Position numbers and translations under genes: made by a program. Source: Brevinematales bacterium (GTDB lineage: Bacteria > Spirochaetota > Brevinematia > Brevinematales > Thermospiraceae). Taken from it: 64,000 nucleotides of DNA. Shown one piece after another: positions 1-64,000 of this stretch. Within the stretch, counting starts at the first letter, position 1. The number at the start of each line of letters is the position of its first letter. The DNA lies in the NCBI GenBank assembly GCA_013177995.1, contig JABLXN010000012.1, forward strand, positions 1-64,000, given 5' to 3'. The notes under the pieces are model-generated. The model had not been told where the DNA came from. It worked only from the letters and a program-made list of their open reading frames with translations, and made no database searches.

Positions 1-34
1 CGATAGTCAAAGTGAAGGTGAATTCTTTACGCAT
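1..34 (-). CDS. 5' end of an unidentified gene, cut by the window edge
   Basis: Reading leftward from position 34 an ATG opens a frame with 11 readable codons (MRKEFTFTLTI) that runs off the window. It is preceded by AAGGAGGAACCC, a strong ribosome binding site at good spacing, so a real start is likely. Too little protein is visible to suggest a function. A TATAAT hexamer lies at 149-144 on the same strand, but its best -35 partner (TTGACT at 167-162) is only 12 nt away, so I do not call a promoter. Confidence 0.6.
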   Translation of the reverse strand, partial: MRKEFTFTLTI

Positions 35-183
35 GGGTTCCTCCTTGTGTCCTATTATCGGCCAGGGAGGAACTTTTTTTGCTTTTCCTCATCTTCCCAC
101 TGCAGGTCTCCTGAAAAAAACGTTACCCAAAATAACTATATGTATTATAAGACAAAAAAAAAGTCAATATCCCATGCATGTCG

Positions 184-357
184 TCTCGCAACTCAATAGA
201 AATGTCGTCATATTTATCTCAATAGAAATGTCGTCTTCTGGGAGAGGGTGGAGGAGATTTTGTGCGCTGTAGAGCTTATCTCATAGTACTCCAGTTCCAC
301 CCTCTCCTTGTAAATATGGACAGAACCATCTAACCATGTTTTGATGGTACCCCTGTC
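184..357 (-). pseudogene. 3' remnant of an ISNCY/IS1202-type transposase
   Basis: This segment is nearly identical to the left end of the element at 20672-21589. It contains the tandem end motif CTCAATAGAAATGTCG (twice, 192-236) and, on the minus strand, codons for the last 40-odd residues of the transposase, including TIKTWLDGSVHIYK and the C-terminal QKTTFLLR, with the stop at 214-216. Similarity stops at about 357, so only the transposase tail and one element end survive. An independent small gene is possible but unlikely given the close match to the other copy. Confidence 0.75.
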
Positions 358-360
358 CAT

Positions 361-550
361 GTTTTTCAGTATTTCCTAATAGCTTTCCCAAAGTCACCAT
401 GGATATTTTTTCTTTTCATCGATCCATAACTTCCGTCATCATCTCTCTTTTCCTGGAAGCATTCTTTTGAAATCTATCCTCTTTTTCTTCAAGATACCCT
501 TTTCTCCTGTCGATATATAAAGAAGAAACCGCAGAGAGGAGCGGATACCG
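361..550. other. Intergenic stretch with nothing recognised
   Basis: Between the transposase remnant and the MCP gene the sequence is T-rich on the plus strand. I see no open frame with a ribosome binding site, no hairpin and no repeat shared with the rest of the window. A weak sigma-28-like promoter at its right end is listed separately. Confidence 0.5.
489..516 (+). promoter_or_regulatory. Weak sigma-28-like promoter candidate for the MCP gene
   Basis: GTCGATAT at 509-516 matches six of eight positions of the flagellar sigma-28 -10 element GCCGATAA. The region 11 nt upstream (CAAGATAC) matches the -35 element TAAAGTTT poorly. MCP genes are often sigma-28 targets, which is the main reason for listing it. 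Confidence 0.22.
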
Positions 551-2464
551 ATGAAAAAATCTTCTATTACCCTTCGTGTTGTCGGGGCGACGTTTTTTAG
601 TATCTATCTTTCTATTTTCCTTTACTCTGTCATTCTTCCTTTCCTTTTTGTGATGCCCCCAGAGGAGAGGATTTCCTTCTGGATAAAAATGGCCGTGGTG
701 GTAACCATCTTAGGTCCCATTTGTTCTTTTATTGTCTATCTTTTCTACAGGCCTGTTGCAAGAGCTACAAGATTGGCCCAATCAGGAGAGGAAATTCCCC
801 ACTGGCTCAGACACAAAGCTATGCGCTCTTTCCATGCCATTCAGGGGTTTCTCTTTATCGTCGGACTTTTAGCCTATGCCGCAGGGGCCGGTCTCAATTT
901 TTTAGCTGAAATCGTCATCGAGCACAAGCCTTTTATTCCCTTCTACTGGATAAGTCGGTTAGTTCTTGCTCTCAGTTTTGGTCTTCTCAATGGGCTTGTC
1001 ACAGCCCGTATGGTCAACCTTGCCTGGCTTGAGGCCAAATACCTCATGGGAATTACCTCTCTTGAGGACAGCAGTGAAAAGTACGAATCTACCTTTTACA
1101 AGATTTTTCTCCCCGGTTTTCTTCTTGTGCTTTTCATCACCGTTTTCAGCGCGGTAGGAGCAATATACTATATTTACTACATGTTCCAAACAAACCAAAC
1201 AGTTACCCTTCAACAGGCTGCTTCTCATTTCCTTTTCATTGAAGGTTTTCTTCTTGTAATGGGGGCTATTCTTTTTGCCACCATCCTGTGGGAAAACCAG
1301 TCTCATATCTCAAACTTGCGGGACCAGATTATGCGATTTTCTGAAGGGGATATGAATCTTGCCAAGAGGGTATTCATCATCAGTTTTGATAATGTGGGCA
1401 TGATGACAGCCGGCATCAACAAAATCCTTGAAAAACTCCAGAAGACATTTCTCACCATCAAGGATATGCAGCGTATCGTCAAGCAATCTGGGGAAATCAC
1501 CAACAATATCATGACCAAATCCCGTGAAGAGGCTGAAGAGGTCACCCACCTCATCACCGAAGCAGGAGAGAACTACGAAGCCCAGGTTGATGTGATCAAA
1601 GAAGCCACCTCCCGCTTCAAACAAACCATGCAGGAAGTCAAAAAGGCCATTGCCAACTTCCAGAACCAGCAAAATGTTCTCGAACACGTAGCCCAGTCCT
1701 TCCAGAAGGTTGCTTCTACCTTCAAAGACATGATCTCTATGACCCTCTCCTCAACAGAGCGATTTGAAAAACTCTCTCGAGTGATCGGTGATGGAACCTC
1801 AGGGCTTCAGGATCTTCTCGAGGCCACCAAGGGTATTCAGGAAACCAACAAAAAGGTATATGAGATTGTAAAGCTGATCATGGATATTTCAGACCAGTCC
1901 AATATTCTTGCTATGAATGCGGCTATTGAGGCTTCTCACGCCGGTGAATATGGAAAAGGCTTTGCTATTGTGGCCTCTGAAGTACGGGAACTCGCCATCC
2001 ACACCGCAGATTCCGCCCGGCAAATAGAATCCCTCATACACGAGATGCAGCAACGCAATGAACGAGGGGCCACTATCAACGAAAAACTCAACGAGATTTT
2101 CAAAACCATGCAAAATGAAATGCAGGCTACAACCAGTCAGATAGAATCCATTGCTCAGATGGCAAGACGGGAAACCTCCACAGCCGAAGCCAGTTTGAAA
2201 GAACTTGCCCAGATGCAGGAAGTCGCTCAGGCCATCAAAGAAAATGTGAGCATCATCGAAACCAACGACGCTTCTCTCTCTGAGATTATGGGCCATCTCA
2301 ATGACACGGCTGAAAAACTCGCCTCCATCAGCCAGCGACTGATGGAAGGTATTTCCTTCATCAGCCAGTCGTATGCCAATCTCAGTGAAGCTTTTGACAA
2401 GAGTTTCGAAGCCATCCAGCAACTCGATAACGCTATGGCCAACTTCAAAATCGACCATGAGTAA
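551..2464 (+). CDS. Methyl-accepting chemotaxis protein with six-helix membrane domain
   Basis: A 637-residue transducer that should pass signals to CheA/CheW. About six hydrophobic segments fill residues 10-250 with only short loops between them, so there is no large periplasmic sensor domain; sensing is probably within the membrane or of membrane state. A HAMP-like linker (about 250-305) leads into a long coiled-coil signalling domain. The hairpin tip is well conserved: [20 protein letters not shown], followed by [15 protein letters not shown]. No C-terminal CheR-binding pentapeptide is seen. The start is preceded by GAGAGGAGCGG. The 3' end overlaps the start of the next gene by 8 nt, so the two are probably co-expressed. 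Family assignment is secure; the signal sensed is unknown. Confidence 0.93.
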
Positions 2465-3434
2465 GCCTCTTCTGATTTTCTTTTTCACGGGATTTCCCCT
2501 TCTCTACGGCTGGAGAGCATGGCATATGATAGACACAGGAGCAGACACCACAGGTATTGGACAGGCCTATGTAGTGTCTATAGACACCCCTTCTTTTGAC
2601 ATCCAACCAGCTTCCACAGGCTTTGTGAGTCGACCCCTCCTCACATGGGATCTTTCTACCTCTCTTACCCTCGTCGATCCCCTCAGTGGTCGATATCAAC
2701 TTGCCCCAGATCCTCTCCTCTCCCTTTCTTTTTCCATAGGAAACTCTTTCTCGGGAGTGGGTTTTTCTCTCCGACGAATTATTGGCTCTGTGGGTTCAGA
2801 CCTCGCCGTGTACCGAACCGGCGTTAGTGGCTCATGGCTTCTTCTTCCCAACCTTCGGGTGGGGGGATTCTTAGGAGGCCTGATTGGAAAAGAATACACC
2901 TCCTATGGGACAGGCTTGGCCTTTTCCATCGGTTCCCTCTATCAGCTCAGCGAAACATGGCGACTTGGCATTTCCTGGCAAACGTTCTCTCCTCTCTCAT
3001 GGTCGTCTTCCCTATATGGAAAAGAGGTACAGGAGAGATTTCCTTCTCGATTGGCCGTAGGGTTTGCCTCTCGCTTCTCAGTGGGAGAATGGTTCGCAGA
3101 GATAGACTACACGGATACGGCGTCCATGGGCTTTCTCTCTGATGGAGTTACAGAGAACCTTCCTGTATCTGAACTCACCCCATGGACCATTCACCTCGGC
3201 TGGAGAAGTAAACTCCCTCTCTGGGATATTCCTTTTCATCTTGGGCTTTTCACCGACCACATCTGGACGTCCCCTAAACCTTTACGACAGTGGTCCTTGG
3301 CTCTTGGCATCCGGGCGGTAGGGAAAAACGTACGTCTTGCCTTTACCTGGGTAGATAATTATCTTTTTTCTCTCTTTCTCTCAGATGTTCAACCTACAGA
3401 AAGGGGGCTCGTTTCCCTGAGCTACCTCTTTTGA
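2457..3434 (+). CDS. Predicted outer-membrane beta-barrel protein (FadL/UPF0164-like)
   Basis: A 325-residue protein starting at the ATG that overlaps the MCP stop region. The N-terminal helix ([14 protein letters not shown]) looks like a signal peptide. Behind it lies [14 protein letters not shown], which resembles the conserved start of FadL/PorV/UPF0164-type barrels. The rest alternates aromatic and polar residues in short beta-like runs, and the chain ends on an aromatic (SLSYLF), as many outer-membrane barrels do. It may be a porin-like or lipid-handling protein. Barrel topology is inferred from pattern only, and the family label is tentative. Translational coupling to the MCP is suggested by the overlap, but no functional link is evident. 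Confidence 0.5.
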
Positions 3435-3486
3435 AAAGACATCTTCCAAAGATTTTCTCTTTTCTCAGAATCCAAAGGCTCATCTT

Positions 3487-4254
3487 TTATTTTGTTTGAG
3501 CCTCACACAACTCAAAAAAGGAAAAAGCCTTTTGAAAATACTCTTCTCTTTTTTGACTGAGAGAAAGAAAAACCGGACCCTCCACGACCTGTTTTTGTTT
3601 CAAGGCCACGGGAGCCGTAGAAAAGAAATGCTCAAGAGCACTTTCAGACACAAGATGCGACCCGGTGGAATACTGAAGGAGAAAAGGCACTCCCATACGA
3701 GAGGCATCCGTCCAGAGAAACACACAGGCTTTGGAGAGGGCAAACCAGAATCTTCCCGTCACAGAAGAACACACCATCTCATCAGAAGCAATCACCCCGG
3801 CAACTTTTTCATCATCCGTCAAATCCTGAAGAAGAAAGGGGAGATCAATTCTCTTTTCCGGAGCTACCGAGGCTATCATATCCAGTTGAACCTGCCGTAT
3901 CTTTGATACGCCCAACTGGGTGGAGAGAATAGGGTTTACGGCTACCACTCCTGTGGCACATTTGGGATAGTCAAGGGCATACATCAAAGCCACTGTTCCA
4001 CCAAGACTTTCTCCCCACAGAAAAATTCTTGCCTCTCCATCTGTGCGCCGTATCTCCCGACTGATCTCAGCCACTTCCTTGGTATAGTCATGAAAATTGG
4101 CTATATCCCCCCGATTGTGCTGCGTCGTCTGTCCAAAGCCTAAAAGATCAGGGCATATCACCGTATAGCCATGCCGAGCAAAAAAATCCTTGAGATATGA
4201 GAGATACCCCCTATGAAGTCCAATATCATGCAAAGCGATAAGATACTTCGCCAT
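3487..4254 (-). CDS. Alpha/beta-hydrolase-fold protein, catalytic acid and histidine apparently missing
   Basis: 255 residues, the usual length of a lysophospholipase/monoacylglycerol lipase-type hydrolase. Visible fold markers are the N-terminal HDIGLHRGYLS oxyanion-region motif, VICPDLLGFGQT, and the nucleophile elbow LWGESLGGT with its serine. Where family members carry the catalytic Asp (Gly-x-x-Asp) this protein reads STGSHLV, and where the catalytic His should be it reads VFLSLSQKREEY. It may therefore be inactive as a classical esterase, or use other residues. Start ATG has GGAGCAAGGG upstream. It lies 63 nt downstream of the phosphatase gene and could be the last gene of that transcript. 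Confidence 0.75.
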   Translation of the reverse strand: MAKYLIALHDIGLHRGYLSYLKDFFARHGYTVICPDLLGFGQTTQHNRGDIANFHDYTKEVAEISREIRRTDGEARIFLWGESLGGTVALMYALDYPKCATGVVAVNPILSTQLGVSKIRQVQLDMIASVAPEKRIDLPFLLQDLTDDEKVAGVIASDEMVCSSVTGRFWFALSKACVFLWTDASRMGVPFLLQYSTGSHLVSESALEHFFSTAPVALKQKQVVEGPVFLSLSQKREEYFQKAFSFFELCEAQTK

Positions 4255-4317
4255 CCCTTGCTCCTTTTTTTATTATCGGAGTTTTTCCCAAAAAACAAAA
4301 TCTCCCTCTCACACGCT

Positions 4318-6795
4318 CTATGCTCTATATACAATCAGCATGGTTCTATCATCCGTAGCTGGAGCATCCCCACAAAAAGTCATCAGTTCTCCTATAATTC
4401 CATCCCGCATTCCCTCCACATGAGAAGAAGCATGACGAACAATGGCCTCATAGAAACGAGTCTCTCCAAACTCTTCGCTTTTTCTGTTCTTGGCCTCAGT
4501 AATCCCATCCGTATAGAGAATCAGAAACTCCCCCTGGCGAAGAGAAACCTTGTAGAGTTGCATCTCCGGATCAAAAAGAGACGACTCCACCATACCCACA
4601 GGCATCCCACCCCCCTTGAGGAGCCGGATCTTTTTCTCCTCAGGAAGATAGAGAATCCCCTGCTGGTGTCCAGCACTGGTGTAGTAGAGTTCGTGAGTTT
4701 TTGTATCAAGCACTCCATAAAACACCGTGGCAAACATCGTAGGCAGGGTATCACGAAAGAGCACAGGGTTTACCTCTTTCAGCACTCTGGCGGCATCGAG
4801 TTTCCCCACCGCATAGGTACGAAGGGCAGAGCGAAGCATGGCCATCACCATCCCGGCCCCTACCCCATGACCGGTCACGTCCGCCACCACAAGCCCAAGT
4901 CGATTCTCGCCCACTTCCACAAAGTCATAATAGTCCCCACCAGACTCCGTCTGGGGTTGATAATACACAGTGAAAAGATACCCCGGCACCTGAGGAGATC
5001 CCTTGGGCAGGATAGCACTCTGAATCTCCTTGGCTGACTCAAGTTCTGCCTCCATACGGCTTTTTTCCTTGACTTCCTGAAACATTCGGGCAATCCGAAG
5101 ACTCATGGCATTGAAACGTTCAGCTAAATCCCCAATCTCATCACGGGAAAAAACCTCCACCTGTTTTCCCCACTTCCCTGAGGCAATCTCCTCTGTCCCC
5201 TCCGCAAGCCTCGCCAATGACTGCAAAAGAAACCTGACAGAAATCCATGCAAGCAAGAGCACTCTCACAAGCAAGAAAATAGCTAAATCCACTGATCGCC
5301 TTTCCACTTCCTTCTGCTGTTTCTCAAAATCATCAATGGAAAGAAGAATGGCTACCGTTCCCGTTCGATAGGGGGCATAGAGATGACGGAAAAGGCCGTG
5401 AATAGCCTCCCCATCAAAATCTCTAGCATGGGTACGATATCCACTCAACACGAGCCATCGTTCTGCCGCTTTTTTTATGCTACTGACAAAATACGTTTTC
5501 TCAAAAACAGCGGTATATCCATCCTGAGTAAATCGAGCAGGAGCGACTTTCCCCACCTCGACTCTATTGGAGGCATAGCCTGCGAGAAGCTGGTCAAAAG
5601 CCTCTGTAGGCTTCCAGTTCTTTTGATCCTGAGAAGAAGAGAACTCAAGATACCGCCTCAGGTAGCGCTCTATACTATCTAAAAAACCAAGGGTGAGTTT
5701 TTCCTCTTCTTTCAACAGATTCGTATGAGAAAAAATTTTCTTTTTTCGATAAAGATTCTGCAGTTCTTTTACTTCCTTTTCTGACATTCCCGTCACCTGA
5801 AACCATCTCACCAAATTGGCCATCTGATTTGAAGAGAGGGTGATCTCCTGCCCACGTTTATACTGATCAAATCGAGCCTTGAGAGTATATATCCCCCGCA
5901 CTAACGAAGAGGTCATCACTCCCTTGGCCTTGAGCCTTTCCCCCGCTGGAGTCAAATCCCCGGCAGAAGTAAAATATCGCCTATACGTCTCATCAAATCT
6001 CTCAATATAGGTAAAATTCCTCCTCACCTCAAGGGGAAGGGCCCTTCGCCGGAATAAACGTCCTGTTTCCAGAGCAGAAAGATACCCTGCCCATTCCTGT
6101 CCCACCTTGCTTTCCACAAAAGCCCTATCATAAAGGGGAATAAAGGCCTCATAAGAGCGCTGGAGCCTCACAAAATATAGACGAGGAAGATATCCATCAT
6201 AGATCACCCGCCGATTCGTTTCACTGATCTTCTCGCCCACACTAGAAGGAATCGTATGGAATATCACATACCCATTTGGATCCACAAAAAAAGCCATATT
6301 GAACGAAGGAATATTGGTCAGGGTGTACAGATACTCCTGAATGGATTGGTATTGCCGCTGAATGAGGAGCTGTTGCTGTTTTTGCTGCTGAAGCTTTTGT
6401 TGACGACTCTGTTCCTTGATTGCTGACTTGAGTACCGCAATCTGTTTTTGAAGCTGCTTTTGTTTTTGTTGAGTGCCAAAGATGTTCTCAAGAAAACGAT
6501 TGATGGCACTCTCCTCACTTTCAGCCGGAGAAGAGGAAAGGATCGTCGTCTCGGGGAGATTCACCACCACCTCTCCCCACTTATCACGCCCATACTCTTC
6601 GACATTCTTGCGAAAGGCCTCAAGATACACCCGAAGATTTTTGGCAATAAGGTCTTCCTGAGCCCGCTTTTGCTGAAGAGTACTATAGCGAATAAAAGGA
6701 ATAGCAAAGACAACAAAGACAAAAGCCACAAAGAATACCACTTTCACCTGAAGGCTCACCTTTGGCCAGCGAAATCCCTTTTCCCTTCTTTTCAT
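4318..6795 (-). CDS. Membrane-bound PP2C (RsbU/SpoIIE-type) serine phosphatase with HAMP domain
   Basis: 825 residues. Order: TM helix (about 17-36), a Gln-rich coiled coil (about 95-155), a large extracytoplasmic region with cache-like stretches (about 155-495), second TM (about 505-525), HAMP domain (to about 580), short coiled coil, then a C-terminal PP2C_SIG domain. The metal-binding acidic residues of the phosphatase are visible in GGDYYDF, ADVTGHGVGAG, YTDGITEA and DDRTML. Such enzymes dephosphorylate anti-sigma-factor antagonists (STAS proteins) in partner-switching pathways; no STAS or RsbW-like partner is present in this window. It follows the CNBD gene by 53 nt on the same strand, so it likely belongs to the signalling cluster upstream. 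Confidence 0.9.
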   Translation of the reverse strand: MKRREKGFRWPKVSLQVKVVFFVAFVFVVFAIPFIRYSTLQQKRAQEDLIAKNLRVYLEAFRKNVEEYGRDKWGEVVVNLPETTILSSSPAESEESAINRFLENIFGTQQKQKQLQKQIAVLKSAIKEQSRQQKLQQQKQQQLLIQRQYQSIQEYLYTLTNIPSFNMAFFVDPNGYVIFHTIPSSVGEKISETNRRVIYDGYLPRLYFVRLQRSYEAFIPLYDRAFVESKVGQEWAGYLSALETGRLFRRRALPLEVRRNFTYIERFDETYRRYFTSAGDLTPAGERLKAKGVMTSSLVRGIYTLKARFDQYKRGQEITLSSNQMANLVRWFQVTGMSEKEVKELQNLYRKKKIFSHTNLLKEEEKLTLGFLDSIERYLRRYLEFSSSQDQKNWKPTEAFDQLLAGYASNRVEVGKVAPARFTQDGYTAVFEKTYFVSSIKKAAERWLVLSGYRTHARDFDGEAIHGLFRHLYAPYRTGTVAILLSIDDFEKQQKEVERRSVDLAIFLLVRVLLLAWISVRFLLQSLARLAEGTEEIASGKWGKQVEVFSRDEIGDLAERFNAMSLRIARMFQEVKEKSRMEAELESAKEIQSAILPKGSPQVPGYLFTVYYQPQTESGGDYYDFVEVGENRLGLVVADVTGHGVGAGMVMAMLRSALRTYAVGKLDAARVLKEVNPVLFRDTLPTMFATVFYGVLDTKTHELYYTSAGHQQGILYLPEEKKIRLLKGGGMPVGMVESSLFDPEMQLYKVSLRQGEFLILYTDGITEAKNRKSEEFGETRFYEAIVRHASSHVEGMRDGIIGELMTFCGDAPATDDRTMLIVYRA

Positions 6796-6848
6796 ACCCT
6801 TTTATCTTACCTTCCTTCCCCAAAAAACGCAAGTCCTTTCCCTTTCTC

Positions 6849-7367
6849 TCACTTTCGCTTGCTCACCACAATCGAAAGGGCGGTGGTTAGTTTCAGGATA
6901 TTCTGATTGAGGGTCCGTATACGACTGCACAACACCCCCGCAATAGCCCGCAAAAGCTTATACCCAATGGTATGATTCTCATCGCACAGGGCATAAAAAT
7001 CCTTCTGAAACACCTCATACAGTTCCACATCACTCATCGCTTTCACCGTGGCTGAACGAGGAGCCCCTGTGAGAAGAGACATCTCCCCAAAGAAAGGCAT
7101 CTTGGTTTCATCGTAGGTGGCAATAGATTTCTCTGCCTCTAACCATTCTTCCCCCGCCCGACGCAAGGTAATCTGACTTGTCACCTGTACTATCCCTTTC
7201 TTGAACAAAAAAAGCGACGTCCCCTCTTCTCCTTCACTGACAATCACCTCTCCCTTCTTATACCGCCGTTCATGGAGAAGAGAAGCCACCTGTGCCCTTT
7301 CTCCATCGGTGAGATCAGCAAACAAAGAGAGCCTTGCCAAAAACTCCTCTCTTTCTCTTCCCTTCAT
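6849..7367 (-). CDS. Stand-alone cyclic-nucleotide-binding domain protein
   Basis: 172 residues forming one Crp-type cyclic-nucleotide-binding beta-roll: FADLTDGERAQVASLL, KKGEVIVSEGEEGTSLFL, and a phosphate-binding cassette FGEMSLLTGAPRSATV that keeps the Gly-Glu and Arg-Ser contacts for cAMP/cGMP. After the roll there are only helices (about 120-172) and no helix-turn-helix, so it is probably not a transcription factor. It starts 9 nt after the stop of the K+ channel gene, with AAGGAGA as ribosome binding site. Tight coupling to a channel with no nucleotide-binding domain of its own suggests it could be a separate regulatory subunit; that is inference. Confidence 0.88.
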   Translation of the reverse strand: MKGREREEFLARLSLFADLTDGERAQVASLLHERRYKKGEVIVSEGEEGTSLFLFKKGIVQVTSQITLRRAGEEWLEAEKSIATYDETKMPFFGEMSLLTGAPRSATVKAMSDVELYEVFQKDFYALCDENHTIGYKLLRAIAGVLCSRIRTLNQNILKLTTALSIVVSKRK

Positions 7368-7376
7368 AGTCTCTCC

Positions 7377-8543
7377 TTACCGTATCACAAACGCATAGGC
7401 ATCATCAGGGGAAATGATATACTCATCAGGGGGATTGATTTTGACGTGATATTTGAGGTCCTCTTCTCCCGTTTCCCCGACCAATTTTGAACGTATGAAC
7501 TCATCAATGGCATCATTGCCCGATAACATATCCTCAATGCTAAGTTCCTTCTCCGCTCGATAAAGCCCCACCACAATGAGTTTTTCTCTCTCCCGAAGAG
7601 CAAGAAAATACTCCCGAAAACTCTTCCCCACAAAACGCGTATCCACCGGAATCACCATGAGACGCGGATGTTCATAACTTGCCAAAAGGTCCTCAAAGAA
7701 AACCGGCATAGCAGGCGAAATCATAGACGCCGAGAGAAGGGTGGGACTAAACATCCCGTTGAAGATGACATTCTCCACACCTGCCCTTTTGAGGGCACTT
7801 GCCTTTTCACTTTTGATAGCCTCAGCACTCACACAGAGATCGGGATTCAAAGCCTTGAGACTCAAGGTCGCCATGATCGTCCTCTCATCAGCATCATCAA
7901 GGGAACGATGATGAAAATTGTCTGCCAAAATAAAAGCATGCATGGCATTTTCCACATTGGCCCGTTTCAGAACTGCCTCTTTGGTGTAATCACCAAACAC
8001 AAACTTCATCAGAAGGTGGGGAAACTTGTTCTTCACCTCGAGAAACTCATCCTCCGTCATGTCATTCACCAGTACCACGGCGAGATGCTTCTCCCCGGCA
8101 AATTCAGGGAGAATAGTCAAGAGCTTCTCAAGATAACTATTGACCCCAAGAATAAGGATATGATTCTTTACCCTCACAACCGATAACCCTCTTCTTTCTT
8201 TGAGTTTTTTGTCTATCAAAAAGGAAACTATCTGCCCGCTCAAGATGGCATAAAAAGCCACCCCAAACACAATCACCACCACCCCAATGACCCGCCCCAC
8301 AACGGTCCTTGGGACAATATCCCCATACCCCACCGTCGGGATGGTCACAATAAGCCACCAAAAGGCATCCCCTATCGTTTTGAAAAGGTCGTTTCCCCCT
8401 GTCTTTTCCACCCACCACACTAACGGCACCAGAGCCATCAGGGATAAAAAAAGCCCGAACACCAGTCTATTGCTTGGTTCAGAAAACCAGGCTACAAACC
8501 TTTTCCAGAGAAAAAACTCCCTTCCCCGTTTTTGTTCTCTCAT
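7377..8543 (-). CDS. Two-TM potassium channel with RCK (TrkA-N) domain
   Basis: 388 residues. TM1 about 27-46, pore helix and selectivity filter TIPTVGYGDIVP (about 65-76), TM2 about 78-100, then a cytosolic RCK/TrkA-N domain from about 115 (HILILGVNSYLEKLL, GDYTKEAVLKRANVENA). The topology is that of MthK-type ligand-gated K+ channels. The classical Gly-x-Gly-x-x-Gly nucleotide motif is degenerate (GVNSYL), so NAD(H) binding is doubtful; gating by divalent cations or another ligand is more likely. The start codon overlaps the stop of the PilZ gene by 4 nt (ATGA), and the CNBD gene follows directly, so the three are translationally linked. Confidence 0.92.
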   Translation of the reverse strand: MREQKRGREFFLWKRFVAWFSEPSNRLVFGLFLSLMALVPLVWWVEKTGGNDLFKTIGDAFWWLIVTIPTVGYGDIVPRTVVGRVIGVVVIVFGVAFYAILSGQIVSFLIDKKLKERRGLSVVRVKNHILILGVNSYLEKLLTILPEFAGEKHLAVVLVNDMTEDEFLEVKNKFPHLLMKFVFGDYTKEAVLKRANVENAMHAFILADNFHHRSLDDADERTIMATLSLKALNPDLCVSAEAIKSEKASALKRAGVENVIFNGMFSPTLLSASMISPAMPVFFEDLLASYEHPRLMVIPVDTRFVGKSFREYFLALREREKLIVVGLYRAEKELSIEDMLSGNDAIDEFIRSKLVGETGEEDLKYHVKINPPDEYIISPDDAYAFVIR

Positions 8544-9757
8544 TCTCCCTTCTCACTTTCCTTGATAATCTTTGAAAGCAACTGTCTGCCATCTTCCTCA
8601 AGGCCTAAAAACTCCATCGCCATACTCACTCCAGCATTTTCACCTGGAATATAGTTTGTCCGTATCACCCTTGCCCTCACCTCAAGTTCCATATCCTTGT
8701 ACTGAATACCCAATTTCAGGATGGTATTTTCTTTGATGGTGTGCATGAGATACATATTTTTGTTGACCACGGAGATGCCACCTAAGGAAATATCCACCAC
8801 ATCAAGGTATTCCTCTTTGTTTTCAGGTGAGCTTGCATACGATTTCACCAACACCTCTCCAATGATATCGGCAAGACTCCGGATATAAAACACATCATAG
8901 ATACTGAGTTCCTTTCTTCCCCCATCCCTTGGCACCGTAATCTCAATAGCCCCAACCACTTTGTCCCCAATGAGAATAGGCAAAAGAAGATACGAAAGAA
9001 TCCCCCGACTGATATACGTCTGTCTGATCTTGTCCAACACATCAGGGGCCATCTTTTTCTTGATCATCTCAAAATACTTCTCATAGCCAATAACCCCAAA
9101 CTTCTCCCCAATATGGAGATAATTGGGAATGTTTTCTGTATCGGCAATCCAGAAGGGTTTTTTGTAGGTATAGACCACCCTCTCTAAAGGAGAAATCTGA
9201 TCAAGATTCTTGAAAATATTGATCTTGAATTGATGACTGAAGCGCTTGATCTCTTCTCCCACCATGGAGAGAATCTTCTTGAGATCGGGATTTTCCTCCT
9301 TGAGAGCAAGATAAATGGCCCGAAGCGTATCAGGAAGTTCCGAGATATTCACCTGCGTGCTTTCCTGCGGTTTGGTTTCAATTTTTTTGATGAAAACCTT
9401 GAGAAGCTCTGGCGTCTTTGGACTATAGCGACTGAATCGCCTCACCGGATGATACCACACACTATTGGGAAGCAACACCTCTATAGAACGAAGCTGAAAA
9501 TTATAAAGCCGTACCGTCGTAGGAGAAGAATAGTAGAAATTCTTGTTATACTCGAAAGAAAGAACGACATTCTGAATAGGAAGAAGAAACGGTTCTTTAT
9601 CAAAAAAGAGATTCACCGTATTCATATCGACACGCGTCACAAAACCCGTGATATGGACCTTGCTTTTGTTCTCTTCGAGAGTTACCCCTATCCGTTTGAT
9701 ACGCGCATGATTGTAGAGATTGATGATTTCATTTTTCTGTGATATTTCTTTATCCAT
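8540..9757 (-). CDS. GAF-PilZ domain protein, probable c-di-GMP effector
   Basis: 405 residues from the ATG preceded by GGAGCAGAGT; an ATG 12 nt further upstream lacks a ribosome binding site. The N-terminal part (about 25-110) looks like a YcgR-type beta domain. The middle (about 170-310) has a GAF-like pattern with LSYLLLPILIGDKVVGAIEI. The C-terminal domain carries the PilZ motif VDISLGGISV and the later ENAGVSMAMEF strand. The Arg-x-x-x-Arg half of the c-di-GMP site is not obvious immediately before DISLGG, though VRRFSRYSP upstream of the GAF region might serve. PilZ proteins typically act on motility or secretion. It sits between a WD40 lipoprotein and the K+ channel. Confidence 0.72.
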   Translation of the reverse strand: MDKEISQKNEIINLYNHARIKRIGVTLEENKSKVHITGFVTRVDMNTVNLFFDKEPFLLPIQNVVLSFEYNKNFYYSSPTTVRLYNFQLRSIEVLLPNSVWYHPVRRFSRYSPKTPELLKVFIKKIETKPQESTQVNISELPDTLRAIYLALKEENPDLKKILSMVGEEIKRFSHQFKINIFKNLDQISPLERVVYTYKKPFWIADTENIPNYLHIGEKFGVIGYEKYFEMIKKKMAPDVLDKIRQTYISRGILSYLLLPILIGDKVVGAIEITVPRDGGRKELSIYDVFYIRSLADIIGEVLVKSYASSPENKEEYLDVVDISLGGISVVNKNMYLMHTIKENTILKLGIQYKDMELEVRARVIRTNYIPGENAGVSMAMEFLGLEEDGRQLLSKIIKESEKGE

Positions 9758-9780
9758 ACTCTGCTCCATTTTTGGTTATG

Positions 9781-10773
9781 TTATGGTTGAAACTTCCATA
9801 TCTGTATCTCCCCTTGTCTTGTTCCTACAAAAATCCTTTTGTTGACCGGATCATACTGCAGTGCCATCACATCCGATCCCGCATTCTCCATCCCCACTAT
9901 CTTTTCTGTTCGCCAATCCCAGAAAAGCACCATGTCGTCCTCTCCTCCACTCACCAGATAACGGTCATCTAAAAAGGTCACCACCAACACCGCCCCTACG
10001 TGCCCTCTCAGGGTTTTGAGTGGGGTTGGACTCACCTCATCCCAGAGAAAAATCACTCCCTCTCCACCACCAGAAGCAAAGATCTTTCCGCCGGGAGCAA
10101 CTGAAACATATTCCACCGGCAAAAGGTGTTCCTTTGTTGTATATATCGGCACAAGCTCTGGAAAAGTAAACACAGACACAGAACCATCTTCTCCCCCGGC
10201 AATAATCACCCGTTTCACAGGATCATAAGCCACACTCCATATCTCCCGGGAAGAGATTTTTCTCTCCCTGACAAGATGAAGCTCTGGAAGTTTCCAAAGC
10301 CGAAGAAAACCATCGGCTCCTCCGGAGACTACCATTTCTTCCGCCTTTTTGATGGTCTGGATTCCTCCCGCATGCCCCTTCGTTCTCACAAGGGTTTTCA
10401 GCTGTCCCACATCCCAGAGAGCCATTGTATCATACGCTCCATAGACTACATAACGATCATCCGAAGAAAACGCAAGGGGCATCCCCCAGATCTGGGAATA
10501 GGTTTCCCGAACACTCCCTTTCTGCCGCCAGTTTGTGGTTTCCCAGAGTTTTACGGTTCTATCGGCACTTCCTGTAGCAAGATACCCCCCCTCCGAAGAA
10601 AACACCCCATAAAACACATAACTTGTATGAGCCACAAAATTGGTCTCTCGAACAAAAGGTATCCTTTCCGTAAACTGAAACTCACTCGTTTCTCTCACCG
10701 CCTTACCACAGGCTAAAACCACGACAATTCCCACTATCACCACAAGAAAGACTCTTTTGCACCCTTTTTTCAC
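9781..10773 (-). CDS. WD40-repeat lipoprotein
   Basis: 330 residues from a GTG start chosen because AGGAGG lies 5 nt upstream; an earlier in-frame ATG at 10839 would read through the flaA terminator. A lipoprotein signal sequence ends in VVVLACG (lipobox Cys about residue 22). The remainder is about seven WD40 blades, for example YLATGSADRTVKLWET, MVVSGGADGFLRLWKL and YLVSGGEDDMVLFWDW, enough for a full propeller. Such proteins scaffold complexes rather than catalyse; being lipidated, it should face the periplasm or outer membrane. It is the first gene of the signalling cluster and starts just past the flaA terminator. Confidence 0.87.
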   Translation of the reverse strand: MKKGCKRVFLVVIVGIVVVLACGKAVRETSEFQFTERIPFVRETNFVAHTSYVFYGVFSSEGGYLATGSADRTVKLWETTNWRQKGSVRETYSQIWGMPLAFSSDDRYVVYGAYDTMALWDVGQLKTLVRTKGHAGGIQTIKKAEEMVVSGGADGFLRLWKLPELHLVRERKISSREIWSVAYDPVKRVIIAGGEDGSVSVFTFPELVPIYTTKEHLLPVEYVSVAPGGKIFASGGGEGVIFLWDEVSPTPLKTLRGHVGAVLVVTFLDDRYLVSGGEDDMVLFWDWRTEKIVGMENAGSDVMALQYDPVNKRIFVGTRQGEIQIWKFQP

Positions 10774-10790
10774 CCCCACCTCCTGCAAGG

Positions 10791-10820
10791 AAAAAAGGGG
10801 CTGTCCCTCTGGACAGCCCC
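10791..10820 (-). terminator. Rho-independent terminator of the flaA operon
   Basis: On the minus strand a perfect 10-bp stem (GGGGCTGTCC / GGACAGCCCC, 4-nt loop) at 10820-10797 is followed directly by six T. It begins 6 nt after the second flaA stop codon. Confidence 0.92.
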
Positions 10821-10825
10821 ATCGT

Positions 10826-11557
10826 TTACCAGTTATCAATCATATCATCCGCATTGAGGTTCATCTCTGAGTAGAGATCCACATCGGCCGTCAGATAGTC
10901 AAAATAGATATAGAACGGCCTTCCAATCATATCATCTGGCTCAAAGTCCACACGGAATCCTATGAAAGTAATCCCTCTCTCCTCAGAAACCTTGTAGTTT
11001 TCCTGTTCAATGGTATCAGGAATATTTACCGTCATCTGCTTCCATCCAACCCAAATAAGTCTATCACCGCGGAGATACTTCACCCTATCAAGATAATCGC
11101 GAAGAACCACACTGAGCACATGCCGGTAGTTTCTTCCTACTACCCACACTTTGAGGTTTTTGGTAATACCACGAATCTTGGCTGGTTTTGCCGGGGTAAT
11201 AGAGAGCCAGGACCAATCCCGTTTCATGAACGAAACCTTCACACCAAGAACATACTTGTTCTTGTCAGATTTAAGAGCAGCAGGAGAACCTTCCCTGCGA
11301 ATAGCGGAAGCATACCCATAGTCCCGAGGAATAAAAGCCGTCCACTCACCTGCGGCTTCAAAATCATCAACTAAAAGCGTCTGCAAAAGTTCTGTGGCCA
11401 CTGTCCTATCAGCCGACTCCCCCGCATTGGTATTGATGATAGGAAACTCCCCAAGGCGAAGGTTTCCCCCCGTATTCTCGACCTGTTGAGCAAAGAGCAC
11501 AGTGGTGACAACCACACTGACAACTATCAAAATTCCAATTCCTGCGATCCTTTTCAT
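10826..11557 (-). CDS. flaA: FlaA periplasmic flagellar filament outer-layer protein (second copy)
   Basis: 243 residues starting at MKRIAGIGIL with AGGAGAG upstream. A cleaved signal peptide (residues 1 to about 24, ending VLFAQ) directs it to the periplasm, where FlaA forms a sheath on the endoflagellar core. Recognisable FlaA features are LLVDDFE near the N-terminus, the LKVWVVGRNYRHVLSVVLRD block, and GWKQMTVNIP, followed by a C-terminal FYIYFDYLTADVDLY. The ending (ADDMIDNW) matches that of the upstream paralogue. It lies 20 nt after that gene. The paired arrangement is like flaA2-flaA1 in Leptospira; I cannot say which one corresponds to which. Confidence 0.92.
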   Translation of the reverse strand: MKRIAGIGILIVVSVVVTTVLFAQQVENTGGNLRLGEFPIINTNAGESADRTVATELLQTLLVDDFEAAGEWTAFIPRDYGYASAIRREGSPAALKSDKNKYVLGVKVSFMKRDWSWLSITPAKPAKIRGITKNLKVWVVGRNYRHVLSVVLRDYLDRVKYLRGDRLIWVGWKQMTVNIPDTIEQENYKVSEERGITFIGFRVDFEPDDMIGRPFYIYFDYLTADVDLYSEMNLNADDMIDNW

Positions 11558-11577
11558 AGCTTCTCTCCTTTGGCTTA

Positions 11578-12378
11578 TTACCATCTATTGTTGGCCAGAT
11601 CGTCACCATTGAAACGCTCAAGATACACGTCGGTCTGGACCTGGAGATAGTCAAAATAGACATAGAACTGATCCACTCTCTCTTCTGGATGACTCCAGAG
11701 TTTGATCATCTCGAGTTTAAGAGGTTTCAAAAATGACACATGATTCTGAGCCTGTGGTACATAGCCTGGAACGGTTGTTCTCAGATTCTTCCATCCCACA
11801 TACTTGATGTCCCCGGCAGGAATACGATGCAAAAATCCCTTGTAATCCCTGAGATAAAATTCAAGCCAGTAGTTATAGTTTCCACCCCATACCCACATAT
11901 CAAGGGTCTTTACCACACCAACAAGCGTGACATTTGTCTCTTTGAGTTCACCTACATTAGAAGGTTTACCATTGGCATCTACCCCGGCTCTCGCTAAATG
12001 ATAAGGGATAATCTCCACATAGTTATAGCCCTTGCGTACATACTGAGCCTTAACCCCAAAGACCCACTTCTGTCTCTGCTCCATTTCTTCAGGAATCCCA
12101 AGAGGTTTGCCCTGAAAATAATCAGAATTGCATGCCTCTGGATCCACAGGACTCTGTGGGTCCATAATATTCGACGGTTTGGCAAACCGCGAGAATCGAG
12201 CCTTCCACACCAAATTGTTGGTCTGATCCTTTTCGTCACCAAAATCACTGATCAAAAACGTCTGCAAATTCACAGTTTCCCTATCTCTCTCGGAGAAACC
12301 CCAACCAAAAAGCGAGGTCGTATACCCAAACAAGAGGATAACGCATGCTATCACTAACCACGTCCCTTTGTATCTCAT
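11578..12378 (-). CDS. flaA: FlaA periplasmic flagellar filament outer-layer protein (first copy)
   Basis: 266 residues with a signal peptide (about 1-25) and the same architecture as the next gene: FLISDFGD, LDMWVWGGNYNYWLEFYLRD, GWKNLRTTVPGY and FYVYFDYLQVQTDVY, ending GDDLANNRW. It is about 23 residues longer, mainly from an insertion in the first half (the DPQSPVDPEACNSDYFQGK region). AGGAGAGG precedes the ATG. It follows panD by 16 nt, so a pantothenate gene and the sheath genes share a transcript here. Confidence 0.92.
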   Translation of the reverse strand: MRYKGTWLVIACVILLFGYTTSLFGWGFSERDRETVNLQTFLISDFGDEKDQTNNLVWKARFSRFAKPSNIMDPQSPVDPEACNSDYFQGKPLGIPEEMEQRQKWVFGVKAQYVRKGYNYVEIIPYHLARAGVDANGKPSNVGELKETNVTLVGVVKTLDMWVWGGNYNYWLEFYLRDYKGFLHRIPAGDIKYVGWKNLRTTVPGYVPQAQNHVSFLKPLKLEMIKLWSHPEERVDQFYVYFDYLQVQTDVYLERFNGDDLANNRW

Positions 12379-12394
12379 AAACCTCTCCTTACGT

Positions 12395-12757
12395 TTATTT
12401 CTCTAATATAGTATCAATCTTATTTTCGGCATTTACCAGCACAATCTTTGGGGAAAATGAAAAAATTTTTTCTTGTTCTATCTGTCCAAAGGCCGCAATA
12501 ATCACCCTATCGCCCACTCGATTGAGATGAGCCCCAGCCCCATTGATACAGATAACCCCACTCCCCCTCTCTCCTTTCAGAGCATAGGTGATCAACCGGG
12601 AACCATTGGTAATATTCCAGACATGCACCTGTTCGTAGGGATAAATGTTTGCTGCCTCCATCAGTTCCTCATCAATCGTTATACTGCCCACATAGTCAAT
12701 ATTGGTTTCGGTCACAACCGCCCGGTGAATTTTGGACTTTAGTACCGTCAGTAACAT
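12395..12757 (-). CDS. panD: Aspartate 1-decarboxylase
   Basis: Converts L-aspartate to beta-alanine for pantothenate and CoA synthesis. 120 residues, the normal length of the proenzyme. The self-cleavage site is intact (YVGSITID: Gly-Ser, with the Ser becoming the pyruvoyl group), as are Lys9 (LKSKIHRA), the substrate-binding Arg region (GSRLITYA) and INGAGAHL. The start is the internal ATG at MLLTVLKSK with GAGAAGAAGCGG before it. It lies between a lipoprotein gene and flaA with short spacings. No other pan gene is nearby, although coaE is at the right end of the window. Confidence 0.95.
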   Translation of the reverse strand: MLLTVLKSKIHRAVVTETNIDYVGSITIDEELMEAANIYPYEQVHVWNITNGSRLITYALKGERGSGVICINGAGAHLNRVGDRVIIAAFGQIEQEKIFSFSPKIVLVNAENKIDTILEK

Positions 12758-12776
12758 ATTCCGCTTCTTCTCTCCT

Positions 12777-13484
12777 TCACTCAAGCTTCAGATAAAAACT
12801 GGTACTCTTTCCCCAATAGCGAGATTCCGTCTTCAGCACCTTGCCCCGACTGTCTTTGATGACATACGTCAGGTAGATATTATAATTCCCTTTGGGGAGA
12901 AAGTTTCCATGAATGGTAATCCCATTCCAGTAGCGGGTATACTGAGCCTGATGGTTAATCACCTCTATACCCCGCACTCGCCCGATCAGATGGCTGCTCT
13001 GAACCTTTCCCGACTTGAAAGGAACCGCATAGAGATAAAAATCCACTGTCTTCCCCTGCTGGGTAAAAACCCAGGAAGAAATCTTGATATACCGTCGTGG
13101 GGAAAGACTCTGCCCACTCTTATCCGTTCCTACCTTCATGTAGCTCCCCACTTTCGTCACGGTCGGCGACTTGGCTACCGTTGGTGAAGGAGTGGTTTTC
13201 TTCTGAGGAACCTCCACGGGTTTGTCCTGAATAGGGGTGATTTCAGGAAGAGAGGAACCCTCACCCTGCGATGGAACTGCATTCGTCGTCAGGACAACTG
13301 GTTCAATCGTTTGAAGAGCCACCTCATTGGAAAGAGTTGCCACGGTATTTGTCTGAGAAAGCACCTCGTCCTTCAAAAGACTTGCGTTCCTGGTAACATC
13401 TTCCTCAACCGAAGCCTTGTCCCTCTGACAACCAGCAATCGCTAAAAAAATCCCTGCAAAAAGAACAAGAATAACCTTTTTCAT
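12777..13484 (-). CDS. Lipoprotein of unknown function
   Basis: 235 residues. Start at MKKVILVLF, preceded by AGGAGG; longer in-frame starts would run into the DUF1015 gene. Lipobox AIAGC at about residues 16-20. A low-complexity Thr/Pro/Ser/Lys linker (about 60-125) tethers a C-terminal beta-rich domain (about 135-235) with SSWVFTQQGKTVDFYLYAV and NYNIYLTYVIKD. I do not recognise the domain. Its place in the putative flaA operon is compatible with a role in the cell envelope or flagellum but does not prove one. Confidence 0.75.
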   Translation of the reverse strand: MKKVILVLFAGIFLAIAGCQRDKASVEEDVTRNASLLKDEVLSQTNTVATLSNEVALQTIEPVVLTTNAVPSQGEGSSLPEITPIQDKPVEVPQKKTTPSPTVAKSPTVTKVGSYMKVGTDKSGQSLSPRRYIKISSWVFTQQGKTVDFYLYAVPFKSGKVQSSHLIGRVRGIEVINHQAQYTRYWNGITIHGNFLPKGNYNIYLTYVIKDSRGKVLKTESRYWGKSTSFYLKLE

Positions 13485-13497
13485 CTTGCCTCCTCGT

Positions 13498-14760
13498 TTA
13501 CCAGGAATACTTAAACGAATACAACACCACCCCACTGGGCACCTTGGGATAAAAATCAAACGAACGTGGGGCAAAGGTTTCATTGGGATTTAGTGAGAGA
13601 AACTCTTTCAAACTCAACGTTTGGGGAAGAAGAGCCATTTGATAATGCTTGTTTTTCACTCTATCAAAGGCTCTGGTATCCTGACTCTCAAAATGCACAT
13701 CAGGATAGCGTGGGGTAAGCCCGAGAATACCCTGAATCACTTGGGTATCTACCACCTTTGGAGAAAATCCCTGCCCTCCTACTGCTAAAAAGTATTTGGT
13801 CGTCGCCTGAGCCACAGAAATACCAAAAGCCACCACCCCCTTTGAGGCATAGTCAGAAAGAAGCATACGAAGTTTCTTTCTTGCTGCTTTCTCAGTGAGC
13901 GCATCCTGAAAAGGAATAGCGGCTAACTTGAAAGAGGTTCCTATGGCCTTCAGGACATCCTGGGCAGACTGGGGGAGTGTTTTGATGAGACGATTCCATG
14001 GCCCAATCCCAAAGTCCTCATCAGCCATATTCACCAAGGACACCATCACATAATTCCAGGGTTCTGTACCCGTATATCCAGAGCCTCTGGCCATCTTCTG
14101 TTCCTGATAATAACGAAGGGCCGCCTTGAAACGATGATGGCCATCAAGAAGATAGAGCTTCTCACCCTGAAGAGCCGTGGCCACATGATCGATGAGAGAG
14201 GGTTCAGCTACCTGATAAAGACGGTGTTCGTTTTCTGAGGCATCTCCAAAAGAGAAGAAAGGCCTTTCCCCTAAGCTTTTGGAAACCAGTTCGGAAAAAC
14301 GAAGCGAGGGATTGTAATACCCAATGAGAATGGGCTCTAAACTACACTGCGATGTCATCACCCGCTGATAACAATCCTCAACATATTCGTCAATGGTATT
14401 TTCGTAGAGATGAAGACGCCTGGAAAGTTCCTCGAGAGAGACAAGCGCAAAAAGAGACAAACGTTTTGCCACCGTTCCCTGATGGAGAAAGGGTTGCTCA
14501 TACACATAGAGTGAGGTCACCTTGTCAAAGACAACCACATCTCGAATAAACCATCCAAAAAGCTTATGCTTGGCAGCAACATAGCTTTCCTGTTCCCCCG
14601 GAGTCGTGCGGATCACATGAGAATAATGGTAGGGGTTCTTTTGAAGCTGAGCTACTTCTCCCTCATCTAACTCATCAAAAGGCTGTGATAAACATTCATC
14701 AATCCGGGCTATCTTTTGTGAATTGTAGTAGCCAGCCTTAAAAGGTTGCAGCCAGGCCAT
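13498..14760 (-). CDS. DUF1015 family protein
   Basis: 420 residues, the usual size of this family. Recognised by the N-terminal P-F-x-A-G-Y pattern (LQPFKAGYYNSQKIARI), the NPYHYSHVIR segment, and the conserved LLDGHHRFKAALRYY block (about 200). The biochemical function of the family is not established to my knowledge. The His/Asp-rich DGHHR motif suggests a ParB-like or nucleotide-handling active site; that is inference. It is the first gene of the run leading to panD and the two flaA genes, 13 nt before the lipoprotein. Confidence 0.8.
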   Translation of the reverse strand: MAWLQPFKAGYYNSQKIARIDECLSQPFDELDEGEVAQLQKNPYHYSHVIRTTPGEQESYVAAKHKLFGWFIRDVVVFDKVTSLYVYEQPFLHQGTVAKRLSLFALVSLEELSRRLHLYENTIDEYVEDCYQRVMTSQCSLEPILIGYYNPSLRFSELVSKSLGERPFFSFGDASENEHRLYQVAEPSLIDHVATALQGEKLYLLDGHHRFKAALRYYQEQKMARGSGYTGTEPWNYVMVSLVNMADEDFGIGPWNRLIKTLPQSAQDVLKAIGTSFKLAAIPFQDALTEKAARKKLRMLLSDYASKGVVAFGISVAQATTKYFLAVGGQGFSPKVVDTQVIQGILGLTPRYPDVHFESQDTRAFDRVKNKHYQMALLPQTLSLKEFLSLNPNETFAPRSFDFYPKVPSGVVLYSFKYSW

Positions 14761-14798
14761 ATATCACCCCTTTCTCGTGTTTCGACTTATCCTTGTAT

Positions 14799-14825
14799 TT
14801 ATCGGCTATATCAAGCATAAAATTA
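14799..14825 (-). promoter_or_regulatory. Sigma-28-like promoter ahead of the DUF1015-panD-flaA run
   Basis: The minus strand reads TAATTTTA - 11 nt - GCCGATAA. The -10 element is a perfect match to the flagellar sigma-28 consensus; the -35 matches five of eight positions of TAAAGTTT. The spacing is canonical and the -10 ends 38 nt before the DUF1015 ATG. A competing sigma-70 reading (TTGATA, 17 nt, GATAAG) is poorer. Confidence 0.45.
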
Positions 14826-14853
14826 AAAGGTTTTTCAAAATTTCCTTTTTCTC

Positions 14854-15050
14854 GAGACCCTGCACGGGTGCTTTCTTGCCCTATCTGGGTCAGGGGCTAT
14901 GCCCCTGAAACCCCGATTTTTCCGTTCACGAGGGCTTATTTGTTTTTTTATTCAAAAAGAAAGTGTTTTTATTATAGTAAGGAATATTTTTATACTCTTT
15001 TTCTTTTTTATTACTTTTTTGAGACCTTCGCACATTCGTGCAAAGGTCTC
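14854..15050 (+). repeat. MITE-like dispersed repeat, copy 1
   Basis: A 197-bp element that starts GAGACCCTGCACGGGTG and ends with a hairpin (GAGACCTTCGCAC, 4 nt, GTGCAAAGGTCTC). Its outer ends are therefore inverted repeats of GAGACCTTTGCACG. Inside are a short palindrome (CAGGGGC-TAT-GCCCCTG) and a T-rich half. Other copies are at 17099, 31278, 38285, 41413 and 61845. It fills nearly all the space between the DUF1015 promoter and the amidohydrolase stop. Confidence 0.8.
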
Positions 15051-15055
15051 TTCTC

Positions 15056-15853
15056 TCAAATATCAAGAAGCCACAGAGCATTTTTTGAGAAAATCAACTC
15101 CTCATTGGCTCTCCCTAAATCCAAGGAGCGAATCTTTTCCACCATCTGGGCTGGTCTCACCCAGGGAAAATCACTCCCAAAAAGCACACGATAAGGTTCA
15201 TGAGCCAAAATCATCTCCTTGAAAAGGGGGTTGGGAAGATCAAGACAAAAGGAAGTATCAAGATAGAGAGACGGTAATCCGACCAGATGATTGGCCACCT
15301 CTTCCCACTGCTTGTAGCCTCCCATATGGGCTAAAACCACTCGAAGACCCCGAACCTTGAGCACCTCTCTCAGCCTTTTTGGTGTCGCATGGGTCTCTGA
15401 AAAGGCCACATCACTCCCCGCATGGATGAGAAGCAGAAAATTATACCTCGCGCAGGCTTCATAAAACGAAACTAAACGTGGATCATCAGGATAAAAACGC
15501 TGATACTCGGGATGAATCTTTATCCCCCTGAAGCCATGTTTGGCAAGAAAAGAGAGTTCCTCTTCCATATTCCCCACAGAGGGAAAATCAGGGTGATAGG
15601 TGGCAAAACAATGCACCCGGCTCTGTTTCTGGTTCCATTCCAACATCCGCCGATTGATAGAAACCACCTGTTCCGGTTTTGTTGCCACAGGGAGATTCAC
15701 CGCCATGGAAATACCATCTTCCTCCATGAAGCGAAGAAGACTGGCATAGGTACCATCTCCATAAAGGGTATAACCGCTTGCCTCACTCATCGCTTTTATG
15801 GCCTTTGGGGCTACATCATCAGGATAAAAATGAGTATGAAAATCAATAATCAT
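15056..15853 (-). CDS. Amidohydrolase-superfamily metal-dependent hydrolase
   Basis: 265-residue TIM-barrel enzyme of the amidohydrolase_2/COG2159 type. Metal ligands expected for the family are visible: IDFHTHFYP (HxH) at the start, IKIHPE, LLIHAGSD, LAHMGGY and FGSDFPW near the C-terminus. The substrate cannot be read from sequence; relatives include decarboxylases and lactonases. The start overlaps the alr stop by 4 nt (ATGA, with GGGGGAGGA upstream), so it is translated with alanine racemase. Its stop abuts the MITE-like repeat. Confidence 0.85.
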   Translation of the reverse strand: MIIDFHTHFYPDDVAPKAIKAMSEASGYTLYGDGTYASLLRFMEEDGISMAVNLPVATKPEQVVSINRRMLEWNQKQSRVHCFATYHPDFPSVGNMEEELSFLAKHGFRGIKIHPEYQRFYPDDPRLVSFYEACARYNFLLLIHAGSDVAFSETHATPKRLREVLKVRGLRVVLAHMGGYKQWEEVANHLVGLPSLYLDTSFCLDLPNPLFKEMILAHEPYRVLFGSDFPWVRPAQMVEKIRSLDLGRANEELIFSKNALWLLDI

Positions 15854-16968
15854 TCCTCCCCCTTATACCATCTGGGGACTCGTTTCGATACCCCGCACAT
15901 CACCTCATAGGGAATACGAGAACTCTTGTGAGCAAACTCTTGAAGAGAAAGAAAAGATCCAAAAACTTCTACTTCCGTCCCCTCTTCTATATGATCCGGA
16001 TTGTCATCCAAACTCACCATCATATAATCCATACACACACGACCTACCTGAGGATACCGTCTCCCCTTGATAACCACCTCATACTTCCCGGATCCACAGG
16101 TTGACACCCCATCCGCATACCCCAAAGGAAGTACCGCTATGTATTCCCTTTCTTTTTGCACGACATACTGCCTGAGATAACTCACCGTCTCTTTTTTTCG
16201 CAGAGGTTTTATCTGGACGATTTTTGTCCTGAGAGACATCACCGGAAGAAGCCCTCTCTCCGACGAAGCCACCCCATAAAGAGAAATCCCTGGCCTCACA
16301 TGGGTAAACTCCTCTCCAAAAGACGATGGGATATTCCATATACCCTCACTATTGGCTATATGACACAGGGAGATTTTTTTTCCAGCTAAACGCATGTTTT
16401 CCCGGATCTTTTTCAACCGCCGAACCTGTTCTTCGGAAAAATCCCTGTCCACATCCGCCGACGGAAAATGGGAAAAAATCCCCTCAAGAAATAGCCCCTC
16501 CAAAGACATAATTTCCTCAAGTCTTTCAGGAGCCTCATCATAACGAATCCCAAGCCTTCCCATACCTGTATCAATTTTCACATGGACCCGAAGAGATTGC
16601 CCCTGTTTCTTTGCCTTTTCACTCAGGCTTTTTGCATAGGAAGAAGAAATCACCGTCGCCACAAGACGATAGGTGAAAAGAGAGTCCATTCCCCTTTCCT
16701 CAACAGGACCTAAAATCAGGATATCTGAGTTTACCCCATTTTCCCGAAGTTCTATAGCCTCATCAAGGGTGGCCACAGCAAAGAAATTCACCCCCTCTTT
16801 TTCAAGGGCTTTCGCTACCCTTACCGCCCCATGCCCATAGGCATCGGCTTTCACTACCGCAATGAGAGGTTTTCCCCCTGTACGGCTGAGAAGAGTCTGT
16901 GCATTTTTCCTTAATGAAGAAAGATCAATTTCCACCCAGGTCGGGCGAAATGACTCCGTCGCAAACAT
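15850..16968 (-). CDS. alr: Alanine racemase
   Basis: Makes D-alanine for peptidoglycan with PLP as cofactor. 372 residues. The PLP lysine lies in VVKADAYGHGAV (about residue 37); the catalytic Tyr region is PGISLYGV and the C-terminal domain has RVCMDYMMV. I chose the ATG of MFATESF because GGGAAGGA is well placed in front of it; an ATG 12 nt upstream has no such site. Promoter TTGAAA-N17-CATAAT lies just upstream. It is followed by an overlapping amidohydrolase gene. Confidence 0.95.
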   Translation of the reverse strand: MFATESFRPTWVEIDLSSLRKNAQTLLSRTGGKPLIAVVKADAYGHGAVRVAKALEKEGVNFFAVATLDEAIELRENGVNSDILILGPVEERGMDSLFTYRLVATVISSSYAKSLSEKAKKQGQSLRVHVKIDTGMGRLGIRYDEAPERLEEIMSLEGLFLEGIFSHFPSADVDRDFSEEQVRRLKKIRENMRLAGKKISLCHIANSEGIWNIPSSFGEEFTHVRPGISLYGVASSERGLLPVMSLRTKIVQIKPLRKKETVSYLRQYVVQKEREYIAVLPLGYADGVSTCGSGKYEVVIKGRRYPQVGRVCMDYMMVSLDDNPDHIEEGTEVEVFGSFLSLQEFAHKSSRIPYEVMCGVSKRVPRWYKGEE

Positions 16969-16993
16969 AGTCCTTCCCATTCACTTTTCGTAT

Positions 16994-17022
16994 ATTATGG
17001 CACAAAAAGAGTTTTTTTTCAA
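16994..17022 (-). promoter_or_regulatory. Promoter of alr
   Basis: TTGAAA (17022-17017), 17-nt spacer, CATAAT (16999-16994), about 25 nt before the alr start codon. Confidence 0.6.
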
Positions 17023-17098
17023 AAAAGAGAGTGTTGTCTGAATACCTTTATCCCAAAGCCCTTACCCCTTTATGCAAAGGCTTTTTATTACATAATTT

Positions 17099-17290
17099 GA
17101 GACCCACCCGGGGATATTTTCCTACCCTTTCTGGGGCAGGGGTTACATCCCTCTATGCCGCTTTTTCTGTTTACAGCGGGCTTGTTTGTCTTTTCTATTT
17201 AAAAAAATAACTTTTTAAATAAAGATCTTTTTAGCAAATTCTGCTCTTTATTACCTTTTTGATAGCATTACACGAATATGTAATGCTATC
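17099..17290 (+). repeat. MITE-like dispersed repeat, copy 2 (diverged)
   Basis: Same element as at 14854 but more diverged. Its right-hand hairpin has a different sequence yet still pairs perfectly: GATAGCATTACA, 6-nt loop, TGTAATGCTATC. Both arms differ from the other copies at matching positions, which looks like compensatory change. It lies between the alr promoter and the stop of the HD-GYP gene. The 75 bases between promoter and repeat hold only an A/T-rich stretch with a loose AAAGCC/GGCTTT inverted repeat. Confidence 0.7.
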
Positions 17291-17296
17291 AATTTT

Positions 17297-18352
17297 TCAG
17301 GCTTGATGCTCTGCATAGATCTCATCAAACATTTTCGCTGAGGTTTTGAAAGCATCAAGAATATAGGGATCAAAGTGTGTGGGCAATGTTCTTCCGTCCC
17401 CTTCTGTAAGGATTTTCACAGTCTGCTCATGAGACAAAGGCTCCTTATAAGGTCTTCTACTGCGAAGGGCATCATACTGATCAATAATATTGAGAAGTCT
17501 CCCTTCTAAAGGAATTTCTTCCCCCTTTAGTCCAAAAGGATAACCACTTCCATCATATCTTTCATGATGACTTATCGCAAATTTTGCTCCTATCCGAAGA
17601 ATTTCCGATGGAGAATCTTTTAGGATTTTTTCTCCCAGAATAGTGTGGGTTTTCATAATTTCAAATTCCTCTGCTGTTAATCTGGCTGGTTTCAACAAAA
17701 TATTATCTGGTATTCCCATCTTGCCAATATCATGCATGGGAGCTGCATAATAAAAAGACTCCACTGTTTTACCATCCAAGCCCAACCTTTCAGCAAGATA
17801 TTTTGTGTAAAAACCAATCCTTCTTATATGGGTGTAGGTATCCTCATCTTTATATTCAGCAGCAAGGGTAAGCCGATAAACTGTCTCAATAAAAGCCTCT
17901 TTCACCTCAATAGTTTTTTTGTCCACCTCTTCCTTCAAAATAGCATTATTATAAAGAAGAAAATCTTCATACTCTTTCACTCTAAGTAAATTTTTCACTC
18001 TCACCATAAGTTCTGAGGGATCAACTGGAGCAGAGAGAAAATCAGTTGCTCCATATTGAAGACCTCTTATTCTGGATTCCTTATCTTGAAGCGAGGTCAA
18101 CAAGATTATGGGAATTCTACTTGTTATTGGATTATTTCTTAATTCTTGAGTAGTCTCATATCCATCCATCTCTGGCATCATAATATCCAGCAAAATCAGA
18201 TCTGGATTAAATTGCCATACCAGTTGAAGAGCTTCCTTCCCATTGGCAGCCTCTGCGACAACATATTCTTTCAGTAAAACAACAAGCAATTTTCGGTTTG
18301 GCTCATTATCATCCACAACCAAAATTCTTTTTTCTCTTTGCAATTCCCTCAT
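17297..18352 (-). CDS. Response regulator with HD-GYP c-di-GMP phosphodiesterase output
   Basis: 351 residues. REC domain (about 8-125) with VVDDNEPNR, the phosphoacceptor Asp in [13 protein letters not shown] and the Lys-position replaced by Ala in LSAPVDP, which is unusual. A coiled-coil linker leads to an HD-GYP domain (about 160-345): [35 protein letters not shown] and [15 protein letters not shown], all catalytic motifs intact. It should hydrolyse c-di-GMP. The start (MRELQREKR) has AAGGGGA upstream and follows the CheY-like gene by 10 nt, completing a kinase-regulator-output set. Confidence 0.93.
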
Positions 18353-18362
18353 ATATTTCCCC

Positions 18363-18725
18363 TTATCTACAAAATTTCCTAATCTCATTTAAAAAATCTT
18401 CAACACTTATAGGCTTCGAAAGGTATCCATCAAATCCCGCAGCTATTAGTCTTTTTCTGTCTTCATTTAAAGCATAAGAAGTAATAGCCACAATTGGAAT
18501 ATCTGCTGTTTCTTCTTTTTCTCTTATAAAATGAAATGCCTTCTCACCATCCATGGTGGGCATTTGAATATCCATCAAAACGAGAGAGGGTTTCTCTTTC
18601 ACGGCTACCTCTACAGCCTCTATTCCATTTTTGGCAATCACATAGTCATACCCTACTTTTTTAAGGATAGCCTCAAAAAGTTTCAAATTAATTTCATTAT
18701 CATCTACTATCAATATCTTTCCCAT
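18363..18725 (-). CDS. CheY-like single-domain response regulator
   Basis: 120 residues, a bare receiver domain: [14 protein letters not shown] (acidic pocket), phosphoacceptor Asp in [13 protein letters not shown], Thr/Ser in VAITSYA and the conserved Lys in YLSKPIS. Of two adjacent ATGs, the second is better spaced (6 nt) from AGGAGG. It overlaps the 3' end of the histidine kinase by 26 nt. Such regulators commonly act as phosphate relays; here the likely chain is kinase, this protein and the HD-GYP regulator. Confidence 0.9.
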
Positions 18726-19758
18726 CATTTCCCTCCTTCTTACACGGAATAGTAAAACTAAATCTTGCCCCCTTGCCCTCTTCACTTTCAATCCAAATTT
18801 TTCCTCCATGTAATTCAACCAACTTTTTACAAAGATTCAAACCAAGTCCAGTTCCTTCAAATTTTTTCGTGTAAGACTCCTCTAACTGAGTAAAAGGACG
18901 AAACAATTTTTCTTGATTTTGCCGTGAAATACCCGGCCCCGTATCCCAAATACTAAAACATAGCGAACAATTATGTTCATTCGTATCCTGAGCAGAAATC
19001 TTGTATACCTCTACCCCAATTTGAGCATAATCATCAACCACCTTAAAAGCATTACTTAAAAGATTGAAAAATATTTGCTTCAACATTCTTCTATCTGCAA
19101 ACACATAATCAATTCCCTGTTCAATTGAAATTTCTATCTTAATATGACGGTTTATGGCTTTTTCTTTGAAAAAAGAAACCATTTCCTGAAGCAAATTTTC
19201 TAAATCTATTTTTTCCAACGATACTTCCATTTTTCCTGCTTCCACTTTAGATAGGTCTAAAATATCATTAATGAGTTCCAAAAGATGCCTGGCGCTCTTC
19301 AATATATATCCAAGATATTCTTTATGTTCCTCAGAGAAAGAATCCTCCATAAGCAACACTTCACAAAATCCAAGAATTGCATTCAGAGGAGTTCTCAATT
19401 CATGTGACATGTTGGCCAAAAAATCGCTCTTAGCTTGATTTGCCCCCTCTGCTTCTTTCGTTCGTTGTGCAAGAGTTACATTGACCTCTTCAATCTGGAA
19501 TAGAGCTTTTTGCAATGCTTCTGTTTTGCTCGTGATGGTTTCTTCCAGTTTTGCATATATGCCTTGAATCTGATGAGCCATGTTAGATATGGACTCATAC
19601 AACATATAGGTCTCTTCTATGCACTCATACCATCGTTTTTCCCTCTTGAGAGGCTCCAATGAAAAATTCCCTTGCGCAATCCACTGAGCATAAGTAGAAA
19701 GAGTAAATAATAACTTCGAAATATATAAACTTATCCCAATACTCACCCCTAAATTCAA
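18700..19758 (-). CDS. Histidine kinase, transmitter half (frameshifted from its sensor)
   Basis: 352 residues beginning at a TTG inside what should be a second TM helix ([16 protein letters not shown]). A HAMP/coiled-coil stretch follows (about 20-115), then HisKA with the phospho-His in [16 protein letters not shown] and an HATPase_c domain with N-box [15 protein letters not shown] and GTGLGLNL. The preceding frame (19755-20618) carries TM1 and the sensor domain and ends in a T8 run. Reading -1 at that run joins them into one kinase of about 640 residues with a complete TM2. TTGA overlap with the sensor stop would also permit reinitiation. Confidence 0.85.
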
Positions 19759-20618
19759 TAGAAAAAGAAAAAAAACGCAATAAAAGAATTTCGTAAAGCA
19801 TGCATAATGTTTGTATTTATTAAATTAATATCAACAGCAATCCATACAATCCATCCCAAAGTAGTTCGGTAATAGCTTCCCAATTTTTTTTTACCATCTT
19901 TCATCGAGACAAAATAGGCCATGCCTTTTTCTTTTTTCATTGCTTCTTTGTATATGTCTGTGGCCGAAAAATCAGCATTTTCCATCTCCAATTTTTCAAA
20001 AAATGGAGTGGAAATCACTCTCCCCTTTCGATCCACCAAAGTAATCCGGATGTTTTCTATAGGAGAATAATTCCATATTATATTTCTTATAGCGTTTACA
20101 TCGTATTCACAAAAAATATACCCTCTAATATTAGTTTTCGTTGTTATTAAAGGAACTTTAATCGGAATAAAAACTTTTTTTTCTTCTACTACAATATCCC
20201 CCACTTGGGGTTCCAAACTATTCCTTTCTCTGAAAAATACCGACAGCTCGTCTATATTTTTCTTGTGAATCTCTGGAGAATAATAAACCAACTTCCCTCT
20301 GAAATCAACAATTCCTATACCCAATATATCAGTATTTCGAAACAAAACACTTTTTAATATTTCAAAATTACACCCATTACTTATTCCTGTTTTACTTATC
20401 TCTCTCCCCACTTGCCCCAAAAGCTCAATTTTATTCTTAATAAAACTTTCTATCACTCTTCCCAGCGCCACAGTTGCTGGTAAGTTATATTCTTTTATTT
20501 TTTCTACTTCGTTTTTCCTAAGCCAAAAGTATTCTTGACCAATTGTCATTAAAAAACTCAACACTCCTGTAAAAAGGAAAACGAAAATAAACAGATACTT
20601 GATTCCTATTCTTTTCAT
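19755..20618 (-). CDS. Histidine kinase, Cache-like sensor half (frameshifted)
   Basis: 287 residues: TM1 (about 8-27), an extracytoplasmic region of about 225 residues with a dCache-like pattern ([30 protein letters not shown]), then the first part of a TM2 that stops abruptly at FFFFFY. Without the downstream frame it has no output domain, so it is half of a kinase. The stop is reached by reading through U UUU UUC, a classical -1 slippery heptamer. The ATG used here has no ribosome binding site and coincides with the predicted transcription start, so a leaderless mRNA is possible. Confidence 0.8.
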
Positions 20619-20624
20619 ACTATA

Positions 20625-20652
20625 AGTATACCACAAAAATATTTTTTTTCAA
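20625..20652 (-). promoter_or_regulatory. Promoter of the sensor kinase operon
   Basis: TTGAAA (20652-20647), 16-nt spacer, TATACT (20630-20625). The expected start point, 6-7 nt downstream, falls on the A of the ATG at 20618. Confidence 0.65.
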
Positions 20653-20671
20653 GAAAAAGAAAAATTAGTTC

Positions 20672-21589
20672 TCGCAACTCAATAGAAATGTCGCCTTATT
20701 TATCTCAATAGAAATGTCGTCTTTTGGGGAGGTGTGGAGGGGACTCTGTGTCCTGTGGAGCTTATCTCATAGTACTCCAGTTCCACACTCTCCTTGTAAA
20801 TATGGACAGAACCATCTAACCATGTTTTGATGGTTACCCTGTCCCCCGGTTTCACAGTTATACTTTTTTGTCTTGGAAGCTGAAAATACCTCGTCTTATG
20901 TTTCACAACGTAGTCCCTTGATATTTTCCTCTTCACAGAAAAACATACCATATCCTTGAGGTTTTGCCCTTCCAGAAGGGGAACATGATGGTCTTCCTCT
21001 GAGAGAGGTGCTTTGTTGTATTTGGCATTGTGCCTCTCCCAGTACTCCTCTACCAGATATCTATTCGCTTCTTCTATCGTCTTTATTCCCTTATGCTTTC
21101 TGAATCATTTCCCCAAAAGAAGCCTTTCTCGGCCTTCGTAGACGGTGCTTCGGGGTCTTTTTCCGTCTTTCCCACAATCCCTCTTCACGAAGCCATCTAT
21201 AGAGCGTCTGAGAGCATATTTTGGCTCCCGTTTCCCTTGTGATCTCTTCCGCCGCTAACACCGCACCCCACCCTTGATAGTTTTTCCTGTAAAGTTCAAG
21301 AGCTAATTCCCTGATTTCGTCCTTGTTGTTATTTCCACGGCGTCCTACAAGCCCATGATTTAACCCTTCATCTCCTTTTTCAAGATATTTCTGGTAAATC
21401 CTCTGAACCTGTCTTACGCTTAGCCCGAGTTTCTCCGCCCCCTTTCTCTGGGTGATTTTCTTTGTCCTGATCATTTCCATCACCTTCGCTCTCTCCATCG
21501 CCTTTCTCGTCATGCGTATCACCTCTTTCATGGTAACCCCTTTCTTCGTGGTTACCCTTATTTTAAAAAGGCGACATTTCTATTGCGAT
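20672..21589 (-). mobile_element. Internally deleted ISNCY/IS1202-type insertion sequence
   Basis: The element is bounded by perfect 18-bp inverted repeats CAATAGAAATGTCGCCTT (20680-20697 and 21568-21585). The left end has a second tandem copy of the end motif at about 20706. It is about 920 bp, too short for a member with a full transposase. The tail at 184-357 derives from a relative. No target duplication could be identified with confidence. Confidence 0.75.
20700..21531 (-). pseudogene. ISNCY/IS1202-type transposase lacking its catalytic core
   Basis: The N-terminal part (21531-21091, 146 residues) has the family's helix-turn-helix region: ITQRKGAEKLGLSVRQVQRIY and SQTLYRWLREEGLW. It ends at HFGEM-like SFGEMIQKA, where intact members continue into the DDE catalytic core (MDGS...). 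The next readable frame (GIKTIEEANRYLVEEYW, then LPRQKSITVKPGDRVTIKTW to the stop at 20700) is the transposase C-terminal domain. Roughly 200 residues with the catalytic acids are missing, so the protein cannot transpose DNA by itself. Confidence 0.8.
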
Positions 21590-21663
21590 AGAACACGTCA
21601 TTTTAAATGAGTGTTAACACAATTTGGAAGAGAGTTTTGATCGTGTTGTTTCACAAGAGAGGG

Positions 21664-21852
21664 GCTATTACCATATTTCAGCAAAACAGCCGTTGGGTCA
21701 AACGTTTAACCAATGTAACCTTTGGCTGAAACATGGTAATAGCCATTGGCCCACGTTTGCATGACCTTAGCTGAAACAAGGTGATAGCCGATTGTTGTGT
21801 GTTCCCTCCAATGACCTGAGGAGGTCTTGTTAGCTGAAATATGGTTATAGCC
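21664..21852. repeat. Cluster of four copies of a 20-bp motif
   Basis: Copies of GCTGAAACAWGGTRATAGCC at 21725-21744, 21770-21789 and 21833-21852 on the plus strand, and one at 21664-21682 on the minus strand. Unique spacers between them are 42, 25 and 43 nt. Further copies lie at 41545, 57525, 57561 and 57718. The role is unknown; they could be element ends or binding sites. Confidence 0.7.
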
Positions 21853-22235
21853 AGGGTTCCTCTATCCCCATACACTCCCCTGTTGCTAAAACATCGCCAT
21901 ATCCCCCCGCCCCTGCCTGCGGTGCCTTCTGACAGAAGCCCCCCTGGGAACATATGCCCCGCGGGCTGGTGGGAGAAAGCCCCATTCTCCTACCGGTGTC
22001 CGAGCCACAGGAGGTGGCGAGGAAGACCGGGGTCAGACATGGAGGACTGTCCCCGGTCGGCTACAGAAGAGAGGGGGCTACAGGTTTTTCTTCCAGCCCG
22101 CCAAGGGGGATGAAGGTCGTTGGCTACAAAAACCGCCGCAGGGACGGGGGCGGGGTTTTCAAAAGGGGCGAAAGCCCCTTTTGTCCCGCGCGGAAGCGCT
22201 TCTTCCGAAGTCAGGAGGACGAGTTGATGTCGTCC

Positions 22236-22375
22236 ACGGAGGAAGGACTTCCCCGGAAAGAGAAGAGGTCTTTCTACTTACCCGCAAAAGCGGCCTATTG
22301 TCCGTTCGAGACGCATGCGTAGCATGCGACGAGGACAACGCCCCTTTTGCCCCGCGCAGGAGCGCTTCATGAAAG
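22236..22375 (+). repeat. GC-rich dispersed repeat, copy A
   Basis: About 140 bp, alignable over its whole length with the reverse complement of 57332-57473. Shared landmarks are ACGGAGGAAGGACTTCCCC, CCCGCAAAAGCGGC, GCATGCGTAGCATGCGACGAG and CCCCTTTTG-CCCGCGC-GGAGCGCTTC. The last of these also occurs alone at 22180-22205, so the neighbourhood is a mosaic. The central hairpin is damaged here on its left arm, whereas copy B pairs perfectly. Confidence 0.7.
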
Positions 22376-22500
22376 AAGAAAGATGAGTAAAAAAATAGCC
22401 CAACACTGAAAGAGAAGAGATGGTCGAAGAAGTATTCAGTTTTTGTGCGAAAATATCCATTCTGTATGAATGTAGAACGACATAGAACACCCTCAAAACA

Positions 22501-22529
22501 AAAAAGCCACCCCGAAGGGTGGCTTTTTT
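22501..22529. terminator. Terminator of the lipoprotein operon
   Basis: GCCACCC-CGAA-GGGTGGC (22506-22523) with A5 before and T6 after, so it can work in both directions. It lies 7 nt past the stop of the lipoprotein gene at 22536. Confidence 0.88.
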
Positions 22530-22535
22530 CCAACG

Positions 22536-23219
22536 TTATTCGCCCTGAGCAACCTGATCCTCGTACTGGCTGATACTCTCCAGCACCTTCTGAGCCTTGT
22601 TCTGAAGATCCTTATTCACAGGCTTGGGCTGTTTTTCCCAGGCGTCTTTGCGAGCCTTTTCGAAGAGAGCATAAGGCATCGCATACTGCTTGTAGTAGAT
22701 GTAGTAGGTCTTGGACTCACCACCCTGCACTTCCTGAACATACTCCCAGTAATCAGCCACATTCATGGCACCGGAGATGTTCACATTCTTGGACACAGCA
22801 GCAATGGTCTCTTCAAAGTAGGTCTCAAGAGCCTTGTCTGAATCAGGATCAAGCATACCAGCACGAGCCAAAGCAAACTCACGGGTAGCTACCTGCTTGA
22901 TAGCCTCAGTGAGCTTGGCAATCTTCTCAGCCTCAGCAAGCCGGGCGGCATTGTCCTTGCGAACAGCCTGAGCTGAAACCGTGAGATAAATTGTCTTTAC
23001 TCCCTCTTCATCCTTGCCAATATACCAGCGCTTGTTCACCCACTTTGGCTTTGGTTCTTCGCTTGCCTGAATGGTGTAGATTTTGATCCTCAGGGCCTCG
23101 GCATCAGGAGAAACCTGCTGAGGCTGCTGGGGAGCTGGCTGTGGCTTTTTACCACCACAACTTACCACCATAAGCCCTGCCATAGCCACCATCACAAGGA
23201 ACCACATCGATCTTTTCAT
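22536..23219 (-). CDS. Lipoprotein with LPP20-like domain
   Basis: 227 residues. Start MKRSMWFLV with AGGAGG upstream. Lipobox VVSC at about residues 18-21, followed by a Pro/Gln-rich linker. The body (about 45-180) begins with a Trp-containing strand (PKWVNKRWYIG) and continues with TIYLTVSAQAVRKDNAARLAEAEKIAKL, the pattern of LPP20/FlgO-P-like domains in which an Ala-rich helix follows a beta strand. The end is a Lys/Gln-rich helix. It follows a larger LPP20-type lipoprotein by 45 nt. Function unknown; related proteins in other bacteria act at the outer membrane, some near flagella. Confidence 0.7.
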   Translation of the reverse strand: MKRSMWFLVMVAMAGLMVVSCGGKKPQPAPQQPQQVSPDAEALRIKIYTIQASEEPKPKWVNKRWYIGKDEEGVKTIYLTVSAQAVRKDNAARLAEAEKIAKLTEAIKQVATREFALARAGMLDPDSDKALETYFEETIAAVSKNVNISGAMNVADYWEYVQEVQGGESKTYYIYYKQYAMPYALFEKARKDAWEKQPKPVNKDLQNKAQKVLESISQYEDQVAQGE

Positions 23220-23264
23220 AAGATCCTCCTTTTGTGTATTTTCCCTTTTTATCTTTTCCATGCG

Positions 23265-24536
23265 TTATTGCATGGTAAATATCAGTTCGTTTCCACGCAA
23301 GGTAGAGAGATCCAGCGACTCAAACCCCGGTTTTGTGGTCACCCCATCAAAGATGATCTCCATCAGTTCATTGGGGTTCCCCTGAAACTGGACCTCATAT
23401 TCAGCGGTTCTGTCGTTTTTGGAGTAAAGCGTCTGTTTCACATTTTTTACCCTCTCAAGCTTCGATACTGTCGAAGCAAAGGTCGTTGCATCACGAGCAG
23501 AACCCACCTCAATCAGTCTCACCGTATAAAATCTACCACCATTTACGTATTTTTTCAAGTTAGTAATGAGTTCCGCTGTCACTTTTTTTACGCTATCCCG
23601 CATACTGGCACTGATAGAAGCCTCAAGGGAAACCGAATCATACTCCTGCCCACCCTTCTGGATACTGGCTATCACCCGCCCACCGGTACGAACATAGAGC
23701 TTGAGATCAAGGATCACATGAGCGGTTGTTCCATTTCTATAGGTCACCGTGGGTGTCACCTCCCCATAGAGTTCAGCATAGACCTGCTGGGCAAGAAGAA
23801 GACCCAAACCCACATTTCCTCGAGCCTCCTCCTGCAAAAGATTCTTTTCCTGAGCTATTTTTTCTGCTGATTCAAGATCAAAAATCTGGATACCCTGTTG
23901 GAGAAGTTCCTGATTGAGGAGTTGCACTGCCCGACGGGCATAACGTTCGGCATCAGCATCAGCACTCTGTTTGAGCGCCGAAGAATTGTAGTAGATGAGA
24001 ATACTGAGACCAGAAATATCCACAGAGGAGAGATCTACCTCTGGCTGACTCTTCGGAGTTTCGGCCGTAGGAGTAGCCGGAGAAGAGGCCACGACTGGTT
24101 TCGAGGCCCCGCCTAAAAATCCAGCCGCTTCAAGATCATCTCGAAGTTTTTTTGTGGCAATCGTGGCTTTGAGCGAAAGGAGAAGATCTCCGTTCTCATC
24201 TCTTTTTGTAGAAGTCCACTCCTTCTGAAGGATATAAGAGGCAAACTGGGCTTCGGTATTCAAAAACTGCCCATCAACTTTGTCTTTTTGAGTCGTATAA
24301 GATTTTTCCCCCATAATAGATATGATCGCCTTTCGCATCACATCCTGATAGGCCATCCGCCGACTGGCCGCAAATTCAGAGGCCTTCCCCACTCCTTCAA
24401 AAGTCATCTTCTCAGGAAAACTCTGCACAGGGGCTTGAGGTGTCGAAGGCATCTCAACTTTAGCTTCAGGTGGACGAGGAGAAGCACAGGAAAAAACCAA
24501 AAAAACTATACCCAACATCCCAACCCATGGTTTCAT
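23265..24536 (-). CDS. Large lipoprotein with LPP20/FlgT-like N-terminal domain
   Basis: 423 residues from MKPWVGMLG, chosen because AAGAAGGAGTGG precedes it and because the promoter overlaps the earlier in-frame ATG. Lipobox VFSC at about residue 16. Residues 40-140 (FEGVGKASEFAASRRMAYQDVMRKA) match the pattern of LPP20 and the N-terminal domain of FlgT. A middle domain (about 165-290) has LSILIYYNSS and a long Ala/Gln helix like nucleotide-free CsgG/FlgT middle domains. The C-terminal part is a repeat-like alpha/beta fold. A role in flagellar or outer-membrane assembly is possible but unproven. Confidence 0.68.
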   Translation of the reverse strand: MKPWVGMLGIVFLVFSCASPRPPEAKVEMPSTPQAPVQSFPEKMTFEGVGKASEFAASRRMAYQDVMRKAIISIMGEKSYTTQKDKVDGQFLNTEAQFASYILQKEWTSTKRDENGDLLLSLKATIATKKLRDDLEAAGFLGGASKPVVASSPATPTAETPKSQPEVDLSSVDISGLSILIYYNSSALKQSADADAERYARRAVQLLNQELLQQGIQIFDLESAEKIAQEKNLLQEEARGNVGLGLLLAQQVYAELYGEVTPTVTYRNGTTAHVILDLKLYVRTGGRVIASIQKGGQEYDSVSLEASISASMRDSVKKVTAELITNLKKYVNGGRFYTVRLIEVGSARDATTFASTVSKLERVKNVKQTLYSKNDRTAEYEVQFQGNPNELMEIIFDGVTTKPGFESLDLSTLRGNELIFTMQ

Positions 24537-24565
24537 ACACCACTCCTTCTTTTTTTTCCAGAAAT

Positions 24566-24594
24566 ATACTACACCCAAAAAGTATTTTTTTCAA
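24566..24594 (-). promoter_or_regulatory. Promoter of the LPP20-type lipoprotein pair
   Basis: TTGAAA (24594-24589), 17-nt spacer, TAGTAT (24571-24566), 29 nt before the chosen start codon. Confidence 0.55.
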
Positions 24595-24614
24595 GAAAAA
24601 TCCCCTCAAGATAC

Positions 24615-24647
24615 AAAAAAACGGGCTGCTTTTGCAGCCCGTTTTTT
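24615..24647. terminator. Terminator of the CBM48 lipoprotein gene
   Basis: A perfect 9-bp stem ACGGGCTGC-TTTT-GCAGCCCGT (24621-24642), flanked by A-rich and T-rich runs on either side, 13 nt past the stop at 24661. Confidence 0.88.
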
Positions 24648-24660
24648 CTCTCAACAACGC

Positions 24661-25080
24661 TTATTCAACATCAATATAAGCGTTCTTTCCACCGAAGCCA
24701 TCATCCATGAAACCAGTAGGCTTTGGTTCCATCTGGTCAACAACCTCGGACTGATCCTGGAAGATCCACTGGCCATCAGCAGTGTACTTGTAAATATAGC
24801 GACCAGGAGCAAATTCTACAGTGATAGCCCAGGAACCATCTGCCTGCTTCTCCATAGCATAGTTGGGATCAGAAGGATTCCACCCATTGAAATCACCAAC
24901 CAAGTTCATCACCCCATACTCTTCACCAGGAAGGGGCTTGTAGGAGAAGGTGATCTTCCCTGCCTTCACCTTGCCACCAGTACCTGCAGCCTTCGTCGTG
25001 CTACTTCCACCACCTTCGCCACAGGCAACCAGTGAAGCAGCCAAAAGCACTGCCAGAACAGCCAGAACAGTCTTCTTCAT
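24661..25080 (-). CDS. Small lipoprotein with CBM48/glycogen-binding-like domain
   Basis: 139 residues. Signal peptide and lipobox ASLVAC (Cys about residue 20), then a Gly/Ser/Thr linker and a single E-set domain (about 42-139). The domain has the hallmarks of CBM48/AMPK glycogen-binding modules: VGDFNGWNPSDP, DGSWAITVEFAPGRYIYKYTADG and WIFQDQ. Usually this module is fused to branching or debranching enzymes or kinase beta subunits; here it stands alone on a lipid anchor. It may bind alpha-glucans or a protein partner at the cell surface. It has its own promoter and terminator, so it is a monocistronic gene. Confidence 0.82.
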   Translation of the reverse strand: MKKTVLAVLAVLLAASLVACGEGGGSSTTKAAGTGGKVKAGKITFSYKPLPGEEYGVMNLVGDFNGWNPSDPNYAMEKQADGSWAITVEFAPGRYIYKYTADGQWIFQDQSEVVDQMEPKPTGFMDDGFGGKNAYIDVE

Positions 25081-25115
25081 AGACCTTACCTCCATTTTAT
25101 GGATTTGTTTCTTAT

Positions 25116-25143
25116 ATGATAGCATATTTTTGAAAAAAATCAA
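25116..25143 (-). promoter_or_regulatory. Promoter of the CBM48 lipoprotein gene
   Basis: TTGATT (25143-25138), 16-nt spacer, TATCAT (25121-25116), about 35 nt before the start codon. Confidence 0.55.
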
Positions 25144-25167
25144 GTGTTTTGAAGAAAATTTTTTTCT

Positions 25168-26217
25168 CTATCCCTTTCCCTCTTCACGGCTTTTTGAGAC
25201 GCCAGCCTGTTCAAAAGACGCCATTTCCCGAAGAAGGCTTGCCGCTGCCCGCAAGATAGGTACAGAGAGAACCGCCCCTGTTCCCTCCCCCAATCTCATG
25301 CCCAAGGAAAGGATTGGCTTCATTCCCAATTTTTCTACCACAAGGCGGTGTCCCTTTTCCTCGGAGAGATGCCCCAAAAAGGCATACTCTTTCACCGGAG
25401 GAAACATAGCGGAGGCTATAGCAAAAGCCGCCGTGGAAATAAAACCATCCACGACAAAAGCCTTGCCAAGAGAAGCAGCCCCAACATAAAACCCCACCAT
25501 ACCGGCTATCTCAAGCCCTCCAAAGGCCTCTAAAAGAGAAAGGGGGTCATTCCTTTCCCATTTCCTTCGCCGAAAAACCTCTTTCAAAACCTTTCGTTTG
25601 TGTTCGAGCCTTTCCCCTTCCATGCCGGTGCCTTTTCCCACCATCTCATCCAGAGGGATATCAAACAAAGCCGATAACACAAGCGAAGCACTACTGGTAT
25701 TCCCAATACCCATCTCGCCCGCAATCAGAAGATCCTTTTCCTTTCCATAGCGAAGAGCCACTTCTTTTCCCTCTTCTATAGCCTCTTCCACTTCCGTTCG
25801 TGTTAGAGCGTTCTCATGCAGAGCGTTTCGAGTAGCTTCCCTCACCTTGAGAGAGAGAAGCGCGGGATGGGGTGAAAATACCCCCTTCACCCCCAGGTCG
25901 GCCACTAAAAGTTCTGCCCCCACCTGACGGGCAAGGACATTGACGGCCGCTCCCCCCCGAAGAAAATTCAAAACCATCTGGTAGGTAACCTCCTGAGGAT
26001 AGAGCGAAACACCCTCTTCGGCAATTCCATGATCACCAGCAAACACCACCACAAGCACCTTTTCTACGGAGGGCTTAAGAGAACGCTGAATGACCACCAG
26101 ACGGCAGGCTATCTCTTCCAAAAAACCTAAGGAACCAAGAGGTTTTGTCTTGTTGTCCATGGCTTGTTTGGCACGAGAAAACCACTCATCTCTTTCATAA
26201 ACCAACATTTCTTCCAT
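25168..26217 (-). CDS. cobT: Nicotinate-nucleotide-dimethylbenzimidazole phosphoribosyltransferase
   Basis: Activates the lower ligand: NaMN plus dimethylbenzimidazole (or another base) gives alpha-ribazole phosphate, which CobS attaches. 349 residues, normal length. Motifs: DNKTKPLGSLGFLEEIA at the start, VVFAGDHGIAEEGVSLYPQ, LNFLRGGAAVNVLARQ, GEMGIGNTSSASLV, and the C-terminal catalytic Glu region MRLGEGTGAVL. Last gene of the cobamide operon, 1 nt after the cbiR stop codon. Which base it prefers cannot be read from sequence. Confidence 0.95.
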   Translation of the reverse strand: MEEMLVYERDEWFSRAKQAMDNKTKPLGSLGFLEEIACRLVVIQRSLKPSVEKVLVVVFAGDHGIAEEGVSLYPQEVTYQMVLNFLRGGAAVNVLARQVGAELLVADLGVKGVFSPHPALLSLKVREATRNALHENALTRTEVEEAIEEGKEVALRYGKEKDLLIAGEMGIGNTSSASLVLSALFDIPLDEMVGKGTGMEGERLEHKRKVLKEVFRRRKWERNDPLSLLEAFGGLEIAGMVGFYVGAASLGKAFVVDGFISTAAFAIASAMFPPVKEYAFLGHLSEEKGHRLVVEKLGMKPILSLGMRLGEGTGAVLSVPILRAAASLLREMASFEQAGVSKSREEGKG

Positions 26218-26218
26218 T

Positions 26219-27010
26219 CTATGCCTCCTCTTCCATACTTTTCAGAATAAGCAAAGAAGAAACAAGATCCGCAAGAGAGAATACTTCGATAATGGCTGGT
26301 GTAGCCCCTACCAGAGAAAATACCCCCTGGAGCCTTGTTTCATCCATCACGGCAAGCGATTGATGATCCTTCTCTCCCTTCACCCCATGAAGATGAAAGA
26401 GCCGTATTTTCTTCCCAAAACTTTCCACAAATATTCTCTCATCTTTTCCTAAAAGCCACCAGTGGCCAACATCAAAACACACCCCAAAAGGAGAAGAGGC
26501 TATCTCCTCCGCAAAAAAGGTCAAATCATAATGCGTATTCTCAAAAAGAAGGGGATACTCTCCAAGCGAAGCGAGCTTCTTCATAAGTCTCCCAAAGGCT
26601 TCTTTGTCTCGCAGGCAAGGAGTATATTTCTCCGCCTTCCGTCCATCACTCTTTTCTAAATGAAGAACATACCCCAAAGGCTGAAGGGACTGAAGACACC
26701 CAAGAAGTTTTTCTAGTTCGCTCACATGCCTCTCATTCATCTCAGGCCAGAGATGAAAATCTAGAGGCAGATGCACCACAAAATCAAGCCCATATTCCTG
26801 CCTCATCCTGTCCAAAGAACTCACCCAGGCCTCTTCCTGCCATATCTCCAAATAGTCACGCCCCAAAAGAAGAAGCTGAATAATCCTGATATGAGGAGCT
26901 AAAAGCTCTATATTCCTTTCATAACTCTCCCTTGCTGTTTCTCCCACAGGGAAAATATACGACGTCGTCCCCATCCTTCTTCCCGGCAAAAGCCTTTCCA
27001 CGGTTTTCAT
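26219..27010 (-). CDS. cbiR: Cobamide-remodelling phosphodiesterase CbiR
   Basis: 263 residues in the xylose isomerase/AP-endonuclease TIM-barrel superfamily: GTTSYIFP at the start, FVVHLPLDFHLWPEM, LLFENTHYD, GVCFDVGHWWLLG and FHLHGVKGEKDH, which supply the expected metal-binding His/Glu/Asp. In Akkermansia, CbiR hydrolyses the nucleotide loop of imported cobamides so that a different lower ligand can be added. The identification here rests on fold plus position: it overlaps cobS by 4 nt (ATGA) and precedes cobT in a riboswitch-controlled salvage operon. A different sugar-isomerase-like function is possible but unlikely in this context. Confidence 0.82.
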   Translation of the reverse strand: MKTVERLLPGRRMGTTSYIFPVGETARESYERNIELLAPHIRIIQLLLLGRDYLEIWQEEAWVSSLDRMRQEYGLDFVVHLPLDFHLWPEMNERHVSELEKLLGCLQSLQPLGYVLHLEKSDGRKAEKYTPCLRDKEAFGRLMKKLASLGEYPLLFENTHYDLTFFAEEIASSPFGVCFDVGHWWLLGKDERIFVESFGKKIRLFHLHGVKGEKDHQSLAVMDETRLQGVFSLVGATPAIIEVFSLADLVSSLLILKSMEEEA

Positions 27011-27741
27011 ACCCAGTCCATCCATACACAAAGGGAGAGAATCTCCACTAACTCCGCTGTTGCCCCTATCACATCCCCCGTAATCCCTCCAATTTTCCTG
27101 TAGGAAAGCCTTCGCATCCCCCACGTTCCCAAAAAAGAAACCACGAGAGAAAACAAGGGCCTGACACTCCTCAATCCCCATGTGAAACCAAGGGCTATCA
27201 GAAGCACCTGAAGCCCCACTCCCCAAAAAGCCCACGACGGCACCTGTCCTACGAGAAACGCCGCCGTTCCCTTTTCCCGTGGATAGGACGCCCTGTAGGC
27301 TATCCATACCATGGCCGACCGGGAAAGCACCCACGAAAATCCTATCCCAAGGAGATGGGAGAGAACGAGAGGATAAACACTATACCGAAGAAGAAGAAGA
27401 AGTATCCCCAAAGAAAGACCAAATACCCCAACCCGACTATCCTTCATGATCTCAAGACGCTTCTGTCGAGAAGCGAGAGCCAAAAACCCATCCCAGGTAT
27501 CACACCAGCCGTCAAAATGGAGAAAACCATTCACAAAGAGGGGTAGAGCCATCATCCCCCACACTATGACCATGGAGGAAAGTTTCACAAGATCGCCAAG
27601 AACCACCCACCCCACCACAAGCCCTCCATACAAAGCCCCCACAAGCGGGAAAAACACCACCAACCTCCCCACCGGTGGTATCTCTTTCACCCTCAAGGGA
27701 AGGATGGTCAAAAGAGAAAGTGCCGCCAGAAAAGCCTTCAC
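27007..27741 (-). CDS. cobS: Adenosylcobinamide-GDP ribazoletransferase
   Basis: Membrane enzyme joining adenosylcobinamide-GDP and alpha-ribazole (phosphate) to complete the cobamide. 244 residues with about six hydrophobic helices. The conserved cytosolic motif is present: GFLHFDGWCDTWDGFLA followed by RLEIMKDSRVGVFG. Start overlaps the cobU stop by 4 nt, and its own stop overlaps the cbiR start. Confidence 0.95.
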   Translation of the reverse strand: MKAFLAALSLLTILPLRVKEIPPVGRLVVFFPLVGALYGGLVVGWVVLGDLVKLSSMVIVWGMMALPLFVNGFLHFDGWCDTWDGFLALASRQKRLEIMKDSRVGVFGLSLGILLLLLRYSVYPLVLSHLLGIGFSWVLSRSAMVWIAYRASYPREKGTAAFLVGQVPSWAFWGVGLQVLLIALGFTWGLRSVRPLFSLVVSFLGTWGMRRLSYRKIGGITGDVIGATAELVEILSLCVWMDWV

Positions 27742-28271
27742 TTCAACCTCCAGGCAATCCCACTCACGAGAAAATACACCTCCTCAGCCACAGAAGCCAC
27801 ATACTGATTGTACCTTCCAAGTACATCACTATACCGCCTGGAGAGAGGATCCGCCGGCACTACCCCGAGTCCTATCTCATTCGTTACCACCACAAGCGTG
27901 TGATGCTTTGTATGCACACACGACACAAGAGCGTGTAATTCCTCTTCACCCTCTCTCTCATCCTCCTCTGAAAAGTCCCACCCCTTCGCATGGAAACGAT
28001 TCGAAAGCCACATGGTAAGACACTCCCAGAGAATAACCTGTGATGGTTCCAGAGAGACTATCACTTTTTTTACCTCAAGCGGTTCCTCTATCGTCTTGAA
28101 TCGTTTACCCCGTTGTTGTTTATGATATTCAATCCGTTTCAAAAACTCCTCATCCACCGCCACGCCCGACGCAAGATAGAGAGGATTTTCCGACAAACGC
28201 AAGGCATACCTCTCCGCAAACTGACTCTTCCCTGATCTTCTCCCTCCTGTGACAAGAACAATTTTGCCCAT
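27738..28271 (-). CDS. cobU: Adenosylcobinamide kinase/guanylyltransferase
   Basis: Phosphorylates adenosylcobinamide and transfers GMP from GTP, giving AdoCbi-GDP for CobS. 177 residues, the usual size. P-loop GGRRSGKSQFAE near the N-terminus, the guanylylated-His region RIEYHKQQRGKRFKTIEEP, and LWECLTMWLSN. The late VVTNEIGLGVVPADPLSRRY block is typical. It begins 3 nt after the ABC ATPase gene. Confidence 0.95.
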   Translation of the reverse strand: MGKIVLVTGGRRSGKSQFAERYALRLSENPLYLASGVAVDEEFLKRIEYHKQQRGKRFKTIEEPLEVKKVIVSLEPSQVILWECLTMWLSNRFHAKGWDFSEEDEREGEEELHALVSCVHTKHHTLVVVTNEIGLGVVPADPLSRRYSDVLGRYNQYVASVAEEVYFLVSGIAWRLK

Positions 28272-28274
28272 ACG

Positions 28275-29060
28275 TTACCCCTTCAAAAGACGTCCGGGCA
28301 CTAAATACGCATGGGGTCTTCTGTCCACAGGAGAAGGATACACCACCACAGGCACTCCAAAGACCCGTTCAATCCTCTCATAGGTAAGTGCTACCTCCGG
28401 CACATCCACCACCTCTACCCATCCCTCACACAGCATCATCACCCGATCACAGTACAACCCGGCTAAATTGATATCATGCAACACAATGATAACCGTCAAT
28501 TTCTCCTTGATAGTTTCAAGCCAGTCCAAAATCCGCACCTGATGACGGATATCTAAATGAGCCGTGGGTTCATCCATGAGAAGAATTTCCGGCTCCTGAA
28601 TAAGAGCACGCACAATCTGCACCATCTGAAACTCTCCACCGCTGAGTTCCGAAAGCCTTCTCCCAAGGAAGCCCTCTATCCCAAACTCCTCGGCCCGTCT
28701 GAGAATATGCCTTTTTTCCTCCACAGAAATCCCAAACTCCCACACCTCATGATAGGGATAACGCCCCATCGACAAATACGAAAAAACGTCCATCGCTGGC
28801 CTGGAAGGGGATTGACTCACCACAGCCATGGTTTTTGCCATCCTGCGTCGAGAAAACGTAGAGAGTTTCTCCCCCCGATAGAAAATCTCTCCCCTGTATC
28901 CCATCGCCCCGGCTAATGTCCGCATCAAGGTAGATTTCCCACTCCCATTTGGTCCAATAATTCCAAAGATCTCCTTCTCCCTTACCTCAAAAGAAATCTC
29001 ATGCAAAACAGTCCTCTTCCCATAACCTGCAGAAAGCCTCTCCACCACCAAAAGACTCAT
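28275..29060 (-). CDS. btuD: Cobamide ABC importer, ATPase subunit
   Basis: 261 residues. Walker A GPNGSGKST, Q-loop VVSQSPSR, signature LSGGEFQMV, Walker B ILLMDEPTAHLD and H-loop VLHDINLA mark a FecE/BtuD-type importer ATPase. Start is the ATG overlapping the btuC stop (ATGA). By motif alone it could equally be a ferric-siderophore system; the cobalamin riboswitch and cob genes in the same operon make cobamides the likely cargo. Confidence 0.9.
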   Translation of the reverse strand: MSLLVVERLSAGYGKRTVLHEISFEVREKEIFGIIGPNGSGKSTLMRTLAGAMGYRGEIFYRGEKLSTFSRRRMAKTMAVVSQSPSRPAMDVFSYLSMGRYPYHEVWEFGISVEEKRHILRRAEEFGIEGFLGRRLSELSGGEFQMVQIVRALIQEPEILLMDEPTAHLDIRHQVRILDWLETIKEKLTVIIVLHDINLAGLYCDRVMMLCEGWVEVVDVPEVALTYERIERVFGVPVVVYPSPVDRRPHAYLVPGRLLKG

Positions 29061-30070
29061 CCCCTTTTCTCCTGAAAAAGCATCCACAGGAAAAGAAGCC
29101 CCCCTAAAATGCCTGTAATCACCCCTACAGGAAGTTCCAGAGGAGCAATCACCACCCGAGCAAGAAAATCACAGAGAACAAGAAATCCCCCTCCACCTAA
29201 AAAAAACAATGGCACAAGCAGTCTATGTTTCAAAGGCAAGAGACGCTTATACACATTTGGCACAAGGAGTCCCACAAAGCCAATCAGCCCGGCACTGGCA
29301 ATACTCACTGCGGTAAGCACCACCGCCAAAAAAAAGAAAAGCTTTTTCATCCTGTGGACAGGCACACCTAAAAACAAGGCCTCTTCTTCTCCCAAAAGAA
29401 AGGCATCCATCTCCCGGGCAAAAAACCATACTATCCCCACTCCCCAGGCCACCACAAGCCAGACAAAGACAGGATTGACCATCCCCCCTTGTTCAAGAGA
29501 GCCCATAGTCCAGAAGACTATATGATGGAGATCCGCCGCTCTCGCCAACGCCAAAAAAAGCATCACAAGCCCGGAAGAAAGAAACGAGAGCATAAGCCCA
29601 AAGAGAAGCATATCAGACAAAAGAATGGTAGAACCTGAAAAGATACGTCTCCTGCTAAGTCCATACAAAATACCCATAAAACCAAGCCCACCCGCCAAAC
29701 TCCACCAGAAAAGCCCACCCTGATACCCTATCATTTTTCCAAAAACAAGCCCAAGACATACCCCAAGGGTAGCCCCGCCCGATATGCCAAGCGTATAGGG
29801 TTCAACAAGGGGATTGGCAAAGAGAGACTGCAAAATCCCTCCAGCCACAGAGAGAGCCCCTCCCACGGCAAGTCCCAATATCCAGCGGGGAAATCTGATT
29901 TTCCACACGATATCACGGGAAAGCCCCTCCCCCCTCCCCATAAGAATTGTCACCACTTCCCGGGGTGAGATCCCGCTCGGTCCCCACCCTAAAGAGAGGA
30001 TACTCCCTGTTATCAGAATAGCCATCGTCAACACAAAAACCCAGAGAGAACGTTTCCAGGACACATCCAT
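29057..30070 (-). CDS. btuC: Cobamide ABC importer, permease subunit
   Basis: 337-residue FecCD/BtuC permease with about ten TM helices. Family motifs: IRFPRWILGLAVGGALSVAG, LQSLFANPLVEPYTLGISGG, and the late GLIGFVGLLVPNVYKRLLP coupling-loop segment that docks on the ATPase. It begins 1 nt after the binding-protein gene. The name follows the operon context. Confidence 0.92.
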   Translation of the reverse strand: MDVSWKRSLWVFVLTMAILITGSILSLGWGPSGISPREVVTILMGRGEGLSRDIVWKIRFPRWILGLAVGGALSVAGGILQSLFANPLVEPYTLGISGGATLGVCLGLVFGKMIGYQGGLFWWSLAGGLGFMGILYGLSRRRIFSGSTILLSDMLLFGLMLSFLSSGLVMLFLALARAADLHHIVFWTMGSLEQGGMVNPVFVWLVVAWGVGIVWFFAREMDAFLLGEEEALFLGVPVHRMKKLFFFLAVVLTAVSIASAGLIGFVGLLVPNVYKRLLPLKHRLLVPLFFLGGGGFLVLCDFLARVVIAPLELPVGVITGILGGLLFLWMLFQEKRG

Positions 30071-30071
30071 A

Positions 30072-30866
30072 TTACTTAGTCATCGAGACAATCTGTTTCA
30101 AAATAGCCACAAAGGTTGTTGGTGTAGGGCTGGTTGCCATGGTAGTATCAATGAGGTGCACATGCCCCCGCTTCACCGCACTGAGAGAAGGATAGTTTTT
30201 CCATACAGCTATAGCCTCTTTTGCCTCACTATCCATGAGAGCGATGAGAATCACCTCTGGATCGGAGGCCACCACCTGTTCAAGGCTTATCTGACCATAT
30301 CCCACATTCGTAGCCACATTGATAGCATTCGCATACTTGAGGTAATCCTGCATAAAGGACTGGTCGGGTAAAGTCCACAGGGGATTGATCCCGATCTGAA
30401 AAAATACTCGCCGACGGGGTCCCTTGGCTGTCTGGATGGCTATTTTCTCCACCTCTTTTTTGAGAACCTCCACCCTGTGAGTAGCCTCCTTTTCTTTTCC
30501 AAGGAGTCTCCCTATCTCCACATACTCCCGACAGATCCCTTCAAAATTCGCAGGCTGGGTAAAAATCACCACCTTGAAACCAAGCTGCCTCAGTCTCTCT
30601 ATACGTTTGGGATCATTCAAATCCGTTCCTAAAATAAGATCTGGTTTAAGAGAGGCAATAGCCTCCACGTTGATTTCAATCACATTGCCTACCTTCTGAA
30701 TCTTCTGAGCGGCCGAGGGCCTGGTACAATAAATGGTATTTCCCACAATATCCTGCCCATGTCCGAGTTCAAACACCTGTTCGGTAAGCCTTGGTCCCAG
30801 CGTGACAATCCGAAGTCCATACCCATAGACCACCATCAACAAACCAAGAAGGATCCATTTTCGCAT
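30072..30866 (-). CDS. btuF: Cobamide ABC importer, substrate-binding protein
   Basis: 264 residues from MRKWILLG, chosen for the GGAGGAAAGG in front of it; the longer frame starting near 31070 would lie inside the riboswitch leader. Signal peptide of about 17 residues without a lipobox Cys, so probably free in the periplasm. Class III periplasmic-binding fold: IVTLGPRLTEQVFEL, NVEAIASLKPDLILG, ISLEQVVASDPEVILIA and SLSAVKRGHVHLID. It is the first gene behind the riboswitch. Confidence 0.9.
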   Translation of the reverse strand: MRKWILLGLLMVVYGYGLRIVTLGPRLTEQVFELGHGQDIVGNTIYCTRPSAAQKIQKVGNVIEINVEAIASLKPDLILGTDLNDPKRIERLRQLGFKVVIFTQPANFEGICREYVEIGRLLGKEKEATHRVEVLKKEVEKIAIQTAKGPRRRVFFQIGINPLWTLPDQSFMQDYLKYANAINVATNVGYGQISLEQVVASDPEVILIALMDSEAKEAIAVWKNYPSLSAVKRGHVHLIDTTMATSPTPTTFVAILKQIVSMTK

Positions 30867-31074
30867 ATCCTTTCCTCCATCTCTTGTGTTTTCTCTCAAA
30901 AAGAAAAAAGCATGCCTTTCTCCCCCAAAAACTTGGAGAAAAACATAGCCCTTCCGTAGCCCAAAAGCCGCGGAAGAATTCTCTTTCACAAACCTCTCGT
31001 CTCTTTCACCTTTCACCAGAAAAGCATACAAGACGCACCCTTTCCCTCTTCCGGAGAAAAAGTGCCTCACGAGG

Positions 31075-31211
31075 CAGGTCTTCTGGCTCCCGGATCAACC
31101 TACTCTCCCGGCCTTCCCAGTTTCCCAGTGGCATCCATGGGATTTCGTCCCCGGTTACAGCGGCGGGACCGCGACGGACTTTCACCGTTCTTCCCTTAGC
31201 CTTGGCAATTC
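31075..31211 (-). ncRNA. Cobalamin riboswitch
   Basis: Minus strand. The conserved core is present in order: GGTGAAAGTCC, CCCGCCGCTGTAA, the B12 box GCCACTGGGAAACTGGGAAG, GGCCGGGAG, and the closing AGCCAGAAGACCTGCC. It starts at the predicted transcription start and precedes btuF by about 200 nt. Just at its 3' edge a short palindrome TGCCTCGTGAGGCA (31076-31063) is followed by CTTTTT, a possible terminator that ligand binding would favour. Cobamide would then switch off the whole import and remodelling operon; the mechanism is inferred. Confidence 0.95.
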
Positions 31212-31217
31212 ATTATC

Positions 31218-31246
31218 ATTATAAGAAAAGCTTCTAAGAATGTCAA
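31218..31246 (-). promoter_or_regulatory. Perfect-consensus promoter of the cobamide operon
   Basis: TTGACA (31246-31241), 17-nt spacer, TATAAT (31223-31218): an exact sigma-70 consensus directly upstream of the riboswitch. Confidence 0.88.
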
Positions 31247-31277
31247 ACAACGATCCTGGTTATGCCTACACATCTCC

Positions 31278-31478
31278 GAGACCTTTGCACGAAAGTACAA
31301 AGGTCTCAAAAAAGTAATACAAAACAAAAAATAGTATAAAAATATTCATTTTCATAATAAATAATTCTTTCTTTTTGAATAAAAAAGACAAACCAGCCCT
31401 TGTGAATGGAAAAATCGGGGTTTCAGGGGCGTAGCCCCTGACCCAAACAGGGCAAGAAAACACCCGTGCAGGGGTCTC
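31278..31478 (-). repeat. MITE-like dispersed repeat, copy 3
   Basis: Reverse orientation, 201 bp, both ends intact. The hairpin end is GAGACCTTTGCAC-GAAA-GTACAAAGGTCTC at 31278-31307; the other end is CCCGTGCAGGGGTCTC at 31463-31478. The internal palindrome CAGGGGC-GTA-GCCCCTG is perfect (31424-31440). It lies between the divergent cobamide-operon promoter and the promoter of the lipoprotein at 31541. Confidence 0.82.
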
Positions 31479-31490
31479 CTCCGTTTCAAT

Positions 31491-31519
31491 TTGCATTTTC
31501 TCCAAAAGTATGATATACT
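31491..31519 (+). promoter_or_regulatory. Promoter of the lipoprotein gene at 31541
   Basis: TTGCAT (31491-31496), 17-nt spacer, TATACT (31514-31519), immediately outside the right end of the MITE-like repeat. Confidence 0.62.
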
Positions 31520-31540
31520 AAGGAAAGAAGGAGGCAACAT

Positions 31541-31969
31541 ATGAAAAAGTATGTGTTTTGGGTTGTGATTGCGTCCATTTTAGTAGGTTGTACCCCCAAG
31601 AAAAAAGAGGTTCAAGAAGAGAATGGAGAGGCCAAAGCGGTAGCATCTACCCAGATACCTGATTTTATCAAGATCCGCCCGGGAGACAAGATCGTGCTTA
31701 ATTCCCCTCAGGTATTCTGGGAAGTTACCATTCTTCTCAACTACGAGCAGAAAAAATGGCTTGCTGAAAACACCAATACCAACGAAAACATCTCCGATGA
31801 AGAAGCCTACCTCTATCTTCAAAACAAGCGAGAGGAATTTTTCCAGAGTCTTGGCATAAGCGAAGACATCTATAACCAGTATAGTTTTGACCATTACCAG
31901 AAGATACAGGAATTTCTCGAAAAGAATCCCCAGTACAAAGAAGCCTACGAAGCCTCGCAAAACCTGTAA
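31541..31969 (+). CDS. Small lipoprotein of unknown function
   Basis: 142 residues with AGGAGG upstream. Signal peptide and lipobox SILVGC (Cys about residue 17), a Lys/Glu-rich linker, then a helical domain with no similarity I recognise (LNYEQKKWLAENTNTNE, QNKREEFFQSLGISEDIYNQY). The helix content and charged surface resemble small periplasmic binding or chaperone-like lipoproteins, but no family can be named. It ends at a bidirectional terminator shared with the HtrA gene. Confidence 0.75.
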   Translation: MKKYVFWVVIASILVGCTPKKKEVQEENGEAKAVASTQIPDFIKIRPGDKIVLNSPQVFWEVTILLNYEQKKWLAENTNTNENISDEEAYLYLQNKREEFFQSLGISEDIYNQYSFDHYQKIQEFLEKNPQYKEAYEASQNL

Positions 31970-32030
31970 CCCTGCGAACCTTCCCGCTTTTCGTTCAGGA
32001 AAAAGGTCTCAAAAAGAGGAAATTCGCAAG

Positions 32031-32075
32031 AAAAAAAAAAGGCCATCCTCAGAGAGGGATGGCCCTTCTTTTTTT
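32031..32075. terminator. Bidirectional terminator between converging genes
   Basis: GGCCATCC-loop-GGATGGCC (32041-32064) is flanked by ten A on the left and a T-rich run on the right, so it can end both the lipoprotein transcript and the htrA transcript. Confidence 0.85.
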
Positions 32076-32119
32076 ATACAACCCCCTGGCGGAGGTGAAC
32101 CAGGGGGGAGGAAGGAGGG

Positions 32120-32147
32120 CACGCCCCGGGCGTAGCCCGGGGACGTG
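32120..32147. repeat. Very stable GC hairpin
   Basis: CACG plus CCCCGGGC - GTA - GCCCGGGG plus CGTG, with one bulged base: a 12-bp stem with a GTA triloop. It lies just past the htrA stop without a T run, so it is not a standard terminator. The same GC-GTA-GC tip occurs in two other repeat families here. Confidence 0.6.
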
Positions 32148-32177
32148 TAAGGAGGTTTTATAGAAAGGGTAGGGGGT

Positions 32178-33644
32178 TTATCTCTCTATCCCACGATAAT
32201 ACACATAGCCTCGCGAAGCTATCACGAACAAGTAGGTATTCTCCTTGCCATATTTTTTCACAAACTCACGAAGATCGGCAAGGTTTTTGATGGGCTGATG
32301 GTTAATAGCCATCACCACATCCCCAGGGTTCATAATCTGGGCAAGGGGACTGTCATTCTTCATATCCTGGAGGATAACCCCATACTCTGCTCCATTGGCG
32401 TCTAACTGGGATTTCGAAGCCTCAACAAAAGTCCCGCCCAAAAACTCGACATTTCCTGAAGCAGCCGGCTCCTCTGAAGGAGAGGTCTGCATAGAAGCGG
32501 TAGTTGGCCTTTTAGCCAAAGTTACACGAACCGTCTCCTTTTTGCCATCTCGAAGAATCTCAAGGGTAATGGTAGAACCGGGCATCTGACTTCCTACCAT
32601 AAGCTGTACCTCATCAGGAGAAGAAACGGTTTTCCCATTCACCTTGAGGATAATATCACGGGGCCTGAGACCAGCTCTGTCTGCCGGTGTGCCGGCCTCT
32701 ACCCGGGCGATAAGCACTCCATTTTCGATCTTCAAAAGCCTCTTTGTAGTATCATCCATCTCCCCAAGCACCACACCCATATAGCCTCTTTCCACAGAAC
32801 CTTTGGTGAGAATTTGACTCGCCGAGGCTATTGCCGTATTGATAGGAATGGCAAAACTGATACCCTCGTAGGCCCCTGTTTGAGAACGAATAGCCGTATT
32901 GATCCCGATCACCTGGCCACGAATATTGATGAGAGGCCCACCAGAATTTCCAGGGTTCACCGCGGTATCTGTCTGAATAAACCGCTGAAATCCCGTCATT
33001 CCCTGACGACCAACAGCACTCACAATACCAAGGGTGTAGGTGCCAGACAATCCAAAGGGATTGCCAATGGCAATGGCAAAATCTCCCACCTGAACGGTAT
33101 CAGAATCGCCAATAGCCACTACCGGCAAATTCTTTGCATTGATTTTGAGGATAGCAAAATCAAGCTCCTCATCATACCCCACCACCTTGGCCTCAAACTG
33201 CCGATTATCAGAAAGCACCACCACAATCTTGGTAGCATCTTTCACCACATGATAATTACTGAAGATGTATCCATCCTTGCTTACAATAAAACCAGACCCA
33301 GCCCCCTGAAGCTTCCGTCGGAACTCCCTTGGCTGCTCCCCAAAAAACCGACGGAAAAAGGGATCGTTAAAAAACTCGGCATAGGGATTGGGAATCACCT
33401 GCTCTCCCTCTACGGTGATACTCACCACAGCAGGCATCACACTTTTGGCAATATTTCGAAGCACATCCTGAAGGGCAAGAACACTAGGAAGATTGGGCGT
33501 ATTTTCCACTGTCTCATTCTTGTTCTGATAGGTGATATTCTGGGAGAAAAGATGGCTACAGGAAAATCCCAAAAGAAACACGACCACAAGCGCTGAAAGG
33601 ATCCATGGCCACCTGTAGGAAGAGATCTTCATCTTCTCTCTCAT
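32178..33644 (-). CDS. HtrA/DegP-type periplasmic serine protease
   Basis: 488 residues. N-terminal signal anchor (about 12-32), trypsin-like domain (about 60-290) with the triad His in FSNYHVVKDA, Asp in ELDFAILKIN and Ser in NPGNSGGPL, then two PDZ domains (about 295-385, with GYMGVVLGE, and about 405-480). It degrades or refolds damaged envelope proteins. The start has GGAGGCACAT before it and a strong promoter upstream. Domain count matches DegP/DegQ rather than single-PDZ DegS. A bidirectional terminator follows. Confidence 0.95.
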   Translation of the reverse strand: MREKMKISSYRWPWILSALVVVFLLGFSCSHLFSQNITYQNKNETVENTPNLPSVLALQDVLRNIAKSVMPAVVSITVEGEQVIPNPYAEFFNDPFFRRFFGEQPREFRRKLQGAGSGFIVSKDGYIFSNYHVVKDATKIVVVLSDNRQFEAKVVGYDEELDFAILKINAKNLPVVAIGDSDTVQVGDFAIAIGNPFGLSGTYTLGIVSAVGRQGMTGFQRFIQTDTAVNPGNSGGPLINIRGQVIGINTAIRSQTGAYEGISFAIPINTAIASASQILTKGSVERGYMGVVLGEMDDTTKRLLKIENGVLIARVEAGTPADRAGLRPRDIILKVNGKTVSSPDEVQLMVGSQMPGSTITLEILRDGKKETVRVTLAKRPTTASMQTSPSEEPAASGNVEFLGGTFVEASKSQLDANGAEYGVILQDMKNDSPLAQIMNPGDVVMAINHQPIKNLADLREFVKKYGKENTYLFVIASRGYVYYRGIER

Positions 33645-33686
33645 ATGTGCCTCCGTTTTAGTGTTCTATTTAACTAATACACCTAT

Positions 33687-33715
33687 AGTATACACATTTT
33701 TTTCTCATCTGTCAA
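33687..33715 (-). promoter_or_regulatory. Promoter of the HtrA-type protease gene
   Basis: TTGACA (33715-33710), 17-nt spacer, TATACT (33692-33687): nearly perfect sigma-70 elements, about 40 nt before the start codon. Confidence 0.78.
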
Positions 33716-33795
33716 GTGTTTTGGAAAATTTTTTTTGCTTTTTTCTTCTCTTTTCCTTACCATAACCTCAACAAACAGAAAAAGGAGAGGGTTTC

Positions 33796-34887
33796 GTGCG
33801 CATTGTCATCAGCGGGGGCAAAACAGGTGGGCATCTTGTTCCAGGCATTGCCCTTTATGAGAAGGCAAAATCGCAAGGGCATGAGGTGGCTTACTTCCTT
33901 GGCCCTCAGGACGATCGTTTTGCCATCACCTCCCGCATTGCTCCTGAAGAGAGATACGTCGTTCCCATAGGTTCGATCTCCAGAAAACTCTCCTACAAAA
34001 CCCCCCTCTGGATAGCCAAAATCCTGTGGGCTTTTTTTATCACCATCAAAAAAGTACACAGGTTTCACCCCGATGTGGTTATCATTACCGGAGGATATAT
34101 CTCCAATCCTGTAGCCCTCTCCGCACTCTTTTTAGGAATTCCTTTCTATATTCTTGAACAAAATACCGTCGCCGGGATCACCAATCGTCTCTTTGCCCCC
34201 TTTGCCAAAAAAATCTTCACCTCATTTCCAGAGACAGAAAAGATTCCCCCTCACAAGGCTCTTTTCACAGGCAATCCCACCATTTTTGCCACTCCTCTCC
34301 CGCGCCAAGAGGCAAGAGCATTCTTTTCCCTTCCAGAAAAAGGCCTCTGCTTGGGGGTAATAGGCGGAAGTCAGGGAGCCTATAAACTCAATGAAGCATT
34401 ATGGTCTCTTCTTCCCTTTCTCAAAGAGAAGGAAATAGCCCTTCTCTGGAGTACGGGCAAAAACACCTACACCGTGATGGAACAGGACGGAAGACTTGAA
34501 GAGATAACCAAAACCTACCCACACGTGAGGGTGTTCCCCTTCATTGAACGAATGGACGCCTTCTGGGGGGCCTGTGATGGGATAATTGCGAGAAGTGGGG
34601 CTACCACGGTAGCTGAGGTCATTTCCGCCGCTTGCCCTGCCCTTTTTATCCCCATCTACAAATCCCCCGACGACCACCAGAAGAAAAACGCCCTTGCCCT
34701 TGTGAAAGAAGGATGTGCCGATATCCTCGAGGAACCGAGACTCCAGGATCTTCTCCCTCAGGTACAGGAGTTTCTTTCTTCCCTTGACGAGAAGCGAATG
34801 GCTCTTCAGAAACTTCGCGACAGGTGGCAGCAAAAACCAGAAGAAAGGATCCTCAAAATTATAGAAAAAGAGGCCAAAGGGAGGTAG
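33796..34887 (+). CDS. murG: UDP-GlcNAc:lipid I GlcNAc transferase MurG
   Basis: Converts lipid I to lipid II at the inner face of the membrane. 363 residues from a GTG start with AAAGGAGAGGG before it. GT-B fold: N-terminal glycine loop GGKTGGHLVPGIAL, TGGYISNPVALSA, EQNTVAGITNRL, then the UDP-GlcNAc site GVIGGSQGAYKLN and IARSGATTVAEV. Glutamine-rich C-terminal end as usual. No other mur genes adjoin it; the next gene starts 2 nt after its stop. Confidence 0.95.
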   Translation: MRIVISGGKTGGHLVPGIALYEKAKSQGHEVAYFLGPQDDRFAITSRIAPEERYVVPIGSISRKLSYKTPLWIAKILWAFFITIKKVHRFHPDVVIITGGYISNPVALSALFLGIPFYILEQNTVAGITNRLFAPFAKKIFTSFPETEKIPPHKALFTGNPTIFATPLPRQEARAFFSLPEKGLCLGVIGGSQGAYKLNEALWSLLPFLKEKEIALLWSTGKNTYTVMEQDGRLEEITKTYPHVRVFPFIERMDAFWGACDGIIARSGATTVAEVISAACPALFIPIYKSPDDHQKKNALALVKEGCADILEEPRLQDLLPQVQEFLSSLDEKRMALQKLRDRWQQKPEERILKIIEKEAKGR

Positions 34888-34889
34888 CT

Positions 34890-36365
34890 ATGCTTTCTCT
34901 CTGGAACGAGGTAAGCCAGAAGCAAAATGATATCCCTCATTTTCATCTTCTCATCGATGGATGCTGGAAATGTCTCTCCTCCGGTGAGTATCAGGACGTC
35001 ATTAACCCGGCCACAGGGGAGGTTATCGCCCGTGTACCGCTTGCCAATCAACAAGACGTAGAAAACGCCATCACTGCCGCGTATCGTTTCTTTCAAACGT
35101 TAGTCTTTGACCCCTTGGAGAGAATAGAGATCATGCTCCGTGCCTCAGACATCCTCAAAAACTACCAGGAGGAGATGGCCAAAACCATTGTGCTTGAGTC
35201 AGGAAAGCCCATCTCCATCGCCCTCTCTGAGGTAGATGCCACCATTGAACGGCTTCATCTTGTTCTTGAAGAGGTGAGAGTCCTCTATGGGGAATACCTC
35301 CCCGGAGAATGGGTCAAAGATACCAGAGGAAAATTTGCCATTGTCAAACGCCGCCCCCTTGGGGTGGTAGCGGCTATCGCCCCCTTCAATTATCCCCTCT
35401 TTATTGGGGCTGCCAAAATTATTCCGGCCCTCTTAGCGGGAAATACTGTCGTGGTCAAACCAGCCAGTGATACCCCCCTCTCCCTTATCCTGTTCGTCAG
35501 GATTTTAGAAAAGGCTGGCATTCCCGCAGGGAGTATCCACGTAATCACCGGGAGTGGAAAAGAAATCGGAGATACGCTGGTAACCCACTCGCTTGTCAGG
35601 GCTATCAGTTTCACCGGTTCTACCGCGGTGGGAGAACATATTGCCCGGTTAGCAGGAATGAAACGCCTCCACCTTGAACTGGGGGGAAAGGCGGCCGCCC
35701 TTGTTTTCAAAGATGCGGACATCAGGACAACCGCCGCTCTTCTCTGCAAAGGGGCTTTCCGTAACTCAGGACAGCGCTGCGATGCGGTGAGCCGTGTCCT
35801 TGTGGAAGAAAAGGTCGCTGATACCCTCTTGGAGGCACTGAGAGAAGAGAGCCAACACTACTTCTGTGGGGATCCGATGGACCCCAAAACCCCTATGGGA
35901 ACGGTTATCAATGAAGGGGCCGCGAAACGATTGGATGCTCTTCTTGAGGACGCCAAAAACCACGGGGCTTCTTTCCTGGCAGAGAAGAAACGAACAGGGC
36001 TTTTTTATCCTCCCCATATCCTCGAGATAAACACAGAGTGCCGACTTGCCTGGGAGGAGATTTTTGGGCCCATCCTCCCCGTTATCCGGGTCAAAAACGA
36101 AAAAGAGGCCATCGAACTTGCCAACCAGTCTGAATATGGGCTTGACAGTTGTGTGTTCACCCAGGATATTGACAGGGCCTTCAGGGTGGCTGAGAAACTT
36201 CACGACGGAAGTATCACCATCAACTCTATCCCGGCCCATGGGGTAGGACACTTCCCCTTTGGAGGAAACAAACGCTCTGGTATCGGACGAGAGGGCATCA
36301 AGTACAGTATTGATGAACTCACCGAACTCCATACTATTATTGTTAGTCTCAAAGAGGAGAAATGA
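34890..36365 (+). CDS. NAD(P)-dependent aldehyde dehydrogenase, probably GapN-like
   Basis: 491 residues from MLSLWNEV, which has GGGAGG upstream and follows murG by 2 nt. ALDH landmarks: IAPFNYPL, VVKPASDTPLS, FTGSTAVGE, catalytic Glu in ELGGKAAALV, nucleophile Cys in NSGQRCDAVSRVLV, and EEIFGPILPV. The RC-x-AV-x-RV context and the ending FPFGGNKRSGIGREGIKYSIDEL resemble non-phosphorylating glyceraldehyde-3-phosphate dehydrogenase, which makes 3-phosphoglycerate and NADPH. Lactaldehyde or succinate-semialdehyde dehydrogenase are alternatives. Confidence 0.85.
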   Translation: MLSLWNEVSQKQNDIPHFHLLIDGCWKCLSSGEYQDVINPATGEVIARVPLANQQDVENAITAAYRFFQTLVFDPLERIEIMLRASDILKNYQEEMAKTIVLESGKPISIALSEVDATIERLHLVLEEVRVLYGEYLPGEWVKDTRGKFAIVKRRPLGVVAAIAPFNYPLFIGAAKIIPALLAGNTVVVKPASDTPLSLILFVRILEKAGIPAGSIHVITGSGKEIGDTLVTHSLVRAISFTGSTAVGEHIARLAGMKRLHLELGGKAAALVFKDADIRTTAALLCKGAFRNSGQRCDAVSRVLVEEKVADTLLEALREESQHYFCGDPMDPKTPMGTVINEGAAKRLDALLEDAKNHGASFLAEKKRTGLFYPPHILEINTECRLAWEEIFGPILPVIRVKNEKEAIELANQSEYGLDSCVFTQDIDRAFRVAEKLHDGSITINSIPAHGVGHFPFGGNKRSGIGREGIKYSIDELTELHTIIVSLKEEK

Positions 36366-37051
36366 TGAAAAAACAGAACCCCCTTCTTGCCCTATCCCAT
36401 GTAGCCAAATCCTTCCGTATCTCTGGAAAACGGGTAGAAATCCTGCAGGATATTTCCCTTGAGGTCCATCCCGGCCAATGGATTGGACTCATGGGAAACT
36501 CTGGAAGCGGGAAAACCACCCTTCTCTCTCTCATCGCTGGTCTCATACGCCCTGAGAAAGGCCGTGTCTTCTGGCATGGAAAAAGACTCCACTACTTCTT
36601 TGATATCTATCCCGCCTTCCTCAGAAACCGATATATAGGGTTTATCTTCCAGGACTTTCGCCTCATAGAAAACGAAAGTGTATGGGAAAACCTTCTCCTC
36701 CCCCTGCGCATCAAGGGATGGTACCACAGAAAAGACCTCAAACGGGCAGAATGGCTGTTAGAACGGGTGGGACTTGAAAGCCACCGCCGTCATAAAGCAG
36801 GGCTTCTCTCCGGGGGACAGAAACAAAGGCTTGCCCTTGCCAGAGCTCTTGTTCTTCAACCCTCCCTCATCCTTGCCGATGAGCCTTTTGCCAACCTCGA
36901 CGAAAACACCTCAGAGGAAATGATGGAGCTACTCCTCTCTCTACGAAAAGAGGAACCATTTGCCATGATCCTTGTTCACCATAGAAAAAAACTCACCAAA
37001 TACTGCGAGAAAACCTATCACCTGAAAGAAGGGAGGCTCCACGAGGCATGA
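36365..37051 (+). CDS. ABC transporter ATPase (FtsE/LolD/MacB type)
   Basis: 228 residues. Walker A GNSGSGKTT, Q-loop FIFQDFRL, signature LLSGGQKQRLALARAL, Walker B LILADEPFANLDE and H-loop LVHHRKK. Two overlapping ATGs (36362 and 36365) touch the dehydrogenase stop; the second has better spacing from GAGGAG. It overlaps the permease gene by 4 nt, so the pair forms one exporter or mechanotransmission complex. Confidence 0.9.
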   Translation: MKKQNPLLALSHVAKSFRISGKRVEILQDISLEVHPGQWIGLMGNSGSGKTTLLSLIAGLIRPEKGRVFWHGKRLHYFFDIYPAFLRNRYIGFIFQDFRLIENESVWENLLLPLRIKGWYHRKDLKRAEWLLERVGLESHRRHKAGLLSGGQKQRLALARALVLQPSLILADEPFANLDENTSEEMMELLLSLRKEEPFAMILVHHRKKLTKYCEKTYHLKEGRLHEA

Positions 37052-38283
37052 AAAAGCTTATTCTCTTCTTCAAAGAGCTTGTAGCAGAACCATGGTTTCA
37101 TTTTCTCTTTCTCCTTGTGCTGGCATTCGCCATCTGGTTCAGTCTTGCCTTTGTCAGCATAGAACAAACCACCCTCTCCTATCTCCAGAACCGATTTGAG
37201 GCCAATCTCCCCCCCAAGACCATACGTATCACCCCAAAACCTGTGAAAACCCTCTCTTTTTTCGGGCTTCAGGTCAAACGCCCTGAAGGGAGTTTCATTG
37301 ACGACAGGACCATCACGAGAATCCGTCGTCTCAACGGAATAAAACGGATCTATTCCTTCCTCTCCTCCCAGGTTCCTATGCAGGTCCAGATTTCCCTCTT
37401 CGGTCTTGGCTACCAGAGTGATGTGGTGGCTATAGGGGTCCCCTGGGAGTTTATCCAGAGCGAGATTCCTTCCTCATACCGCTCTCGCTGGAGAAACTGG
37501 AAAGAAGGCGAAAAGGTGATAGGGCTTCTTCCTTCCCTTCTCCTTGATATGTACAATCAGACCCTCGCTAAACCAAACCAGCTCCCTACCATTACTGAAG
37601 ACTTTGCCAGGGGTCAAAATCTCCGGCTGGTCTTTGGAAAATCAAGCCTGAAGACCACAGGGACACCGGTTGTTGTTGACGGGGAACTCGCAGGTTTCAG
37701 CCACAAGGTAGGAGAGATCGCCCTCATTCTCCCCCTCGCTGTGGTAAGCCATTATAACCGCCTCTTTGGCTATACGAACGCTGAGTACAGCTATGTCCTT
37801 GTAGAAGTGGAAACCCATGAGCATGTTCTCCCCATCACCAAGGAAATCCAGAAATGGGGCCTTGTGGTCAACTCAGAAAGCGGGATTTCGCAGGAGATTG
37901 TTTCTCTCAAGAAAAACCTGAGGCTTCTCTTCCGGCTTTTGCAGGGTATCATCTGGGGACTCTGCGGAGTGGCTATCGGACTGGCCGCCTTTCTCTCTGG
38001 TCTGAGACGACAGTCGTATTATCATCTCCTGAGGATTTTGGGAGAGAGCCGGTTATTTCTTCTCCTTTCTGTCGCGGCAAAATATATGCTTTTCGTGTGG
38101 ATAGCCTTCTCTTTTGCTACTTTCTCCTTTGGGTATTTTGTCAAAAAGCTTCCTCTCTCCATCCCGGGTATTTCGTTTGAAATTGCTACCAGACCGGATA
38201 TGCTTTTTCTCTACCTTGCGGTGGGTATTGCCCTTCTGCCTTCCCTCTCCCTTCTCACTACACGCCCGGGGAATAGACTTTAA
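37048..38283 (+). CDS. ABC transporter permease (FtsX/LolE/MacB type)
   Basis: 411 residues. TM1 about 15-38, a large periplasmic domain (about 40-290) like MacB-PCD, then three more helices (about 295-320, 340-365, 385-405), the classical four-TM layout. The periplasmic domain contains QVPMQVQISLFGLGYQ and GEIALILPLAVV. At this length it is more like LolC/E or MacB than FtsX, so lipoprotein release or export of an envelope substrate is plausible. No adaptor protein is adjacent. The stop codon abuts a MITE-like repeat. Confidence 0.82.
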   Translation: MKKLILFFKELVAEPWFHFLFLLVLAFAIWFSLAFVSIEQTTLSYLQNRFEANLPPKTIRITPKPVKTLSFFGLQVKRPEGSFIDDRTITRIRRLNGIKRIYSFLSSQVPMQVQISLFGLGYQSDVVAIGVPWEFIQSEIPSSYRSRWRNWKEGEKVIGLLPSLLLDMYNQTLAKPNQLPTITEDFARGQNLRLVFGKSSLKTTGTPVVVDGELAGFSHKVGEIALILPLAVVSHYNRLFGYTNAEYSYVLVEVETHEHVLPITKEIQKWGLVVNSESGISQEIVSLKKNLRLLFRLLQGIIWGLCGVAIGLAAFLSGLRRQSYYHLLRILGESRLFLLLSVAAKYMLFVWIAFSFATFSFGYFVKKLPLSIPGISFEIATRPDMLFLYLAVGIALLPSLSLLTTRPGNRL

Positions 38284-38284
38284 T

Positions 38285-38479
38285 TCTTGCGAGGGTGTTT
38301 TCTTCCCCTGTTTAGGTCAGAGGCTACGTCCCTCTTCCCCGCTTTTTCTGTTTACAAGGCTTCATTTGTCTTTTTAATTCAAAAAATAGATCTGTTTATT
38401 GCTGAAAAGAAGATTTTTTATACTATATTTTGTTTTTCATTACTTTTTTGAGACCTTTGCACATTCGTGCAAAGGTCTC
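38285..38479 (+). repeat. MITE-like dispersed repeat, copy 4
   Basis: Starts almost at the permease stop codon with a degraded left end (TTGCGAGGGTG for TTGCACGGGTG) and ends with an intact hairpin GAGACCTTTGCAC-ATTC-GTGCAAAGGTCTC (38450-38479). The remaining 54 bases to the sigma-28-like promoter of flgJ hold nothing else. Confidence 0.78.
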
Positions 38480-38533
38480 ATCTCGAAGGATATCAGCCCA
38501 TAAGCCCACTCTTTCAAAATAAAGCCTCTCCCC

Positions 38534-38560
38534 TTGAGTTTTCTCTCTTTTTTCCGATAA
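38534..38560 (+). promoter_or_regulatory. Sigma-28-like promoter of flgJ
   Basis: TTGAGTTT - 11 nt - TCCGATAA. It matches the sigma-28 consensus TAAAGTTT-N11-GCCGATAA at six and seven of eight positions with canonical spacing, and the -10 ends 19 nt before the flgJ ATG. Confidence 0.42.
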
Positions 38561-38579
38561 CCTCAATAAGGAGGCTCAC

Positions 38580-38918
38580 ATGACACTCTCGGGAAGCGAA
38601 CGGGTATTTCAGGTCAGTGCCGAAAAAGAACTTGCCGACCTCAAAAATCTCAAAAGCAAGGCCCTCCAGGCTGATGAAAAAAGGATGCAAGAGGTTGCCG
38701 CTGAATTTGAATCCCTCTTTGTCAACGAACTCTTCAAGTCCATGCGCCGCACTGTTCCCAAAAACGACTACCTCAATGGAGGGCTTCGCCAGGACATCTT
38801 TGAGGACATGCTCTATCAGGAATACGCCCGAAAAATCTCCCATAGCGGGGGACTTGGACTGGGCGAAATGGTGTACAAATATCTTCTCTCCACCCAGAAG
38901 GAAAAACCTCTCAAATAA
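38580..38918 (+). CDS. flgJ: FlgJ-like flagellar rod-binding protein without hydrolase domain
   Basis: 112 residues, matching only the rod-capping N-terminal half of enteric FlgJ. Key block: EVAAEFESLFVNELFKSMRRT, then GLRQDIFEDMLYQEYARKIS and GLGLGEMVYKYL. The peptidoglycan hydrolase half is absent, as in spirochaetes and many other groups, so wall opening must come from another enzyme; the Slt-like gene at 57819 is one candidate. AAGGAGG precedes the ATG. A single gene with its own promoter and terminator. Confidence 0.9.
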   Translation: MTLSGSERVFQVSAEKELADLKNLKSKALQADEKRMQEVAAEFESLFVNELFKSMRRTVPKNDYLNGGLRQDIFEDMLYQEYARKISHSGGLGLGEMVYKYLLSTQKEKPLK

Positions 38919-38945
38919 AAAAACCCGCCTTTCGGCGGGTTTGTT
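38917..38945. terminator. Bidirectional terminator between flgJ and a lipoprotein gene
   Basis: ACCCGCC-TTTC-GGCGGGT (38923-38940) with flanking A and T runs. It overlaps the ends of both converging genes. Confidence 0.85.
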
Positions 38946-39441
38946 ATTGTCGAGCTTTGAATGTCTGGGAAATAAAAGGAGTTCCTGCTCCAATAAAACA
39001 CATATTGGTTACATCATTCGGATCATTTTCGTTTGTTCCAGTAAATACCCAATTTGTGTACTTCATCGTATCGCCAGAAACGGTGTACCATATTTTACTC
39101 ACACCAATATAATTAATGTCACTCTCATCATCATATTCACTATCAGGCATTGAGAAAGTTGTAGAAGTAAACTCAACCAAATTCGTAGTATATTCTGAAG
39201 TCAAAACTCTATCGTCATATACCCTTATAAGCATTTGACTCTCTGAAAAGGTAAAAGTAAAAAAATCATCAGGAGACAGCCCAAGTGACATCCCATTAGC
39301 CATCTCCCAAGAAACAAGTTGCCACTCCGTCCCTAAAAAAGGATAATTCTTGACTTCTTCCTTCTCTTTGGGAGTAGTGGTACACCCGACCATGATCATC
39401 ATCACAACACCAACAAAACCCAACCATTTTTTTGTTTGCAT
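38944..39441 (-). CDS. Small lipoprotein of unknown function
   Basis: 165 residues starting MQTKKWLGF with GAGGAGG upstream. Lipobox IMVGC (Cys about residue 20). The rest is a beta-rich, Thr/Asp-rich domain: FLGTEWQLVSWEM, FTFTFSESQMLIRVYDD and TVSGDTMKYTNWVF. The pattern resembles lipocalin-like META or copper-resistance-type domains with an initial W-x-L-V-S strand, but I cannot assign one. It is divergent from thyX, and both genes share the same GAGGTTTGCCATG around their starts. Confidence 0.72.
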   Translation of the reverse strand: MQTKKWLGFVGVVMMIMVGCTTTPKEKEEVKNYPFLGTEWQLVSWEMANGMSLGLSPDDFFTFTFSESQMLIRVYDDRVLTSEYTTNLVEFTSTTFSMPDSEYDDESDINYIGVSKIWYTVSGDTMKYTNWVFTGTNENDPNDVTNMCFIGAGTPFISQTFKARQ

Positions 39442-39580
39442 GGCAAACCTCCTCACTATTGTTTTTCTTCAAAACATTATTACCTTCATTTTTCCATTTT
39501 TTCAACTTTTTTCCTCAAATTAAGGAAAAAAAATTTTTTTTCTCTTATACTTATACTATCCTATTTACGTGAGGTTTGCC

Positions 39581-40228
39581 ATGACCATCACTCTTTTGCA
39601 GTATACACCGGACCCGGAGAAACTCATCGAATATAGCGCCCGGGTGTGTTATCTCTCCCAGGAAAAAATGAGCCCTACCTCACACGAGAAGTTTCTCCCC
39701 GGGCTTCTCAAAAATGGGCATCTCTCCGTCTTTGAACATGCCTCAGCCACGTTTTTTATCGAAGGAATCAGCCGTGCCTGTAGCCACCAACTGGTCCGCC
39801 ATAGACTCGCTAGCTTCTCCCAGCAGTCACAGCGCTATGTAGAAGAAAAGGGTTTTCTGTATGTAACCCCCCCTGAAATAGAGAAAAACCCGAAGGCTCT
39901 TGAAGTCTATGAAAACACCATGAAAAGCCTGCAAGAGGCCTATGAGAAACTGGTGTCCCTTGGCATCAAGAGAGAGGACGCCCGTTTTCTTCTCCCCAAT
40001 GCCACCCACACCACCCTGAGTATGACAGCCAATTTCCGTGAATGGCTTCACATCATTGACATGCGCGTAAGCCCCCATGCCCAGTGGGAGATTCGAGAAC
40101 TCCTCACCCTCATCTGGAAGGAACTCTACGCCATAGCCCCGGTGGTTTTTGGCCTCACCTATTTCGAAAACTGGAGTAAGGATATTGACTTCAAACGGGA
40201 GGTCTTCTCCCAGCGTATTGCCCTATGA
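39581..40228 (+). CDS. thyX: Flavin-dependent thymidylate synthase
   Basis: Makes dTMP from dUMP using FAD and methylene-tetrahydrofolate. 215 residues from MTITLLQY with GAGG six bases upstream. The ThyX motif RHRLASFSQQSQRY is intact; SVFEHASATFFIEGISRACSHQLVRHR precedes it and ARFLLPNATHTTL and the terminal WEIRELLTLIWKEL region complete the fold. Its presence suggests thyA may be lacking. Its stop overlaps the next gene by 4 nt (ATGA). Confidence 0.95.
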   Translation: MTITLLQYTPDPEKLIEYSARVCYLSQEKMSPTSHEKFLPGLLKNGHLSVFEHASATFFIEGISRACSHQLVRHRLASFSQQSQRYVEEKGFLYVTPPEIEKNPKALEVYENTMKSLQEAYEKLVSLGIKREDARFLLPNATHTTLSMTANFREWLHIIDMRVSPHAQWEIRELLTLIWKELYAIAPVVFGLTYFENWSKDIDFKREVFSQRIAL

Positions 40229-41388
40229 GACTCTCCACAAGGCTTTCCTGGGATGTAGAGGAAAACAGCTGGGCAGAAACACTTTCTTCTTCTCACATCC
40301 TCTATGATCTGACTATCTCCAATCCCACCGTGGCCTTTGACCTCCGCGACTACGAAAAGACTCTCCTCTCCGCTCTCTCGAAGCACGAGGCCCTCCTCTA
40401 CGATCCCTCACCCTTAGGACTTAAGAGCACCCGCAAATTTTTAGCGGAGACACTCTCCCTTTCCTCCCTTTGCCCAGAGAATATTCTCCTCACCAGTAGT
40501 ACCAGCGAGGCGTACAGCTTTCTTTTCAAGCTTCTCTGCGATCCGGGTGATGAGGTGCTTGTCCCTGTGCCAAGTTATCCTCTCTTTGAGTATTTGGCAA
40601 AACTCGAGAACGTTCGCGTTGTCCCCTATCGACTTGAATACCTCCACGGAAAAGGCTATGAGATAGATGTGGATTTTCTCAAAAAAGCCCTTTCTCCCTA
40701 CACAAAGGCGCTTGTGTACGTTCACCCCAACAATCCTACAGGTACAGGGGCCACAGAAAACGAAATAGCCCTCCTCAATGAGTTAGCCAAAGAACATGAT
40801 TTTGCGATTATCGTTGACGAAGTCTTTTCAGACTACTGGATCCATCGACCTCTCAATGTCCCCAAAAGCTGGTGGGGACTTGTTGATGGTCCTCTGTTCG
40901 TCCTTGGTGGGCTCTCAAAATCTCTTCTTCTCCCCCAGATGAAACTTGCCTGGACGCTTTTCCACGCCCCCAAAAAGGAGATGCCCTCCCTTCAAAAGGC
41001 CATGGAACTCATCGGAGATACCTATCTCTCTCCTTCTATCCCCATTCAGCTTGCCCTTCCCCACTGGTGGGAACTCAAACCAGAACTTAACTCACTTGTG
41101 ATAAAACGACTGTCGCAAAATCTCTCCCTTCTTGATTCGCTCTTATCAAATACCTCGTGTCGTCTGCAAACCATTCATGGGGGATGGAGTGCCGTGATTG
41201 AGATACCCCGTCTTCTCCCGGAGGAAAAACTTGTGCAGCGAATGGGTACACGAGGGGTGAAAATCTATCCTGGATATTTCTTTGACTTCGAAAAGGAAGG
41301 TCATGTAGTCATAAGCCTCCTCACCCCTCCAGACCATCTTGAGGCAGGCATAGAGATACTCCTCGAGGTCATCAGGGAAGAAATGTGA
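40225..41388 (+). CDS. Class I/II PLP-dependent aminotransferase
   Basis: 387 residues. Features: YDPSPLGLKSTRKFLAE, LTSSTSEAYSFLFKLL, the aromatic stacking region VPVPSYPLFEYL, HPNNPTGTGA, IIVDEVFSDYW and the PLP lysine in LGGLSKSLLLPQMKLAW. Placed with the AspC/AlaA-type subgroup I enzymes. The amino donor and acceptor cannot be read from sequence. Translationally coupled to thyX through ATGA, without an obvious metabolic link. Confidence 0.88.
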   Translation: MRLSTRLSWDVEENSWAETLSSSHILYDLTISNPTVAFDLRDYEKTLLSALSKHEALLYDPSPLGLKSTRKFLAETLSLSSLCPENILLTSSTSEAYSFLFKLLCDPGDEVLVPVPSYPLFEYLAKLENVRVVPYRLEYLHGKGYEIDVDFLKKALSPYTKALVYVHPNNPTGTGATENEIALLNELAKEHDFAIIVDEVFSDYWIHRPLNVPKSWWGLVDGPLFVLGGLSKSLLLPQMKLAWTLFHAPKKEMPSLQKAMELIGDTYLSPSIPIQLALPHWWELKPELNSLVIKRLSQNLSLLDSLLSNTSCRLQTIHGGWSAVIEIPRLLPEEKLVQRMGTRGVKIYPGYFFDFEKEGHVVISLLTPPDHLEAGIEILLEVIREEM

Positions 41389-41412
41389 AGAAAGGGAAAG
41401 AATTGCCTATTC

Positions 41413-41518
41413 GAGACCCTTGCACGGGTGTTTTCTTCCCCTATCTGGGTCAGGGGCTACGCCCCTCTTCCCCGTTTTTTCTGTTTACAAGGGTTTATTT
41501 GTCTTTTTTATCCAAAGA
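41413..41518 (+). repeat. MITE-like dispersed repeat, copy 5 (right end missing)
   Basis: Begins GAGACCCTTGCACGGGTG and follows the consensus through CAGGGGCTACGCCCCT to about 41518, where similarity ends. The terminal hairpin is absent. Twenty-seven bases later comes a copy of the 20-bp motif (41545-41563, GCTGAAACAAGGTGATAGC). Confidence 0.75.
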
Positions 41519-41544
41519 ACACCCTGCACACGTATTCGCTTTTT

Positions 41545-41563
41545 GCTGAAACAAGGTGATAGC
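41545..41563 (+). repeat. Single copy of the 20-bp motif
   Basis: GCTGAAACAAGGTGATAGC, identical over 19 bases with the copy at 21770, next to a truncated MITE-like repeat. Confidence 0.7.
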
Positions 41564-41581
41564 GCTTCTCTGCTATAAAAA

Positions 41582-41617
41582 ACAAAAGCGCCTCCCCGAA
41601 GGGAGGCGCTTTCTTTT
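41582..41617. terminator. Terminator of the giant-protein operon
   Basis: A perfect 12-bp stem AAAGCGCCTCCC-CGAA-GGGAGGCGCTTT (41585-41612), ending at the stop codon of the giant gene, with A/T-rich flanks on both sides. Confidence 0.88.
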
Positions 41618-44600
41618 ATCTTGCAATCACAATCGTTCCACTATACACCTCACCACCAGCCTCAATCTTGTACACATACACACCACCAGGCACATCGTAG
41701 CCAGAGAGATCTTTCCCATCCCAGAAGACCTCTCCATTGCCATACTCACCACTGCGTTCTACCTTGTACACCAGGTTGCCCTTGAGATCGTATATGCGGA
41801 CCACATACTTATCAACAGGCTTCTCAAACACAATGGAGAGTTTCATGTTCTGCACCTCTCGACCGCCACGCCGTGGAGTAAACACCTTCGGATCAGTTCG
41901 GACACTGATGAAGCCTTCTTTCACCTTTTCTGCTGTATCAGCCATCACGGTGTAGTACTTGTGGAGATAGCTTACCTTCACACTTACCGTATGGTTATTT
42001 GGATCAACCTTGCCGCCTAATTTCACCCACTGCTTGGTGGTAGCCCGCCAGTAGTAGATCGAGAGTTTGTCCTCACTCCAGCCCTGAGCAGCAATATACG
42101 CTGGATCATAGGCTATCCTGATCGTTGCATCGTTTTTCAGCCATTGTTCAGGCTGTTCCTCGCCCTTCGCATTGCGGATGACAAATATCCATGCCTTGGC
42201 ATTTGGCTTATCAAGAGGCGCCTGGATGGGCTTTTTCTCGGTGGCCTCTTGCTGTTCCGTCGTCATATTGGTAATCCAGATATCAAGCCTGAAGTTTTCT
42301 CCTATAGTGCCAGATGGGAAGGAAATCATTGTTTTCATATCATCGAGACATATCACTGTTTGTTCATCGGTAGCATCAGGACTCAGAAAATCCCGTTCCA
42401 TCTTGTTTGTACCAATGTTCGTTACCACGTTAGCCACTACCACGACTCCAGGCACACGGAGCTCTCGATAGTCTCTTCCCATGAGACCCACATCATAGGT
42501 ACCGGGCATCACATAATCCACCGTGTAAGAACCAGTTCCATCTGCCCCTGCTACCAAGAGTTCTCCAAACTTGTTGGTCTCTACCTGGGAGGTGCCTACC
42601 TTGTAGAGTTTGATAGTGGGGTTAGCAAATCCAGGGAGTACCACCCCTTTCACACGGCCAAAATCAGCCACAAGAACAGGAAGAATATTTTGCTCACCAC
42701 TTGGCACAATGGCATCCTCAAAGTTAATGGATCCCTCGTAGCGCACCTTCGCTGGCATATAGTTCGTCCAGTTGTCGTTGTTGACATACACCAGTTCAAG
42801 TTGGATCTCATCAGAGGTGCTATGGAGAATGCCATCGGCCTCATAGTTCACAATGATATTGGTAGCATTGGTGGTATAGGCAAGAGCCCTATTGAGGGTC
42901 TTTGACCTCACATTGGTCACCAGAAGAGCAGTATTACTCGACGCAATGATCACCTCTTTGATATCCCTATCATACAGGCCATTCTTCACCACATAGGTCA
43001 CCACCGCATAGTTATCGATACTGTAAATCACCTGTTTGTTCTTCACATACCCCTCGGTCGGCTGTGGTGGGGAGGTAAAATCAATCTGCCTGGTTTCCTC
43101 AGCCACAAGGGATCCCAGATTGTATGCTTTGAGTGTGGTATCAGAAAGCCTCGAGACACCCACACTATTGGTGAACTGGAAGAAGAGGGTGTTTGTCTCA
43201 CCAGGGGCAAGGTAAGGAGCGGCATACTGGACCACAATGGTCTGAGCATTGGGACGAGAAACCGTGGCAAGTGGATGGGTGGCTGTTACACCAGCCGGAG
43301 TCATATTGGTGAGTTCAGCAGGAATGGTCAAGACATTGGAGATCACCACCACCTCATCCGCAGACCTGTTGGAAATGGTGAGCTTGAAATCTGCAATTCG
43401 ATCATTGCCAGGAATGGTATACCATGTTGTCCACCAGATATTGGTCGTTTCAGGACGAGAGATAGTAGTAGCCTGCTTGAGGGCATCAGCAGACTTTTCC
43501 CTGAGAAGGCCTGGTCCTGTCCCGTTGTCGCCGTACACATTCCACACCAGTCCATTGGTGAAAAGCTGATTGGTCATATCCTGAAGCGTCATGGTGATCG
43601 TATCCACAGAACCCTTGGCAAGCGGTGTGGTATAGACCACCCAGAAGTTCGAAGGTGTGAGATTGGAGATACTTCCTAAACTACTTGTCACACTCGTGAT
43701 GTTGGTGTAGAAGAATCCATTGGGTTCAACCTTCACCCGATTCAATGGAAGCACTCCGGGTGTATTGTGGTACACCTTGAGAGTGATGATGTGGGATTTT
43801 CTATCCGAGGCCACTGTACGCTCTAAGAGTTCCCCAGAACCTGGATCAAGGACATTGGCCATCACGGTGATATTGGTGGTCTGGAAGCCATTGTCGAGGG
43901 TGAACACCCACGGCACATTATAGAGCGCATCGGTAATCGTATTGGTCACATCCAGTTCAATCCTCATCACCTGATTGGTGAGAAGCCCATCCAGAAGAAT
44001 AGTATAGGTATTGGGCGCTACAAAATTCGTATTGGTTGCCTGAACCGTTGCCGGAAGCGTCAAACGGATACTGGTATCGGCGAGGGCATTGGTAAACCCA
44101 TCTGGCACCACAAGAAGTATCCTCGAAATAGTATTCTGCCCATACCCTCTATTGGTAAGCACAAACCGAACAGTCCCCTCTCGAAGGGTGGTATATATCT
44201 CATTGATGGGCATCGTGGCTACCGCCTGAGGCACAGGCATTCTGAATACCACATTACTCGTTGCCCCGATCTGAGGAAGAGCTGCCACAAAGGTGGATCC
44301 AGAGGTTGTATAACGAACACTCAGGTCAAAGGAGGTATTGGTTTCCCCGTACTCAAAATCATCTCTCCACTTGACGGTGATAATATCATTCGATCCTGGT
44401 GCCATCCTGCCAGCTGGATACACCACCTCAAGATAGTTTGTTCCATTCTGTTCAAAGACACTGTAGCCAGAGGCCTTGCCACTACTAAAGGAGATCATAT
44501 TGGTCCTGAATGGCCATGGGATGGTGATACGCAGTCTATCAATCACATCCTGGTCACTCTCACTGGTATTCTGAAGAGCAAACTGAAGGGTATTGGTGAT

Positions 44601-47600
44601 ATCCACCGTATTGAGATTGGTCGGCGTTATAGCATACACCGTCTTGTAGGGTGGAACCACAAACTCAAGGGAGAGATCATTGGTCCACAGAGCAAGGTTG
44701 GCTTGTCCAGCATTGGTAGGCAGATCCCACGGAGCATTCGCAGCCAAAATCTTCCATGAGAGGGCACGAGCCCCACTAAAGTAGGCTGTGCTTTCCCTAT
44801 CATAGGCTGTGAAGGTAATGGTATCCACTTCCCCTCGTTTGATAGAGGTTCCCTGGGCAAGGTAATCCACATAGATAGCCCCATCGTTGGAGTAAATCGC
44901 CTTGGTCCCAATGCGAGAGGAGTTGACACTGACAATATTGGTCAAAATCTCTTTCAAATTCGCATTGGTAGTCGGTGGCACAATCCTGAGAAGGGTGATA
45001 TTGTTCCCTTCTTCACTGACATTGGTAATCGTCACCGTGTACTGTTCATACGCAAGGTCTTTGTTGACCTTGTTGGGAGATACTTTGGCATAGAACTGGA
45101 TGGGAACGTTCACAATCTGCTGATCCTGTGCCCCGTAGGTACACATCGCAAAGTCTACGAGGTTGCTGGAATAGTAAGCTGAGACCTTCCAGTACTGGTT
45201 GGTCAGTGTTGTTTGTATCCCCTTCTTCCACAAGAAATCCACAGTAAAGGCGCCAGCAGGAGGAAGCTCAGAAGCCGAAAAGTCTAACCAGATCGCTCCG
45301 TTGGAGATAGTCTTGGTCGGGCTGAACCCATCCACAGAAATGGTATTCGTCAGCACCACATAGAGAGAAGGAATCTCTATCCGTATCCATTTTACACCAA
45401 GACCACCAGTTATACCATTGGTAATGGAGAAACGGAACTGCCCATTGGTTGATGTTCTCGCAACATTGGTGATATCAAGAGAAGCAACTAACATAGCCGT
45501 TCCATACGTTCTTCGCTGGGCTTCTGTTCCCACATTGGTAATCTCAAAGTAAGACTTCGGCGGGGTAAACCCATAGTCGATGAAGCCGTTATTGGCGAGA
45601 AGTTGCCATGTCCCCGTCGCAGGCAACGTCAGGCGGTTGGAAATACGGGCCACAAGGGTGATGAAGTCCCCCATTCCCGACTTGAATTCGTGGCTTCCTG
45701 CTGGATAGGTAATGATCACATTTGAAGGAGTGATGGTAAAGAAACTACTATTGGTTGAAGCAAAACCAAGCAAACTACTCGAGGCTACCACAATGGTATT
45801 GGTTAACGGCGTCGGAATCTTGATCTCTACACTATTGAACCTATCATTCTGTCCCCCGGTATTGGTCACAAAGACCACAAACTGCTGGGTGATAACCGCC
45901 GGTCCATTGGTATTGACAAAGAACACGTTTGGTGTGACCCATCCACCACCAGAAGGCTTGGGCAATCTGAAGTTCAGGGTTCGATAATAGCCACTGACTT
46001 CATTGGTTACCACAAACCATCCACGAGCATTGGTTACACGACAGGTGAGAAGCTGGTTGAGAAGATCCATGTTGTCCACAATATCTACCATATCAAAATG
46101 CACATACGCCGTTTCACCCCCAGCCAATGGAGAGGAGAAGTTGGCCTGAAGTGTCCCTGTCAGAGAATCATAGACCACTGCTCCGAGTACCGTTCCAGCG
46201 GCATTTGTCATGAGAGTATTGAGAATATTGGTGCTAACGATGGTCGGGATCTGAAGTCTTGCCCTGTAGATCTCATTGGCAGCAAGACCGGTATTGCTTA
46301 TCACCCAGGTGAGGCGGTTTGTTTCTGTGGTAGAATCAATATCTCCTGGATACACTCCCCAGGACACCTCAGGCATAGGATAATCCACATAGAGACGATT
46401 GGACCCATTATACAGGATACCTATGGTCGTATCATTCGAAGAATAAAAGTCAGAAGAAGCCACCTCCGTCTTGTACACCCTCACCGGTATCTGGAAGTTT
46501 GTTGGCAGAGCGATATTGTCAAGCACATCCACAATGACATCATCCCGAGAGAGGGCTGGATTATCGTACAGGGAGAAGAAGTTGGTATAAACAAGATGGA
46601 GGACCAGATGATCAGCCGTCTCCACCACATCCAAGATGGTATTGGTAGCAAGGAGACTTGATACCACTGAAACATTCGTCAGAAGCGTCTTGGGATAGAG
46701 GATATCCACGCTTCTGATAGCCACTCCCTTGGGAGAAGTGTTATAAATCCTGTGGATCAGACGATTGGAGACTTTGTCCGTGGTGACTTCTGGCGCATTG
46801 GTCTGGGCACCATTTATCACCCACATCGCATGTTCACCCTTCACCCTTGGAGGAACAATAGAAACTTTCCAGGTGAGAGGGGCATTCTCATACTGAAGCG
46901 TATATCCTGCTGAATTGTTGTTATCAGCATAGAGGACAAAATCAGCCACTTCCGAAGTTCCCACCACATTGGTGTTGGTAAAGGCTGCCCAGAACTGAAT
47001 GGTCGAGGTTGCCCCTGAAGCAAGTGGAGTACTATAGGTTACCCAGATCGCGCCATTGGAGTAAGCCGTCGTTCCAGCAGGAGAAACCGTGATGTTGGAT
47101 ACAGAATCATTGGAATACGTGTTAGGAAGTTGAATGAAAAGCCTATGAACATTGTTCCCCGAAGGTCCATCGTTTTTGATGGTATAGGTATAGCGAACCG
47201 CATTCGAAACATACAATGCATTGATAGCCACTTCAGAAGGACTAATCGAAGCAGCTACCTGAGCATTTGAAGAAGCTACCCTCACAAGCTGAGAAGAATA
47301 CACCGTGTTGGTACCGGCTTTCACCCAGGTTGCCCCACCCACCACTTCGGCACTGTTGACCTCAACCTGCCAGAGATAGTTGGAATACGGAAGCCCTGTA
47401 AACGACGGTGTACCATACACTTTGAAATTTATCTTGTCAAAACCATTGGCTGGAGGAAGCCCAAGGGTCACCAGATTGGTATAATAAATCCAGATAAAAT
47501 TGCTGCCGCTGATGTTGGTTGTCCATATATTGGCGGCACTGACAGCTGCCCCAAGCACCGTGGAAACAATATTGGTTGCTGTCGGCGTATTGTTTGACAC

Positions 47601-49280
47601 CGTAAATCCCGAAGGAATATAAATACGGACACTCGAAATCGGAGGAATGGTTGTCAGCCCTTCTGTGGAAAGTTTCACGGTGAAACTACTCTCCTCCGTC
47701 CCCATGATAATCGGCATGGGGGTATATTCGACCTTGGCATAGGCATCAGGGGCACTATACACACGCACAAGAAGGCTATCAGTGGAATCTTCCCTGGCCT
47801 TTTGTCTCCCTGTGGTCGCATAGGGAAGCCCATTCACCCCGTCAAAGATGATATCCTGAGCTGTGTCTGTATGCTTGATGCTATCAGCATACACCTCAAA
47901 CCTTGAACCCACCGCATCTGGCGTAGATGGAGTAGTCAGGGTAAAATACACATCAATATCATCCTGGCGAATGATATCATTCTGGGTGGCACTCTGCGCC
48001 CAGAAACGGATATAAAGTTCACCATTGCCAAGATCTTTCACCTGGAAACGTCCACTTGCCGGGGCACTGGCACCATTGTTGATGAACCCCTTGACAGGCA
48101 CCCCATTCACCGAGTTGGTCACTGCCACCGAAGCTATACTCCATGCCCCGTACCCGGCGGGCTTTTTGATGTAGAGTTCCTGTACCCCACTATCATTGGG
48201 CTGGGTATCCACATGAATAGTGACCTTGAACTGGATAGATTTGTTAGTCATCACCCTCACCGGAGTAATACGAGCCGTGAGATTGGAAGCCACCGTCCGG
48301 ATCAGGAAGTGATCAAACTGACTCTCTACTTCACCAGCACGGAAGAAAGCCGTCTCTGTGGAGAGAAAAGCCACAAGATTGGTACTCCAACCGACCTCTT
48401 TTTCTCCAATCTTCACCCAGGCATTGCTGAGGTTTGGGGTTGTCCCGAGAGGGTTGTAGTTCACATAGAAGGAGACCTTTTTTCCATCATGGGTTACACG
48501 GATCCCAAGGGGCTGATTCACAGGATTAAAATACCCATCCCCAATAGCAAAATGTCTGGCAAGGGTATTCTGGTTATTCTGGTTATTATCATCATAATTG
48601 CGCTGGAAGGTCGTGGTAATAGTGGCCGCCGTTCCTACCGCAACACCATCAATATCTGTTGTGGGAAATCCCACCACATACTCCCGGTTTTCAAAAAAGC
48701 CGTACGTACTCGTCTGACTCCAGTGCTGCTTCTCAAAGAAGTAGGCAAAGTCGTTCCATCTGTCGTAGGAGGTAGAAGCCCCATTGTCACTGGCTATCCA
48801 CACATTAACAAGAACTTTCTGGTAAATAGTGTTATTATAGAACAATGCTTCCCCTGCATCTCCACGGGGGTCCATACTATTGGTGTAGCGGATCACGGTA
48901 AACCCAAAGGGTTCCTCTGGCGTGGCATTGATCGTCCCGAGCCCTGCCCCGGAAGGACTAAATTTTGCCCCGTCCCCTATATACCAGGTATTCCAGGCAA
49001 GGGCACTTTTATTAGGTCGTCCATAGATTTCAAGAAGCCCCTGATAGCGCCGAATGGTGGCGGGGAAATCCTGATCCGTAGCCCCAAAAATATCCTGCAC
49101 CTCCCACACCATCATATCCCTCGACATGGGAAAATTCCACTGCCAGCCGCCGGCATTGTAGGTCGTCGCATCCATCGCCGGGTTTGAAAAATCCTGGTAG
49201 TAGTAGAGGGACCTGCCCCACCCTGTCGTTATCAGAGCCATCATCACAAGAACAAGAAAACGATATCTTCTCTCTCTCAT
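41616..49280 (-). CDS. Giant secreted repeat protein (second of a tandem pair)
   Basis: 2,554 residues from MRERRYRFLV, with AGGAGGTGGGG upstream; an earlier ATG at 49301 lacks one. Signal peptide (about 1-23). Residues to about 310 form a beta-rich, Trp/Tyr/Asn-rich domain that could be lectin-like. Then about 13 divergent units of 150-165 residues follow, each of the form T-Y-T-I-x-N-x-G-x-x-x-N-x-I, I-x-I-P, V-x-Y-x-x-P-L-x-x-G, resembling DUF11-type surface repeats. A carboxypeptidase-regulatory-like domain (GVVLPGFANPTIKLYKVG), a domain with ISFPSGTIGENF, and a FlgD/T9SS-like end (IYDLKGNLVYKVERSG, GGVYVYKIEAGGEVYSGT) close it. Very few Cys, rich in Asn/Thr. Probably a surface fibre or layer. 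Confidence 0.85.
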   Translation of the reverse strand: MRERRYRFLVLVMMALITTGWGRSLYYYQDFSNPAMDATTYNAGGWQWNFPMSRDMMVWEVQDIFGATDQDFPATIRRYQGLLEIYGRPNKSALAWNTWYIGDGAKFSPSGAGLGTINATPEEPFGFTVIRYTNSMDPRGDAGEALFYNNTIYQKVLVNVWIASDNGASTSYDRWNDFAYFFEKQHWSQTSTYGFFENREYVVGFPTTDIDGVAVGTAATITTTFQRNYDDNNQNNQNTLARHFAIGDGYFNPVNQPLGIRVTHDGKKVSFYVNYNPLGTTPNLSNAWVKIGEKEVGWSTNLVAFLSTETAFFRAGEVESQFDHFLIRTVASNLTARITPVRVMTNKSIQFKVTIHVDTQPNDSGVQELYIKKPAGYGAWSIASVAVTNSVNGVPVKGFINNGASAPASGRFQVKDLGNGELYIRFWAQSATQNDIIRQDDIDVYFTLTTPSTPDAVGSRFEVYADSIKHTDTAQDIIFDGVNGLPYATTGRQKAREDSTDSLLVRVYSAPDAYAKVEYTPMPIIMGTEESSFTVKLSTEGLTTIPPISSVRIYIPSGFTVSNNTPTATNIVSTVLGAAVSAANIWTTNISGSNFIWIYYTNLVTLGLPPANGFDKINFKVYGTPSFTGLPYSNYLWQVEVNSAEVVGGATWVKAGTNTVYSSQLVRVASSNAQVAASISPSEVAINALYVSNAVRYTYTIKNDGPSGNNVHRLFIQLPNTYSNDSVSNITVSPAGTTAYSNGAIWVTYSTPLASGATSTIQFWAAFTNTNVVGTSEVADFVLYADNNNSAGYTLQYENAPLTWKVSIVPPRVKGEHAMWVINGAQTNAPEVTTDKVSNRLIHRIYNTSPKGVAIRSVDILYPKTLLTNVSVVSSLLATNTILDVVETADHLVLHLVYTNFFSLYDNPALSRDDVIVDVLDNIALPTNFQIPVRVYKTEVASSDFYSSNDTTIGILYNGSNRLYVDYPMPEVSWGVYPGDIDSTTETNRLTWVISNTGLAANEIYRARLQIPTIVSTNILNTLMTNAAGTVLGAVVYDSLTGTLQANFSSPLAGGETAYVHFDMVDIVDNMDLLNQLLTCRVTNARGWFVVTNEVSGYYRTLNFRLPKPSGGGWVTPNVFFVNTNGPAVITQQFVVFVTNTGGQNDRFNSVEIKIPTPLTNTIVVASSSLLGFASTNSSFFTITPSNVIITYPAGSHEFKSGMGDFITLVARISNRLTLPATGTWQLLANNGFIDYGFTPPKSYFEITNVGTEAQRRTYGTAMLVASLDITNVARTSTNGQFRFSITNGITGGLGVKWIRIEIPSLYVVLTNTISVDGFSPTKTISNGAIWLDFSASELPPAGAFTVDFLWKKGIQTTLTNQYWKVSAYYSSNLVDFAMCTYGAQDQQIVNVPIQFYAKVSPNKVNKDLAYEQYTVTITNVSEEGNNITLLRIVPPTTNANLKEILTNIVSVNSSRIGTKAIYSNDGAIYVDYLAQGTSIKRGEVDTITFTAYDRESTAYFSGARALSWKILAANAPWDLPTNAGQANLALWTNDLSLEFVVPPYKTVYAITPTNLNTVDITNTLQFALQNTSESDQDVIDRLRITIPWPFRTNMISFSSGKASGYSVFEQNGTNYLEVVYPAGRMAPGSNDIITVKWRDDFEYGETNTSFDLSVRYTTSGSTFVAALPQIGATSNVVFRMPVPQAVATMPINEIYTTLREGTVRFVLTNRGYGQNTISRILLVVPDGFTNALADTSIRLTLPATVQATNTNFVAPNTYTILLDGLLTNQVMRIELDVTNTITDALYNVPWVFTLDNGFQTTNITVMANVLDPGSGELLERTVASDRKSHIITLKVYHNTPGVLPLNRVKVEPNGFFYTNITSVTSSLGSISNLTPSNFWVVYTTPLAKGSVDTITMTLQDMTNQLFTNGLVWNVYGDNGTGPGLLREKSADALKQATTISRPETTNIWWTTWYTIPGNDRIADFKLTISNRSADEVVVISNVLTIPAELTNMTPAGVTATHPLATVSRPNAQTIVVQYAAPYLAPGETNTLFFQFTNSVGVSRLSDTTLKAYNLGSLVAEETRQIDFTSPPQPTEGYVKNKQVIYSIDNYAVVTYVVKNGLYDRDIKEVIIASSNTALLVTNVRSKTLNRALAYTTNATNIIVNYEADGILHSTSDEIQLELVYVNNDNWTNYMPAKVRYEGSINFEDAIVPSGEQNILPVLVADFGRVKGVVLPGFANPTIKLYKVGTSQVETNKFGELLVAGADGTGSYTVDYVMPGTYDVGLMGRDYRELRVPGVVVVANVVTNIGTNKMERDFLSPDATDEQTVICLDDMKTMISFPSGTIGENFRLDIWITNMTTEQQEATEKKPIQAPLDKPNAKAWIFVIRNAKGEEQPEQWLKNDATIRIAYDPAYIAAQGWSEDKLSIYYWRATTKQWVKLGGKVDPNNHTVSVKVSYLHKYYTVMADTAEKVKEGFISVRTDPKVFTPRRGGREVQNMKLSIVFEKPVDKYVVRIYDLKGNLVYKVERSGEYGNGEVFWDGKDLSGYDVPGGVYVYKIEAGGEVYSGTIVIAR

Positions 49281-49290
49281 ACCCCACCTC

Positions 49291-52200
49291 CTACCGTGCA
49301 ATCACCAGCGTCCCACTGTAGGTCTCGCCGCCGGCATAGATCTTGTATATATAGACACCATTCTTCACATCATAACCTTCAGTATCCTTGCCATCCCAAG
49401 CTATCTCTCCCTGCGTGTACGGACCATCCTCACGGACAAACCGCCGGATGAGATTCCCCTTCAGGTCAAAGATCTTCACCTCATACTTCTCCACAGGAGA
49501 TCTGAACTCCATCGTGACACGCACAGAACCGTAGTAACCATCTCCAGAACGACTTGGCGTAAACACCTTAGGTCTCAGGGTCACCGCCGTGATGATACCA
49601 GGCCTGTCCTCTCCAGCCTTGCTAAACACACCGTACATACTATGGACATAGCTCACCTTGGCCACCACGCGTCTTCTCGCCGTGTCCACCTCGCCACCAA
49701 CCCGTACCCACCGAGGATTCAGCCCGTTGTCATCCCAGTAGTAGATGGCAAGATCTCCCTCACTCCACCCACGGGAAGCGATATCCGAAGGATCATAGGC
49801 AAGATAGAGGATAGCATCCCGCTTCACTACAGCCCCATCCATCGGTTTGTCGTCCCGTGTATTGAGACTGAACCGGTAGCCATACATGTCGTCGTTGTGC
49901 TCGGGGCTTTCACCGTCTTGTTCTCCGTGAGATTGCGCTTCTGTTCAGCGGTAAGCGGCACTCTTGTGATATCCACCGAGAACTCCTTGCCCACAGAACC
50001 ACCAGGGAAGACCACGATGGTATTGGTATCTTCATAGCACTCCACCACCTGAGCCTCATCCTCACCACCCATCAGTGGCGCGTTGCGCATCGCTATCTGA
50101 GGAATCTCTGTGATCACATTGGCCACAATATTGGTGCGATAACGCTGACTGCGGTAATAAGGAGCGGAGAACTCAATATCATACGTCCCATCAGGGATCT
50201 TTCGTATGACGTAGGTCCCTTCAGGCACACGACTTGACGTCGAGAGTACATTACCATCGATATCCAGAGCCGTCGTCGAGGACCCGGCTGGATAGATCTT
50301 CACCGCTACCGCACGATTTGTCGGGAAAACACTTCCTCTCACCACGCCCCAGTTGGCATTGGTGATATAGAGGATAGCCTTCTCAGGATCAGGGGTGAAA
50401 ACCTTCATAGCACTCACGTTAGTCCCATCAGGACCGATCGATTCAAGCCAGAACCTTGTGGTAATCGGAATAGCTTCCGTCGCATTCAGATTGTAACGGA
50501 AGGTGAAAATCAGATCCTCAAAGTACCCCTGTCTTATCCCATTCGCCGTGGTATAACTCAGGATAAACTGATTGGTATTGGTGGCAGGTCTTGTCACCGT
50601 AGCCACTGTATTGGCAAGGGTAATCTCGCTAAAGTAGTTGGTCACATCCTTCTCAAAGGTGATCACCACCTGGGTCACCACACTCTCAAAGGTGCGATTG
50701 AGCACACGATAAATCAGTGTCGCATTGGTATCGATGAGATACACCCTGTTGTCTCCGTAGAAACCACCTTCCACCGCCACAGGAGGATAGTTCACCTTCA
50801 TCATGGAAACAGAGCCGTTCATCCCCGAAGCCGTATAGTACACCATATCGGCCACATTGGTGAGATTGGCGGTTTCGACAATGAAGGATACATTGGTCGG
50901 CACTCGATAGAGATTGGCAAAGTCAAAGGCAATCTCATCCCTCTCTCCCTTGCCAAGGAGCCCAATACCCCTGTAGTCAGCCACAATACGATGGGTGATA
51001 GGATCATAACTCACATCAGCCCCTTTCGTGCTTGTCAGCCCTGAAATATTCGTTACCCCAACGGGCAAAATAATCCTTGCCATGGCTACAGGATTGTCAA
51101 GGGAAGCGCGATTGGTGAGACGAACCACGGTATTGGTGGTTTCCGTATCCACATAAATGGTGGTGGTACCAATGGTCTGCGCTACCTCTGTAGGTGGCAT
51201 ACGGAAGGAGAAGACATTTGTCTTGCCACTCTGGACAGGAAGGGGTATCCATCGTTCTGCTTCTGAGAGAGCAAGACCATCGTCCACGTAAGCAAGCACC
51301 TGATTGGTGAAGTTTCCTATCCGTCTATCATCCCAGAGTCGGAAATTCACCACATCATAATCTCCACTGACAATTCGCTTATTATCAAGGGCGTATTCGA
51401 GAATGATATTGGTCGGATCTCCCGTCATGTGAGCCGCATTGGTAATATATCGTTCACTCTGATAGTTATCCCCATTGGTGAACCAATCAGGGAAGACCAC
51501 CTTCACACGACCTACACGAAGCCCTGTATTCACCGAATTATCAATATTGACGGAGAAGATATTGGTCATCGTGGTGGTATCAATCACCGTATTCCCCTCT
51601 GAGTAGTTCACATACCCGAAGAAAGTAGGAAGCGAAGAGAGAGAAATGGTGTTCTGTCCTGTAGCTGAAGCCGTCTTGACATAGTTGCGTACCACCACAG
51701 GAAGAGAAAGGTCTCCCAGATCTGTCATGGTATTGGTCACCTCAAGATAAATCTCATCCCTCTGCCCTGCCAAAAGAGGAGAAGCATAGTCAAGGGTAAG
51801 CACACCAGAGGCATAGTTGGTTCCCGTCGCCACGGTATTGGAAACCTTAGCCACACTAAATCCCGTTTGCAGAGCTGTCGGGAGGGTGATCTGCACACGA
51901 TCGATATCACTGGTACCACGACCGGCATTGCTCACGATCACACCAAGCATAAACCGCCGGCGAGCAAGATAGACCTCAGAGGGTGACAGGGTCACCACCG
52001 CCTGGGGTGAAGGCATCACATACCACGTCGTAGCCAACTGCCCCACCTGCACGGAAGCGTCCTTGTACCTATCAGCCGTGGTGGTGAGACGAGCCTGCAT
52101 GGTCCAGGTGAGGTTGGTTTCATAGTGATCAATTCTATCCCGAAGCCTTATGATCACCTCATCCCCTTCCATCGGGAAAAGAGGACTTCCACTATAATCT

Positions 52201-55200
52201 ACCCAGACACTATCATTGGAGATAGTGACTGTCCCACGTGTGCTTGTTGCAGTCATCCCATTGGTGATAATGATATTCTCCGGAGCGGTACCGCCATCAT
52301 AGATCGAAGGAAGAGGAATCCTCACCGCGACAATATCATTCCCTGTTGAACCGGTGTTGTTGATCAACACCTTGACCCAGTTGGTCTCTTCTGTAGCATA
52401 CATCTTGTTCCGTTCTGCCGTATTGATACTGTTGGTAAACTCTACATAGTAGTTCACCTGATAGGGCGGCCGCTTGATGGTAATCGTCTGGCTATACCCG
52501 GGAATAATCCCGATGCTACGGAAAAGTGAAGGCTCAAGGGTATTGTTCACTGAAAGCATCCACACCGAGGAGACCTCTGTGGTCTCAATATTGTCCCATC
52601 CTCGCCAGGTGATGGTATCCACCTCGCCAGAACCAAAGGTCACATTGTTGGTATAGTACACATGTATCTCCGACGGATAGGTGAAAACCACCCCTCCCTT
52701 GGTCGAAACAGCATTGTCAAGATTGGTGATAAAGTAGGGAGCCACTATCTTGATCCACTTGATATCGTTTCCTGTATCCCCTGTATTCGACACCGTGAGT
52801 GTATAGTTAGTATGGAGAAAATCCTGCCACACCACGGCCGGAGCCACCGCTCCCTGGGCTGAAGCCGCAGGGTTCTCAAAATTTACTACATTAGTATAGG
52901 CTTCTTTGATAATCACTTCTTCTCCCGTACTGAGGGGATCTGCCTCATACCATACACGAGCTTTCACCATCATATTGGTATTGCCCTCAAGCCAGTTGTC
53001 ATAAACCCTGACATCGATCCAGCGACCACTATTGGGATCCATACCCGAAGGTACATAATCCACCCGAACATTGGTTTTTCCTAAAACAACAGGCACCCCA
53101 CCAGAACCAGCACCTATAACTTCGACATTGGTGATAAGTCCCCCATCAAAATAAAGATCTACACGAGAAATCTTTCTTCCGAATACTTCAGCCCCATTCT
53201 CAATTCGATTGGAGAGTCTTGTAGAAGTGGCTGGAGTTGGAATAGTTGTCGGCTGGACGTAGAAACGAGCAGGATCTACCACGGTGAAGATATTGGTCCC
53301 ACTCAAAACAGACACATTGGTCCAGTAATTGGTCCACTGATACTGTCCGCCCTCATCAAGAGAGTTGTTGGCTACGGCAAGAACAAAATATCCTCCTACA
53401 GCCTGATTGGTCCATATCCCAAAGGTAAGGAAGGTATCATCAGAGGCTCCCGCCAGAAGCTCTTTGCCATCATCGATGTAGCTCACCTCTATCAAATTGG
53501 AAGCCACCACTCTCACAGGCCCACCCGCCTCGTTGGTCTTTTCAAGCAGGCTATTGCTCACGCTCACTAACTGGTTGGTAAGCGCCATCGGTATCCAAAG
53601 CCTGAGTTTGTGGAGCTTGTTGCTCCCCCACCCAAGGTTGGTGACACGAAGACGTACCTGCACCGTGTTGGTCTGGCCAGAAACCGTCGGCCTATAGGCC
53701 ACCGTCCGATCAATGCCATAGGCATAGAAAGCCGGAGGAGGAATAATCTTCACGGTTTGCGTTTGCCCAGCAGGAGAGGGTAACTGATTACTCCACATAC
53801 GTACATTGGAAACCGAGAAATAGATAGGAAATTCTGCTCTGTTTTCTACCCTATCAAACACCTTGAAGGTAAGAAGTTCATTGGAAGACCCGTAGAATGT
53901 CGTATAGTACTGCACCTGAAGCCTGTAGTATGGGGGCGTATCAGGCACAAAACCTGTAAAGGTTCCCCCTAAACTCGATGAAAGAAATGCGATATTGGTA
54001 ATGTAGTTGGTATTGATCCAGAGATAGAGCTCTTTGATCTGGTTCTCATGAAGCCCCGTATTGGAGATAGCATAGTAGATAGTGGTCTCATTGGTAGCCG
54101 CATCGATAAACCCATCCGGTACGATCACATACCCAACAGCCGATGGTCTTGGATAGATGAACCTGAGATCAAGGTTGTCCGCCCCTTCAAGCCCCCCCAT
54201 CGCATAGTTTGTCGTATTGGCCGCCTCCACCTGGATGGTCTTCACCACCGGGGCATGAATATCATCCCTTATCCAGAAAATGAGATCATCCACCTCTGTA
54301 GGAGGAAGAGAACTATTGGTGTAGAAGAACTCCGCCACCCAGTTGGCCCCTGCATTGGTGGTATATGTCCGTATACTGGATGGTCCGACACGAAGCGAAG
54401 CCGCGCTGTCAATATTGGTAATCCCCGTCGGGAAGGTGACCCTCACCCGATAGATACTGTTCTCAGGTTCACCCCAGTTTTTCACCCGCACACGAACGAG
54501 GAAACTATCCTCCCGGTCGGTATAGCGATGGTGATTGTAGGAGGCATCAAGCTGTCCATCCTCATTGAGAGGTTCTACAATGTAGGAACGCACATTGGCA
54601 GGCGGTGTATAGAAGACTGTCTTCCACCCTGTGGTGGGTTCTTCTGTGGCGGCTATCCAGCCGTCTCCAGTGAAATTGTCCGCGTAAGCGATATTGGTAG
54701 CCACCATCACATTGGTGAGAGAGGGTACCGTATCATACGCCCAGAAGGTGACTGTGGCACTCTCTCCACGAGCCACATTGGTAGAGCCAGCAGCATAATC
54801 CACCACAATCCACCAGTAGCCTTCGCTATTGGTGATATTGTCATTGGTGATATTCTTCGACACCGTCACCGTCGCCGGTCTATCAGCCACCACATTCACC
54901 ACATTGGTAAACACCTTGTCCAACCGGATGAGAAGCTGGCGAACATTGTTTCCTGTATTTTCCGCTTTGTTCTGAATGAAATAGGTATACTGGTTGCTTA
55001 CAAGGGTATTGCTCACCTCGACGGGAAGCATAGCCCCCTGCACCTTTGGAGGCTTCTTTCGGATGAGAAAATCCTGGGAGGGATAGGAGAGGCTTATCCC
55101 ATTGGTGACAGGCTTTGTCCCCGCTAAAGCCGAATAACTCACCACCACCACAGAATTGGAAAGCTGGTTGGTGCCAGATGGTGGCACCGTATCAAGGTTT

Positions 55201-57095
55201 GTGGTGGAGATATTCACAAAACTGATGGTATCAATACCAGAACCCGCAATGAGGTAGCGATTTTCATTGGTGTAATACACCGAGAGTTTTCTATTCACTG
55301 CATCATAGGCAAAACTCGAGGCATTGGTGAGCCGCTCACTGGCAAAACTCCCCGGCTGGAGATCAAACCCAACAGGGAAAAAGATATCCACCTGAGCGAT
55401 ATCCGCATTGTTGTTGGCAGATTCACTCGTATCCTTGGCGGCCACATCCACAAACCAGGTCTTGGATTCTCCCTCGTAGGTGAAATTTGGACGAAGAGAA
55501 GCTATCCCCACGGGATCGTTGGCCGTGGAAAAGGTGAGGGTATTCTCATCAGCTCGAAAACCAGTGAATGCCGTCACATTCCCAGCATACGCACGGGCTG
55601 GGCCTGTCGTGGCATTGGCCGTCCAGGTGGTATCTGCATATTTTTCGTTATTGACATACACCGCCAATCTCTTGCCACTCACATCAGCCACAGGGGAAGT
55701 GAAAAAATTGCTCACCACGATATAGATCATATACTGGTGGGTGGTGGCAAGACTCCCCCCAAACCCACTATAGTTGGGATGGAAAACATCAGGGGAGGCA
55801 GCGGCATTGAAACGGATCTTGAGACGCTTGCCATTCTGTTTCACCGAAAGAGCTACCGTGCCCGCTGCTGGATTCTGGTCGGCATAGACACGCCCAAAGG
55901 TACGATAGATCGTCTGGCCATTGGTGTGTGCCCAGAAGACCCCTATATGATTGGTGAATGCCGTCCAGTTGGTGAAAAAGAGAAACTCATCGGGCAGATC
56001 CACATACACCTCCTGGACACCTGCCTCATTCACCGTGGAAAACCACGGCTTCAGGGCAATCCTGAGGATATTGGTCGTCCCTGCCTTCGTCTGGACAGGG
56101 GAGATCTCGGCCACATTGCTCGCCCCCACGGTCCGGATGGTCATGTCATCAACATTATACCACAGGGCCTCCCCATCGTCACGATTGTCTGACACTCCAA
56201 ACATAGGGACCAGGTTATTGGAAAAGGTCACCGGTACTCTGCCCACATAGTAGAACTGATTGGAATAATAGGCAGCAGGTCGCACTGTTCCATCATACTC
56301 CCTCTTGGCCGTCCCCGTGGGATTGGGATTCACATAGAAGTAGGCATACTCCCCATCAATGGTGACACGAAAACGAACTACATTGGTATTAGTAGAATAA
56401 GGATTATTTACCGTACCAGCATTTCCCTCATAAAGATCTCTTCCCCAATTGTCATCATACCCCCACAAAAAGAGGGGGGTGAGGTCATGCGTTCCACTTC
56501 CATCGGGAGGAACAAGGTTGGAGAAGGAATAGGCTGAATTGCGGGTAAACCCAAGGTCCGACGCCCAGAAGGAACGGGGAAGCACATTGGGCTCACTGGG
56601 AAGCCCGTCATTCGTCCCGAGTTGAGGTCTGGAAAGCTCCGAAAAATGAACCACATTGGGCAGAAATTGCCCCACTGCACTTACCGAAGGATCATGCTGC
56701 ACCCATAAAAGTTGAAACGCCTCTCTCATACGACCGGATTCAGGATTCGAACCATCGTCAGGATCAAGTCGACAGAACGTCCTCGTAATCTCAAAGCCAA
56801 TAGGATTCTCTTTTGAAGCCGTATACATCTGATTGGTTTTTCGAACAAAAAAGCCATAGAACTCACTTAAAGCATCAAAAGTATTTCCCTCTCCTCTCAC
56901 CTGGAGAGTACTCCCTGTAAAGGTAAAAGCATAATCGTTTGCTATATTATGGACCCCTAATTGCAAAGAATAACGAAAATTGTATTGAAAGATAGTATTC
57001 TCCGCCGCGTCAAAGCTCGTGAAAAAATACTCCCCCCACAGCGGCAGAACTATCCCCATCATGAGAACAAGTGAAAGAAGACCTCGCGACCTCAT
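49291..57095 (-). CDS. Giant secreted repeat protein (first of a tandem pair), frameshifted near its C-terminus
   Basis: Two frames make up one gene of about 2,601 residues. Frame one runs from MRSRGLLSLVL (57095, GGAGGCGAT upstream) and would stop at 49827 after an unrelated tail. Frame two (49887-49291) carries the expected C-terminus, from MYGYRFSLNTRDD to the FlgD/T9SS-like end GGETYSGTLVIAR. Adding one C to the CCCC run at 49906-49903 joins them and restores KAPEHNDDMYGYRF. Layout matches the downstream gene: signal peptide, N-terminal beta-rich domain, about 13 repeat units, carboxypeptidase-regulatory-like domain (RGSVFPTNRAVAVKIYPAG), VVFPGGSVGKEF domain and C-terminal domain. Either a read error or a recent mutation. 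Confidence 0.82.
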
Positions 57096-57331
57096 ATCGC
57101 CTCCTTCTGGCTTTCCAGTGTACTCGGCTCTTTTTTGTATCGGCACAGGGCCGCTACTTGTTGATAGAGAAAGTTTACTTTCTTACTTGAGAAGTTTACT
57201 GACAGACACACCTTCCGTGGTGTGAGCTTTTTCATGAAAATGAGAAAAGCGACTCCTTCGACTTTTCCCTCATACAATATACTCAAAAATTCACCAAAAA
57301 GTGAAATGGAAAACAAAAAAATTTTTCACTT

Positions 57332-57473
57332 CTTTTACGAAGCGCTTCCGCGCGGGACAAAAGGGACCTTGTCCTCGTCGCATGCGTAGCATGCGACGAG
57401 GACGGATAGTGCGCCGCTTTTGCGGGCAATAGAGAGACTTCTTCCTCTTTCCAGGGGAAGTCCTTCCTCCGTC
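57332..57473 (-). repeat. GC-rich dispersed repeat, copy B, with perfect hairpin
   Basis: Reverse complement of 22236-22375. At its centre is a perfect 15-bp stem with a 3-nt loop: GTCCTCGTCGCATGC - GTA - GCATGCGACGAGGAC at 57371-57403. CCGCTTTTGCGG forms a second small hairpin at about 57413-57424. Confidence 0.72.
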
Positions 57474-57524
57474 GGGCTTATTTTCCAGAGGAGATTTTAG
57501 ATATGGCTCCGGGGAAAAAACGAT

Positions 57525-57580
57525 GGCTATTACCTTGTTTCAGCAAAGAACCATGGTTTAGCTGAAACATGGTAATAGCC
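57525..57580. repeat. Inverted pair of the 20-bp motif
   Basis: GGCTATTACCTTGTTTCAGC (57525-57544) and GCTGAAACATGGTAATAGCC (57561-57580), separated by 16 bases: near-perfect 20-bp inverted repeats, like a minimal mobile element or a large hairpin. A further copy (CCTATTACCCTGTTTCAG) lies at 57718-57736. Confidence 0.72.
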
Positions 57581-57747
57581 AAATCTTGCCTTGATATTTT
57601 CAAGCGCGACTCTTTTTTCAATAGACAATATAACAGAAAGCTTTTGAGTTATTTCCCTGTTCATAAAAAATGTGAAAACAGGTATTCAGTTTCCTATGTG
57701 GAACGACAAAAAATAAACCCTATTACCCTGTTTCAGTATCCTATTTT

Positions 57748-57776
57748 TTGACAGAAAATTTATCTCCCTTTATACT
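57748..57776 (+). promoter_or_regulatory. Promoter of the lytic transglycosylase gene
   Basis: TTGACA (57748-57753), 17-nt spacer, TATACT (57771-57776), 42 nt before the start codon. Confidence 0.78.
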
Positions 57777-57818
57777 CTATATTTCTCATACCATGAGGCA
57801 GACAAAAAAGGGGAAACC

Positions 57819-60071
57819 ATGCAGAGAATCAAACACCTTGTGCGGTGGGAGTTTTTGGCTCTTTTTCTTACGGTGATTTTAGTGTTCAATTTTGCCTATG
57901 AACCAAATCAGAGGGCTCTCATTGAGTCGCTGTTTGAAAAACACTATAGCGATTTGCAGCAGTTCTATCAGGTTTATCAGGCCGTCGAAACCAAACCAAG
58001 ACTTTCTTCATCAGACGTAGCCTATGCAGAAAGGGTGCTTTCCAACCTTATAGAAAGTGGCTTCATTCTCAAACCTGAAGCCTATCATACCCTTGGCAAG
58101 CTCTACGAGAGAGAAAAACGTCTCTCTTCCGCCCTGCTATCCTACCATTCTATGCTCTCCCTTGTCACCACAGAGACCTTTCTGAAGCGAGATGCCTATT
58201 TGGGTATTGCGAGGGTCAAACAAAAGCAAAACCGTCTCAGGGAAGCAAGGGAAACACTTGAAAAGGCATGGGCTCTTCCCACCACCTATCGGGAGATGGA
58301 AACCGCTTTTGCCCTTCTTGAGATATATGACCAGACAGGAAACAGGGCTGGGCAAAAGGGTATCATTCTTGCCCTGAAAGAGGTTTCCCCTTCCTATCAG
58401 AAGACCTATGAGAACATCGTGCGCCGTCTCTGGGATCTCTTTTCCACTGAGGAGAAGCGAACTCTCCTTGAACGCTGGTTTCTCCCGGGTTATGCCAAGC
58501 TTCTTTTAGAACAGGGGAAACTCTACATTGCCAAGGAAAAACCGTCCCCAGAATGGGTGGAAAAGTGGGGGGTATTTCTCGCCGGTCAGGTGGAAAATGA
58601 TACCCTGCGAAGCATAGAGACTTTTCTCAGGCAAAAGGGTTATGTTTCCATAGCAGAGGAACTCTCAGCCTATCGTCAGATGACCTTAGTATCGCTGCCA
58701 GCAGGAAGCTCCTCTGCTCAGGCGGCGTATGCCTACAAAGCTCTCCGTTCCGTCTCTCGCAAGGCAAACTACAAGCCTGCGTTAGCGGAAAAGTACTATG
58801 AGAGTTTTCTTACCAAAGGTTTCCATCCAGAGTACGTCTCCAAAAATCTCGAACTTCTCATCCGCAATCTCTTAGCCTACAAGCAATATGAGAGAATAAC
58901 CAACTGGGTGGAAAAAACCTATGAGAAATTGGGGTTTACCGATATCTCGACCACGATCAGCGAACATATTCCCTTCTGGTATGGGTATAGTGCCTGGCAA
59001 ACAGGCAACAGAGAACTCGCTCTTCGGGAATGGACAAGAACCGTCGCCATTGCCCCGGGGGGGTATTTTGGAACACTGGCGGCCACCTATCTTCGTGAGG
59101 TCATCCCATCAGAAGATTTAGAAGCTTACCTGAAAACACTCCGGCAAAAGCTTGACGACGAGAAAAACCCGATGGCAAAACTCTTTGTGGATCGGGTCCT
59201 GTATGGACTGGCCGTAAAAGAAAACGAAAAGGAAAAGTACAAAAAAGAGGTGGTGGCTGGACTGTCCTCTCTTTATCCCGATCTCTTTGGGTCTTCTCTG
59301 TCGGCTTTGGATAAACTTCCCCTGGAAAAATACTTTCGATGGCTTGTGTACAGCCGCTTTGGGTTTACTGATTACGCAAAGGAACTTCTCTACGAGACAG
59401 GCATCAAAAACGAGATTGTGGCGGATCTGGCCGTACTCAAAGTCCTGGTATACTACAAAAACTTTGACCGGGCAAGGGCTCTCTTTTCCCGTATAGAAAA
59501 CGATCCGACCATCAGAAACCATATTGTCTTTTTGCCACCAGATTTCCAGAAGGTACTCTATCCCCTTCCCTATGCCCAGGAGAGTAAACTTGCCCTTGCC
59601 ATGCAGACCAACAGTTTGTGCGATGTGTATCTGGTACACGCCGTGATCAAGGGAGAGAGTCTTTTTTATCCACGGGCAACATCCCGCGTAGGGGCAAGAG
59701 GGCTGATGCAGCTCATGCCTGCCACAGCAAAACTTCTCATCCCTTCGGTATTTGATGAAAGAACCGTCAGTTTGTACGATCCGGCAAACAATATTGTGTT
59801 GGGCACACGCTTTTTGGCTCATTCCATGGAAAACTATGGGCTTATTGGGGCTCTGGCGGTGTATAACGGAGGACACAGGGTGGTAGATGCCACCAAAAAC
59901 CGTTTCCAGCCAGATGACGATATTGTCTTAGCGGAGATTCTTCCCTATACAGAAACGCGCCTGTATGTACGAAAGGTGATGGGATATTATCAGGGATATT
60001 TAGCCACCTATGAAAACAAGCCGCTTTCTCTCTCGGTGATCAGTAGCCCACGCTTTTTGACAAAAAAGTAG
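57819..60071 (+). CDS. Slt70-like lytic transglycosylase
   Basis: 750 residues. N-terminal membrane anchor (about 10-28), then about 550 residues of helical TPR/superhelix-like repeats (YHTLGKLYEREKRLSSALLSY, YLGIARVKQKQNRLREARE), and a C-terminal SLT domain (about 600-735). The catalytic Glu sits in VIKGESLFYPRATSRVGARG, followed by GLMQLMPATAK, NIVLGTRFLAH and LAVYNGGH. Cleaves peptidoglycan with 1,6-anhydro product. Since FlgJ here has no hydrolase half, this enzyme might serve flagellar assembly or general turnover. AAGGGGAAACC precedes the ATG. Confidence 0.92.
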   Translation: MQRIKHLVRWEFLALFLTVILVFNFAYEPNQRALIESLFEKHYSDLQQFYQVYQAVETKPRLSSSDVAYAERVLSNLIESGFILKPEAYHTLGKLYEREKRLSSALLSYHSMLSLVTTETFLKRDAYLGIARVKQKQNRLREARETLEKAWALPTTYREMETAFALLEIYDQTGNRAGQKGIILALKEVSPSYQKTYENIVRRLWDLFSTEEKRTLLERWFLPGYAKLLLEQGKLYIAKEKPSPEWVEKWGVFLAGQVENDTLRSIETFLRQKGYVSIAEELSAYRQMTLVSLPAGSSSAQAAYAYKALRSVSRKANYKPALAEKYYESFLTKGFHPEYVSKNLELLIRNLLAYKQYERITNWVEKTYEKLGFTDISTTISEHIPFWYGYSAWQTGNRELALREWTRTVAIAPGGYFGTLAATYLREVIPSEDLEAYLKTLRQKLDDEKNPMAKLFVDRVLYGLAVKENEKEKYKKEVVAGLSSLYPDLFGSSLSALDKLPLEKYFRWLVYSRFGFTDYAKELLYETGIKNEIVADLAVLKVLVYYKNFDRARALFSRIENDPTIRNHIVFLPPDFQKVLYPLPYAQESKLALAMQTNSLCDVYLVHAVIKGESLFYPRATSRVGARGLMQLMPATAKLLIPSVFDERTVSLYDPANNIVLGTRFLAHSMENYGLIGALAVYNGGHRVVDATKNRFQPDDDIVLAEILPYTETRLYVRKVMGYYQGYLATYENKPLSLSVISSPRFLTKK

Positions 60072-60116
60072 TGGTGGATTTATATCACCCCTTCCCATCG
60101 GCTAAAAAACAAAAAC

Positions 60117-60146
60117 TTGCCTTCTCAGAAAAAAGAGAGGTATATT
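60117..60146 (+). promoter_or_regulatory. Candidate promoter of the MATE transporter gene
   Basis: TTGCCT (60117-60122), 18-nt spacer, TATATT (60141-60146), 26 nt before the start codon. Confidence 0.42.
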
Positions 60147-60171
60147 TATTGAAAAGACAAGGAGTTTTGCT

Positions 60172-61587
60172 ATGAGAGATATGACAAAGGGCAAGATATC
60201 AACAAGTTTGATTTCTTTTGCCATACCGCTTTTTTTGGGGAGTGTGTTCCAGCAACTCTATAACGTCGTGGATAGCATCGTGGTAGGACAATTCGTGGGC
60301 AAAGAAGCCATGGCCGCGGTGGGAGTGAGTTTCCCCATCATGTTTCTTCTCATTGCCTTGGTGATGGGCGCTACCATGGGAAGTACGGTACTCATCTCCC
60401 AGTACTATGGGGCCAAAGACTGGAAAAACCTGAAACGGACAATTGATACAACGGTGTGGCTTCTCTTCTGGACAGTGGTAGTGGTAACCATTGCGGGCGT
60501 TCTCTTCGGGGGATGGATATTGCGGGCCATGCATACACCCGGGGATATTTTCTTCATGGCACATAATTATACGCGTATTATGTTTTTGGGCATGATCGCC
60601 CTGTTTGGATATAATGGTCTCAGTGCGGTTCTCCGTGGTATGGGGGATTCAAAAACACCGTTGTATCTTCTTATTCTCTCTACTTTTGTCAATATTATTC
60701 TTGATCTGGTCTTTGTTTTAGTGTTTCACTGGGGGGTTGAGGGAGTGGCTGTGGCCACGGTATTAGCCCAGGGAGTTTCTTTTGTGGTCGGGTGGATTAT
60801 CCTTTCCAAGAAAAGCGAACTCTTTCGCTTCAAGCTTTCAGAGATGCATTTTGATAGAGAGATTCTTCTCAAAAGTCTTGCCATAGGGATGCCATCAGGC
60901 ATCCAGCAGGTGATGGTGGCTATCGGAAGTATGGTGTTAGTGGGGCTTGTGAATCGCTTTGGGACAGATGCGATTGCGGCTTTTACCGCAGCGGGCAGGA
61001 TTGAGTCGTTTGCCATGATGCCAGCGATGAATATCAGCATGGCTATTTCCACCTTTGTGGGACAAAATATAGGCGCCGGTCGTGAAGACAGGGTAAAAGA
61101 AGGGGTGGGTGTGGCTTTTGTCCTTGGGAACAGTATTGCGGTGGTGATGTCTCTTCTCATTGTGTTTTTCGCCGCTCCCCTTGTGATGGTGTTCAACCGC
61201 GATCCGGCCGTGGTACGGATTGGGCAGGAGTATATGTGGATTGTAGCCCCCTTCTATGTCGCTTTTATGACCATGTTTGTGTACAACGGTGCTCTTCGTG
61301 GTGCAGGGGATACCTTTATCCCTATGATTATCACCATCCTTTCCCTGTGGGGACTTCGTATTCCTGTCTCGGTATTTTTCTCCCGCTTCTGGGGAACCAA
61401 TGGCATCTGGTGGGGGATTCCCGTCGCATGGCTTTTTGGTATGCTTGCTTCGTGGGTGTATTTCACGACCGGTAGATGGAAACGCAAGGTGGTAGCCAAA
61501 GCTCATGCTCTCCCCCCTGAGGCTCTTGAAGCAGTAGCCGCCATAGAGTGTGAAGACAGTGAAAGAAAAGAATGTCTCCACACCTGA
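60172..61587 (+). CDS. MATE-family multidrug efflux transporter
   Basis: 471 residues with twelve predicted TM helices in two similar halves. MATE signature segments: [24 protein letters not shown] at the start, [11 protein letters not shown] at the end of the first half, and its counterpart [13 protein letters not shown] in the second. [15 protein letters not shown] marks the start of the second half. It expels cationic compounds using Na+ or H+; the ion and cargo are not readable. AAGGAG precedes the ATG. The short soluble tail ends in a Cys-containing sequence. Confidence 0.93.
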
Positions 61588-61591
61588 AACC

Positions 61592-61852
61592 ATGGAGTGC
61601 CGACCAGGTTGTGCTGCCTGCTGTATAGCCCCGTCTATTGCCACTCCTCTTCCCGGTATGCCAGAGGGAAAGCCAGCCGGTGTCCCATGTCCACATCTTG
61701 ACGAGGATCTTCGTTGCCGGTTGTATGGAAGCCCTGAGAGACCGTCCTTTTGCGTCTCCCTCAAACCCTCAGCCGAGATGTGTGGCAAAAGCCGGGAAGA
61801 AGCCATGGCCTATCTCGCCTGGCTTGAAGAAATCACAAAACCGAGCCCCTGA
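61592..61852 (+). CDS. YkgJ-family cysteine-cluster protein
   Basis: 86 residues beginning [16 protein letters not shown], matching the usual start of the family; it is 4 nt after the MATE stop codon, so reinitiation is likely. An alternative GTG at 61550 would add 14 residues and overlap the MATE gene. The eight Cys (C-x3-C-x2-CC, then [20 protein letters not shown] and MCG) could bind zinc or an Fe-S cluster. The molecular function of the family is not known to me. Its 3' end runs into a MITE fragment. Confidence 0.85.
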
Positions 61853-61889
61853 CCCAGATCGGGGGAAAAAACACCGCTGCAGGGGTCTT
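61845..61889 (-). repeat. MITE-like dispersed repeat, fragment (copy 6)
   Basis: Minus-strand reading TAAGACCCCTGCAGCGGTGTTTT, then GATCTGGGTCAGGGGC, corresponds to the first 45 bases or so of the element. It overlaps the last codons of the YkgJ-type gene. Confidence 0.65.
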
Positions 61890-61900
61890 AAACCAAAAAA

Positions 61901-61930
61901 TTGAACCCTCTCTCCCTTTTGCTGTATAAT
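61901..61930 (+). promoter_or_regulatory. Promoter of the Sua5/TsaC gene
   Basis: TTGAAC (61901-61906), 18-nt spacer, TATAAT (61925-61930), 25 nt before the start codon. Confidence 0.65.
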
Positions 61931-61954
61931 ACAACGGTATTTTGGAGAAGTCTC

Positions 61955-62959
61955 ATGGAAACCTCTCTTTTTCCCTCCCCTGATGAGAAAGCCCTTCACT
62001 TCTGTGCCTCCCTTCTTCAGGAAGGAAGGCTTGTGGTTTTCCCCACTGAAACGGTGTATGGACTCGGGGCAAATGCCCTCTCAGAAAAAGCCGTCCAGGC
62101 CATCTTTGAAGCCAAGGGAAGACCTCAGGATAATCCCCTCATTGTCCACATCCCCGATATCAGCTTTCTCTCCGTGGTCACCGAGAAGATCTCACCAGAA
62201 GTGGAACGCCTCTTCTCCCTTTTCAGCCCCGGGCCTCTCACGGTTATCTGTGAACGTTCGTCTCGCATTCCCCCCATTGTCAGTGCAGGACTTCCCACCG
62301 TTGGGGTGCGTATCCCCGCCCATCCATTGGCCCACAAACTTCTCACCCTGGCTGGTCTTCCCGTGGCGGCTCCTTCAGCCAATCTCTCCGGAAGACCAAG
62401 CCCCACCACTTTTGAGATGGCTATACGTGATATGAAAGGCCGTGTGGATGCCATCATTGACGGCGGTCCCTGTGAGCATGGACTTGAATCCACCGTGGTG
62501 ATGGTAAAAGAAAACAAGGTGATCATCCTTCGCCCTGGGGCTATCACCGAGGAGATGCTTCGAGAGAAGGGGTTTGAGGTGGTTTTGCCTGAGGAGAAAT
62601 CTCATGAAAGACCCCTCTCTCCAGGGATGAAATATACCCATTACAGGCCCCACGCTGAGGTGTATCTTTCTCACCATTTAGACGAAAAAACTCTTGAAGC
62701 CTTCTGCAAGGGGAAAAAAACGGCGGTGGTGGGGATCTCCCCTCCCGTTGGACCATGGGAAAGAGTGGTTTTTCCTGATGTAGCCTCCTATGCACGAGGG
62801 CTTTTTGCCACCTTTGCCCGCTTAGAACAGCAGGGTACAGAAGTCATAATCCTCCAGGCCGTGGAAGAAAAGGGTGTCGGCCGTGCCCTCATGAACCGTA
62901 TGAGAAAGGCCAGTGGCAATCGATGGATAGAGGCAAACGATGAGACTTTCTCTCAGTGA
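61955..62959 (+). CDS. Threonylcarbamoyl-AMP synthase (Sua5/YrdC/YwlC type)
   Basis: Makes threonylcarbamoyl-AMP for the universal t6A37 modification of tRNAs. 334 residues, which fits the long Sua5 form: YrdC domain (about 15-200) with GRLVVFPTETVYGLGANAL, FEAKGRPQDNPLIVHI, GVRIPAHPLAHKLL and PVAAPSANLSGRPSPT, plus the C-terminal Sua5 domain (about 225-334; SPGMKYTHYRPHAEV). Start at METSLFPS with GGAGAAG upstream; earlier ATGs overlap the promoter. The next gene starts 20 nt before its end. Confidence 0.94.
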   Translation: METSLFPSPDEKALHFCASLLQEGRLVVFPTETVYGLGANALSEKAVQAIFEAKGRPQDNPLIVHIPDISFLSVVTEKISPEVERLFSLFSPGPLTVICERSSRIPPIVSAGLPTVGVRIPAHPLAHKLLTLAGLPVAAPSANLSGRPSPTTFEMAIRDMKGRVDAIIDGGPCEHGLESTVVMVKENKVIILRPGAITEEMLREKGFEVVLPEEKSHERPLSPGMKYTHYRPHAEVYLSHHLDEKTLEAFCKGKKTAVVGISPPVGPWERVVFPDVASYARGLFATFARLEQQGTEVIILQAVEEKGVGRALMNRMRKASGNRWIEANDETFSQ

Positions 62960-63653
62960 ATTGTACGACATTCTTTTTCGTTTTTATGGTCCTCAGAACT
63001 GGTGGCCTATTGTGGAGAATGGAGTCTCTCTCTATTTGCCCGGCTATACACAAAAACAAAGAACACCTGAGGAGGCTCTGGAAATCTGGATAGGGGCCAT
63101 TCTCACGCAGAATACCGCCTGGAAAAACGTGGAGAAGGCGCTGGTAAACCTCAAGGAAAGGCTTCCTCTTCTCCCTGAGAGTCTTCTCACGTTATCAGAA
63201 GAAGAACTATCAGACCTTATCCGCCCGGCGGGATACTACAGGCAAAAAGCGAAAAAAATCCATGTTTCCATGCGTTTTCTTCTCCAGGACTATGGAGGAA
63301 ACCCCTGTGAACTTCGCCGTCTTCCTCTCTCTGAAGCAAGACATCAGCTTCTCTCTCTCTGGGGCATTGGCCCAGAAACCGCAGATTCTATTCTTCTGTA
63401 TGCGTTGGGTTTTCCCATCTTTGTGATTGACACCTATACCCGGCGGATTTTGAAGCTTTTGGGGTACCCTGAGGCCACTCAGTCATACGAAAGGCTTCAA
63501 GATCTCTTTCACAAAAATATTACCCCAGACGTGGGGTTGTACCGTGAGTATCATGCGCTCTTTGTAGCCGCAGGCAAAACCTGTGGAAGAAAACCAGATT
63601 GTGGCAGGTGCCCTCTTTTCTCCTGGTGTGAGAGACATCATACAAGAGCATGA
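62940..63653 (+). CDS. HhH-GPD DNA glycosylase related to endonuclease III/MagIII
   Basis: 237 residues. HhH motif LWGIGPETADSILLYAL, catalytic Asp in FVIDTYTRRIL, and a C-terminal Cys cluster C-x5-C-x2-C-x5-C (CGRKPDCGRCPLFSWC) that should hold a 4Fe-4S cluster. In true endonuclease III the HhH loop carries a catalytic Lys (G-x-x-K-T-A); here it is Glu (G-P-E-T-A-D), so it is likely a monofunctional glycosylase without AP-lyase activity, closer to MagIII-type 3-methyladenine glycosylases. QNTAWKNVEKALVNL matches that group as well. Overlaps the Sua5 gene by 20 nt and converges on coaE by 16 nt. Confidence 0.88.
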   Translation: MRLSLSELYDILFRFYGPQNWWPIVENGVSLYLPGYTQKQRTPEEALEIWIGAILTQNTAWKNVEKALVNLKERLPLLPESLLTLSEEELSDLIRPAGYYRQKAKKIHVSMRFLLQDYGGNPCELRRLPLSEARHQLLSLWGIGPETADSILLYALGFPIFVIDTYTRRILKLLGYPEATQSYERLQDLFHKNITPDVGLYREYHALFVAAGKTCGRKPDCGRCPLFSWCERHHTRA

Positions 63654-64000
63654 ACAAAGAAGTCCACCTGTCTTCTGATCTTTTCCAGGCCATCGTTATT
63701 GAAGATAATAAAATCCGCCTGCTCTTTCAAAAACTGGAGATGCCGCTGGGAGAAAAGAACGCTTTTTGCCTTTTCCTCCGACCAGCCCCGCTCCCTCACA
63801 AGGCGATCAAAGAGCATCTCCTCAGGGGCATCCACCATGAGGATAAAATCACAGATCGGCGCAAGCCCTATTTCATACAACAGGGCCCCATCAAGGATGG
63901 TGTGTGTGGTAGCGGAGGCCAATCTCTCTTTGACAAGACGTTTGATCCTTGGGTGGGTGAGAGCATTGAGAAGAAGAAGCTTTTCCATATGACCAAAGAC
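63638..64000 (-). CDS. coaE: Dephospho-CoA kinase, C-terminal part (cut by the window edge)
   Basis: The last 120 residues of an open frame entering from the right. LNALTHPRIKRLVKE, DGALLYEIGLAPICDFILMV, and the lid region RLVRERGWSEEKAKSVLFSQ match CoaE after the P-loop part, which must lie outside the window. CoaE phosphorylates dephospho-CoA to give CoA. An ATG at 63988 is internal, not the start. Its 3' end overlaps the converging glycosylase gene by 16 nt. Confidence 0.88.
   Translation of the reverse strand, partial: VFGHMEKLLLLNALTHPRIKRLVKERLASATTHTILDGALLYEIGLAPICDFILMVDAPEEMLFDRLVRERGWSEEKAKSVLFSQRHLQFLKEQADFIIFNNDGLEKIRRQVDFFVHALV

Follow-up and report, generated by a model that had tools for sequence, protein, structure and literature searches.

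Cobamide remodelling by the phosphodiesterase CbiR was described in Akkermansia muciniphila by Mok et al. (2020, PMC7733943), who found that the products of the enzyme are cobinamide-phosphate and alpha-ribazole and that it enables E. coli to use another cobamide. The Akkermansia gene lies in a locus composed of cobDQ, cbiB, cobT, cobS, cobU and cbiR, and the organism rebuilds cobamides to pseudocobalamin (PMC7733943). Among cbiR homologues, 80% adjoin cobamide genes and 25% adjoin putative transport genes. The same authors asked what keeps CbiR from destroying the cofactor that has just been made, and they suggested coupling to uptake. The CbiZ amidohydrolase of Rhodobacter sphaeroides and Dehalococcoides mccartyi likewise strips the lower ligand for rebuilding. 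However, CbiZ cleaves a different bond and the aminopropanol linker needs rebuilding, whereas CbiR leaves cobinamide-phosphate (PMC7733943).

We analysed a 64-kb stretch of DNA, hereafter the window, which carries a seven-gene operon behind a cobalamin riboswitch. Sequence comparison establishes the identities of the genes, the riboswitch, the conservation of the unit in its genus and the lack of both BluB and ring synthesis. On this basis we propose, with a probability of roughly 0.88, that the operon is a cobamide salvage-and-remodelling unit, with predicted enzyme activities, a presumed direction of the riboswitch response and an inferred lower ligand.

The operon, its leader and the predicted route

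The genes are transcribed from the minus strand in the order btuF-btuC-btuD-cobU-cobS-cbiR-cobT (Table 1), the whole region spanning 25168-31246. The initial annotation had listed these seven genes behind a single cobalamin riboswitch and an exact-consensus promoter, and Pfam and NCBIfam matches show that its list, order and coordinates are all correct. Its description of the genes as joined by overlaps is right for three of the six junctions (btuC/btuD, cobU/cobS and cobS/cbiR, 4 nt each), whereas 1-3 nt separate the genes at the remaining three; in order, the junctions measure +1, −4, +3, −4, −4 and +1 nt. The cbiR gene is thus flanked in the same orientation by cobS, which overlaps it by 4 nt upstream, and by cobT, 1 nt downstream.

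Table 1. Features of the operon and its leader, in order of transcription
Feature	Position	Strand	Evidence
Promoter, TTGACA-17 nt-TATAAT	31218-31246	−	12/12 consensus positions
Cobalamin riboswitch aptamer, RF00174	31056-31215	−	95.4 bits, E 1.7e-22, full-length model 1-189
P13-like hairpin, loop CTCCGGAAGAG	31035-31065	−	directly 3' of the aptamer
Terminator-like hairpin, then TTTTTTCTTTTT	30898-30950	−	fold −16.9 kcal/mol; between riboswitch and btuF
btuF, periplasmic cobamide-binding protein	30072-30866	−	Peripla_BP_2 PF01497 101 bits
btuC, permease	29057-30070	−	FecCD PF01032 250.8 bits
btuD, ATPase	28275-29060	−	ABC_tran PF00005 100.3 bits
cobU, cobinamide kinase / cobinamide-phosphate guanylyltransferase	27738-28271	−	PF02283 177.3 bits; NF004469 172.4 bits, cut-off 161
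cobS, cobamide-5'-phosphate synthase	27007-27741	−	PF02654 156.2 bits; TIGR00317 113.9 bits, cut-off 110
cbiR, predicted cobamide-remodelling phosphodiesterase, 263 aa	26219-27010	−	NF041277 162.7 bits, cut-off 105
cobT, base phosphoribosyltransferase	25168-26217	−	PF02277 414.7 bits; TIGR03160 419.4 bits, cut-off 319.3

The promoter is unique: neither strand of the window holds another exact TTGACA/TATAAT pair at a spacing of 16-18 nt. The aptamer is the only Rfam match there, and its score lies well over the RF00174 gathering threshold of 31.5 bits. Both other genomes of the genus (G001 and G002) carry the same seven genes in the same order behind a riboswitch (103.3 and 96.7 bits, respectively) and a consensus-like promoter (TTGACA-17-TATAAT and TTGACA-17-TATACT). 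Across the three genomes the operon proteins share 51-87% identity, BtuF reaching 87% in G001 and 79% in G002. Because the order, the riboswitch and the near-identical promoter recur in these two congeneric genomes, the seven-gene arrangement is real and not a product of chance.

Directly after the aptamer, the hairpins of all three species have the loop CCGGAAGA in common while their stem letters vary; the stem is fully paired in the window's genome and in G001, and broken in G002. An L5-L13 kissing loop is a feature of cobalamin riboswitches (PMC9600662), and here CTCCGG (31056-31051) could pair in this way with CCGGGG of the L5 region (31154-31149). Further downstream, the tail of the terminator-like hairpin reads T6CT5. 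No counterpart of this hairpin was found in the btu leaders of G001 or G002, so that control may be either transcriptional or translational.

The gene content suggests the following scenario. When cobamide is scarce, the riboswitch would leave the operon on, and BtuFCD would import complete cobamides as well as cobinamide. CbiR, a predicted metal-dependent TIM-barrel phosphodiesterase, would then cleave the nucleotide loop, releasing an alpha-riboside and leaving cobinamide-phosphate. CobU would activate the latter with GTP, CobT would make an alpha-ribotide from any base at hand, and CobS would couple the two. As cobamide builds up, the riboswitch would shut the operon, which would also limit re-cleavage of the finished product by CbiR.

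A different division of labour would make the operon mainly a cobinamide salvage system, CbiR having a minor or corrective role in recycling damaged or unsuitable cobamides instead of remodelling imported ones. BtuFCD, CobU, CobS and CobT would indeed suffice for such salvage; the genome makes no benzimidazole of its own (see below), so that a fixed end product of remodelling is not guaranteed; and cobinamide salvagers accounted for 15% of the genomes in a 2018 survey (PMC6461909). We nevertheless consider this reading unlikely, given the place that cbiR occupies. Its position is the same in 3/3 genomes of the genus, and in distant families it adjoins cobU, cobS or cobT or is fused with one of them. 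In addition, cobinamide-phosphate, the product of CbiR, is the substrate of the second reaction of CobU. Elsewhere in the phylum, cbiR adjoins one of these three genes in several genomes: one (G110) has it beside a CobU-CobS open frame, and two others carry in-frame fusions, of cbiR with cobU (427 aa, in G031) and of cbiR with cobT (608 aa, in G304). These fusions lend support to the proposed route and the order of its steps, and they suggest a direct hand-over between steps.

Identities of the transporter and of the TIM-barrel protein

CobU, CobS and CobT each exceed a curated NCBIfam cut-off. By Pfam, the three BtuFCD components belong to the correct superfamilies, but all three fall under the curated BtuF, BtuC and BtuD cut-offs: BtuF scores 107 bits against 234, the permease reaches 185.6 bits with a BtuC-type model, and NCBIfam leaves the subfamily of the ATPase unsettled. 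The assignment of the transported ligand rests, as a consequence, on the operon context and the riboswitch. One could imagine that the transporter serves mainly another chelate, such as an iron-siderophore or heme, and that the cobamide role is confined to the cob genes, since several FecCD-family models match its components while no BtuFCD model does so over its cut-off. This seems very unlikely to us: the transporter genes lead a cobalamin-riboswitch operon together with cobU, cobS, cbiR and cobT, an association conserved across the genus, and the top family match of BtuF is BtuF itself.

As for the TIM-barrel protein, Pfam identifies it only at the level of the superfamily, AP_endonuc_2. 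The CbiR equivalog model NF041277, in contrast, matches residues 13-258 at 58 bits over its cut-off. Matches over this cut-off occur in 35/393 genomes of the phylum and in 0/14 control genomes, whose AP endonuclease 2 superfamily members all score below it. Another 15 genomes were sampled from the same order or class, and all lack a CbiR that passes the cut-off. A scan of genome contigs with CbiR yielded nothing beyond a chance match of 12 residues, in Marinobacter. Identity to the compared homologues beyond the genus is only 21-34%. Across 28 aligned homologues, 14 columns are invariant, and this protein retains all 14; every invariant His, Asp and Glu is among them (H80, H117, E157, D180, H183, H206, H208, D215, H216 and E242 are included).

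We built a tree of 49 sequences, made up of 30 over-cut-off CbiRs and 19 weaker superfamily relatives and without the Akkermansia CbiR or characterised superfamily enzymes. The window's protein lies inside a 19-row group consisting entirely of CbiRs, with moderate support (90/88, under the 95/80 mark), and 17 of the 19 weaker relatives fall across the tree from it. The initial annotation had named clustering with sugar isomerases as the contrary outcome, and the protein groups among CbiRs instead. The predicted structure, which is of high confidence (pLDDT 94.4), has D-tagatose 3-epimerase-like proteins and endonuclease IV as its closest solved folds, a match that is expected throughout the superfamily and does not tell its members apart. 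By curated model, invariant residues and tree placement, which agree with the earlier call, the protein is a CbiR with predicted phosphodiesterase activity; a sugar isomerase or endonuclease identity is rejected on the same three grounds. That a sugar isomerase or epimerase lies in a B12 operon by happenstance, as the superfamily-level Pfam match and the closest folds might suggest, is barely tenable for a protein that exceeds the equivalog cut-off by such a margin, where superfamily members of control genomes fall short, and that groups with CbiRs in the tree.

Corrin ring, lower ligand and upper ligand in the genome

The window's genome (2.38 Mb in 57 contigs) is 100% complete, and our genome-wide statements come from family profile searches. 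Corrin-ring synthesis requires several tetrapyrrole methylases. The only gene of the tetrapyrrole-methylase family in this genome is of the RsmI type (a 16S rRNA enzyme) by sequence and length, and this search found no corrin-ring methylase anywhere. Corrin-ring synthesis is therefore absent and corrinoids have to come from outside. For the ring methylases, the initial annotation's statement that no corrin-ring genes are present extends from the operon to the rest of the genome. Its suggestion that the organism relies on neighbours is supported with respect to the ring and has to be softened for methionine, since metE lies behind another cobalamin riboswitch (109.4 bits), the second in the genome. 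Placing both metE and import under cobalamin riboswitches is a classical pattern for facultative B12 users: when cobamide is present, MetE and import would be off.

MetH, NrdJ and two radical-SAM proteins with B12-binding domains are the likely B12 users in the genome. MetH appears, from its length and model coverage, to be devoid of the C-terminal reactivation domain. NrdJ reaches 636 bits (cut-off 400), and its model gives one match per genome, with no class I ribonucleotide reductase seen. The class III reductase NrdD is present in the genome, and NrdJ therefore need not be essential. A weak B12-binding match near the operon of G002 was not counted as a B12 protein, since it resembles a response regulator.

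Where the lower ligand comes from bears on a further statement of the initial annotation, that the final form of the cobamide is under the organism's control, which the gene content does not establish. The search for bluB that it had proposed finds the gene absent from the genome (best match 42.7 bits, cut-off 150). The genome's one ThiC-family member is ThiC itself (594.6 bits, cut-off 460; 529.5 bits against the BzaB cut-off of 700) and adjoins a ThiD-type kinase, which excludes it as a Bza-type source of the ligand. With neither BluB nor a Bza-type protein, the base used by CobT would be scavenged or imported, or would be adenine or another purine; the final product is consequently not predictable.

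The upper ligand is the most interesting point, and the one aspect of the system that might be out of the ordinary. NrdJ requires adenosylcobamide. Neither CobA-type (PF02572) nor PduO/EutT-type (PF01923) adenosyltransferases gave a match in the three genomes of the genus, one of which is a single 2.5-Mb contig; in control genomes, PF01923 and PF02572 find matches in 9 and 7, respectively. With NrdJ present, the lack of a known adenosyltransferase is a tangible gap. We speculate, with considerable doubt, that the genus lost corrinoid adenosylation, kept the adenosylcobamide-dependent NrdJ and uses ready-adenosylated cobamides, CbiR, CobU and CobS swapping the lower ligand while the adenosyl group stays untouched. 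Alternatively, the genus may have an adenosyltransferase of an unrecognised type, or divergent adenosyltransferases that a family search misses. The final phosphatase CobC was not recognised either: the two histidine-phosphatase matches are a phosphoglycerate-mutase-like protein and a short SixA-like protein, the candidate on contig 8 being a phosphoglycerate mutase. Our literature search, which was partial in coverage, returned no report of cbiR fusions or of the adenosyltransferase gap.

Comparison with described systems

The cobalamin riboswitches ahead of btuF and metE are of the described type (PMC9600662), with a full RF00174 aptamer and a P13-like hairpin that could pair with L5. They are ordinary members of the class, and only the btu leader of this species has a convincing terminator. 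At the level of the pathway, organisms that salvage cobinamide, among them E. coli, Thermotoga lettingae and Dehalococcoides mccartyi (Shelton et al. 2018, PMC6461909), have likewise kept the nucleotide-loop genes and lost the ring genes. In contrast to these organisms, no known adenosyltransferase was found here, and CbiR would allow complete foreign cobamides to serve as a starting point as well.

A further close likeness is to the Akkermansia locus, in which CbiR also stands beside nucleotide-loop genes, no ring pathway is present and the predicted chemistry is the same. The difference is that btuFCD here shares the operon behind one riboswitch, whereas the main text of PMC7733943 describes no riboswitch before cbiR, the word occurring once, in a reference title. 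Uptake, CbiR and rebuilding, placed on one message under a cobamide sensor, may thus constitute one plausible brake on CbiR. Altogether, the operon is a clear further case of the recently discovered CbiR remodelling and no new kind of system.

Adenosyltransferase and ribonucleotide reductases

No corrinoid adenosyltransferase of either the CobA or the PduO type was found in the whole genomes of the window's organism (G000) and two others of its genus (G001 and G002). Despite this gap, NrdJ, the B12-dependent ribonucleotide reductase, is encoded in all three. The class III enzyme NrdD of G000 carries a TAA within its matched stretch (locus L088, G000:C57:688-2538), and a separate contig holds a second fragment, in which there are five TGA (L091, G000:C55:51403-51753); these stops and the second fragment possibly reflect an assembly artefact or an interrupted gene.

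Other genes in the genus

G002 retains a uroporphyrinogen methyltransferase fused to other tetrapyrrole domains (L031, G002:C1:1441766-1442374), for which no counterpart was found in G000 or G001. The placement of the AMPK1_CBM-like protein gene after cobT is conserved in G002, not in G001.

Features in the window, its genome and the phylum
Feature	Location	Strand	Details
Small lipoprotein-like protein	window 24661-25080		glycogen-binding (AMPK1_CBM-like) domain; directly after cobT
Giant ORF	window 41616-49301	minus	2561 aa; sole domain FlgD-type Ig-like, at C-terminus
Giant ORF	window 49827-57146	minus	2439 aa; Pfam: zero matches
Second cobalamin riboswitch	L024:2036-2210 (G000 contig 16)		5' of metE
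CobU-CbiR fusion	L029:7282-8565 (G031)		in frame, 427 aa
CobT-CbiR fusion	L108:841-2667 (G304)		in frame, 608 aa

CbiR fusions in the phylum

In Mok et al. 2020 (PMC7733943), the paper on the Akkermansia muciniphila enzyme, the main text is silent on both of these CbiR fusions; their carriers, G031 and G304, belong to two distant families of the phylum.
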